Shown in pieces: positions 1 to 34,389 of a stretch of 34,389 nucleotides of DNA. The position numbers were made by a program, and so were the translations under genes. The stretch lies in the IMG/VR virus record IMGVR_UViG_3300031673_000261, positions 1 through 34,389 of that record. One strand, 5' to 3'. Source of the stretch: a virus. How positions within the stretch are numbered: the stretch's first letter is position 1; every line of letters begins with the position of its first letter. The notes below the pieces were generated by a model. It saw nothing but the letters and a program-made list of their open reading frames with translations. It did not search any database and had not been told where the DNA came from.

Positions 1-2
1 GC

Positions 3-215
3 AAAACAGGCGAAAACATCAATCAATATCTGGGCAAGGGCGACCCGCTATTCGTTGAAGGTCGGCTAACCCTCGACCAGTGGGAAGCTCAGGACGGAAC
101 GAAGCGGAGCAAGCACAAGGTCGCTGTTCAAAGTTTCCAGTTTATAGGTGGTAAATCTAATCAGGATACCCAACAACAGGCAAGGCAAGTATCTGATGAT
201 GATATACCCTTTTAG
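3..215 (+). CDS. ssb: Single-stranded DNA-binding protein, 3' part
   Basis: The reading frame is open from base 3, so the N-terminal half lies outside the window. The visible 70 residues hold the end of the OB fold (GKGDPLFVEGRL, then LDQWEAQDG and HKVAVQSFQF). A short Q-rich linker follows, and the protein ends in DDDIPF, the acidic tail that SSB uses to recruit replication and repair proteins. The OB-fold ending plus this tail is diagnostic of bacterial-type SSB. It should coat single-stranded phage DNA during replication. A small unknown gene follows after 16 bases. Confidence 0.88.
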   Translation, partial: KTGENINQYLGKGDPLFVEGRLTLDQWEAQDGTKRSKHKVAVQSFQFIGGKSNQDTQQQARQVSDDDIPF

Positions 216-231
216 TAAAGAAAGGAATCAA

Positions 232-426
232 ATGGTAAGAGTAAAAGTAGGAGAAAGTTGTAGTGGTTACCTATGGTGGTATGGAATTTACGAAGCCAAG
301 AAAGAGCGTATGCGTGGCAGAATTTACTATGAACGCAAAGGAAATGCTAGCCGTGGCGCCAAGGCAATGGCCAAGAAAATCGGCGTAAAGTATTCAGACG
401 AAATCATAAAGCAGCACGGTTGTTAG
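232..426 (+). CDS. Small basic protein, unknown function
   Basis: 64 codons. The frame is open upstream to 148, but the ATG at 232 has a Shine-Dalgarno site (AAAGGAATCAA) and lies just after the SSB stop, so it is the better start. The product is rich in Lys, Arg, Tyr and Gly, with two aromatic patches (YLWWYGIY and RIYYERK), and ends in Cys. No family is recognised. Position directly behind ssb suggests co-transcription with replication genes. Reality as a gene is likely from spacing and Shine-Dalgarno; function is unknown. Confidence 0.6.
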   Translation: MVRVKVGESCSGYLWWYGIYEAKKERMRGRIYYERKGNASRGAKAMAKKIGVKYSDEIIKQHGC

Positions 427-446
427 CTTTTCATCACCCTCCTCCG

Positions 447-492
447 AACGGTAAGGGGTTAAGGAGAATCCCTGACCCCAAGCCGTTTTATT
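447..492 (+). terminator. Terminator-like hairpin ahead of the 503 gene
   Basis: Two stacked stems (447-451 with 483-487, and 455-459 with 475-479) are followed directly by TTTTATT. A Shine-Dalgarno site GAAAGGA and the ATG at 503 come next. The shape fits an intrinsic terminator or attenuator on the plus strand. The 5-bp stems and the interior loop make it weak, so it may be leaky. Confidence 0.4.
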
Positions 493-502
493 GAAAGGAA
501 CT

Positions 503-760
503 ATGGAAGATAACTTAAAGCAACTCGGTGAAATACATCTCAAAGTTTATGATTCTCCATCTGATGAGAGAGGCGAAGTCAGAATCTTTATAAGCGGAGA
601 GGATAAAGAATTTAAGATGCTGATGATGTCAGCCGAATTTCTGATGCACTTAGTCGCCCAAAAAAGTAATGCTGGTTACGAGCAAGCACTTGAATTGCTT
701 AGGAAAGGAGCAATGACTTATAAAACGACAAACATACCAGATTTATTAGAGGAAACATAA
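503..760 (+). CDS. Small acidic protein, unknown function
   Basis: 85 codons; the ATG at 503 follows GAAAGGAACT. A TTG at 491 is in frame but overlaps the Shine-Dalgarno site, so it is not chosen. The N-terminal half looks beta-stranded (IHLKVYD and VRIFIS). The C-terminal half is helical (EFLMHLVAQ and YEQALELLRKGAM) and the tail is acidic (LLEET). No catalytic or metal motif is seen and no family is recognised. A hairpin lies on each side of the gene. Confidence 0.55.
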   Translation: MEDNLKQLGEIHLKVYDSPSDERGEVRIFISGEDKEFKMLMMSAEFLMHLVAQKSNAGYEQALELLRKGAMTYKTTNIPDLLEET

Positions 761-817
761 GGCGGTGCAAAAGGAAACTGGTCAAAATATCGCCCTGTGT
801 GTGCAGGGAGCACCGCC
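761..817 (+). promoter_or_regulatory. Long stem-loop in the leader of the 842 gene
   Basis: A perfect 8-bp inverted repeat GGCGGTGC (761-768) and GCACCGCC (810-817) encloses a second hairpin, CCCTG (793-797) with CAGGG (804-808). TTACTTTAT and the Shine-Dalgarno site of the next gene follow. It begins right after the stop of the previous gene. It could be an attenuator, a transcript-end stabiliser or a structured leader; the short T-rich stretch makes a strong terminator unlikely. Confidence 0.45.
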
Positions 818-841
818 TTACTTTATAGAAAGGATAAGAAA

Positions 842-1078
842 ATGGATGAAATAGACAGAAGAATAAAAGCCCTTGAAGCCGCAGAGAAAGTGTTTTGTTG
901 GTATTACATTTTCGGTGAAGACAATTTGGCGGCAAGAGATTTGCTTGCTGACTTAGGAAATAGGTTACGAGCTTGTGGCTATTTGAATCTATCAAATCAA
1001 GGATTGCAAACAGATATTTGCCCGATTTGCTTAGATGAAAAACCTATTGACGATTTACATCGTAATTGCGGCAAATAG
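842..1078 (+). CDS. Small zinc-finger-like protein, unknown function
   Basis: 78 codons. The ATG at 842 is preceded by GAAAGGATAAGAAA. An upstream in-frame ATG at 797 lies inside the leader hairpin and lacks a Shine-Dalgarno site, so it was not used. The first 50 residues are helical and charged. The C-terminal part carries CPICLDEKPIDDLHRNCG, a Cys/His cluster (CxxC, then H and C) that could bind one zinc ion. The exact family is not recognised. Confidence 0.55.
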   Translation: MDEIDRRIKALEAAEKVFCWYYIFGEDNLAARDLLADLGNRLRACGYLNLSNQGLQTDICPICLDEKPIDDLHRNCGK

Positions 1079-1107
1079 CCACCGCCTTTTTATAAGCAAG
1101 GAAGCAA

Positions 1108-1566
1108 ATGGCAGTTATACATTATGAATGGCGAAACAAACCACAGCACGTCTTTATTGATGGGAGAGAGTTCAAGTTTAAGAGCCTGATAGAATACCGA
1201 TGGGCGCAGTACCTTCAAAGGCTTTTGGAATTAGAGGCTATTGATTTTTGGGACTACGAGACTACCACCTTTGAATTTACCGAGAGACATCGGACAAAAC
1301 GCCAATATACTCCTGATTTTGAAGTGCGGGAAACTCTTGAGTTCGGATTGAAACAAAAGGTATTCCACGAAGTAAAAACGTCTTTGAGACAGACCGATAT
1401 AAGAAGATTTAAGCTAATGGCTGCTGACTTTCCGCTGGTAACGATGGTCTTGGTACTTCCGTCCTGCAGAACAGGTCGTCAATCTATATTGAGGGGCAAT
1501 GCCCTGAAATATGTAGCTCGGATAGTTTACTGTAACCCGATTTTTAACAAGATGGGCATAAGATAA
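1108..1566 (+). CDS. PD-(D/E)XK-like phage endonuclease
   Basis: 152 codons; the Shine-Dalgarno site is CAAGGAAG. A PD-(D/E)XK core can be read in order: a helix with Glu (SLIEYRWAQYL, about residues 27-37), then YTPDFEV (about 69-75) giving the catalytic Asp, then HEVKTS (about 90-95) giving E-x-K. This arrangement is seen in phage nucleases of the DUF1064 and TnsA-N types. It probably cuts branched or replicating phage DNA, but the substrate cannot be read from the sequence. The gene sits among replication and modification genes, which fits. The nuclease fold is fairly secure; the exact family is not. Confidence 0.6.
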   Translation: MAVIHYEWRNKPQHVFIDGREFKFKSLIEYRWAQYLQRLLELEAIDFWDYETTTFEFTERHRTKRQYTPDFEVRETLEFGLKQKVFHEVKTSLRQTDIRRFKLMAADFPLVTMVLVLPSCRTGRQSILRGNALKYVARIVYCNPIFNKMGIR

Positions 1567-1599
1567 GAGGCAAGGATGCCAGAGAATAAGGAGAAAATA

Positions 1600-1848
1600 A
1601 TGACCTACGCATTCACTATTATCATAACGCCTGAAATAGAAAAAGAAAACGGGTATTTGTACTGTAGTCTTTGCAATACAAAGTTGATGCTCGTGTTGTC
1701 ACCGGGCGATTGGGATGTTGATGACGAGGCTTTTAAGAGTGGCGAAGAAAAACTGGATGATTATCCAGATGAAGTATTTGTAGGTGAAGTTACTGGTCAT
1801 TATTGTACATCTTGTCAAGCCTTAACGAGTATGTCATATAATTATTGA
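1600..1848 (+). CDS. Small zinc-ribbon protein, unknown function
   Basis: 82 codons. The ATG at 1600 is preceded by AAGGAGAAAAT, a better site than the one before the in-frame ATG at 1576. Two Cys pairs (YCSLCN near residue 23 and YCTSCQ near residue 72) flank an acidic middle section, as in a zinc ribbon with a long insertion. No enzyme motif is present. It may be a DNA- or protein-binding accessory factor; this is inference from the metal site only. Confidence 0.55.
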   Translation: MTYAFTIIITPEIEKENGYLYCSLCNTKLMLVLSPGDWDVDDEAFKSGEEKLDDYPDEVFVGEVTGHYCTSCQALTSMSYNY

Positions 1849-1857
1849 GAGGCACGG

Positions 1858-1977
1858 ATGCCGACTGAGAAGATGATGACTGAGGAATTAACTGAGCAGG
1901 AAAAACAGAAAGCAAAGGAGCTACATGATGATAAATTGTTAATGATATGGCAAAAATTGAAATCAATAAATTCGTAA
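1858..1977 (+). CDS. Possible 39-codon helical peptide
   Basis: The ATG at 1858 follows GAGAGGCACGG. The frame runs to a TAA at 1977 and overlaps the methyltransferase start by 31 bases. The peptide is almost wholly charged and helical (TEELTEQEKQKAKELHDDK). It could be a real leader peptide whose translation brings ribosomes to the methyltransferase start, or a chance frame. Evidence is only the Shine-Dalgarno site and spacing. Confidence 0.35.
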   Translation: MPTEKMMTEELTEQEKQKAKELHDDKLLMIWQKLKSINS

Positions 1978-2669
1978 ACACAATTATATGCGGCGACTGC
2001 TTGGATATACTTAAAGAATTTCCAGATTCGTGTGTGGACTTAGTGCTGACTGACCCGCCGTATAATGAAGTCAATAGGCCAAATTCAGGCTTGCGGTCTT
2101 TTGATAAAGGAATTGCAGATAGTCTTGAGGTAGATATTCCTATTGTTGCAAAAATTCTTGATAAATTATGTCGTGGGTCAATTTATGTATGGTGTGGCAC
2201 AGAGCAAGTTTCTTTTTGGCGGCGGGAATTTGTTTCTTTCGGTTTAAGTACAAGACAATGTATCTGGGAAAAAACAAACCCGTCTCCAATAAATGGCCAA
2301 TATTTATGGTTATCAAATATAGAGAACTGCATATTTGCAAAAAAACCAAGAGCTACTTTTACCCATATATGTGATGGCGCAGTTTGGCGAGCACCAACTG
2401 AAAGACGGCAAATACACCCAACCCAAAAACCGTTATATTTAATGACATATTTGATAAATGCAAGTTCAAGACCAAATGAACTCGTTCTCGACCCTTTCTG
2501 TGGTTCTGGCACTACTTGTGTAGCCGCCAAGATGTTAGGCCGCAGATATATCGGCATAGACATTTCAAGCGATTATTGCGAGATAGCCCGTCAGCGATTA
2601 GAGGCTGTCGATACAGGAGTACCAGTTAAAGAGCAGCGAGCCGGACAGATGGCTCTGGAGTTTGAATGA
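1947..2669 (+). CDS. Adenine-specific DNA methyltransferase (beta class)
   Basis: 240 codons. Motif IV is TDPPYN (residues 35-40) and comes before motif I, DPFCGSGTT (about 182-190). HPTQKP (157-162) marks the start of the AdoMet-binding half. Motif IV before motif I is the beta-class order, and DPPY is typical of N6-adenine enzymes, although N4-cytosine is not excluded. It transfers a methyl group from S-adenosylmethionine to phage DNA, probably to block host restriction; no partner restriction gene is seen. The tail QRAGQMALEFE is shared with the next gene and fits a beta-clamp-binding motif. The stop overlaps the radical SAM start as ATGA, so the two are translationally coupled. Confidence 0.88.
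   Translation: MAKIEINKFVNTIICGDCLDILKEFPDSCVDLVLTDPPYNEVNRPNSGLRSFDKGIADSLEVDIPIVAKILDKLCRGSIYVWCGTEQVSFWRREFVSFGLSTRQCIWEKTNPSPINGQYLWLSNIENCIFAKKPRATFTHICDGAVWRAPTERRQIHPTQKPLYLMTYLINASSRPNELVLDPFCGSGTTCVAAKMLGRRYIGIDISSDYCEIARQRLEAVDTGVPVKEQRAGQMALEFE
2632..2667 (+). repeat. Shared gene-end repeat, copy 1
   Basis: 36 bases covering the last 12 codons of the methyltransferase; 33 of 36 match 3516-3551 at the end of the radical SAM gene. It encodes the tail QRAGQMALEFE. The DNA match is much closer than anything else in the two unrelated genes, so it reflects copying or recombination rather than common descent of the whole genes. Confidence 0.85.
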
Positions 2670-3553
2670 TAATCGGACTTTACAATGTTGATTCTGTTAT
2701 CCCAAACTTAGCATTGATGAAGATAAGCGCATATCACAAAGCTCAAGGCGATATTGTTAAATGGTATCTTCCTTTGGAACATTACGACAAAGTATATGCC
2801 AGTAAAGTATTTACAGATAGTGATTTTGAACCAAAGCCAAATATGATTATTGGTGGCAGTGGATATGAAAAAACAAAGAAATTGCCTCAAGAAATAGATG
2901 ATATAAAGCCCGACTATTCGATATATCCTGATTGTGATTATTCAATAGGATATACAACAAGGGGATGTATCCGAAAATGCGAGTTCTGTTTTGTGCCTGA
3001 AATGGAAGGCAAAATCTATGAATATCGCAAAGTCGCAGATGTATGGCGAGGACAGGGCGATTTAGTATTGCTGGATAATAACATACTTGCAATGCCGAAT
3101 AAGTTTATTGAAGTGTTGGGGTTTTGCGAGACAAACCAAATTCACGTTGACTTCAATCAAGGTTTGGATTGCAGATTAGTAACAAAAAATATAGCTGATT
3201 TAATAAACAAAAAACGAAAACGTTTCACAACTGTAAGATTTGCTTTTGACAATTTGTCTTATATTAAAAGCGTTTATAAAACTTGCGAATTATTAAATGG
3301 TTCGTGCTTTTGGTATGTATATTGTGACGAATGGGAAAATGCTCTTGAGCGATTATTGATATTAAAACGCTTAGGTCAGCGACCCTATTTAATGAGAGAC
3401 AAAAGCGTTAGAGGCCAAAAGAAGTATAATTATTTAGCAAATTGGACAAATAGACAAATGTTATTTCAAAAATTGGATATATATGATTATTTTCCAATTT
3501 ATCACTCAGTCCAACAGCAGCGAGCCGGGCAGCTTGCTCTGGAGTTTGAATAA
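2666..3553 (+). CDS. Radical SAM enzyme of a phage-associated family
   Basis: 295 codons; the start ATG overlaps the methyltransferase stop. The cluster motif CIRKCEFC (Cys 101, 105, 108) is CxxxCxxC, which binds the 4Fe-4S cluster that splits S-adenosylmethionine. The first 95 residues (IIGLYNVDSVIPNLALMKIS, then YDKVYASKVF and GGSGY) resemble the B12-binding-like fold found ahead of many radical SAM cores. Later motifs DNNILA and DFNQGLDCR are typical of this phage-borne family. Its substrate is not known to me. Pairing with a DNA methyltransferase and a shared clamp-motif tail (QLALEF) suggests action on DNA at the replication fork, such as base modification; that is inference. Confidence 0.8.
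   Translation: MIIGLYNVDSVIPNLALMKISAYHKAQGDIVKWYLPLEHYDKVYASKVFTDSDFEPKPNMIIGGSGYEKTKKLPQEIDDIKPDYSIYPDCDYSIGYTTRGCIRKCEFCFVPEMEGKIYEYRKVADVWRGQGDLVLLDNNILAMPNKFIEVLGFCETNQIHVDFNQGLDCRLVTKNIADLINKKRKRFTTVRFAFDNLSYIKSVYKTCELLNGSCFWYVYCDEWENALERLLILKRLGQRPYLMRDKSVRGQKKYNYLANWTNRQMLFQKLDIYDYFPIYHSVQQQRAGQLALEFE
3516..3551 (+). repeat. Shared gene-end repeat, copy 2
   Basis: Second copy of the 2632-2667 repeat, differing at three bases, two of which change the Met codon to Leu. It encodes QRAGQLALEFE at the end of the radical SAM protein. Confidence 0.85.
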
Positions 3554-3568
3554 TAGCAGGGAGGCAAT

Positions 3569-4261
3569 ATGGCAAAACAACCTAAATATGTTCAGCTCGA
3601 AGCGGAGGCATTTCTGGCAGATTTTATGGGAATGACCGCCGAGGAGCGGGGCTGTTATGCCACCATAATTTTCCACCTTTATAAGATGCACGGACGTTGC
3701 ATTTTCGATAAATATGAGCTGGCCGCACTGTGTAATTTGACCGATTTGGAATTTGATAAAGTTTGGCGCAGAATTGGAAAGAAATTTGCAATAAAAAGTT
3801 CAAAACTTTTTCACAAAAGAGTGAGTAAAGAGTTGCACCGCGCACGAGTATTGATGCAAGTCCGTAGCAGAGCAGGACTTAAAGGGGCAGAAACACGATG
3901 GCAAACGCATAGCAAAGCTATAGCTAAAGGTAACGTAAACGTAAACGTAAACGTAAAAGAGAATATTACGAATACGAATACGAAAAGAAAGCCTTCTGCG
4001 GCTACGAATACGCTTCGGAAACTTACCTTTAACGAAGCTCTAATCAGCATTATAAAACCACGCAATCAATCCGACCGCACCTGCTTTCGCAATATCACAA
4101 ACTGGCTTATGGCCGGCTGTTCGAACGGCCGTTTCAATGGGGAAATCTTCGACAGGGTCCTGGACTACGCCAGAGAGGCAAGTGCAGCTCGGAAGCCGGC
4201 GGCTGTACTTTTACATCTGCTTAAAAACGAATTGGAGTATAGGCCTCCGGGCAAGCCCTGA
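3569..4261 (+). CDS. DUF1376-like replication protein
   Basis: 230 codons; the Shine-Dalgarno site is CAGGGAGGC. Residues 1-85 (YVQLEAEAFLADFMGMTAEE, then GCYATIIFHLYKMHG, ending LFHKRVSKEL) fit the DUF1376 domain of phage replication-initiation proteins. A basic patch and a low-complexity linker with repeated Asn-Val then Asn-Thr follow. The last 90 residues form a helical domain (NITNWLMAG and VLDYAREASAARKPAAVLLHLLKNEL), perhaps for helicase or primase contact. It likely helps open the phage origin. The start of the next gene lies 10 bases after its stop. Confidence 0.65.
   Translation: MAKQPKYVQLEAEAFLADFMGMTAEERGCYATIIFHLYKMHGRCIFDKYELAALCNLTDLEFDKVWRRIGKKFAIKSSKLFHKRVSKELHRARVLMQVRSRAGLKGAETRWQTHSKAIAKGNVNVNVNVKENITNTNTKRKPSAATNTLRKLTFNEALISIIKPRNQSDRTCFRNITNWLMAGCSNGRFNGEIFDRVLDYAREASAARKPAAVLLHLLKNELEYRPPGKP
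3930..3985 (+). repeat. Hexamer repeats coding an Asn-Val / Asn-Thr linker
   Basis: About three and a half copies of GTAAAC (3935-3958), followed by about three copies of ACGAAT/ACGAAA (3968-3985), lie inside the DUF1376-like gene. Units of six bases keep the frame, so slippage would change linker length and not switch the gene off. Confidence 0.75.
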
Positions 4262-4275
4262 AAGAAAAATAATGA
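4249..4275 (+). repeat. Cassette-boundary repeat, copy 1
   Basis: GCAAGCCCTGAAAG then AAAAATAATGA at the junction of the DUF1376-like gene and the next gene. It is the most diverged member of the set, with copies at 4418-4440, 4484-4506, 4756-4779 and 5127-5150. Confidence 0.5.
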
Positions 4276-4439
4276 AGAAGAAAATACATTATCCAGTTCT
4301 AATATACAGCGATGTTTTATGTTCGACGGCCTGTAGTCGTCTTTGGTATCGCCCCCGAAAGAAAATAAAACCCAACGAAGTAGATTGCGGTAACTGTAAG
4401 CGAACAAATATTTTCAAGCGAGCCCTGGGAGGAAAATGA
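4272..4439 (+). CDS. Small Cys-containing basic protein, unknown function
   Basis: 55 codons. The frame is open back to 4137 inside the previous gene, but the ATG at 4272 follows GAAAGAAAAATA and lies just past the previous stop, so it is chosen. Four Cys (LCSTAC and DCGNC) and a stretch of Lys and Arg suggest a small metal-binding, possibly nucleic-acid-binding, protein. It ends in ALGGK, the first of three neighbouring genes that end in almost the same way. Confidence 0.5.
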   Translation: MKKKIHYPVLIYSDVLCSTACSRLWYRPRKKIKPNEVDCGNCKRTNIFKRALGGK

Positions 4440-4440
4440 A
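4418..4440 (+). repeat. Cassette-boundary repeat, copy 2
   Basis: GCGAGCCCTGGGAGGAAAATGAA contains the last codons and stop of the 4272 gene and the Shine-Dalgarno site of the next gene. Confidence 0.65.
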
Positions 4441-4779
4441 ATGGATTGGAGTGAATTTCCTAAATCAACATTTTACCACCAAGAACCCAGAAAGGAAAAT
4501 GAAATGGATAGTGGTTATGGATGGTGTCAATCTTGTGGAGCCTTGGTATTCAATAGCCCTCAATGCCATAAATGCGATGGAAAAGTAAAACCCTTTTGTG
4601 TTGATATAATGCTTGTTAAGCAAGCCGAGCGAATCAAAGAGCTTGAGGATGTAATAGCGGCAGCTTTGCGAATTAGTGATTTGTGGACGTTGAAAGAAGT
4701 TGAAACAATGTTTGAAGATGAAGCTAAGGCTCTTTTGTTGATGAAAGAAGGTTTTGAGCAATCCCTGAAAGGAAAATGA
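4441..4779 (+). CDS. Zinc-ribbon plus coiled-coil protein, unknown function
   Basis: 112 codons from the ATG at 4441, or 91 from the ATG at 4504; both have the same upstream sequence, GGAAAATGAAATGGAT (4431-4446 and 4494-4509), so the true start is open. Residues 22-52 carry CQSCG and CHKCDG, a zinc ribbon. A helix with QAERIKELEDVI follows. The last residues are SLKGK. The ERIKELE block recurs three times in the next gene, so the two may pair by coiled coil. No function is recognised. Confidence 0.55.
   Translation: MDWSEFPKSTFYHQEPRKENEMDSGYGWCQSCGALVFNSPQCHKCDGKVKPFCVDIMLVKQAERIKELEDVIAAALRISDLWTLKEVETMFEDEAKALLLMKEGFEQSLKGK
4484..4506 (+). repeat. Cassette-boundary repeat, copy inside the 4441 gene
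   Basis: AACCCAGAAAGGAAAATGAAATG repeats the Shine-Dalgarno and start region found 63 bases upstream, 21 codons apart and in frame. It looks like an internal duplication of a start region or an older gene boundary. Confidence 0.6.
4756..4779 (+). repeat. Cassette-boundary repeat, copy 3
   Basis: 24 bases at the end of the 4441 gene; 23 match 5127-5150. It contains the codons for SLKGK, the stop and the next Shine-Dalgarno site and start. Confidence 0.8.
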
Positions 4780-5150
4780 TGGAAGATGCGCTAATCAAAG
4801 TATTAGAAATTTATGCCGAAACAAATTCACCTGTGACTCAACAATTTTATCAAGGTTTATGTCTCAAAGCTATTGAACGAATCAAAGAGCTTGAGACCGC
4901 AAAAACAATCGGGATACAAGCCTGTGATTTATTAAAAGAGCGAATCAAAGAGCTTGAAAAAGCCGTGGATGAATGGAGGACAAAGGCAGATTCAGAGTTG
5001 GCTATCAACGCGAGGCTGCATACTGAAACGGCAAATTTAGCCAAGCGAATCACAGAGCTTGAGGATGGTTATAGACAGATTCAAGTACTCAATGCCGAAA
5101 GAGATAAAGATATTAAGTGGTTGTGTGAGCAAGCCCTGAAAGGAAAATGA
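4776..5150 (+). CDS. Coiled-coil protein with ERIKELE repeats
   Basis: 124 codons; ATG at 4776 overlaps the previous stop, and a second ATG follows at once at 4779. The protein is one long predicted helix with heptad-like blocks ERIKELE (twice), RITELE, and Leu at regular spacing. The DNA CGAATCAAAGAGCTTGA is found at 4878, 4941 and, with one change, 5046, as well as at 4630 in the previous gene. It ends in ALKGK. It probably forms dimers; no partner or activity can be read. Confidence 0.55.
   Translation: MMEDALIKVLEIYAETNSPVTQQFYQGLCLKAIERIKELETAKTIGIQACDLLKERIKELEKAVDEWRTKADSELAINARLHTETANLAKRITELEDGYRQIQVLNAERDKDIKWLCEQALKGK
5127..5150 (+). repeat. Cassette-boundary repeat, copy 4
   Basis: 24 bases at the end of the 4776 gene, almost identical to 4756-4779, encoding ALKGK, the stop and the next ATG. 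Confidence 0.8.
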
Positions 5151-5368
5151 TAGGTGCAAGGATGTACCAGAAGAAACTAAAACCACGTAAATATACAGAG
5201 ATGATATTGGATAAGCGAGGCGAAGGATTATGGTTTGCCTTTTTGGTTTACAAGAAGAAACTTGAGGAGTTTTACAGAGTAATCAAGGGCAATCAGTGGG
5301 ATGTTGTTCAGGCAGCTCGCATAATCAAGAAAGAACATCACATCAATAAAGCTATACAGATACGATAA
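5147..5368 (+). CDS. Small basic protein, possible regulator
   Basis: 73 codons, start overlapping the previous stop as ATGA, with AAAGGAAA as Shine-Dalgarno site. The second half (QWDVVQAARIIKKEHHINKAIQIR) has the spacing of a short helix-turn-helix such as the Fis-type NVVQAARLL motif, preceded by a charged helix. A DNA-binding role is possible but not shown. It is the last plus-strand gene before the convergent minus-strand cluster. Confidence 0.5.
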   Translation: MIGARMYQKKLKPRKYTEMILDKRGEGLWFAFLVYKKKLEEFYRVIKGNQWDVVQAARIIKKEHHINKAIQIR

Positions 5369-5389
5369 TTCGAGGCCACCACGTCCGTT

Positions 5390-5806
5390 CTAAGGCACGA
5401 ACTCAACACATTTACTATGGCACTCTATACAAATAGGAATTACGTCCAGCCAATGGTTTGGTTTGTATCCGTGCCAATGATGATATTGTTGAGCGGGGCT
5501 TTTACAGCAACGGCAAAGTAAAATATTAGACCGAGCTAATCTTCCAGACTCAATAGCATATTTTACAGCATTCCTGGCTCTTATTTGATTTAGATGGAAA
5601 GACTTAGAACGCTTGTCGGCAATTTTGCCTTTTTTAGTCTTTTGGTATTTTCTATTTGATTTGCAAGAAGTATATTTGCCTTGTGAGCTTTGTTGGTATT
5701 CTTTGCGACAAGATATACAATATATTTGAAGTCCATCTTTTTTACTTTTGTCTTTATGAAATTCATAAATCGTCTTAACTTGTTTACACTTGGAGCATAT
5801 TTTCAT
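5390..5806 (-). CDS. HNH-type endonuclease
   Basis: 138 codons on the minus strand, ATG preceded by GAAAGGTGGTGTGAA. The N-terminal CSKCKQVKTIYEFHKDKS with CISC is the zinc-binding half seen in many phage HNH proteins. A basic middle follows. The C-terminal LCRCCKSPAQQYHHWHGY with HWLDVIPICIECH holds the HH pair and the last His of the beta-beta-alpha-metal site, plus zinc Cys pairs. It likely nicks or cuts DNA, either in packaging or as a homing nuclease. It is the last gene of the minus-strand cluster. Confidence 0.7.
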   Translation of the reverse strand: MKICSKCKQVKTIYEFHKDKSKKDGLQIYCISCRKEYQQSSQGKYTSCKSNRKYQKTKKGKIADKRSKSFHLNQIRARNAVKYAIESGRLARSNILLCRCCKSPAQQYHHWHGYKPNHWLDVIPICIECHSKCVEFVP

Positions 5807-5840
5807 TTCACACCACCTTTCAAGTTATCGTTAAACTTTC

Positions 5841-5856
5841 AGCATACACCAAGCCG
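5841..5856 (-). repeat. Minus-strand leader repeat, copy 1
   Basis: AGCATACACCAAGCCG on the plus strand. On the minus strand it lies upstream of the endonuclease gene, 35 to 50 bases before the start. It is the diverged copy of the set with 6341-6358 and 6563-6580. Confidence 0.5.
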
Positions 5857-5862
5857 TTAAAG

Positions 5863-6060
5863 TTAATGTACACATTTGACGCAATTATCCAAACGACTAC
5901 ATCTTCCATTGTATATGTTCGTGTTGCAAATATTACAAAGAGAACAATAATGGTTTACGCAGAACTGGCATAAGAGGACGGGCTTGCCGCTTTCTGTAAA
6001 AGCTTCGATTAAATGCTCTGTTTCATTACCGCATTCTTTGCATTGTGTTTGCTCTGTCAT
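5863..6060 (-). CDS. Small double zinc-finger protein, unknown function
   Basis: 65 codons on the minus strand. There are five Cys pairs or near pairs: CKEC, CQFC, CSLC, CNIC and CVKC. It also has a central His, and would bind two or more zinc ions. The Shine-Dalgarno site is GAAGGGATAG. Such small zinc proteins are common in phage accessory clusters. No closer match is recognised. Confidence 0.55.
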   Translation of the reverse strand: MTEQTQCKECGNETEHLIEAFTESGKPVLLCQFCVNHYCSLCNICNTNIYNGRCSRLDNCVKCVH

Positions 6061-6089
6061 TTTTCTATCCCTTCATAAAGTGTTAATGG

Positions 6090-6308
6090 TTAAACTATTA
6101 TTTTAATTTTGCTTATCAAGCTATTGGCAAGAGTAGTTGATTCGACCATATAATCACCAAGTTTTACAGGTTTGTCGAATTTTACTAAACTTTGGCCTCG
6201 CATATTGACAAGACCTTGAGAATGAGAATGGTCTTGAATCGTAGCTTTTACCTCTGTGTGATTACTGCCGATATAGCAATAAACTTTTGTCCCTACTTTG
6301 TATCTCAT
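6090..6308 (-). CDS. Small beta-rich protein, unknown function
   Basis: 72 codons from the ATG at 6308 (minus strand). The frame extends ten codons further up, but GAAAGGTGTGAAA lies just before 6308. The sequence alternates beta strands (YKVGTKVYCYI, VKATIQDH, QSLVKFDKPVKLGDYMV), like a small SH3-like or KOW-like barrel. That is a guess from the strand pattern. Confidence 0.5.
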   Translation of the reverse strand: MRYKVGTKVYCYIGSNHTEVKATIQDHSHSQGLVNMRGQSLVKFDKPVKLGDYMVESTTLANSLISKIKIIV

Positions 6309-6340
6309 TTTCACACCTTTCAAATAGTTAAGTTTCAAAC

Positions 6341-6358
6341 AGCATACGCCGGAGCGTT
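6341..6358 (-). repeat. Minus-strand leader repeat, copy 2
   Basis: AGCATACGCCGGAGCGTT on the plus strand, identical to 6563-6580. It lies between the 6529 gene and the 6308 gene, upstream of the latter's Shine-Dalgarno site. Confidence 0.75.
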
Positions 6359-6529
6359 CTATTTTATTACATCTAAGTAAACGGCGATGTCCTGCAAGTT
6401 GCGTATAAAATGGGCGCTATCATCAATTTGTAGTAATTGTCTTTTTGGCGTTGTCTGCTTGTTTATTGGTTTTTCTGTAATTGCTCTCGTCAAAAGCAAA
6501 TATGCCGCTCTAATTCTTTTCTTGTCCAT
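6359..6529 (-). CDS. Small protein, unknown function (56 codons)
   Basis: Minus strand, ATG at 6529, stop TAG at 6359-6361. A strong Shine-Dalgarno site GAAAGGATAGGATA precedes the start. The product begins MDKKRIRAAYLLLTRAITEK and has a helical N-terminus and a second helix (FIRNLQDIAVYLDVIK). Its spacing and leader match those of its neighbours, so it is very likely a gene although short. Plus-strand frames across it have no ribosome site. Confidence 0.6.
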   Translation of the reverse strand: MDKKRIRAAYLLLTRAITEKPINKQTTPKRQLLQIDDSAHFIRNLQDIAVYLDVIK

Positions 6530-6562
6530 TATCCTATCCTTTCAGTTAAATTAAAGTTTAAC

Positions 6563-6580
6563 AGCATACGCCGGAGCGTT
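6563..6580 (-). repeat. Minus-strand leader repeat, copy 3
   Basis: AGCATACGCCGGAGCGTT, upstream of the 6529 gene on the minus strand. Here GGAGCG (6573-6578) can also pair with CGCTCC (6586-6591) to make a hairpin, which the other copies lack. Confidence 0.75.
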
Positions 6581-6602
6581 GTCTGCGCTCCAGTGTCGGC
6601 TG

Positions 6603-6770
6603 TTAGCTGTCTAATTGTTTCAGGCTTCTTGCTTTTATCCAGCTTGTGTCAGTTAATTGCACATAAGCATCTGCACAAAAAGCTAAATTGTAATCAAAGA
6701 TGTTTACTTGCTTTTTTGTGCCGTTTGGTAATATTACCTTTTTTGTTTGGTTGATTAAAACTGTTGCCAT
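6603..6770 (-). CDS. Small protein, unknown function (55 codons)
   Basis: Minus strand, ATG at 6770, stop TAA at 6603-6605. GAAGGGATAGGACA precedes the start. The product begins MATVLINQTKKVILPNGTKK and contains a beta-like first half and a short aromatic second half (AYVQLTDTSWIKARSLKQL). It is the first gene of the minus-strand cluster and sits directly behind the structured leader at 6785-6881. A longer plus-strand frame over the same bases has no Shine-Dalgarno site. Confidence 0.6.
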   Translation of the reverse strand: MATVLINQTKKVILPNGTKKQVNIFDYNLAFCADAYVQLTDTSWIKARSLKQLDS

Positions 6771-6784
6771 TGTCCTATCCCTTC

Positions 6785-6881
6785 AAATAAAAAGCCCGAC
6801 TGCCTTGCAACAACTACTGACCAAAGTGAATTGAGACAAAGACAGCCGAGCGATTGTTTTATTTTGTTGTGTTGGTCAGTA
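6785..6881 (-). promoter_or_regulatory. Structured leader: pseudoknot or attenuator
   Basis: Read as minus-strand RNA, 6881-6872 (UACUGACCAA) pairs perfectly over 10 bp with 6824-6815. Positions 6851-6839 pair over 13 bp with 6806-6794. The three non-Watson-Crick pairs of the second stem are G-U on this strand and would be A-C on the other, so the RNA is made from the minus strand. The stems interleave (a-b-a'-b'), which is pseudoknot topology. The second stem is followed by UUUUUAUUU, the mark of an intrinsic terminator, and then by the Shine-Dalgarno site of the 6770 gene. No known riboswitch class is recognised. Confidence 0.55.
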
Positions 6882-7112
6882 ATCATTACATACTAATTAT
6901 CGTCTTTTTCGGCCAAAACATCAAGAAAAATATTTCAAGGAAATGAAAATATCTACAAAATCGCCATTATTGAGCTAAAAACGCAGAATAAATCTTCATA
7001 TTTTATCAAAAATAATTAATTATTATCCTTGCGGTTTGATGTGGATTTGTTAGTTTGAACGAAGTATGCACGGATGCAATATGATAATGGATAACAAAGT
7101 TAAGAGCCTAAT
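6882..7112. other. AT-rich divergent intergenic region
   Basis: No gene is seen. The region separates the minus-strand small-gene cluster from the plus-strand packaging operon, so it should hold promoters for both, but no convincing -35/-10 pair could be read. A perfect 14-bp palindrome AATAATTAATTATT (7011-7024) may be an operator. Confidence 0.4.
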
Positions 7113-7158
7113 AGCCAGCCTTCTCTTTTTCTGTAACCGCAGAGAAAAGAGGGTTGGC
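7113..7158 (+). promoter_or_regulatory. Long hairpin ahead of the packaging operon
   Basis: AGCCAGCC (7113-7120) pairs with GGTTGGCT (7151-7158, one G-T pair). The stem continues with a pyrimidine run (7121-7132) against AGAGAAAAGAG. The loop is about 8 bases. No T-tract follows, so it is more likely a leader structure than a terminator. The first gene starts 26 bases later. Confidence 0.45.
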
Positions 7159-7183
7159 TTTGAGAAAGAAAGGAAGTAGAATT

Positions 7184-7435
7184 ATGGACGAGAACATAAA
7201 ATCGGCTTGTGATGAGTTAAGAAAAGACATTAAGGTCCTTGGTGAAACAGTTAAGATGCAGATGAACAATCCTGTATTTGATGGCGAACAAGCATATTCT
7301 GGCCAACACAGCGAAATGAAGGCCAATATAATGTTGGCCTATCGCCACCTTGAAGATGCCCGGATGCGTGTAGGCAAGATACTACAAGCTGCGGACGATG
7401 GAGTATCTATTCTTGACAAACCCCTGACAGCATAA
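7184..7435 (+). CDS. Acb2/Tad1-hairpin-like protein (candidate anti-CBASS/Thoeris sponge)
   Basis: 83 codons; the Shine-Dalgarno site is AAAGGAAG before the ATG at 7184. Two helices are evident: residues 1-30, and HSEMKANIMLAYRHLEDARM running on to about residue 69. The second-helix pattern (H-x-E-x-x-A-N, RHLEDARMR-x-G) resembles the helical hairpin shared by the phage proteins Acb2 and Tad1, which bind cyclic nucleotides or gcADPR signals and so block CBASS and Thoeris defence. Size fits an Acb2-type protein. Recognition is by eye from the motif and needs a profile search. It is the first gene of the late operon, next to the small terminase. Confidence 0.45.
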   Translation: MDENIKSACDELRKDIKVLGETVKMQMNNPVFDGEQAYSGQHSEMKANIMLAYRHLEDARMRVGKILQAADDGVSILDKPLTA

Positions 7436-7447
7436 GACAGGAAATAA

Positions 7448-7765
7448 ATGGAAAACATAAAAAAGCATGAACAAGAGCTTGAAACACATATATGTAATAT
7501 TTGTCAGAAAGAATCTTGTCAATGCAGGCCAGTTATATTAGCCAGCGAACAGCCAAAAGAAGATAAATGTCAATATTGCGGAGCCGGGCGTGTGGTGAGG
7601 CCATCAGGTGAATGGCAGTATTATTGTAATTGTGATGACCCAATAAAACGCCCTGAACAGCCAATAAATACAGAATGTGCCGTTAAAAGCTCAAACCTTG
7701 AGATAATCAAACAAATAGAAGGCTGTATGAAAGTAATGATGGCATTACTGGAGCAAATAGATTAA
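7448..7765 (+). CDS. Cys-rich zinc-binding protein, unknown function
   Basis: 105 codons; the Shine-Dalgarno site is ACAGGAAATA. The first half holds CNICQKESCQC and the middle CQYCG followed by YYCNC, enough ligands for two zinc ions. The C-terminal 30 residues form a helix (LEIIKQIEGCMKVMMALLEQI) that could dimerise. It sits 4 bases before the small terminase gene. No activity is recognised. Confidence 0.55.
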   Translation: MENIKKHEQELETHICNICQKESCQCRPVILASEQPKEDKCQYCGAGRVVRPSGEWQYYCNCDDPIKRPEQPINTECAVKSSNLEIIKQIEGCMKVMMALLEQID

Positions 7766-7769
7766 AATA

Positions 7770-8189
7770 ATGGCAAAAGGACAAGGGATCGGCGGCGGTA
7801 GGCCAACAAAGTATAAGGCGGAGTATTGTGATATAACACAGTATTTAGAATATTGTAAATCAGAGCCAGAACTTCCAACTATTTGTGGTTACGCTGTTTA
7901 TGTCGGTGTGTGTGAAGATACATTGTATAAATGGGGAGAAAAGCACAATAAGTTTTCAGGCACATTAAGGGAAATATTAGTTATCGAGAAGCGCCAACTC
8001 ATCAATAGAGGCCTCGACAGCTCTTATAACAGTACTATAGCGAAATTGCTGTTGTCTGCTAATCATGGCATGGCCGAGAAGACAGAGACGAAATACGGCC
8101 TTACAGAGGCCACAGCGACGTTAATGGGCTTGATTGACGGCACGAGCAAGGGCGTGTTACCGGCGGCAGAGGAGGTTAAAGATGGATAG
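7770..8189 (+). CDS. terS: Terminase small subunit
   Basis: 139 codons. The N-terminal GGRPTKY followed by a helix-turn-helix (TICGYAVYVGVCEDTLYKWG, residues about 38-57) is typical of small terminases that recognise the packaging site. A helical oligomerisation region (LREILVIEKRQLINRGL) and a C-terminal arm with NHGMAEKTE follow. It should bind phage DNA and load the large subunit. Its place ahead of the large terminase and portal supports the call. Confidence 0.72.
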   Translation: MAKGQGIGGGRPTKYKAEYCDITQYLEYCKSEPELPTICGYAVYVGVCEDTLYKWGEKHNKFSGTLREILVIEKRQLINRGLDSSYNSTIAKLLLSANHGMAEKTETKYGLTEATATLMGLIDGTSKGVLPAAEEVKDG

Positions 8190-8319
8190 ATATTGTACAC
8201 AGTATTACATATCTACGTACAATATAAGGCTTTATGGCTGTTTACTTGACAGTGTACCCGCTTTATTGGTGCTTAAATAGGGGTATTTATAAGATTAAGT
8301 AATACTAAGGAGATTGAAG

Positions 8320-8481
8320 ATGATTGAATGGCTCTTGCGTGATACTACCACATGCGTCTTATTGGTGATATTGGCTTGTGCCGTAATTCTAAGCGTATGG
8401 GCTAATATCATCTATTATCGAGACCGTAAGAGGGACAGGAAGGCCACTGAGGCCGCGTTGAAGGAGGCAGGCTATGTATAA
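8320..8481 (+). CDS. Small single-pass membrane protein
   Basis: 53 codons; the Shine-Dalgarno site AAGGAG lies 7 bases before the ATG. Residues 10-33 (CVLLVILACAVILSVW within) form one hydrophobic span, and a strongly basic tail follows (YYRDRKRDRKATEAA). The shape fits a holin-like or spanin-like protein or a host-envelope modulator, but one span and a short length do not decide it. It overlaps the next gene by 8 bases. Confidence 0.5.
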   Translation: MIEWLLRDTTTCVLLVILACAVILSVWANIIYYRDRKRDRKATEAALKEAGYV

Positions 8482-8749
8482 AGACCCGGACAAGCAGCGA
8501 GAAGCTAATAGGAAGGCACAGGCTAAGTTTAAGGCCAAGGGTATTACTGAAGGTATTACTGGTCAGGGTATTACTGACACAAAGCGAGTAATACCCAAGT
8601 ATCCAAGTATATCTGATGCTGAATTCACAAGGCTGTTGGCCTCTGTGCCGCCAGGCACGCCTAACATCAGAGTCAGCAAGCCCGGCGATGCAGACTACGT
8701 GCCACACAGCGAGATAACAAGGGCATACATACAATCAAGGGCAAGATAA
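8474..8749 (+). CDS. Small basic protein near terminase, unknown function
   Basis: 91 codons. The first 26 residues (KDPDKQREANRKAQAKFKAK) are a charged helix. A short three-fold repeat GITEGITGQGIT follows, coded by GGTATTACT units at the DNA level. The rest is a Pro-rich region. Such proteins often lie beside terminase genes in phages, but no role is known to me. Its stop overlaps the next ATG by one base. Confidence 0.5.
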   Translation: MYKDPDKQREANRKAQAKFKAKGITEGITGQGITDTKRVIPKYPSISDAEFTRLLASVPPGTPNIRVSKPGDADYVPHSEITRAYIQSRAR

Positions 8750-8949
8750 TGGGACTATTTGAGACTATGTTTGGATTATCCGAAGCAAAAGGATATGATT
8801 TTCAAGGTATGGCTGCGATGCGATTAGGGCATGGACTGGAACCGATAGATTGGACTACAATCCTACTGAACCAGTTGAGAGCCGAGCAGTTGAGACGACC
8901 ATTGAACGTATGCGAGCAGTTTCTTTTGGAGAGTTTGAGCAAGGCATGA
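8749..8949 (+). CDS. Small protein coupled to the large terminase, unknown
   Basis: 66 codons, beginning at TAATG and ending ATGA with the terminase. It is mostly helical (WTTILLNQLRAEQLRRPLN). No motif is seen. Tight coupling at both ends supports it being translated. Confidence 0.5.
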   Translation: MGLFETMFGLSEAKGYDFQGMAAMRLGHGLEPIDWTTILLNQLRAEQLRRPLNVCEQFLLESLSKA

Positions 8950-10496
8950 TAGCAACTAAGACAACAAAGCTCAATACTAAGACCAAGGCAAGGCTAAAGA
9001 AGCTCGGCAATCGGTATTGGCGATTGAACCACTTGTATTACATCCTTGACCAGGAGGGGATGCGAATACTGTTCGAGATGAACGTTGTTCAGAGGCTTCT
9101 GTACTTTGCTTTATGGTGGCTGAACATCATTCCCAAGAGCCGTCAACACGGAATCACGACGTTTATAGCAATATTCATGCTGGATGCGTGTCTGTTCAAT
9201 TCAAATATGAGATGCGGGATAATCGCTCACAAGTTAGCCGATGCCAAGAAGATATTTCGGGACAAGATACGATACGCTTATGAGAACCTGCCCGCAGACC
9301 TAAAAGCGGCTGTTTCGTTAGTCAAAGACGATGCACAAGAACTAATTTGGAGAAACAACAGTGGTATCTACGTTGGAACATCGATGCGTTCAGGGACATT
9401 GCAGATGCTTCATGTGTCAGAATATGCGTGGACTTGCACCCATGCGCCGCTCAAGGCTGCTGAGATTAAGGCAGGAGCGATGGAGACGATTCACGAGAAA
9501 GGGATGATATTCATTGAAAGCACCTTTGAAGGCCCGATGGGTGATTTTCCTGAGATGTGCAAGGAAGCGGAGCAGATTAGGCAGAGAGGCCGTGAATTGG
9601 GGCCGTTGGACTACAAGATACATTTCTTTAACTGGATGCAGAAGGAAAGCAACGTCACAGACCCGCGATTCGTTGAGATAAGCCCTGAGATGAACGTCTA
9701 TTTTGGTAAGTTAGAGGACATATACTCAAAGACGATAACTCCGGGCCAGCGAGCGTGGTATGTTGCTAAGAAGAAGACATTGAAGCACTTAATGTTAAAG
9801 GAGCATCCGTCAACTCTTGAGGAAGCCAGTATTGCTGCTGTTGAGGGTGCGTATTATGCTGCTGAGATGGCCCAGATGCGAGAGGAAGGCCGTATATGCT
9901 GCGTCAGGCACGTTAAAGACTATCCTGTGCATACTGTGTGTGATTTAGGATTAGGCGGTCACATGCCATGGATATTCTTTCAGGTGATAGGTCTTGAGGT
10001 TCACATCATTAACTGTTTTGCATTGTCAGATAAGAGCGATATTCGGGGCGGAGCCGTCTTTTATCGTGAGATGTTAGACAAAATGAAAGAAAAGCACGGT
10101 TATATCTACGGCAAGCACTTTGCCCCATTCGATATGGTCAAGGGTGAAATCGGGACAGGTGAGGCTGTTTACCAGACCTTCGCACGTAATGGCATAAACT
10201 TTGTGAAGTTAGAGCAGGAGGACTACGTTCTCGATGGTATCGAGCGAATGACGAACCTTTATCCGAGATTATGGATTGATAGCGAGTTATGTCAGGACTT
10301 GATTATAGCCTGGTCGTCATATCATCGTGAATGGATTGATAAATTGGACAGGTACAGTGACGGACCGCATCCCGACAAGTCGAGTCATTATGCCGATGCA
10401 GGCCGGTACTTGAGCAAGGTAATCGAGTCAGGGATGTATAGGTCGAGCAATATGAGCAAGGAACGATGGAGGCAGTTAAAGGCTGAATATGCTTAG
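8946..10496 (+). CDS. terL: Terminase large subunit
   Basis: 516 codons from the ATG at 8946, which overlaps the previous stop as ATGA; an in-frame ATG at 8850 would overlap the previous gene by 100 bases and is less likely. The ATPase half shows a deviant Walker A (SRQHGITT, residues 65-72), Walker B (MLHVSE, Glu 159) and the coupling motif ESTFEG (191-196). The nuclease half shows acidic sites in CDLGLGG (Asp 333), FDMVKGE (Asp 396) and HYADAGRY (Asp 484), the RNase-H-like arrangement of large terminases. It pumps DNA through the portal and cuts it. Confidence 0.9.
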   Translation: MIATKTTKLNTKTKARLKKLGNRYWRLNHLYYILDQEGMRILFEMNVVQRLLYFALWWLNIIPKSRQHGITTFIAIFMLDACLFNSNMRCGIIAHKLADAKKIFRDKIRYAYENLPADLKAAVSLVKDDAQELIWRNNSGIYVGTSMRSGTLQMLHVSEYAWTCTHAPLKAAEIKAGAMETIHEKGMIFIESTFEGPMGDFPEMCKEAEQIRQRGRELGPLDYKIHFFNWMQKESNVTDPRFVEISPEMNVYFGKLEDIYSKTITPGQRAWYVAKKKTLKHLMLKEHPSTLEEASIAAVEGAYYAAEMAQMREEGRICCVRHVKDYPVHTVCDLGLGGHMPWIFFQVIGLEVHIINCFALSDKSDIRGGAVFYREMLDKMKEKHGYIYGKHFAPFDMVKGEIGTGEAVYQTFARNGINFVKLEQEDYVLDGIERMTNLYPRLWIDSELCQDLIIAWSSYHREWIDKLDRYSDGPHPDKSSHYADAGRYLSKVIESGMYRSSNMSKERWRQLKAEYA

Positions 10497-10504
10497 AGGA
10501 ATAA

Positions 10505-12466
10505 ATGGCAACTGAACGAGACAGAGCGAAGGATTACAAGGCTGCTTATGACCAGGCCAACGCTGGCTTTGGTGCCTGGCAGATGCAGGTCAAGAATGAT
10601 TTAACGATATATTTAAGTAATCCCTGGACCGAGAAGGACAGAATTAGATTCAAAAAGGAAAACCGTGAATCAGCGAGTTTTCCCCAGATTCGGATGATTA
10701 TTAACTGGATTTCAGGTTATCAGAGCGACAATATCCGGTCTATTCGTTACGACCCCACCGAGGATGGAGATGTTCTTACGGCGGAGCAATTTACTGCCAT
10801 AGGCACCTGGTCGATGCAGCATACCAACGGTTACGATATAATCTCAGATGCCTTTGAAGGCTGTTTGAAATGTGCAATGAACCTTGTGAATGCGTATAAC
10901 GACCGCAATTCAGATACAAAGCTCGAACGATTCGGGTACAATCAGTTTCTCTTAGACCCCACGTTCAGTCGCAGAGACCTTGATGATTGCAGTTATGGAA
11001 TGATTCGGAAGTATATTACTAAGGATGATGCCAAGATGTTACTTCCGGGCAAAGAGAGTTTTATTGAGAGTATTGATGTTACGGTCAATTCCGATGCTCA
11101 GGGTGATATTTTCCCGTATTATCAACGTCCTCAGTTATATGGCGATAGGTTACTTGCCTACGACGAATTTCAGCAGAGGACAACGGTAGATAAGAAGATT
11201 ATTCTCATAAAACCACTTAATAAGGAGATTGTCTGGGAAGGCACAAAGAGACAACTTCCTTACTTTATGAAATATATGGTTCAAAAGGAGGGTATTCCGC
11301 CCGAATTACTTTCGGTCATTACCCGCTGGGAGCCTACGGTTGAGGTATCCACGTTTCTCGAAGGTACAGAGGTCAATCACGGAATAGACTTGTTTGGGAT
11401 AGGCGACTTTAGCTTTACCCCGATTATTGCCTATTTTGACCCCGACCACGACAGGATGGAGATTAAGTTACAGAGCATAGTCAGGGGTTTGGTGGATGCT
11501 CAGCGGGCTTCTGATAAGCGCATGATGGCTATGACTTCAGTATTTGAGCAGCAGATTGGGGCGGGTGTTGATTTTGAGGAAGGTGCTTTTGTTGATGATG
11601 AGGATGCTTTCAAGACTGGCGCCGGTAAACCACGATTATTGAAAGAGGGCAAATTAGAAAGAATAAGGGACAGAGTAATCCCCGACATTCCACAGGGTAT
11701 GTTCCAATTCGAGGACTTGACCGTTCGCAAGATGTATAAATCGGCTGGCATTAACGAAGAAATGACCGGGCAGGCAGAGGGCGGCAATCCACAAATCGCC
11801 GGATATTTAGCCAAGTTAAGGGTCGCCGGCGGTCTTATAGGGATGAAGGGTATATTCCGCAATCTGGCATTGAGTCAAAAGACAATAGGGCGAAAGCTGT
11901 TGAGGCTCTATCAGCAATATCCTCTCGATAAGGTTCAGAGAATACTCAATCAGGAGCCGTCGCCGCAGTTCCAGAGTCGGGAGTTCGGTAAATATGATTG
12001 TGCTACCGTCGAGGGCGTAATAACCGATACTCAGAAGAATATGTTTTATGCCGATCTGGTTCAATTGACGGAGATGTTGATTCGGTTGAAACAGCCGGTG
12101 CCGCCGTTTATGCTCTCGATGCTATTGAAGAACGCCCCGATAGCGGGTAAACCAGAACTATTGAAAATGATTCAGCAGTACGAGCAGCAGCAGTCACAAC
12201 AGGCACAGGAACAGAAGCAGAAGCAGGATATGGCTCAAATGTTGGAGATTGAGCGTGTCAAGGGCGAGATATTCGCTAACAGGGGCATAGCCGAGGCACA
12301 GAGGGCAAAAGCTGTCGAGGACATATCCGATGCGGCCTTGAACAGAGTTAAGGTCATAGCTGAGATAAACGATATGGGTGCCAGTAAAATGTTGGAATTA
12401 GTCGGTTTGGGTTTGCAGTTTGAGCAGATAAAACAACAGAACAGAGAGGTAACGGCGAAATCGTGA
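10505..12466 (+). CDS. Portal protein, P22-like
   Basis: 653 codons; the Shine-Dalgarno site is AGAGGAATAA. N-terminal features (NDLTIYLSNPW, ENRESASFPQIRMIINWISG, FEGCLKCAMNLV, FLLDPTFSRRDLDD) and the clip/stem region (EEMTGQAEGGNPQIAGYLAKL) match P22-like portals of short-tailed phages, and the length is near that family. The last 90 residues are a Gln-rich coiled coil (QQYEQQQSQQAQEQKQKQ). It forms the ring through which DNA enters and leaves the head. The final bases belong to a junction repeat shared with the next genes. Confidence 0.85.
   Translation: MATERDRAKDYKAAYDQANAGFGAWQMQVKNDLTIYLSNPWTEKDRIRFKKENRESASFPQIRMIINWISGYQSDNIRSIRYDPTEDGDVLTAEQFTAIGTWSMQHTNGYDIISDAFEGCLKCAMNLVNAYNDRNSDTKLERFGYNQFLLDPTFSRRDLDDCSYGMIRKYITKDDAKMLLPGKESFIESIDVTVNSDAQGDIFPYYQRPQLYGDRLLAYDEFQQRTTVDKKIILIKPLNKEIVWEGTKRQLPYFMKYMVQKEGIPPELLSVITRWEPTVEVSTFLEGTEVNHGIDLFGIGDFSFTPIIAYFDPDHDRMEIKLQSIVRGLVDAQRASDKRMMAMTSVFEQQIGAGVDFEEGAFVDDEDAFKTGAGKPRLLKEGKLERIRDRVIPDIPQGMFQFEDLTVRKMYKSAGINEEMTGQAEGGNPQIAGYLAKLRVAGGLIGMKGIFRNLALSQKTIGRKLLRLYQQYPLDKVQRILNQEPSPQFQSREFGKYDCATVEGVITDTQKNMFYADLVQLTEMLIRLKQPVPPFMLSMLLKNAPIAGKPELLKMIQQYEQQQSQQAQEQKQKQDMAQMLEIERVKGEIFANRGIAEAQRAKAVEDISDAALNRVKVIAEINDMGASKMLELVGLGLQFEQIKQQNREVTAKS
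12454..12466 (+). repeat. GTGA junction repeat, copy 1
   Basis: GGCGAAATCGTGA at the portal end and the GTG start of the next gene. The other copies are 12597-12609 (one change) and 12947-12959 (identical). Confidence 0.7.
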
Positions 12467-12609
12467 AAAAGAAAACTACTGAACAAATAAAGGAGATGGA
12501 TTTAGTGGCGTTTGTATCTTATTTGTTTGATATAGCTAAAGATGCTGGTATCAAAAATCCAGGCCTTGCAGTTCTATTATTTTTAAGAAAAGAATGGGCG
12601 AAATTGTGA
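12463..12609 (+). CDS. Small protein with GTG start, unknown
   Basis: 48 codons, GTG at 12463 overlapping the portal stop (GTGA). The product, read with Met first, begins MKKKTTEQIKEMDLVAFVSY and is helical throughout. The start is backed by the same GGCGAAATCGTGA junction that opens two later genes. No family is recognised. Confidence 0.5.
   Translation: MKKKTTEQIKEMDLVAFVSYLFDIAKDAGIKNPGLAVLLFLRKEWAKL
12597..12609 (+). repeat. GTGA junction repeat, copy 2
   Basis: GGCGAAATTGTGA, one base different from the other two copies. Confidence 0.65.
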
Positions 12610-12959
12610 ACAAAGATGAAATAGATAAATACGTCAAAGACCTTGAAGAGGGGATAAAACCTACTTTAGTGTTTAACAAAGCAGACCAATATGGTGACTA
12701 TCATACGCTAACTGATGATGGTGATGAAACATTTGAGGTATCGAAATCGCTTCTAATGCGACAAGTGGAAAAATTCATACCAGAAAAACTTAGGCATCTT
12801 GTCGTATGGATAAAACATCATTGGGAAGCTCGTAGTGTAAAAGTAGAAGATAATAATTACGAAATGTTCGGACTTACAAAAGACAAAATAGGCACAACAA
12901 TTGTTATTCCTGAACATTGGACTATTGGTTGGAAATATACTCCGGAGGCGAAATCGTGA
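12606..12959 (+). CDS. Small protein, unknown function
   Basis: 117 codons from GTG at 12606; an ATG at 12594 is also in frame, but the GTGA overlap pattern of its neighbours favours 12606. The product is acidic in the first half (KYVKDLEEG, TLTDDGDETFEVSKSL) and more beta-like later (TIVIPEHWTIGWKY). No motif is recognised. Confidence 0.5.
   Translation: MNKDEIDKYVKDLEEGIKPTLVFNKADQYGDYHTLTDDGDETFEVSKSLLMRQVEKFIPEKLRHLVVWIKHHWEARSVKVEDNNYEMFGLTKDKIGTTIVIPEHWTIGWKYTPEAKS
12947..12959 (+). repeat. GTGA junction repeat, copy 3
   Basis: GGCGAAATCGTGA, identical to copy 1 and including a strong Shine-Dalgarno site, GGAGG at 12944-12948. Confidence 0.7.
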
Positions 12960-13186
12960 AAGCAAGACTTGATTGTGAGAAAAAAGATTGTGTCAACTAT
13001 GGTGGCCTTGGATGTCACGGCACAGACGACCCTCTGAATCAAACTTGTTGTTGGTTGAAATTGAATAAGGCAAAAAGGTGTCTTGATTCTAAGCCGAAGT
13101 ATATTCATTATGATGCGAAATGTACTTGCGGAGATTACTGGTGCCGAGAATGTCATAACAGACAGGATATGAAAACGTATGCCTAA
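12956..13186 (+). CDS. Cys-rich small protein, unknown
   Basis: 76 codons from GTG at 12956, preceded by GGAGG. It has eleven Cys (CEKKDC, LGCHG, TCCWLKL, RC, CTCGDYWCREC), suggesting two metal sites. The last motif, CTCGDYWCREC, is like a small zinc knuckle. Function is unknown. Its end overlaps the next start by 8 bases. Confidence 0.5.
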   Translation: MKARLDCEKKDCVNYGGLGCHGTDDPLNQTCCWLKLNKAKRCLDSKPKYIHYDAKCTCGDYWCRECHNRQDMKTYA

Positions 13187-13613
13187 AATAACCAAAGACG
13201 TGACATTATGGCTCACAGATGAGCTTCACAAGGTACTCACTAAGGTCATAATGGCCAAAGAGAACCATCCTCGGATTTATTACATACTGGTAATAATGAA
13301 CGATAGATATTTGGGACCACCGTCTGTTCGGAACAATAGTTTGATAAACAAGGGGAAGCAGGGCATATGTACGATAGACTTAGAGGGCAAGTTTGTGATT
13401 CACAACAGGCTTGTTCTTATGGACAGGCCGCCGATGGTTCCGATGTTGAGTACGTCTTTATGGCGGATTAACAATAGAATTGGCGAAGCTCGGTGCGAAT
13501 ACATTTTACCGCCAGACAAACCGATAATTTACGGAACGCAGATGGGCGAGGCGAGCAAGTTCATTTGGAAGTCGTCTCGTGGCGCTCCGTTGGTATGGAG
13601 TTCAAATAATTGA
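13179..13613 (+). CDS. Unknown protein of the portal-scaffold cluster
   Basis: 144 codons. The first 70 residues begin with a helix and two beta strands (DVTLWLTDELHKVLTKVIM, PRIYYILVIMNDRYLG), like a small alpha-beta domain. The Pro-rich middle (DRPPMVPMLS) and a last section with IIYGTQMGEASK follow. The start ATG lies in the last codons of the previous gene. No family is recognised. Confidence 0.5.
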   Translation: MPKITKDVTLWLTDELHKVLTKVIMAKENHPRIYYILVIMNDRYLGPPSVRNNSLINKGKQGICTIDLEGKFVIHNRLVLMDRPPMVPMLSTSLWRINNRIGEARCEYILPPDKPIIYGTQMGEASKFIWKSSRGAPLVWSSNN

Positions 13614-13614
13614 T

Positions 13615-13845
13615 ATGTTGCAATTGAAATTCATATATAGGTTCTTTTTTGGAGGTTCTTACTACGGTAACAAGCGTAGTGCGTGGTGTTATACGCCAAA
13701 GGTTCGGTTTATAGGAACCGGCAGTTGTTGCAAACCCAATTTGAGGCATTGTCTAAAGATGTGGAATCGACATCGTTACGATTCGCATAGTTATCGAGAT
13801 GGTTGGTATCTTGTGCCGACTTCAATTTGGCAGTATTTATTTTAA
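13615..13845 (+). CDS. Small aromatic-rich protein, unknown
   Basis: 76 codons; GGAG at 13598-13601 precedes the ATG at 13615. It is rich in Tyr, Trp, Phe and Arg (FIYRFFFGGSYYGN, RHRYDSHSYRDGWY). No motif is recognised. It begins one base after the previous stop codon. Confidence 0.45.
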   Translation: MLQLKFIYRFFFGGSYYGNKRSAWCYTPKVRFIGTGSCCKPNLRHCLKMWNRHRYDSHSYRDGWYLVPTSIWQYLF

Positions 13846-13878
13846 AGGAACAAAAATCTATTTCTTCAAGGAGTAATT

Positions 13879-13944
13879 ATGCCGTGCAAAGGTGGAAAAA
13901 AAGGTGGCAAGAGAGGTCGTAAAAAAGGCGGACGAAGGAAATGA
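13879..13944 (+). CDS. 21-residue highly basic mini-protein
   Basis: The ATG at 13879 follows AAGGAGTAATT, a near-ideal Shine-Dalgarno site. The product starts MPCKGGKKGGKRGRKKGG and is almost only Lys, Arg and Gly with one Cys. Its stop overlaps the next ATG (ATGA). It could bind DNA or RNA, perhaps packaged DNA. The ribosome site and the coupling make it credible despite its size. Confidence 0.55.
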   Translation: MPCKGGKKGGKRGRKKGGRRK

Positions 13945-14111
13945 CCGTAGATGTAAATAAAGAGGACGAGAGAAAAATCGAGAATGCTCACAGGTTAGTA
14001 AGAGAGATATTTCCGAATATTATCGGAAGTTTTGAATTTCACTTGCATCCTGAGCAAAAGAAGGCTATATACAAGTTAGTATTGCACGGTTTTGTGCGAC
14101 CGAAGGAGTAA
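13941..14111 (+). CDS. Small protein, unknown function (56 codons)
   Basis: ATG at 13941 overlaps the stop of the 21-residue gene. The product begins MTVDVNKEDERKIENAHRLV and ends FVRPKE. Two helices are likely. It shares its last 18 bases, apart from one, with the following gene (14290-14307). Confidence 0.55.
   Translation: MTVDVNKEDERKIENAHRLVREIFPNIIGSFEFHLHPEQKKAIYKLVLHGFVRPKE
14094..14111 (+). repeat. VRPKE gene-end repeat, copy 1
   Basis: GTGCGACCGAAGGAGTAA, the end of the 13941 gene, which also supplies the Shine-Dalgarno site GAAGGAG of the next gene. Confidence 0.65.
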
Positions 14112-14112
14112 T

Positions 14113-14307
14113 ATGTGTAGATTATTTAATGATATAGTAAATGAATCGCTAAGAAAAGAAAACGCTGAATTGGAGAGACAGTTGACAGAATATAGGCAAC
14201 GAGATTTTCTTCGCGAGATGTTTGCACCGTATTGTCAATCATTACAACAGCAATCCGTAGGGATGCGCCGACCTATGTTTAGAGAAAAGGTGCGACCGAA
14301 AGAGTAA
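14113..14307 (+). CDS. Small coiled-coil protein, unknown
   Basis: 64 codons; the ATG at 14113 follows GAAGGAGTAAT. The middle (LRKENAELERQLTEYRQRD) is a clear coiled coil. It ends KVRPKE like its neighbour. A chaperone or assembly role in the head region is possible but unsupported. Confidence 0.5.
   Translation: MCRLFNDIVNESLRKENAELERQLTEYRQRDFLREMFAPYCQSLQQQSVGMRRPMFREKVRPKE
14290..14307 (+). repeat. VRPKE gene-end repeat, copy 2
   Basis: GTGCGACCGAAAGAGTAA, 17 of 18 bases the same as 14094-14111. Confidence 0.65.
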
Positions 14308-14319
14308 TCGGAGAAAAAG

Positions 14320-14481
14320 ATGGATAAATGGAAATATAGGTTTTTTATAATCATTGCCTTCATTATTGGATATTGGCTTAGTAGCGTCATGAGCAATTAT
14401 GGTTACTTGTTTTATATTGGTAGTAATGAAATCAAATATCAAAGTGCATATTTTGGAATATTATTAGACCCCAAAGAATAG
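14320..14481 (+). CDS. Small membrane protein, unknown
   Basis: 53 codons; the Shine-Dalgarno site is CGGAGAAAA. Residues 7-24 (RFFIIIAFIIGYWLSSVM) form one membrane span behind a short basic N-terminus (MDKWKYR). The remaining 30 residues are polar and aromatic. It could be holin-like or a signal-anchored protein. Confidence 0.5.
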   Translation: MDKWKYRFFIIIAFIIGYWLSSVMSNYGYLFYIGSNEIKYQSAYFGILLDPKE

Positions 14482-14482
14482 T

Positions 14483-14719
14483 ATGAAGCGTAGAACTTTT
14501 CTAAAATCTGTTCTTGGTGTTTTGGTTTTACCAGTACTTCCAAAACCAAAGGCGAAAATATCGCCAAAAATACCAAAGAAAATTAGATGGCGTAGGTACG
14601 CAAAATTAGAGGCTCCTGCGATGCCTTTAACTGATGGAATAGAACCAATTAACTGGAAAATGTGGCACGCAACCAGAATCTTAGATGATTCTATTCACGT
14701 ATTGGCAATCTCGGCTTGA
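14483..14719 (+). CDS. Tat-like leader fused to both ends of a major capsid protein
   Basis: 78 codons. The N-terminus MKRRTFLKSVLGVLVLP has the RRxFLK pattern of Tat signal sequences, though no clear AxA cleavage site follows. Residues 34-55 (IRWRRYAKLEAPAMPLTDG) match residues 50-71 of the capsid protein encoded at 15655 (IKMRRYNRYDAATTPLTEG). Residues 57-74 (NWKMWHATRILDDSIHVL) match capsid residues 287-305 (GWKMWQVARILNDLFIHVL). About 215 capsid residues are missing between the two parts. It may be a deleted relic of an older capsid gene or a small protein that interferes with capsid assembly. The start is set by its spacing, one base after the previous stop. Confidence 0.65.
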   Translation: MKRRTFLKSVLGVLVLPVLPKPKAKISPKIPKKIRWRRYAKLEAPAMPLTDGIEPINWKMWHATRILDDSIHVLAISA

Positions 14720-14754
14720 CAAGTTAAGATAAATTTAGGGTAAACCAAATAATG

Positions 14755-14804
14755 GCCCCTGTTTTTCTGGAACATTGTGTTCTGGAAAGGCAGGGGCTTT
14801 TTTT
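14755..14804 (+). terminator. Strong intrinsic terminator
   Basis: A 20-bp stem (14755-14774 with 14778-14797, including four G-U pairs valid on the plus strand) with a 3-base loop is followed by seven T. It separates the small-gene cluster from the scaffold and capsid genes, so the capsid genes need read-through or their own promoter. Confidence 0.85.
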
Positions 14805-14816
14805 ATTGCCGCCGCC

Positions 14817-14843
14817 GGGCGTAACGGGCGTAACGGGCGTAAT
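14817..14843 (+). repeat. Three tandem 9-mers ahead of the scaffold gene
   Basis: GGGCGTAAC, GGGCGTAAC and GGGCGTAAT in a row, between the terminator and the scaffold Shine-Dalgarno site. This is the right place for a regulator or RNA-polymerase binding array, but function is not shown. Confidence 0.7.
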
Positions 14844-14876
14844 GTGACCGTCGCCGGGTCAACAGGAGAAAAAACG

Positions 14877-15635
14877 ATGGAACCAGAAGTAAAGGGCGCA
14901 ATAGACCCAAGTGCCGCCAACTTGGAACCGGGCGTAATTCCTCCAGAGGGCGTTCCTCAAAAAGGGACTCCAGCCGCCGTGGAGAATCAGGAAGTAGAAG
15001 GACTAAAGGCTGCCGCTGTAGCTGAACGTGAAAAGCGCCAGGCTGCGGAGGCCGAATTACAGAACGCACGTGATCAAGTGGCGCTTATGAGCCAGCAGGC
15101 TCCGGCCCAACCGCAAAAGCAAACGGCTTTACATCAAGCCATAGCGAAGCAACTGGGTATCGACCTTGATATGGCAACGCCGCAAGAGACATTGCAGATA
15201 ACAGAAGCAATGTTAATGATTACATCCGGCCAGCAGTCTGAGCAGTCTTTTGTAAATTCACATCCTGATTATGCAGAAGTGGTGGGCGTAAACGGGCCGG
15301 GAGGCCAATTTCAATACGCACCACCGTTATTAAGAGCATTAAAAGGAAATCCCGCTTTAGGCAATGCCCTGCAGAATAGTCCCAACAAGGCTGTTCTGGC
15401 TTATGAGATTGCTCGCAATGACCCTCAATACTTAAAAGATGTAGCTGAGAAGGCAAAAGCACCTGATACGAAAGCTGCTGAGAAAGCAGTAGCCGCAATT
15501 ACCGCGGCCAACAAACAGATGTCGATAAGTGGCGCCAAAGGTGGCGGCACACTTGACAATGCCGCAAGACGAGCCGCTCAGACTGATGAGGAGTTCTTGG
15601 CCGAGAATCAGAAGATAATGGACAAGGCTTTGTAG
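14877..15635 (+). CDS. Capsid scaffolding protein (probable)
   Basis: 252 codons from the ATG at 14877, preceded by CAGGAGAAAAAACG; the frame is open to 14775 but lies in the terminator. The first 45 residues are Pro, Glu and Ala rich. A coiled coil (VAEREKRQAAEAELQNARDQ) and a helical middle follow. The tail (FLAENQKIMDKAL) is short, helical and charged, typical of the capsid-binding end of scaffolds. The position between portal and capsid genes supports the call; there is no sequence motif unique to scaffolds. Confidence 0.6.
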   Translation: MEPEVKGAIDPSAANLEPGVIPPEGVPQKGTPAAVENQEVEGLKAAAVAEREKRQAAEAELQNARDQVALMSQQAPAQPQKQTALHQAIAKQLGIDLDMATPQETLQITEAMLMITSGQQSEQSFVNSHPDYAEVVGVNGPGGQFQYAPPLLRALKGNPALGNALQNSPNKAVLAYEIARNDPQYLKDVAEKAKAPDTKAAEKAVAAITAANKQMSISGAKGGGTLDNAARRAAQTDEEFLAENQKIMDKAL

Positions 15636-15654
15636 CGGGTAGAAAGGTACTACA

Positions 15655-16587
15655 ATGCCAGACGCATTAACGACTACTAACGAAGTCGACCCGGCTATAA
15701 ATATGTCATACCAAAGGACGCTTTTACAGCCGCCGACTCCGAAGTACATTTTTAACAAGTTTTCACAGAGGTTCAGTATTGCCCGAAAGTCCGGCAATAC
15801 AATCAAGATGCGGCGATACAACAGGTACGATGCCGCAACAACCCCGCTGACCGAAGGTATTACCCCCAACGGTCACAGGCAGAGCAAGGTCGATGTACTG
15901 GCTACGGTCAGTCAGTACGGTGACTTTGCCACGATTACCGATGTTGTCGATTTGACTGTTCAAGACCCCAATATCACAATTGAGGTCACTCGTCAAAACG
16001 ACCAGATGTTAAATACTATTGACCAGCTTACCCGCGATACCTTGGTTGCTTCGGCTTCGAGTACGCTTTGTGCAAACGGCGCTCCGGTCGTGACGTATTT
16101 GAATAAGATTGACATTGACGCCGTTAGACAAACTCTACGTACTAACGATGCCGATTATATGACCAGACTTGTCAGGGCTGGTACGGGTCAGGGGACCTCG
16201 CCTATTCGTCCGTCTTACTGGGCGATGGCAGACATTGACCTTGAAAACGACCTTGAGGGCGTAGCCGGATACAAGAACGTATCCAATTATGCCGCTCAAC
16301 AGGGCGTTGACGAAGCCGAGTGGTGTTCGACCGGCAACGTCCGCTGGTTGACGACCACGCAAGGCTACGTTGCAGCAGGCACATATTCTTGTCCTATCAT
16401 AGGTCAGCGAGCCTATGGTACGGTTGATATAAACGGTGGCAATGCCCAGGCGATTATCAAAGGTTTCGGTTCCGGTGGAACTACAGACCCGCTAAACCAA
16501 CGTGCGACGGTTGGCTGGAAAATGTGGCAGGTAGCCAGAATCCTCAACGATTTATTCATCCACGTTCTGCAATGCACGAACTTTTAA
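15655..16587 (+). CDS. Major capsid protein, N4-gp56 family
   Basis: 310 codons; the Shine-Dalgarno site is AGAAAGGTAC. The order of motifs fits N4-gp56-type capsid proteins: RRYNRYDAATTPLTEGITP (about 53-71), LATVSQYGDFATITDVVDLT (about 81-100), a long helix region near TRDTLVAS, then near the end TDPLNQRATVGWK and ARILNDLFIHVL. The protein forms the head shell in the HK97 fold. A short relative carrying only its two ends is encoded at 14483. Confidence 0.85.
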   Translation: MPDALTTTNEVDPAINMSYQRTLLQPPTPKYIFNKFSQRFSIARKSGNTIKMRRYNRYDAATTPLTEGITPNGHRQSKVDVLATVSQYGDFATITDVVDLTVQDPNITIEVTRQNDQMLNTIDQLTRDTLVASASSTLCANGAPVVTYLNKIDIDAVRQTLRTNDADYMTRLVRAGTGQGTSPIRPSYWAMADIDLENDLEGVAGYKNVSNYAAQQGVDEAEWCSTGNVRWLTTTQGYVAAGTYSCPIIGQRAYGTVDINGGNAQAIIKGFGSGGTTDPLNQRATVGWKMWQVARILNDLFIHVLQCTNF

Positions 16588-16613
16588 CGGCTAACTGCCA
16601 GAAAGGATAAATT

Positions 16614-17297
16614 ATGTCAGTTGAAATAGTAAGCGGAAAACTCATAGCGGCCAATGGCGTTGCTACAAATGTAGAGTGTGGTTTCATTCCAGACTTCATT
16701 CAGCTAATCAAGGCTTTAGGTGGAACGGAAGTACACTATAAATGGTATAGGGTTCTTTATGAACACGCTGCGGCTTTAACTGGAATGTATGGGTATCAAG
16801 TAGATGTTGCCCCTGTTCCTCTTGCGAGTGCTGCTCTGGGGTTCATACCCTATAACACAGCAATCAACTCGGTTTTGCTTCCCGCTCCTGATGCCGATGG
16901 TGTTGTACCGGCTCCGACGTGCCTTGACTACAATGTTCTTACAACCTATGTAGCCAGAGATTTGACGGCAGGCGTAGAGGTATTAGGTAGTGCTGTCAGA
17001 CCTACTACCCATAACGGTTTTGTTTATGAATGCGTTGTTGCTTCAGGTGGAGCATCAGGTGCAGAACCGACGTGGGGAACAACTTTAGGTGGCAGAACAG
17101 TAGCGGCCAGTGGCGACGAGTGGATTTGCCGCGAGGAAAGAACCGTAAGGCGTGGAGTCAAAGGTTTTACGATTGGTGCAACTCTTAGCATTGATGGCGA
17201 GTATTGGGTCTTCGATGCCCAAAAGCACGACAGGTTTAACTTCATGGGCGATGCCGATGTAGAGAATCCTGTGACCTTCGGTGAACACATGCGTTGA
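16614..17297 (+). CDS. Head-associated or decoration protein (possible)
   Basis: 227 codons; the Shine-Dalgarno site is GAAAGGATAAATT. It is beta rich. Residues about 140-175 (GFVYECVVASGGASGAEPTW with GDEWICRE) resemble a small carbohydrate-binding-like or Ig-like module seen in virion proteins. Its place right after the capsid gene suggests a decoration or head-completion protein. That is inference from order. Confidence 0.45.
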   Translation: MSVEIVSGKLIAANGVATNVECGFIPDFIQLIKALGGTEVHYKWYRVLYEHAAALTGMYGYQVDVAPVPLASAALGFIPYNTAINSVLLPAPDADGVVPAPTCLDYNVLTTYVARDLTAGVEVLGSAVRPTTHNGFVYECVVASGGASGAEPTWGTTLGGRTVAASGDEWICREERTVRRGVKGFTIGATLSIDGEYWVFDAQKHDRFNFMGDADVENPVTFGEHMR

Positions 17298-17315
17298 TTT
17301 AACTATTAACTTAAC

Positions 17316-17339
17316 GGGGCGGGCTTTGTTGTTCGCCCC
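17316..17339 (+). promoter_or_regulatory. Hairpin ahead of the 17369 gene
   Basis: GGGGCG (17316-17321) pairs with CGCCCC (17334-17339), with a T-rich loop. ATACTTTAACTTT and then the Shine-Dalgarno site of the next gene follow. It could be a weak terminator after the capsid block. Confidence 0.45.
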
Positions 17340-17368
17340 ATACTTTAACTTTAATGGAGAAAAGGACT

Positions 17369-17971
17369 ATGGATATTATGGAACAAGAAATAATGGAACC
17401 AGTACAGAGCGACCTAACAGAATCGTTGCCTCTGGAAAAACAACTTGAGAGTATGAACAGGACTCAATTGGTTAAAAAAATGGACGAGTTGGGTTATCAG
17501 GTTGACGGCAGAGTAAGCGAAAAAACCATCAGGGAGAGTATTATCAAGAGGATTGCCGAACAAAAAAGTAATGCGAAACAAAGAAATGCGGAATCCCTTG
17601 CTATGACTATCAGCAAAGATGACCCGATGATAGAGGTCAAGTTCTTCAATCTGGAAAGTCCAGAAACGGATATTGAGTTTGCATATTCAGGCAAGCGGGG
17701 CATGTACGGGCCAGCATTTACCAAGGACGGCAAGAAGTATGGTAATCCCAACGGTTTTAGAAAGTGTCCAAAGTATCACCTTTTCCCCGGCGAAGCTGTG
17801 AAGTTGCCGTTTAGTGTGTACGAGCATCTTGAGAAGTTGACGTACGTAACGCACAAAGCGGTACACGACCCTGTAACCGGCATGATAGGAGGCAACATTC
17901 CTATTATCAAGCCGAGATTTCTCCTTCAGTTGGTTGTAACCAAGGAGCAAGTAATCAATATGAACAAATAA
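17369..17971 (+). CDS. Unknown protein with HeH-like helical motif
   Basis: 200 codons from the ATG at 17369, which GGAGAAAAGGACT precedes; 17354 is in frame but has no such site. Residues about 26-66 (MNRTQLVKKMDELGYQVDGR, then a second helix SEKTIRESIIKRIAEQ) look like an HeH/SAP-type helix-extended loop-helix. The rest is beta rich (VKFFNLESP, LPFSVYEHLEKLTYV). It may join the head or tail, or bind DNA; function is unknown. Confidence 0.45.
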   Translation: MDIMEQEIMEPVQSDLTESLPLEKQLESMNRTQLVKKMDELGYQVDGRVSEKTIRESIIKRIAEQKSNAKQRNAESLAMTISKDDPMIEVKFFNLESPETDIEFAYSGKRGMYGPAFTKDGKKYGNPNGFRKCPKYHLFPGEAVKLPFSVYEHLEKLTYVTHKAVHDPVTGMIGGNIPIIKPRFLLQLVVTKEQVINMNK

Positions 17972-17983
17972 AGGGAGTATAAA

Positions 17984-20659
17984 ATGAGAAATGTAACATT
18001 CGACCAATGCGACTCTACAGAGGAAATCTGTGGACTGTTTAACAAGGTTTTTGCCAATCAGGAACAAATGGAAGGAAAGATACTTCAACTTTCAAAAAGG
18101 GTAGAAGCTCTGGAACCCATAGTGGTTCCCAAAGTGGAAGACGTAATAGAGTTACCAATTCCAATTCCAATTCTTCCAAAGGCAAAACCGAAAAAGAAAG
18201 GACGTACTATGAAGAAAGGATTTGCACTTACAAGAGTTCTTGCAGTTTTGATGTTAGTGGCAGCTATAGCGGGCTTGTGTTATACGAGTGCTGTGTACGC
18301 GGCCTATGTGCCGACTGACATTACCTACGAGATTGCATCTAACCCCGAAATGCTGGCGACATACCTGAGAGACGTTACGGGTACAATGATTAGCGACTCA
18401 TACCTGTTCACTCCTACTTTACCGGCAAATGCACCGCCACTTGCGGAGGGCAGGGTTTGGTACGATACTACTGCTAATGCCTTGATGCTATCCGTTGACG
18501 GTTTGGCGTGGACGACCATAGCTGCTGCTGGTGGTAATAGTCTTGATGCAGCTTACAATCTCAGCGAGGCAATAACCGTAGATGCCACAGCGGTCACATT
18601 GACTGTTCCTCTTGCTGCTGCTAATCCAGCGTTGATTCTTGTTAGCAACGATACTACTTCCGACCCTGACGTTTTGGTTATTGACCAAAATTCCGACCTC
18701 GCAACTGTTACTGCTGTCCAGATTGATAGTGTTACCGGTTACGATATTCGAGGTACGTCTGATACTTGGTATGTGTCTTATCTTGGCGTTGGTACGTATG
18801 TCGGTCTTGACGTTGGTGCTACCGATATTACACTGGAAAACGACGGCGTAATTAACAACACCACAGATAATGAGATTGAGTTTATCGAGAACGCCGAGGA
18901 GTTCAGCTTTGCCTTTAATGGTAACACACTCACATTAGCCACAGATACGGGCATAGACACTCTTGAGTATGGCGTGGTTGACGATGCTAATGGTCTTGGC
19001 AATATCTATTTTGATTCCGCCGCTTCACAAATCACCCTTGCTGCCAACCAAGACGCTGACGACCTTCTCGTTCAGGTTACAGGCGCTCTTAACGCAACTC
19101 TCGATTTGCGTTCTGCCGGTACTGGCGATGATGCGATTATAGCAAGGGCTACTGCCGGTGGTATTGACGTTGACGCTGTTAAGTCGATAGTTATAACGTC
19201 AGTAGAAAACACCGCTGATTCCATAGTGATACAATCTACCATAGGTGGTATTGATATTCGGGCTGATGCTGCCGGTGCCGCCGAGGATATTGATATTACT
19301 AATACGGGCGGTTCGGTCAATATTGCAGCTACAGAAGACGCTGCGGCTGCCATTACATTGACAACGAATGGCGGCACATCCGAAACGATTGTAGTCACCA
19401 ACACGCAGGGAGAAGGTGCAGATTCTATTACAGTTGCTAGTACAGCCGGTGGAATAGATATTGACGCCGCTTTAGGTATTACAATTGATAACGCCGGAGC
19501 CGCAAGTGATATTGTTCTTACTTCTGCTTTAGGCTCTATAGGACTTTCAGCCTCAGAGGATGCGACAGACGCTATTAACATTGATTCTACGGCTGGCGGT
19601 ATTGATATTGATGCCGTCGGTGAGGCCGGACAGGATATTGTAATCACCAATACCGGCGGTTCAGTTCAGATTGTAGCTACAGAAGCCGCTGCTCTCGATG
19701 CTTTCAATCTTGACGTTACTGGCGCTATTTCAGGCGTTGATGTCGATACTACCAACGGCCCTATAGTCCTTACCGCTGCCAATGCGGATAACGGCGATAT
19801 TACGTTAGTGGCGGCTGATGTTATGACTTTTACCTCTGTTGATACCAAGGTCTTTGACGGTGCGGCTACTGAAGTATGGAATATCACCGGGACGGCTGCG
19901 GGCGGCTTTGAACATATCATTTCCTTCACGGACGCTACAGCAGATATTACCTGGACGTTTCCTGATGGTGGTACTGATATTCTTGCGATTATGGGTTCGA
20001 CCCTTGCGACTAATTATCCTGATATAGCCAACTCTGTTACGGGCGGCACTAACCAGTTAATCTTTGAAGGTGCCGGAGTAGATGCTCACGAGGCCATAAT
20101 TACTGCTACAGACCCTACGGCTGATATTATCTGGACGCTTCCTGATGGTGTAGCACAGACAGTTTCCGTTATGGCTTCGACGCTGGCAACTAATATGCCG
20201 GAAATAGCAAACTCAGTAACAGGCGGTACAAACCAACTTATTTTTGAAGGAACCTTAGACGCCTTTGAGACAATCCTTACAGCTAATGATGCTACAGTGG
20301 CCGACAAAACTCTGACATTACCTAATGATGACGGAGATGTTGTATATGCGCCCGCAGGTGGTACGACTTATGGTGCTGGTGCTGGTGCTATACCTGTCAC
20401 TCATGTTTATGTTGCCTATACAAGCGTTGGTGGTGCCGAAGCCTTGACTTTGGCAGACGGCCAAGATGGTCAGGTAATAGTTATCAATCATGTAGTCGAT
20501 GGCGGTAACGGTGTATTGACTCCCGCAACAGCAGCGGGTTGGACAAGTATTGACCTTGCCGATGCTGGTGATACAGTTTCGTGCATTTTTGTTAATACTG
20601 TTGGATGGGCAATACTTGGTACATCTGGTAATGCCGCACCACCAGTAGTAACACCATAA
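17984..20659 (+). CDS. Repetitive beta-rich fibre-like protein with an internal signal peptide
   Basis: 891 codons; GGGAG precedes the ATG at 17984. Residues 1-75 hold a coiled coil and a Pro/Lys linker. Residue 76 is a second in-frame ATG (18209) with its own Shine-Dalgarno site (AAAGGA) and a Sec signal peptide (FALTRVLAVLMLVAAIAGL, cut after VYA). The body has dozens of repeats around GGIDIDA, DIVITNTGGSV and ATEDAADAI, as in beta-helix fibres. Near residues 640-785 are about two and a half copies of a 58-residue block ending NSVTGGTNQLIFEG. The C-terminal domain has LTLADGQDGQVIVINHV and GWAILGTSGN, like a capping beta domain. It is probably an appendage or adhesin; a secreted form from 18209 is possible. 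Confidence 0.6.
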   Translation: MRNVTFDQCDSTEEICGLFNKVFANQEQMEGKILQLSKRVEALEPIVVPKVEDVIELPIPIPILPKAKPKKKGRTMKKGFALTRVLAVLMLVAAIAGLCYTSAVYAAYVPTDITYEIASNPEMLATYLRDVTGTMISDSYLFTPTLPANAPPLAEGRVWYDTTANALMLSVDGLAWTTIAAAGGNSLDAAYNLSEAITVDATAVTLTVPLAAANPALILVSNDTTSDPDVLVIDQNSDLATVTAVQIDSVTGYDIRGTSDTWYVSYLGVGTYVGLDVGATDITLENDGVINNTTDNEIEFIENAEEFSFAFNGNTLTLATDTGIDTLEYGVVDDANGLGNIYFDSAASQITLAANQDADDLLVQVTGALNATLDLRSAGTGDDAIIARATAGGIDVDAVKSIVITSVENTADSIVIQSTIGGIDIRADAAGAAEDIDITNTGGSVNIAATEDAAAAITLTTNGGTSETIVVTNTQGEGADSITVASTAGGIDIDAALGITIDNAGAASDIVLTSALGSIGLSASEDATDAINIDSTAGGIDIDAVGEAGQDIVITNTGGSVQIVATEAAALDAFNLDVTGAISGVDVDTTNGPIVLTAANADNGDITLVAADVMTFTSVDTKVFDGAATEVWNITGTAAGGFEHIISFTDATADITWTFPDGGTDILAIMGSTLATNYPDIANSVTGGTNQLIFEGAGVDAHEAIITATDPTADIIWTLPDGVAQTVSVMASTLATNMPEIANSVTGGTNQLIFEGTLDAFETILTANDATVADKTLTLPNDDGDVVYAPAGGTTYGAGAGAIPVTHVYVAYTSVGGAEALTLADGQDGQVIVINHVVDGGNGVLTPATAAGWTSIDLADAGDTVSCIFVNTVGWAILGTSGNAAPPVVTP

Positions 20660-20666
20660 TTTATAT

Positions 20667-20712
20667 AGGCAGCGGTAGTCATCTTTTTCTCCAAAATGGC
20701 TACCGCTTGCCT
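20667..20712 (+). terminator. Hairpin after the fibre-like gene
   Basis: AGGCAGCGGTAGTCAT (20667-20682) pairs with 20696-20712 over about 15 bp with one bulged base and one G-T pair; the loop is CTTTTTCTCCAAA. Only TTAAC follows, so it may be a weak terminator or an mRNA end stabiliser. The next gene's start is 18 bases away. Confidence 0.45.
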
Positions 20713-20729
20713 TTAACGAGGTAAGAATT

Positions 20730-21776
20730 ATGGCTGATTTAACTTGGAAGCGTTCCGAGATAAGGACTCGTTGGCGGCAACTGACCGGCAGAACACAGGT
20801 ATCCGATATTGCTGATGTTGACGTTGATGCTCTGATAAACGACTACTACGTAAACTACTTCCCCGAAGATGCTCTCGTCACCAACTTTGACGACTGGTTC
20901 ACACAGGCAGCGATAGCAACGGACAACGGCGAGTATAGTCTGGCTCAGACGATAGTAAAACTAATGGAGCCTATGACGATAAACGGCGCGGAGATTACGT
21001 TTTATCAAGACAAAAATTACTTCTTTCAAAGTTATCCTGATGACGAACAATATATCACCGCCCCAGGAATTGCCATAGGTTCCGTTGATTCTACTAAGGT
21101 CTTGAACGCAGCTTTTAGTTTTGATATACAAGGCCAGTCTTATGCCAAGGCCAGTGCCGAGAATACCTTTATCGGTCTTAGCACGGTTCCCCAGAACAAG
21201 TATGGTGCCTTCTCTCTAACGATAGAATCTGACGGCACAATCACAATCAACGAGGCCGATGATAATGCAACTGGCTACGATTCGCCAGGGCTGGCGATTG
21301 CCGGACTACCCAATGCCGGTAGTGATACGGCTTATATGGGTTTTGTTACCGTGATAGAAACGGCTGCGGCTGGATTCATACCTGGCACAACAGACCTTGC
21401 TACGGGGGGTACGGTAACGGCTACTTATACTGACGGCGACCCTGCCAAAAGGGGAGAACCGTCTGGTGCTTTGGTTATCAATAACAAGTTATTCCTACGC
21501 CCGAAAGCAGATGACACTTACCAGTTTAAGGCCGCCTCGGAGATGAACAGGCCGATTGCATTAGCGGCTGATGCTTCCGTTCCTGCCGATATGAAGCAGG
21601 GGCCAGCGATTGCTATGGGCGCTGCAATTATGTATCTGGCACCGAGGGGCGGGCAGGCAAGGATAGCCGAGCTTACAGGCACACCAAACTTCAGTCTTGC
21701 GGATTATATGTTAAAATCAATACAAACAAAGAAACGGCTGTCTATGCGTGGGCGCGTAGCTGAACCATCTTTTTAG
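20730..21776 (+). CDS. Head-tail adaptor-like protein (possible)
   Basis: 348 codons; the Shine-Dalgarno site is CGAGGTAAGAATT. Residues 1-60 (WKRSEIRTRWRQLTGRTQVS, then DVDALINDYYVNYFPED) are helical, and DNGEYSLAQTIVKLMEPMTI follows, a pattern like the P22 gp4-type adaptor that fits under the portal. A beta-rich insertion of about 170 residues (about 120-290) interrupts the helical part. The last 30 residues (DYMLKSIQTKKRLSMRGRVA) are basic. The adaptor call is tentative and rests on the N-terminal pattern and gene order. Confidence 0.4.
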   Translation: MADLTWKRSEIRTRWRQLTGRTQVSDIADVDVDALINDYYVNYFPEDALVTNFDDWFTQAAIATDNGEYSLAQTIVKLMEPMTINGAEITFYQDKNYFFQSYPDDEQYITAPGIAIGSVDSTKVLNAAFSFDIQGQSYAKASAENTFIGLSTVPQNKYGAFSLTIESDGTITINEADDNATGYDSPGLAIAGLPNAGSDTAYMGFVTVIETAAAGFIPGTTDLATGGTVTATYTDGDPAKRGEPSGALVINNKLFLRPKADDTYQFKAASEMNRPIALAADASVPADMKQGPAIAMGAAIMYLAPRGGQARIAELTGTPNFSLADYMLKSIQTKKRLSMRGRVAEPSF

Positions 21777-21786
21777 GAGAATTATT

Positions 21787-21951
21787 ATGAATTGTGAAAA
21801 TTGTAAATTCTTTGAACCTGTCGGAAGCGTGGGAACCTGTCGAAGATTTCCACCGAATCAGGACGGGAAAGGTGCGCATACAGTAGATGAGTTTCCTACT
21901 GTTAGAAAAGAATATTGGTGTGGAGAACACAAGAAAGGGGCAAGAAAATGA
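21787..21951 (+). CDS. Small four-Cys protein, unknown function
   Basis: 54 codons; AGGAG precedes the ATG. The pattern MNCENCKFFEPVGSVGTCRR, then FPP, then WCGEH belongs to a small four-Cys family common in phage tail regions, probably binding zinc or iron-sulfur. Its role is not known to me. The stop overlaps the next ATG (ATGA). Confidence 0.6.
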   Translation: MNCENCKFFEPVGSVGTCRRFPPNQDGKGAHTVDEFPTVRKEYWCGEHKKGARK

Positions 21952-22388
21952 GAAAGTCACTAATTGTACTACTGATTCTACTGTGTATCGGTGCGGTTTT
22001 GTGGGCGACTGAAACATCTGTTTTAACGAGCTGGGTAGAAAGAAGAAATCAGGAGCCGCTGATAAAGCCGGCCTGGGAGCGCGTTATTACGTTTACATAC
22101 GATGCTGATGATACTTTAGCGAAAACGGAAGCGCTTCCAATCAACTGCATTTTGTTGAAAGTGATACTGGAAATTCCACTCACTACTACTACCGGAACTA
22201 CGGAGCAGTTGTTAATATTAGACAACGGCGATAACACAATCTTTGATTCAACGGAGGTAGCGGAAAACGCTACGCATGTTTTTGATGTTTACGAACCTTT
22301 GACGGGAACTATTGACATTATCTTAGAGCCATCTACCTTTTCTGGCGATGCCGTGACGGAAAAAATTGTTACTCTTCGAGGTATCTGA
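21948..22388 (+). CDS. Sec-exported beta-rich protein, paralogue 1
   Basis: 146 codons from the ATG at 21948, with GAAAGGGG before it. The N-terminus MRKSLIVLLILLCIGAVLWA is a Sec signal peptide, likely cut after LWA. The mature part starts with SVLTSWVERRNQEPLIKP, shared almost exactly with the next gene, and continues as beta strands with ILLKVILEIPLTT and the ending IVTLRGI. Fold and role are unknown. It looks like a tandem duplicate of 22390, so both may be subunits of one appendage or adhesin. Confidence 0.6.
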   Translation: MRKSLIVLLILLCIGAVLWATETSVLTSWVERRNQEPLIKPAWERVITFTYDADDTLAKTEALPINCILLKVILEIPLTTTTGTTEQLLILDNGDNTIFDSTEVAENATHVFDVYEPLTGTIDIILEPSTFSGDAVTEKIVTLRGI

Positions 22389-22389
22389 T

Positions 22390-22827
22390 ATGAAAAAAAC
22401 AACGGTTCTAATTATATTGGCTACTTGTTCTCTTTTATATGCAGCAGGTAACGAGTCGGCTGTTTTGACAAGCTGGGTAGAGCGAAGGAACCAGGAACCG
22501 TTAATAAAGCCAGTTTGGGAATTTGTGATTACAGGCACGTGGACTGCTGAGGATGATGCCGATACGAAGATAACGATTCCTGTAAACGGGGTAATAATAA
22601 CAGTAATCCTTGAAATACCACAAAGCAAAACCGGGGCTGACGTTGAGGTTGAAATAGGAGATAGCGCCGAACATATAATATTCGATTCCGGAGACCAGGC
22701 TGCGGGCGGGACTTGCACTTACAGCATTTTCGAGCCTGTAACAGAAAACATAAAAGTTTGGATGGGGCCATCTATACCATTTGGAGTCGGCGGTGGAGAG
22801 ATTGTAGTCACTTTACGAGGTATTTGA
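22390..22827 (+). CDS. Sec-exported beta-rich protein, paralogue 2
   Basis: 145 codons; the ATG at 22390 lies one base after the previous stop. The signal peptide is MKKTTVLIILATCSLLYA. The mature N-terminus SAVLTSWVERRNQEPLIKP and the ending IVVTLRGI match the 21948 product; the centres differ more (VIITVILEIPQSKTG against ILLKVILEIPLTTTT). Gene ends and junction DNA (CGAGGTAT, TTGATATGAAAAA) are also alike, showing a tandem duplication. Confidence 0.6.
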   Translation: MKKTTVLIILATCSLLYAAGNESAVLTSWVERRNQEPLIKPVWEFVITGTWTAEDDADTKITIPVNGVIITVILEIPQSKTGADVEVEIGDSAEHIIFDSGDQAAGGTCTYSIFEPVTENIKVWMGPSIPFGVGGGEIVVTLRGI

Positions 22828-22828
22828 T

Positions 22829-23602
22829 ATGAAAAAGGTTCTAATAGTCTTATTGGTTTTATCAATAACCATTACTGTCTATGCCGTTTATATAGGGGCA
22901 GGAGTAACATTTGTACGTCCCTTGCATCCACAGGTTAATTCGGTAGGTTTAGTATTCCATTACAAAATGTGGGATGGTTTTATGACCACTAATACAGTCT
23001 TTGATTATTCGCTTAACGAGAATCAAGGCACATCAGCAGGGTTCGTTACGCCGGAGTATCCAGGATTTGATTTTACCTCTGGTGTAATAAACGCAGGTAG
23101 TGGTGCGGTTATTGATGATGTTTTCGATGGCGGCGGTACGCTCTCTACATGGTTGAGACCTGAAAGCCAAGGCCCAACTAATGATGGCAGGGTGGCTGAT
23201 AAGTCAAGGAATGGCAATGAAGGATGGCGTCTATTTTGTCCAGGTTCCGACACCACGTTGGAATTTCACATGGTGACCGATGGGGTAGATGGCGAGTGGA
23301 CGTTCCCTATAGATATGATAGTTGATGTATGGCAACACGTAGTCATTACCTATAATGCCGATGCCACAGCGAATAACCCTTTAGTTTACATCAACGGTCT
23401 TGCGGTTGTTGTAACCGAGACAGGCACACCTAACGATACTCGTACTTCTGATGCCGGTAATACTTTATATTTAGGTTCGGAGGCTTCTGGTGGAAATTAT
23501 TACGATGGTTCGATGGATGATTTTATGCTCTTCAATAGAATATTGTCTGCTGTTGAAGCCAGAAACATTTACGAAGTAACAAAATGGAGATACCAGAGAT
23601 GA
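22829..23602 (+). CDS. LamG-like protein with Sec signal peptide
   Basis: 257 codons. The signal peptide is MKKVLIVLLVLSITITVYA. Residues 45-250 follow the LamG/concanavalin pattern: VGLVFHYKMWDG, DYSLNENQGTSAG, TLSTWLRPES, WQHVVITYNADA, VYINGL, TLYLGSEASGG and MDDFMLFNRILSAVEARNIY. Such jelly rolls bind sugars or proteins. It is probably an adhesin or receptor-binding part. The gene ends in ATGA with the spike gene. Confidence 0.7.
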   Translation: MKKVLIVLLVLSITITVYAVYIGAGVTFVRPLHPQVNSVGLVFHYKMWDGFMTTNTVFDYSLNENQGTSAGFVTPEYPGFDFTSGVINAGSGAVIDDVFDGGGTLSTWLRPESQGPTNDGRVADKSRNGNEGWRLFCPGSDTTLEFHMVTDGVDGEWTFPIDMIVDVWQHVVITYNADATANNPLVYINGLAVVVTETGTPNDTRTSDAGNTLYLGSEASGGNYYDGSMDDFMLFNRILSAVEARNIYEVTKWRYQR

Positions 23603-25263
23603 AAACAAAATTGATTGAAATGATTATCATTATAATCCTGTTTATGTTAATGAGTTCAAGTCTCTGTTTTGCTGGTTGGGACAATACTCTACCGGCGGAT
23701 AATTCTGTTTGGAACGCTGCGGCGGGATTCATACGGAATAACTGGGATGCTCTCGAAGTTGTTTTGGGTGTTGACCTTGCCGGTGGCGGCGTATTTGATG
23801 TTAATGCTGTTGATATTATAACCATGAGTCCCTGGATTGATGTCAGGTATTATGGTGCAACCGGAGACGGAGTTACCGATGATACAGTGGCAATTCAAAG
23901 GGCTATAGTGGTAGCGAGGACTAATGGCGTACCTTTACTTTTCCCTTACGGCGCTGCCGGAACTTATCTTATTACTGCTCCATTGGTTCTTGCTTCTGAT
24001 ACTCTTGCGCCTGTGGATATAATAGGCATAAGTTCGACATGGCACGCCAGAACATTCCCTAAGATTCAAGCTAATATGAACAATACTTTAATAGATGTTC
24101 ACGGCGCAACGCCAACATATAGCACCGGCCCGCTTATCAGAAATATCTGTTTGGAGAATTTGAATGTCGGCGGAGCTAATGTAATATTGAGATGTGATTG
24201 GACGTCAGGTTTGAAGTTAAAAGATGTTAGCATAAGAATTGGCGGCGGTGAAGCGATAAGTGCGGTAGGTACTGGATATTTAGTTTCATCTGTTTTCGAG
24301 AACGTCACTATAACGAATCCTGCCGGTGTTGGTTATGCCGACTTGTATAATTATGGTTATCGAATAAGTCCCCAGTGTAACGATATTACCATAATCAACG
24401 GACGGATTTATGGCAGTATATACGCAATTTTTTATGGGGGCAATACCTTAAACGTATATGGCTTAAACGCTGAATACAATCAGGTATTACTATGGCACAT
24501 AGAAGCGGCATCAATTAACTTTATTGGTTGTCACGTTGAAAACACTCATTGTATAGTTACTAATGCGGATGCGGTTCCAATAGTCGATGGTAACTGGACT
24601 GACAATGCCGGTTTAGGCAACGCCGCAGGAACGGTTACTTTCATCGGTAACACACTTCTTAAAGGTACAAGGTCAAACGCTTTTGTTATTGATAGTCCGG
24701 GAGCAAGTCCTTCTTATCGGCTCGTTTTAATTGGTAATTATGTTTATGATGCTGCTGCTGGTACTACTATTGTAACCGGCAGTTTTACGCCGACTACATC
24801 AGTAGCATTGCCGGTTTCAACAAGAGTAACAGCTTATGGTAATACGGCGGCCTTAACGATTGCGGCATCAGCAACAACCGACCCTACAAGTTTCATAAAT
24901 ACGGATGTGATGGGGGCGGATTCTTATACATATCTTGAACGTCCAATGCTCGGTTTGGCACGACTGGAACCATTAACATTACCGACCGGAGCCACGCCAT
25001 ATATAGGTAGTGGTTCTTATTTTGTGACTGCTAATGTTGGCGCTACCAATGTAACAGATATTCTCTATGCAGCAGGCACGGCTCCTTTAGACGGCTCCTT
25101 GCTAATTCTTGTCGGTGCCGATGGCGGGAATACGACAATTGTGGACGGGGCTACCTTTTTCAATCTTGTAGGCAATGCCAATTTTGCTTTGGGAGATGGT
25201 GATGTACTTACATTGATTTATTCTGGTACTGACTGGCAGGAAATATCGAGAAGCGATAACTAA
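23599..25263 (+). CDS. Pectate-lyase-like tail spike with signal peptide
   Basis: 554 codons from the ATG at 23599, overlapping the previous stop; GGAG lies 10 bases ahead. MIIIIILFMLMSSSLCFAG looks like a Sec signal peptide cut after CFA. The motif WIDVRYYGATGDGVTDDT, then AIQRAIV and LLFPYGAAGTYLI, is the start of a pectate-lyase-3 right-handed beta-helix, used by many tail spikes to bind and often cut surface sugars. The end (LLILVGADGGNTTIVDGA, then FALGDGDVLTLIYSGTDW) is a beta cap. Its stop overlaps the next ATG. Confidence 0.72.
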   Translation: MKTKLIEMIIIIILFMLMSSSLCFAGWDNTLPADNSVWNAAAGFIRNNWDALEVVLGVDLAGGGVFDVNAVDIITMSPWIDVRYYGATGDGVTDDTVAIQRAIVVARTNGVPLLFPYGAAGTYLITAPLVLASDTLAPVDIIGISSTWHARTFPKIQANMNNTLIDVHGATPTYSTGPLIRNICLENLNVGGANVILRCDWTSGLKLKDVSIRIGGGEAISAVGTGYLVSSVFENVTITNPAGVGYADLYNYGYRISPQCNDITIINGRIYGSIYAIFYGGNTLNVYGLNAEYNQVLLWHIEAASINFIGCHVENTHCIVTNADAVPIVDGNWTDNAGLGNAAGTVTFIGNTLLKGTRSNAFVIDSPGASPSYRLVLIGNYVYDAAAGTTIVTGSFTPTTSVALPVSTRVTAYGNTAALTIAASATTDPTSFINTDVMGADSYTYLERPMLGLARLEPLTLPTGATPYIGSGSYFVTANVGATNVTDILYAAGTAPLDGSLLILVGADGGNTTIVDGATFFNLVGNANFALGDGDVLTLIYSGTDWQEISRSDN

Positions 25264-26918
25264 TGTATCAGCCATTTCTTATCTCTGGATTCAAAACAGC
25301 CAAATCGATTGGATTAGAACCTTGGCTTAGTCCCCCCGACGCTTTTCCTACTCTTGAGAATATGCACGTCAACAAAGGGGTCTTGGAGAAACGTCTTGGA
25401 TTCAGTCTGTTCGCTCAGATGAAACACGGAGCCGTTGCACAAACAGTTACGTCTATTGTAGGGATTAAATCTTATGTCAAGAATGGTATGCCCTGCTTAT
25501 TGATAATGGACAGTAAGGGTATGGCTGGAGCATATACAGGTAGATGTAACTTCTACAACCCTGTTGATGCTACTATGACGGACATATCGAGCGTCTTGGG
25601 CGCTCCGGTGGATATTTTCACAGGTTCACCATCGGACTTCTTTCATTTCTGCAACTGGATGGGCGTTGGCTATATGGTCAATAATGTTGACCAGATATAT
25701 CAATGGCCGGGCAGGACTAATCCGGTTGTTCCGTTCAATGTCCATATAGATGATGATATTGCCGCTAATCATATCAATACTTGCAGATTCATGTTTATCA
25801 AAGACGATAGGATGTTGCTTCTGGATACTGTCGAGCATGGCGATTGGTTTCCGCAACGCTGTCGATATAGCCCTGTTCTCCAGACGGTCTTTTCCGTTGC
25901 TGGCGGTGGCAATGTTGATGCTCCTACTTCGGAGCGAATATGTGCGGCTGGCTACGTTGGTAAAAACATAGCGGTCTATACGCAGGGGGGTGATTTGGGT
26001 ACGTTGTGGGAAATCAAATCGACTGGCAATTCTGATATTCCCTTTAAGTGGGACAGAGTGACTACGACCGAACTTATCAGGTCGCCATACTCAGGAACGG
26101 AGATGAAGGATGGCTTGGCCGCAGTTGGCGCTACGAACATCGTATTTTACGATGGCTTTAAGATAAAAGACCTGGACATTCCGAACATCAGAGACATTCT
26201 CAAGGAGTTTAACGATGTCTATATCCGTTCTGTTTATGGCTATGTCCAGAAGGAAGAGCGGCATTTGTTACTTACGTTTGCGGATTCAGCCTCTTCAACT
26301 ATCGACAGGATTCTCGATTACAACATTATGGAGAACAACTGGACGATACACAAATCCACACAGACATTTTTCTTGAATTGTATCGGTGGATTCACCGGCC
26401 AGAAAGTACCTACGATGGCCGAGCTTGATGATGTCGTGGCTGCTGACGGTGCTTTAATAAGCGCGATTACCGTTGATTCAAGGGCTGTACTCGGAACTCC
26501 CAAACCTTACACTCTAATAGGATGCCGGAATAGCAGGGTCTATAAGTGGGCTGATGGCGAGTACGACGGCACTGACGATGATAATGGCAAGATTGAAATT
26601 AAGGCTGAATCAATTGAATTGAACCCGTTTGTAGATAAAGGACTCAAGGTGGCCTGTGAGAAGATAGGGTTTTTGGTAGATAACGTTCCTACCGATTCGT
26701 TTTTAGCCTCTATGTATAAGAACACTTCAACTACCGCCTACAAGACGAAGACAATATCCTGCAATGGTTCTAACGATAATTTCTGGGTGTGGATATTCTG
26801 TGATGGTGAGATAGGCAATTTTCACAAGGTAGAAATAACGCACACTGAAAAGGGCAATACTCCCAAAATACATGCGATATTGCCGTACTTCGATTCGGCG
26901 GGGAGGTTGGACTTATGA
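25263..26918 (+). CDS. Tail hub or stabilisation-like protein (possible beta-propeller)
   Basis: 551 codons with no signal peptide. The N-terminus (FKTAKSIGLEPWLSPPDAFP, LENMHVNKGVLEKRLGFSLF) is typical of short-tailed-phage tail proteins in which a basic arm leads to a beta-propeller. Repeating blade-like strands follow (FFHFCNWMGVGYMVNNVDQI, NTCRFMFIKDDRMLLLD, FYDGFKIKDLDIP, ERHLLLTFADSA). P22 gp10 is a possible analogue. The call is tentative. It overlaps the next gene as ATGA-type coupling. Confidence 0.45.
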   Translation: MYQPFLISGFKTAKSIGLEPWLSPPDAFPTLENMHVNKGVLEKRLGFSLFAQMKHGAVAQTVTSIVGIKSYVKNGMPCLLIMDSKGMAGAYTGRCNFYNPVDATMTDISSVLGAPVDIFTGSPSDFFHFCNWMGVGYMVNNVDQIYQWPGRTNPVVPFNVHIDDDIAANHINTCRFMFIKDDRMLLLDTVEHGDWFPQRCRYSPVLQTVFSVAGGGNVDAPTSERICAAGYVGKNIAVYTQGGDLGTLWEIKSTGNSDIPFKWDRVTTTELIRSPYSGTEMKDGLAAVGATNIVFYDGFKIKDLDIPNIRDILKEFNDVYIRSVYGYVQKEERHLLLTFADSASSTIDRILDYNIMENNWTIHKSTQTFFLNCIGGFTGQKVPTMAELDDVVAADGALISAITVDSRAVLGTPKPYTLIGCRNSRVYKWADGEYDGTDDDNGKIEIKAESIELNPFVDKGLKVACEKIGFLVDNVPTDSFLASMYKNTSTTAYKTKTISCNGSNDNFWVWIFCDGEIGNFHKVEITHTEKGNTPKIHAILPYFDSAGRLDL

Positions 26919-27238
26919 CACTTGAAAGAATTGATACTGATGTAAAGATACCTTTTGACGAAGATGCCCTGTTAAGTGGCGATCCTGCTAAAATTGCAGA
27001 TGAATGGCGTGAACTGGTAAAGACCTTACAGGGGCTTTTGGAGAAGATAACAGTAGCAGCAAATTACGCTTTAGATTTAGTCGATGGTGAAGCGATTTAT
27101 TCAAAACTTAAAAATGCAGATGGCAGTTACCCGATAGGGACATGGAGATTGATACAAGTCGGGGATAATTGGGAACGTCAAGTGCAATTAGTTCTTGGTA
27201 CGTGGACATTCGCTGGCTATTTCGGTTTACCTGTATGA
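26915..27238 (+). CDS. Small tail-associated protein, unknown
   Basis: 107 codons, overlapping the previous stop by 4 bases. The first half is helical (PAKIADEWRELVKTLQGLLE), and the second is beta (GSYPIGTWRLIQVGDNWERQ, TWTFAGYF). It may link tail and fibre parts. No family is recognised. Confidence 0.5.
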   Translation: MTLERIDTDVKIPFDEDALLSGDPAKIADEWRELVKTLQGLLEKITVAANYALDLVDGEAIYSKLKNADGSYPIGTWRLIQVGDNWERQVQLVLGTWTFAGYFGLPV

Positions 27239-28395
27239 GAAAAGTGGTTATAATTTTGTTCTTAGTTTTTTCTTGCTACGGCACAACTTATGCTGATGTC
27301 TATACGTCTCACCAACTACCTACAGCAGATAGCTCGCTTGATATAGGTTCTGCAATCTTGCTGTGGCGGTACATATACGGCGATGCCTTTACCGATGGCA
27401 CAGCATTGTGGGCTGGTAGTGAGCTATCTGGTTTTACCAGCATATCGGGGGTTACTCTTACCGATACGATATTAAACATAACTGGCGGTTCAATCACATC
27501 GGCGGTTAACGGTACGTTCTCAGGTACTCTTGAGGGTGTTGTTTTAACCGATGGCACTTTCATAGCCACAGGTGGTATCGTTACGGCTGGTACGTGGCAT
27601 GGTACGGATATAGACATTTCAGATTACACAAATCTTGTCGCTGGAACTAATATAACATTGGTAAATGACACTCTTAATGTTGACGATGCTTTCCTGATAA
27701 ACGATGGTGATGATACTACCACAGGGACAGTAACGGCGGCGGGTTTCACGACGGCTGGTACGGTGGATACCGGCGTACTCATAGTCGATACCACTACCCT
27801 TGTGGCGAATGTTGCGGGTTATGCAGATAGTGTAGGTATAGGAACGGCGACTCCGGGGGATGTTGGTTTTGCAAAATTGCAGATTAAAGGAGAAGACTCA
27901 TCAGCCATAGGTCCGCACGTAGTCTTTGAAACAACAGAAGACATTTATCCTACTATGCAAATTCTCCCTTTTTTGCATGACAGCATATCTATTGTATTTG
28001 ACGCTTATCTTGATGCTGTTGGATGGAAAAGCTCGGATGCAGGTAGTAATGCCCGTATCCATAAAAATAATGATTTATTGCGTTTCAGATACGATAGTGG
28101 CATCGCTCAAGGCGGCAATGTTATTTGGAATGATGGTTTAGTTATTGATTTAACCAATGGTAATGTCACAACTGATGTTCTTATGGTTGGTTCTAATCCA
28201 CCCGCTACAGCTTTAGCTGCTGGAACTGCGGGAACGATAACCTACGATGCCAGTTATATATACGTTTGCATAGCAGCTAATACCTGGAAACGTGCCGCCT
28301 TGAGTACGTGGGCGGTTACTGATGTCCTTTTGTTGGATGATGGAGCCAGTAAACTCTTATTAGATGATGGAGCCAGTTTTTTACTGATACGATAA
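27235..28395 (+). CDS. Tail-fibre-like protein with Sec signal peptide
   Basis: 386 codons from the ATG at 27235 (ATGA overlap); the frame is open to 27169 but that part overlaps the previous gene. The signal peptide is MRKVVIILFLVFSCYGTTYA. LDIGSAILLWRYIYGDAF, then repeats around GTFIATGGIVTAGTWHGTDI, and SVGIGTATPG are typical of phage fibre shafts. The C-terminus ends with a doubled LLLDDGAS block, coded by a repeated TTGGATGATGGAGCCAGT-like sequence. Likely an adhesive fibre. Confidence 0.65.
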   Translation: MRKVVIILFLVFSCYGTTYADVYTSHQLPTADSSLDIGSAILLWRYIYGDAFTDGTALWAGSELSGFTSISGVTLTDTILNITGGSITSAVNGTFSGTLEGVVLTDGTFIATGGIVTAGTWHGTDIDISDYTNLVAGTNITLVNDTLNVDDAFLINDGDDTTTGTVTAAGFTTAGTVDTGVLIVDTTTLVANVAGYADSVGIGTATPGDVGFAKLQIKGEDSSAIGPHVVFETTEDIYPTMQILPFLHDSISIVFDAYLDAVGWKSSDAGSNARIHKNNDLLRFRYDSGIAQGGNVIWNDGLVIDLTNGNVTTDVLMVGSNPPATALAAGTAGTITYDASYIYVCIAANTWKRAALSTWAVTDVLLLDDGASKLLLDDGASFLLIR

Positions 28396-31300
28396 TGAAA
28401 AAAATCTTACTAATTGTATTGATATTGTCGGCAACTGTTCAGGCCGCAGACACCGAATTGCAGGACTTGGCAGAGTTAGTGGCCATTGACAGCTCAGATG
28501 TTTTTTATGTAGTGGACGACCCTGCCGGAGCGCCTTTATCACGCAAGATTACAGCACTAAATCTTTTCGATATGATAGATACTTCTGCTGAATTACTTGC
28601 TATCCTGACGAATGAGACAGGCACAGGCGCTTTATGTTTTGCGACATCACCTACCTTGGTTACACCTATTCTTGGCACGATTACTTCGGGTGTAGGTACG
28701 GCATTAACAGCTTTGAACGGAGAGAATATACAAGACGATACGATTGACGATGATTCTATCGACTGGGCGGACTGTACGTTTGCAGACTTCGATTTTGAAA
28801 CCGCTTGGCGGATGTGGCATAGCGACGCTGCTGGCGATGTTATTGAAATAACCCTCGGTGCCGATGGTACGTTCCTTGAATCAAACGGCGCTGCCGCTAA
28901 TCCGGCTTTTAGAGTTTTAGCGGATGGTGATGTACCGGATACTATCACTATTGACTTAGCAACGTTGGCGACTACGGTTACGTTGGCAGATGATGACGCC
29001 ACTAACGACAACCAGGATATTGTGTTTACGACAGACGCCGCTGGCCCGGTGAATCTGGAAGCCGATATTGGCGACTTCTATTACAATCCTTCGACCGGCA
29101 CAGTAACGGCTACCGAATATGTTGGCGGCGGAGCAGGGATAACAGGTCTGTCGGTTACTTACGAGAACATAGGTGACCCTGCCGCTGCGGGTTCAATAAC
29201 ATTTCAAGACACTGAAACGGCGACATATATAACCGAAACAACTGCTACGGACTTTTTTGAGATACAGGCAACCGGAGCGTTTGCTGATATTAGTCTCTTT
29301 AGAGTTTCACAGGGTACGGGCAACCCGACAGACGGAGCTTTAGCAGAGTTTGTAACGGCGGATGCTGAGGACGATGTTGACCAGCTCCTTTTAGGTAATA
29401 GCACAGATGACCAGGTAACTTTCCGTATTATAGAGGCTGGGACACTGACAATAGATGTAATCAGTGACGGCACACCGCAGACACAGTTTTCAGACTTAGT
29501 TACGGGTAATGCGGGGATAACGGTAGCTACCACTACAGCCTTTTCTTTTGGTGCGAATAGAATCGACAATGGTGCAGACTTGATTGATGGAGAGCAGATA
29601 GGCAATGATACTATAGACAATGATAGTATCGACTGGGGCGATATGACCGACTTAGATACTGATGGTACAGTAATCTGGGGAAATATAGCTGAAGGCGAAT
29701 TAACTAATGCTTCTGTTATAGATGCTGATATTAAAGACGATACCATTCAGGAACCAGCACTCAATACAACTAACGCTGCCGATGCGGGCACAGACGATTA
29801 TCTTTTGTCGTACAACCACGCTGGCACTAACTTTACGTGGGTGGCTGGTGGCGCTGGCGATATGACAAGGGCAGTGTATGATTCAGGTTTATCAGGTGGC
29901 GTTGACCAAATTACTACAGTTGATAGCACTTATGCCAGTGATTACGTAGTTCTGACCGGAACCGCTGTCGGTACGGATACGCCGAAGACGGATGCGGCAT
30001 TAACCTACGATGCTACGAGCGGCACTTTGGCGGCCACAGAGTTTTCAGGTGGCGGTTCGGGCTTGACACTCGCATCTACAGATTTATCAGACACAGCAGC
30101 CCTTCTTTATGAAACGGAGCTTGATGATTTTGCCGAGCTTGATGCACAGATAGCAGATAAGGCGTTAATAAATCTCGCTGACGGCGGGACGTTCACGGGT
30201 AATATCATTGCCAACGCCAACTTGTCGGTAGGCAATGCCGCTGCTACGGCAGGGGTTTTAACGCTTCTCGAAGATACCGATGACGGTGCTCACTTTGCTT
30301 CTTTTATGGTTCCTGCCCTTGCCGCCAGCACAATCTATACCCTGCCGCCCGACGATGGTGATAACACGGAAGTTCTACAGACAGACGGCGCCGGAACTTT
30401 GACCTGGGTGGCAAACGCAGGAGGCGGCGCAACGGCCTGGGACGATATAGGAGACCCTGACGCAGCAGCGACAGTTGATTTTACGACTTATACACAGACT
30501 ATTGATATAGGAGTTACAGATGACGGCGGCCCGAAAAGCGGCCTTATCTTGGATGTGACAGGTCTTGGAGCGGGCTTGACGGATGTTATAGCCCTTGAGA
30601 TTACCACAACTGCCAATGATGACACTGATTATATACCCATCGCAATATATGATGATTCAGGCGGTGATAACGATGAGATTTTTAAGATTGATTCTTACGG
30701 AAGAATATATATGACAAATGGAGGCTATATTATAAATGTGGATGATAATTATTTCAAATTCGGAGAAAATGGTGATGAATTACGTATGTTTTTTACAAGT
30801 AATGATGTTGATTTACTTTGGTCTGATGGCGCATTAAATCTACGCAATGCAGAGGATGGTGTTGATGGCATAGTAAACATACAAGGCAAGGATACAAACG
30901 AAAAAGGAATCCTGCGAGTAATGTCCGATGGTGACGACAAGTACATTGAGTTACATCACGACGATACAGATGGTCACATCATAACGAACACAGGTGACAT
31001 TCACATCGAACCTGCCGGTGGGGATACAGTCTTTACTGGTGGCGGTGATTTTGGTGGAGCGGATTTAGAATTACCACAAGCAAGTCCTGCCGTCCCTGAT
31101 GCTGATGGCGAAATAGAACTTGATTTTACTGATGGTACAGTAGTCATTCAGCACGGTTCGGCACACGCAGAATTGGGTGCGTCAACTGACGTAGTGGTAG
31201 GCAAGTTGATACGTTCTTTTGGAGCAACTATCTTTGCTCCCGATGGCGTTAATGACGTAATGACGGTCAAGGCAATTAACTCAATCGAGTTTCCGCACGG

Positions 31301-31568
31301 TATAGTTATAACAGCTATTTATCTTGGCGTTTCGTCTGATGATGGTTATGTACTGACTGTTCAGAACTTTGACGATTTCGACACAATCAATGGAGCTAAT
31401 CCAACGATTGATACGGTGACTTATAGTGCCGATACGACAGGTGAGATAATCGACACGACACCTACTTATGCAACGATAGGAGCGGGACAGATAATAATGG
31501 TAAGTATTCCGGCTACAAATGTGGATTGGATACATTTTGAAATTTATTATTATGAGCCAGCGGCCTGA
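28395..31568 (+). CDS. Large tail-fibre-like protein with Sec signal peptide
   Basis: 1057 codons; the ATG at 28395 overlaps the previous stop by one base. The signal peptide is MKKILLIVLILSATVQA. The body is Asp, Thr and Ala rich with fibre-type repeats (ATSPTLVTPILGTITSGVGT, NDTIDNDSIDWGDMTDLD, GTLAATEFSGGGSGLT). DDDSIDWADCTFADFDFE is an early version of a block repeated near residue 410. The last 110 residues form a separate beta domain (IRSFGATIFAPDGVNDVMTV, VDWIHFEIYYYEP). It is probably the long distal fibre or adhesin. Confidence 0.65.
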   Translation: MKKILLIVLILSATVQAADTELQDLAELVAIDSSDVFYVVDDPAGAPLSRKITALNLFDMIDTSAELLAILTNETGTGALCFATSPTLVTPILGTITSGVGTALTALNGENIQDDTIDDDSIDWADCTFADFDFETAWRMWHSDAAGDVIEITLGADGTFLESNGAAANPAFRVLADGDVPDTITIDLATLATTVTLADDDATNDNQDIVFTTDAAGPVNLEADIGDFYYNPSTGTVTATEYVGGGAGITGLSVTYENIGDPAAAGSITFQDTETATYITETTATDFFEIQATGAFADISLFRVSQGTGNPTDGALAEFVTADAEDDVDQLLLGNSTDDQVTFRIIEAGTLTIDVISDGTPQTQFSDLVTGNAGITVATTTAFSFGANRIDNGADLIDGEQIGNDTIDNDSIDWGDMTDLDTDGTVIWGNIAEGELTNASVIDADIKDDTIQEPALNTTNAADAGTDDYLLSYNHAGTNFTWVAGGAGDMTRAVYDSGLSGGVDQITTVDSTYASDYVVLTGTAVGTDTPKTDAALTYDATSGTLAATEFSGGGSGLTLASTDLSDTAALLYETELDDFAELDAQIADKALINLADGGTFTGNIIANANLSVGNAAATAGVLTLLEDTDDGAHFASFMVPALAASTIYTLPPDDGDNTEVLQTDGAGTLTWVANAGGGATAWDDIGDPDAAATVDFTTYTQTIDIGVTDDGGPKSGLILDVTGLGAGLTDVIALEITTTANDDTDYIPIAIYDDSGGDNDEIFKIDSYGRIYMTNGGYIINVDDNYFKFGENGDELRMFFTSNDVDLLWSDGALNLRNAEDGVDGIVNIQGKDTNEKGILRVMSDGDDKYIELHHDDTDGHIITNTGDIHIEPAGGDTVFTGGGDFGGADLELPQASPAVPDADGEIELDFTDGTVVIQHGSAHAELGASTDVVVGKLIRSFGATIFAPDGVNDVMTVKAINSIEFPHGIVITAIYLGVSSDDGYVLTVQNFDDFDTINGANPTIDTVTYSADTTGEIIDTTPTYATIGAGQIIMVSIPATNVDWIHFEIYYYEPAA

Positions 31569-31574
31569 ATAGAT

Positions 31575-31691
31575 ATGGAAAGAGCTTTGTTATTACAAAC
31601 GTGGCCTCGGCCTCAACAGAAGCTATGGCAGGAATTGAAAAAGCAGGGGATTGTGATTCCTGGGCCGGTCAATATGGAACTATATAAATAG
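31575..31691 (+). CDS. Possible 38-codon peptide
   Basis: An ATG at 31575, 6 bases after the previous stop, opens a frame to TAG at 31691. The product is MERALLLQTWPRPQQKLWQE and a short rest that ends in VNMELYK. The ribosome site is poor. It fills the gap exactly and may be a real small tail gene, but support is weak. Confidence 0.4.
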   Translation: MERALLLQTWPRPQQKLWQELKKQGIVIPGPVNMELYK

Positions 31692-31699
31692 GAGAAATT

Positions 31700-32416
31700 A
31701 TGAATAAAAGATTTGTAGGCAAAATAATGCAATGGACGTTGGTATCTCTGGCTTGCGTTGTAATGGTAATTGTGTGTGTGACTCCTTACAGGGTACAAGC
31801 GGCACTAACTATAACTTCAAGTATAATTGATGACTGGGCTGCTGTAGCAGAAGGAGCAACAGATGAAAGCACGGTTATTGCTCTATCGGCTAATTATGCA
31901 ACTTTCGTACACATTCAGGCTTTTACTGATATGAACGATGCCCACGAAGGCACTCTCTTTTCAATTCAAGTTTCAGGAGCGGCTGCGGGCGATGAGGACT
32001 GGTCGGAACTAACTCAATTTATTGCTTTAGTTGGCGATGGTGATTCCGAACCAATTGATGATGACCCGTTGGATGCAACCGATACGACCATTGTAGTATC
32101 CGATACGGGCGGTGGGTACGAAACTGAACCGATGGGAAAGTGGATTGCCATAGAGGACGGTACGCTTATCAATTCAGAACTATGCTGGATAACAGGATTT
32201 ACGACCGACACAAATATTACAGTGTTAGACGGCGTAACCAATGCACACGCCGTATCTACTTTGCTTTGGGATGTTGCAATGTCGAGGACGATAATGATTC
32301 CATTCGGTTCGGGGGCGAGGGCGAAGGTGATTTGTATGAACGGATACGATATAGACGGAACAGCGTCATCGCTAAACTGGAAAGTGGGGAAGACGGTAAC
32401 AACGGCGCTTAACTAA
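31700..32416 (+). CDS. Sec-exported beta-rich protein, unknown
   Basis: 238 codons; TAGGAG precedes the ATG. MQWTLVSLACVVMVIVCV is the hydrophobic core of a signal peptide cut after VQA. The mature protein is beta rich (FVHIQAFTDMNDAHEGTLFS, TTIVVSDTGGGYETEPMGKW, TNITVLDGVTNAHAVSTLLW) with a basic C-terminus. Similar short proteins occur in phage tail regions, but I do not know a function. Confidence 0.55.
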   Translation: MNKRFVGKIMQWTLVSLACVVMVIVCVTPYRVQAALTITSSIIDDWAAVAEGATDESTVIALSANYATFVHIQAFTDMNDAHEGTLFSIQVSGAAAGDEDWSELTQFIALVGDGDSEPIDDDPLDATDTTIVVSDTGGGYETEPMGKWIAIEDGTLINSELCWITGFTTDTNITVLDGVTNAHAVSTLLWDVAMSRTIMIPFGSGARAKVICMNGYDIDGTASSLNWKVGKTVTTALN

Positions 32417-33336
32417 TGAAGAAACTAACTATACTATTATTGATTTGCTTATTAACGACTTCGGTTTTTGGTCAATGGCAATCTGGCGTAAAGCCCCTTT
32501 TAGGTCGGCAAGTAAACTGGGCACATCCTCTGTCTAAGGGTCTTGTCGGTCTCTGGCTATTCAATGAAGGCTCAGGCGATATCGTCAATGATTTGAGCGG
32601 GAATGGGAAAACAGGTACTCTGCAATCTGGTGTTTCATGGTCTATTTCTGATTATGGTTGGTGTCCTTATGGAGTTCAGAATAATTCCGGTATAATAACA
32701 GACCTCTATTCCGCATCATGGGACAATGGTTTCAGTATAATTGTTAGAATAACTCCAGATAGTAATTTAGGGACAAGCGATTATATTGTTGATGATTCTA
32801 ATGGCTCTGTTGGTCTCGCTGTAAGGACTGATAGTTCTGATGCCACAAAATTAGATTTTTTCACTTATCCAGGGCCGTGTATATTAGAACCGACTACAGC
32901 ATTTTTAGCTGTAAATACTCCTACTGTTATTGGTGTTATACATGGTCCCACAGCGAACCATCTTTATAAAGACGGGACATATATTGATTCTGATAGCACT
33001 AATTTCACTTTAGCTATTGCTGATAGTGCATCTCCATTGGCATTCTTATCAGAGTATAATAGTCAAAATGCAATACCCGCCAAAATTGATTATATCTTAG
33101 TTTACAACTGTGCCTTATCTGCTTCTGAAATAGCCCAACTCTACAGTATGCCATTTTGTATGTTTGAGGGCGATTTAACAGTTGCACAAATGTACGATTA
33201 TAGCGGTGCGCCACCGGCCCCATCAAGCCAATTTATTATGATTCAAATGACGGCGATACCGTTCTCCATAATAATTATAATCGCAATTTCTCCGGTGTTT
33301 AGAAAATGGAAATCCAGATATTCAATGATGACATAG
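32416..33336 (+). CDS. LamG-like protein with signal peptide and C-terminal membrane anchor
   Basis: 306 codons; the ATG overlaps the previous stop by one base. The signal peptide is MKKLTILLLICLLTTSVFG. WAHPLSKGLVGLWLFNEGSG, DLSGNGKTGTL and ILVYNCALSASEIAQLY are classic LamG (phage jelly roll) landmarks. Residues about 278-294 (AIPFSIIIIIAISPVF) form a membrane span followed by a basic tail (RKWKSRYSMM), the type I membrane topology. It would be held in the cell membrane with its sugar-binding domain outside. The end overlaps the next gene by 31 bases. Confidence 0.68.
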   Translation: MKKLTILLLICLLTTSVFGQWQSGVKPLLGRQVNWAHPLSKGLVGLWLFNEGSGDIVNDLSGNGKTGTLQSGVSWSISDYGWCPYGVQNNSGIITDLYSASWDNGFSIIVRITPDSNLGTSDYIVDDSNGSVGLAVRTDSSDATKLDFFTYPGPCILEPTTAFLAVNTPTVIGVIHGPTANHLYKDGTYIDSDSTNFTLAIADSASPLAFLSEYNSQNAIPAKIDYILVYNCALSASEIAQLYSMPFCMFEGDLTVAQMYDYSGAPPAPSSQFIMIQMTAIPFSIIIIIAISPVFRKWKSRYSMMT

Positions 33337-33767
33337 AGACGTTGAGGCCAATTGTGGAATCCTGGCAGGAGAACGTACAGGACAACGATTTTGGCATTAT
33401 TGCCGATGATATTGACAAGTATCTAAATGAGCTTGGCTATATGGTTTTACGCCCAGACGCGGATTTAATCGTTCTCTATGACGGCGAAACGCCAGTTGGC
33501 TATATAGGTCTGAGATATTTTAGTAGTCCGTTAGGTAGTCAGATGATGGCCGAGGAACATTTTTTCTTTGTTATACCTGAAAAAAGAGGCTTGGCAAGTA
33601 TGCGACTTCTCAAGAATGCCAAATATTTAGCCAAGTTAAAAGGTTGTAGCCACATCATTTTCAACGCCAGCAACTTGGCATCGGAACTTCACGATAAGTT
33701 GTGTCGCGTCTATGAAAAGATGGGGTTTATGAAGTTTGAAACGAGTTATGTCACGGAATTAGAATAA
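33306..33767 (+). CDS. GNAT-family N-acetyltransferase
   Basis: 153 codons, starting inside the end of the previous gene. The acetyl-CoA-binding core can be followed: GETPVGYIGLRYF, then AEEHFFFVIPEKRGLASMRL (the V-x-P-x-x-R-G-x-A variant of the pyrophosphate loop), then IIFNASNLAS and YEKMGF. Such proteins are frequent next to phage tail genes and may modify a virion or host protein. The substrate is unknown. Confidence 0.75.
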   Translation: MEIQIFNDDIETLRPIVESWQENVQDNDFGIIADDIDKYLNELGYMVLRPDADLIVLYDGETPVGYIGLRYFSSPLGSQMMAEEHFFFVIPEKRGLASMRLLKNAKYLAKLKGCSHIIFNASNLASELHDKLCRVYEKMGFMKFETSYVTELE

Positions 33768-33800
33768 TATATTTTAATTACAAGAAAGTAGAGGTGTATC

Positions 33801-34389
33801 ACGGGCTGCTTCAGTGGAGATATTAAAGGACAGAGTGTTCAACAGGTTGAGAAATTAACACCGGAACAACAGCGGTTAGTGGCCTTGCTAACCCAAAAGG
33901 CTGCACCGGCAATTAGTGGTGTTGGTGGAGCTACCATTCCCGGTATGGAGTTTGCGCCCGGCGGGCCTTCTGGATTACAACAGCAGGCATACGGTATGGC
34001 AGGACAGGATATTAGTCAAATGATGAGACCTGTATCCGACTTTGCGCAGAATATATTTCAACAGGAAACTATACCATCTATTATGTCAGCTTTGGGTGCT
34101 GGCGGTATGGCTCGTAGTAGCGGGGCTGCGAATATACTCGGCAGAGAAGGCCGGAATCTCGGTATGGGTATGGCGGCTCAATTCGCACCGATGCAGTTCC
34201 AACAGCCGGGTATGATGGCTGGATTAGGCGAACAGCAGCGAGGTATAGGGGAAGAGCAGACACAATATGGTCTTAATAGATTTATGATGGGCGCTCCGGA
34301 AGCCGACCCGCGATTAGGATTCATAGGCCCGGCGTTTACTTCTGCTTACGATACCGCCGTACAACAGGGATTTATGTCGCCCGGACTTG
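33801..34389 (+). CDS. Ejection-type virion protein, 5' part, non-ATG start
   Basis: The frame is open from the in-frame TAG at 33789 to the end of the window. AGAGGTG at 33790-33796 is a good Shine-Dalgarno site and the first codons after it are ATC (33798) and ACG (33801), followed by GCFSGDIKG; the next ATG is near 33949. ACG in place of ATG is the likely start, or a sequencing error. The product is Gln, Gly, Ala and Met rich (GMAGQDISQMMRPVSDFAQ, GMARSSGAANILGREGRNLG), typical of internal ejection proteins of short-tailed phages. Confidence 0.5.

Follow-up and report, generated by a model that had tools for sequence, protein, structure and literature searches.

Sec-type export signals on the distal tail parts of an uncultured short-tailed phage group suggest an outer tail built outside the cytoplasm

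Tailed phages are, in the textbook view, assembled in the cytoplasm. In filamentous phages the coat proteins carry signal peptides and the virions, which have no terminase-portal head, are extruded through the membrane; other exported phage proteins, such as SAR endolysins, spanins and lipoproteins, serve lysis or exclusion and are not structural parts of the virion. The DNA analysed here, a stretch of 34,389 nucleotides hereafter called the window (one strand, positions 1 to 34,389 of IMG/VR record IMGVR_UViG_3300031673_000261), belongs to a tailed phage (Caudoviricetes), as large terminase, portal and major capsid protein genes are present (phrog_2, phrog_156, phrog_1357). It shares the profile and fold of its tail nozzle with podovirus short tails (P22 gp10, T7 gp12, VP1, Pa223), and the annotated N4-gp56 capsid of phage Y3 is homologous to its capsid (phrog_1357 family) and is followed, as in the window, by adaptor and nozzle-type genes. 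The likeness to filamentous phages is that virion proteins would pass the Sec system before assembly, whereas the window group differs from these Inoviridae in having a head and a tail, with terminase, portal and capsid. With SAR endolysins, spanins and lipoproteins it shares phage-encoded export signals, and spanin-like and lipoprotein-like genes occur here too, but those proteins, unlike the signal-bearing tail proteins of this group, are not virion structural parts. In the late modules of P22, T7 and other control phages no annotated tail gene was positive by the rule described below, whereas most distal parts of the window are. No description of a phage with exported tail parts was found in a literature search, most subscription papers lying outside its scope, and the view of an earlier note on this DNA that the arrangement is undescribed was thus not contradicted. 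No close cultured relative was found in the phage collection: the nozzle (three different queries), the adaptor and the protein encoded at 31700 had no match there, and the matches obtained were distant, the best listed for the terminase being 40.5%, with 21-29% for the portal among the matches listed and 24-31% for the capsid among 25 of the 33 matches listed.

Signal peptides (SP) were called by a rule that requires a basic n-region, a 10-residue core without charges and small residues at -3 and -1. For calibration the rule was applied to 34 of the 44 coding sequences of a 45 kb stretch of E. coli K-12, with classes assigned from product names and ten sequences excluded, mostly multi-span membrane proteins or cut genes. 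Nine of the ten exported proteins scored SP and the remaining one TM-N; the one lipoprotein scored SP and the one Tat protein was not called, and among 22 cytosolic proteins none scored SP and one TM-N. The chance level, estimated with the rule made slightly stricter and with 47 of the 54 distal rows, was 0/147 SP-like sequences at internal start codons of eight signal-less core genes and 0/48 in antisense ORFs. For comparison, the late modules of eight further tailed phages went through the same test as the relatives, alternative starts included, and gave five positives among 158 genes (4 SP, 1 TM-N, 0 at alternative starts), namely a lysozyme, an 'inner membrane subunit', a transglutaminase-type peptidase, the T7 Rz-like spanin and one hypothetical protein. 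Among the relatives, false positives comprised two O-antigen-ligase-type membrane enzymes in 67 scanned proteins. A few other rule positives resemble head-decoration homologues.

In the window the rule called SP at the gene caller's start in seven proteins (those starting at 21948, 22390, 22829, 23599, 27235, 28395 and 32416), whose basic n-region, uncharged hydrophobic core and small -3/-1 residues correspond to the Sec/signal peptidase I pattern. Further positives are the protein at 31700, scored TM-N with a strong core and a basic n-region (its VQA sits after an arginine in the c-region), the internal start at 18209, and a small protein with a Tat-like RR motif (MKRRTFLKSV; 14483..14719), read as Tat by motif only; all other called genes were negative. 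Lipoprotein-like as well as Tat-like proteins are encoded in the head gene region. The nine N-termini with a basic start, a hydrophobic core and mostly an A-x-A-type end that the earlier note had reported were thereby confirmed, ORFs and starts included, and it was also right, by the rule, that the adaptor, 'hub' and small tail protein of the window lack signals.

All features named here lie on the plus strand. The head-tail adaptor (20730..21776), named by its position and by the earlier reader, had no match in a profile search of the PDB and is signal-negative throughout its homologues (0/25). It is followed by a small beta-sandwich protein with a signal peptide (21948..22388; AF2 pLDDT 84.3), for which the fold search returned a generic jelly roll and no specific assignment, by its paralogue, which bears its own signal (22390..22827), and by a LamG-fold protein with the signal end VYA (22829..23602; Pfam Laminin_G_3, E=6.5e-19). 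The spike (23599..25263; CFA) combines an AWDN-type anchor domain with a pectate-lyase-like domain and weakly matches the C-terminal domain of a depolymerase. After the signal-less nozzle (25263..26918) and small tail protein (26915..27238) come a fibre that overlaps the upstream gene by 4 nt (27235..28395; TYA), a long fibre of 1057 aa (28395..31568; VQA), a 238-aa protein with the signal end PYRVQA/ALT (31700..32416; the slash here and below marks the predicted cleavage point) and a LamG-type protein homologous to that at 22829 (32416..33336; VFG). Start codons lie no more than 4 nt from the upstream stop in six of the nine signal-bearing genes, with stop-start spacings of +1 nt (22390, 22829), -4 nt (23599, 27235) and -1 nt (28395, 32416).

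The first fibre gene (17984..20659) has a composite N-terminus, in which a domain of about 50 aa and a Lys-rich linker precede an internal start, a Sec-type signal and the mature part, which opens with the conserved motif YVPTDITYEIASNP. Its ORF opens at 17984 and is positive only from the internal ATG at 18209, upstream of which stands a Shine-Dalgarno-like AAAGGA; the signal segment (18209..18301) ends in the A-x-A-type site VYA. In all 13 contigs with a row aligned there, a hydrophobic core of 2.80-3.86 abuts the mature motif (the 14th, G015, aligns elsewhere), and 12 of the 14 family members are rule-positive, the two misses (G006, G007) having the core without an adjoining start codon. 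The gene at this place opens directly with a signal in six other relatives, and in 12 of 16 contigs with the N-domain a KKG-type motif is followed, by eye, by an ATG, GTG or TTG with a Shine-Dalgarno-like site in front of it. A prepilin-type (class III) signal was considered for the KGF-like motifs and set aside, because in most relatives the same site can be read as a Shine-Dalgarno sequence plus start, with an A-x-A-type site after the core.

Across the window and 22 relatives (23 contigs), 66 of the 116 genes downstream of the adaptor that encode at least 100 aa were positive (51 SP, 9 TM-N, 6 SP at an alternative start), compared with the 5/158 of the control phages (Fisher 2.4e-25, or 60/116 and 5e-22 without alternative starts; related contigs are not independent in either value). 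When counted by family, with overlap duplicates removed and every start tested from the first, the predicted Sec-type signals are conserved and confined to distal tail parts: they occur in 46 of 52 members of the first-fibre, spike-anchor, LamG, fibre 27235 and p31700 families versus 0/137 in the terminase, portal, scaffold, capsid, p16614, p17354 and adaptor families. Outside both sums stand p13179 of the head region (1/9, an artefact in G004) and p33879 (0/10). Dropped by hand from the family counts were two Tat-like small proteins in the capsid family, one spike-anchor row (G010 L024:5268), an internal-domain LamG row (G022) and a p26915 positive in L050 that is a rule artefact; two pieces of one small-protein gene in G011 were counted as one. 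By family, signals were found on 18 of 20 spike anchors, all four homologues of fibre 27235 and all four of p31700, where the G010 protein is 70% identical in its mature part and carries an unrelated signal. Elsewhere they are patchy: 6 of 15 distinct homologues of the small protein (21948 and its paralogue 22390 included), 3 of 14 of p26915 (G010, G011, G013) and 3 of 16 nozzles are positive, the LamG protein has signal-less homologues in G016 and G011, the anchors of G016 and G021 begin at the mature N-terminus, and G016 has no signal on small protein, LamG or anchor. Export is therefore not essential for those parts everywhere.

The protein that the earlier note had called a hub is the podovirus tail nozzle (P22 gp10/T7 gp12 type) by sequence and fold. 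Its profile matches the VP1 nozzle (8zkk_O/8zkm_E, E=1.2e-7), the top Foldseek matches are podovirus tails (Pa223, SU10, VP1, Pan3 and P22, with T7 lower), and the fold comparison gave a VIA Z of 21.3 and an rmsd of 4.5 over 437 residues, with a model pLDDT of only 63.9. That it lacks a signal holds for the window and fails in four relatives, where a signal sits directly before the residue at which signal-less nozzles start; at least two changes, and thus at least two origins, are needed on the nozzle tree. In G010, G011 and G013, which were scanned whole, the signal-bearing nozzle is the only nozzle found, and contigs fetched whole have one nozzle each. Three related genes of this kind start in 4-nt stop-start overlaps with GTG or TTG, and a Shine-Dalgarno site can be seen in only one of them. 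The joins are modular: where an orthologue has no signal, it begins close to or exactly at the predicted mature N-terminus, as seen for the nozzle (MYQPFLI versus VRA/QEYQPFLI), the anchor (MAWDNTKP versus CFA/GWDNTLP) and the small protein (MATLDRRNE versus LLM/AATYDHRNE). In the midpoint-rooted nozzle tree (support 93/91 for the dividing branch; truncated L120 and four identical nozzles excluded), one side holds all 24 contigs that have at least two SP genes in the neighbourhood of the nozzle, plus one SP-poor contig, and the other holds 12 SP-poor contigs; chromosomal cassettes were assigned as SP-poor by hand, their positives being flanking host genes.

The window group, signal-less sister phages and two bacterial chromosomal cassettes share a core order of capsid, adaptor, anchor-position gene, nozzle, small protein, GNAT-position gene and next gene. 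Core tail genes of the sister phages and cassettes have no signals in the gene lists; outside the core, SP was scored once in L108 and once in L116, the latter for a head-decoration-like gene. A gene transfer agent, which calls for a structural cassette kept by selection at a single chromosomal locus and free of replication genes, was considered for these cassettes alone: by eye, they have the same flanks in two genomes and no replication genes in the gene list, and seven of their genes show dN/dS of 0.05-0.17. As regards the host, the sole genome contig matched in the adaptor scan (L043, a Syntrophaceae MAG) was rejected as evidence for the signal-bearing group, because the match covers only adaptor residues 114-235 in an 845-aa frame and the genome has no nozzle match. 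The adaptor profile matched 1 of 155 genomes of that order, namely the same genome, and the nozzle profile matched 3 of 395 of its phylum, which we take from the family name of the MAG to be 'Desulfobacterota' (the cassettes in G214 and G553, and weakly G382, E=1.1e-4). A spanin-like gene in a near-identical contig points to a diderm host.

A domain scan covered 67 of the 71 listed SP-bearing proteins and gave Pfam-type matches to LamG (8), beta-helix (5), Gp53-like tail fibre (3), pectate lyase (2), phage collar (1) and Peptidase_S74 (1); their PHROGs list is headed by a tail-fibre family. One Pfam Toxin_R_bind_N match (1/67) was taken as a lectin-fold match. Cysteine makes up 0.86% of the SP proteins versus 0.76% of the rest, with no sign of an oxidising compartment; since the SP proteins are not cysteine-poor, the disulfide idea neither supports nor excludes export.

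It is well supported by these comparisons that the distal tail parts of this uncultured group carry predicted Sec export signals, which suggests assembly of the outer tail outside the cytoplasm. The best explanation, to which we would give an even chance, is that a podovirus group makes its distal tail as secreted proteins, with assembly in two compartments. Each fibre, spike and LamG protein would be synthesised with a signal peptide, cross the inner membrane and be trimmed by signal peptidase to the N-terminus at which signal-less relatives begin. The cytoplasm would be the place where heads, portal and adaptor are built, and in most members the nozzle as well, and the exported parts would wait in the periplasm or envelope, most likely meeting the DNA-filled heads once holin or lysis breaches the inner membrane. 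In two lineages the compartment border would have moved one part further in, making the nozzle an exported part as well; how heads are sealed without a nozzle in these lineages is left unexplained by two-compartment assembly. That the virion is in fact completed in this manner, from cytoplasmic filled heads and a Sec-exported distal tail, with the tail receiving its last parts, once the inner membrane opens, in the envelope or extracellularly, falls a little short of an even chance in our judgement.

The earlier note's proposal that an entire appendage module bears Sec signals is supported, and the pattern holds across a large group of relatives, as the conservation among homologues that it had asked to be searched for (46/52 in the five distal families) indicates. 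It had also held that the signals are no general start-codon artefact, and an origin in wrong start codons or chance hydrophobic N-termini is highly improbable and largely refuted: an in-frame start does lie upstream in the first fibre and some signal-bearing nozzles use GTG or TTG, but signal-bearing genes start in stop-start overlaps, SP-like sequences are absent from the internal starts and antisense ORFs sampled, and the distal homologues differ sharply from the signal-free head, portal and adaptor group. As to function, the note had offered an adhesin layer on the infected cell or virion parts assembled in or on the envelope. Proteins that coat the cell to adhere or block receptors, and are not virion parts, would fit the folds seen here (LamG, pectate lyase, jelly roll), which are typical of proteins that bind surface glycans, and the lipoprotein-like and Tat-like proteins of the head region, together with O-antigen ligase matches in two scanned relatives, imply that these phages seem to modify the envelope. 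On the other hand, the SP proteins match tail-fibre and tail-spike families, the anchor-type gene adjoins the nozzle in signal-less phages too, and in three relatives the signal stands on the sole nozzle found; because a nozzle has no role outside the virion that we know of, envelope assembly fits better and an adhesin layer is decidedly unlikely.

Dual targeting, in which inefficient signals or internal starts leave a cytoplasmic pool that assembles normally and an exported pool that acts otherwise (receptor blocking, capsule degradation), is unlikely to a lesser degree. The conserved N-domain of the first fibre is in frame with the signal, an internal start with a Shine-Dalgarno-like site follows it in the 12 contigs noted above (by eye), and three related signal-bearing nozzles have a methionine at position 35, where signal-less relatives have other residues; Shine-Dalgarno support for that nozzle ATG is, however, weak or absent, and no similar start was seen where the mature part begins in the other SP genes with aligned N-termini. 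The same N-domain and Lys-rich stretch would give an N-in, C-out topology to uncleaved anchors that hold tail parts at the inner membrane for heads docking from the cytoplasmic side. This has a slim chance, as does a docking role for the N-domain itself, and the A-x-A-type sites at the joins and the signal-less orthologues that start there argue for removal of the signal.

Systematic tail export, if true, would break the rule of cytoplasmic assembly for tailed phages. Tail parts from one lysed cell might then decorate heads from another, and the group would offer a secreted, periplasm-folded source of phage depolymerases and adhesins. As signals are on or off by lineage, orthologues with and without a signal can be compared directly.

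All nine N-termini in the window that the earlier note had described as Sec signal peptides were found where it placed them, including that whose start (18209) is internal to an 891-aa frame, and six of the nine starts lie no more than 4 nt from the preceding stop. Signals were predicted with a simple rule calibrated on E. coli and eight other tailed phages, the control genes being scored under the same test as those of the relatives. The region downstream of the adaptor (20730) was scored in the window plus 22 relatives, 23 contigs altogether, although two of the relatives have no gene there. Of its 116 genes of at least 100 aa, 51 carry a predicted signal, 9 a strong hydrophobic N-terminal core with a basic n-region (TM-N) and 6 a signal at an alternative start; among 158 genes above the same length limit in the eight control phages the corresponding numbers are 4, 1 and 0. 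Relatives were collected with the adaptor and with the nozzle as queries, and families were seeded by window proteins (named by their starts), cleaned (some rows being dropped by hand) and retested at every start, with the window's own genes included in the counts. Signals are absent from the families of the terminase (0/13), portal (0/17), scaffold (0/22), capsid (0/24), p16614 (0/25), p17354 (0/11) and adaptor (0/25), a sum of 0/137, as against 46/52 for the first fibre (12/14), spike anchor (18/20), LamG proteins (8/10), fibre 27235 (4/4) and p31700 (4/4). With the small protein 21948 (6/15), p26915 (3/14) and the nozzle (3/16) intermediate between these groups, it follows that signals track distance from the head, and the predicted Sec-type signals are shown to be conserved and confined to distal tail parts.

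At the first fibre, a hydrophobic core (2.80-3.86) lies immediately ahead of a conserved mature motif in all 13 contigs with a row aligned there. Six other relatives have at this position a gene that opens directly with a signal. A conserved N-domain of about 50 aa and a Lys-rich linker (window 17984-18208) stand in frame ahead of the first-fibre signal in the window and relatives, with an internal start behind the domain in 12 of 16 contigs; a dual product from this start is possible. The p31700 proteins of the window and of the relative G010 share about 70% of residues but have unrelated signals. Orthologues lacking a signal occur for the anchor (G016, G021), for the small protein (nine contigs) and for LamG (G016, G011), and their N-termini coincide with the mature start or lie close to it. 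Both observations fit cleavable export signals being gained and lost as units. No signals are present on the core tail genes of sister phages in which the core genes are ordered alike, nor on those of a cassette type represented by three loci, of which two are in bacterial genomes and the third is on an IMG/VR contig. In the signal-bearing group, fibre, LamG and spike genes, each with a signal, are inserted between the core genes.

The protein at 25263, which the earlier note called a hub, resembles the nozzle of Vibrio phage VP1 by profile (E=1.2e-7), and podovirus nozzles are the first matches of its structural model, itself of modest confidence (pLDDT 63.9). The nozzles of three relatives (G010, G011, G013) open with a signal peptide directly before the start residue of signal-less nozzles; their genes overlap the upstream gene by 4 nt but start with GTG or TTG. 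A fourth, separate case is L118. On a tree of 37 nozzles, constructed with the signals left out, at least two changes in nozzle signal are needed. One side holds every one of the 24 contigs that have at least two signal-bearing genes near the nozzle, plus one signal-poor contig (L091, whose nozzle is close to the end of the available stretch), and the other 12 signal-poor contigs; none of 500 label shuffles was as ordered.

The window is a virus contig from IMG/VR, 34,389 bases long. It is nearly identical base for base to IMGVR_UViG_3300031669_000047 (48,765 bases), whose two ends it joins, so that this longer contig is near a whole genome. Matches to phage families were obtained for the terminase, portal and capsid of the window, and the cultured relatives are remote, with identities among the matches listed of up to 40.5% (terminase), 21-29% (portal) and 24-31% (capsid); nozzle and adaptor had no match among the cultured phages searched. 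A spanin-like gene of the longer, near-identical contig (phrog_739, E=9.7e-7) suggests a diderm host. The signal-less ORF 33879-34388, cut by the window end, continues on that longer contig (L021 2661-3338) with a Peptidase_S74 domain.

A Tat-like RR motif lies near the N-terminus of a set of small proteins, most of them encoded in the portal-scaffold region (window 14483-14719; L016 3426; L024 16938; L035 5614 and 7185; L046 27; L050 3264; L051 3216). The Tat-motif scan matched one ORF, in one phage, among the eight controls; the small tail protein at L005 8426, matched by the scan, was rejected as a Tat candidate. By eye, the C-terminus of the window protein resembles that of the major capsid protein (KMWHATRILDD vs KMWQVARILND), and it has weak BLAST matches to relatives' capsid proteins. 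Lipoprotein-like genes in the portal-scaffold region of other relatives (L032 10019, L034 9198, L038 8538, L045 4221) are possibly exclusion factors. An O-antigen ligase (Wzy_C) match in a tail region (L050 8507-9985), one of 2 among 67 scanned proteins, may point to host surface conversion. Outside the tail module, three genomes encode small exported or lipoprotein-like proteins (L020 16080-16466, L027 14234-14770, L029 1-365), and the one scanned, that of L020, has no family match.

Two bacterial genomes (G214, G553) share a podovirus structural cassette of about 11 kb, from terminase to nozzle and beyond (L065 8918-20000; L067 15502-20000 with L068 1-8550), a further cassette locus being L090. 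The two have the same flanking genes, one lying on a 230-kb contig, and no integrase or replication gene was seen by eye in their gene lists. In the seven cassette genes compared, internal stops are absent and dN/dS is 0.05-0.17 at a dS of about 0.7-1.6. Both genomes belong to the phylum of the Syntrophaceae MAG with locus L043, on our reading Desulfobacterota. The cassette appears to be a podovirus-type gene transfer agent, or else some other element that has been domesticated.

Tailed phages normally assemble in the cytoplasm, and export is used by filamentous phages and for lysis proteins. Among the titles listed in literature searches, which covered only a minority of subscription papers, no description of Sec-exported phage tails was found; the signal-peptide passages of PMC6102473 and PMC10638138 consist of methods and references. 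That the small protein, p26915 and the nozzle carry signals in some relatives only does not help the case for export of virion parts, nor does G016, whose three available downstream genes all lack signals, and cysteine content helps neither side. That the signal-bearing proteins form purely a surface layer on the infected cell, with no place in the virion, is less likely, the main argument against it being that the nozzle is a virion part and, in three relatives, carries a signal on the only copy found. Counting against assembly in two compartments, heads would have to stay sealed without the nozzle in lineages that export it. In the assembly inferred here, distal tail parts would pass through Sec by means of their signals, the signal peptides would be cleaved off, and heads and tails would join once the inner membrane opens.
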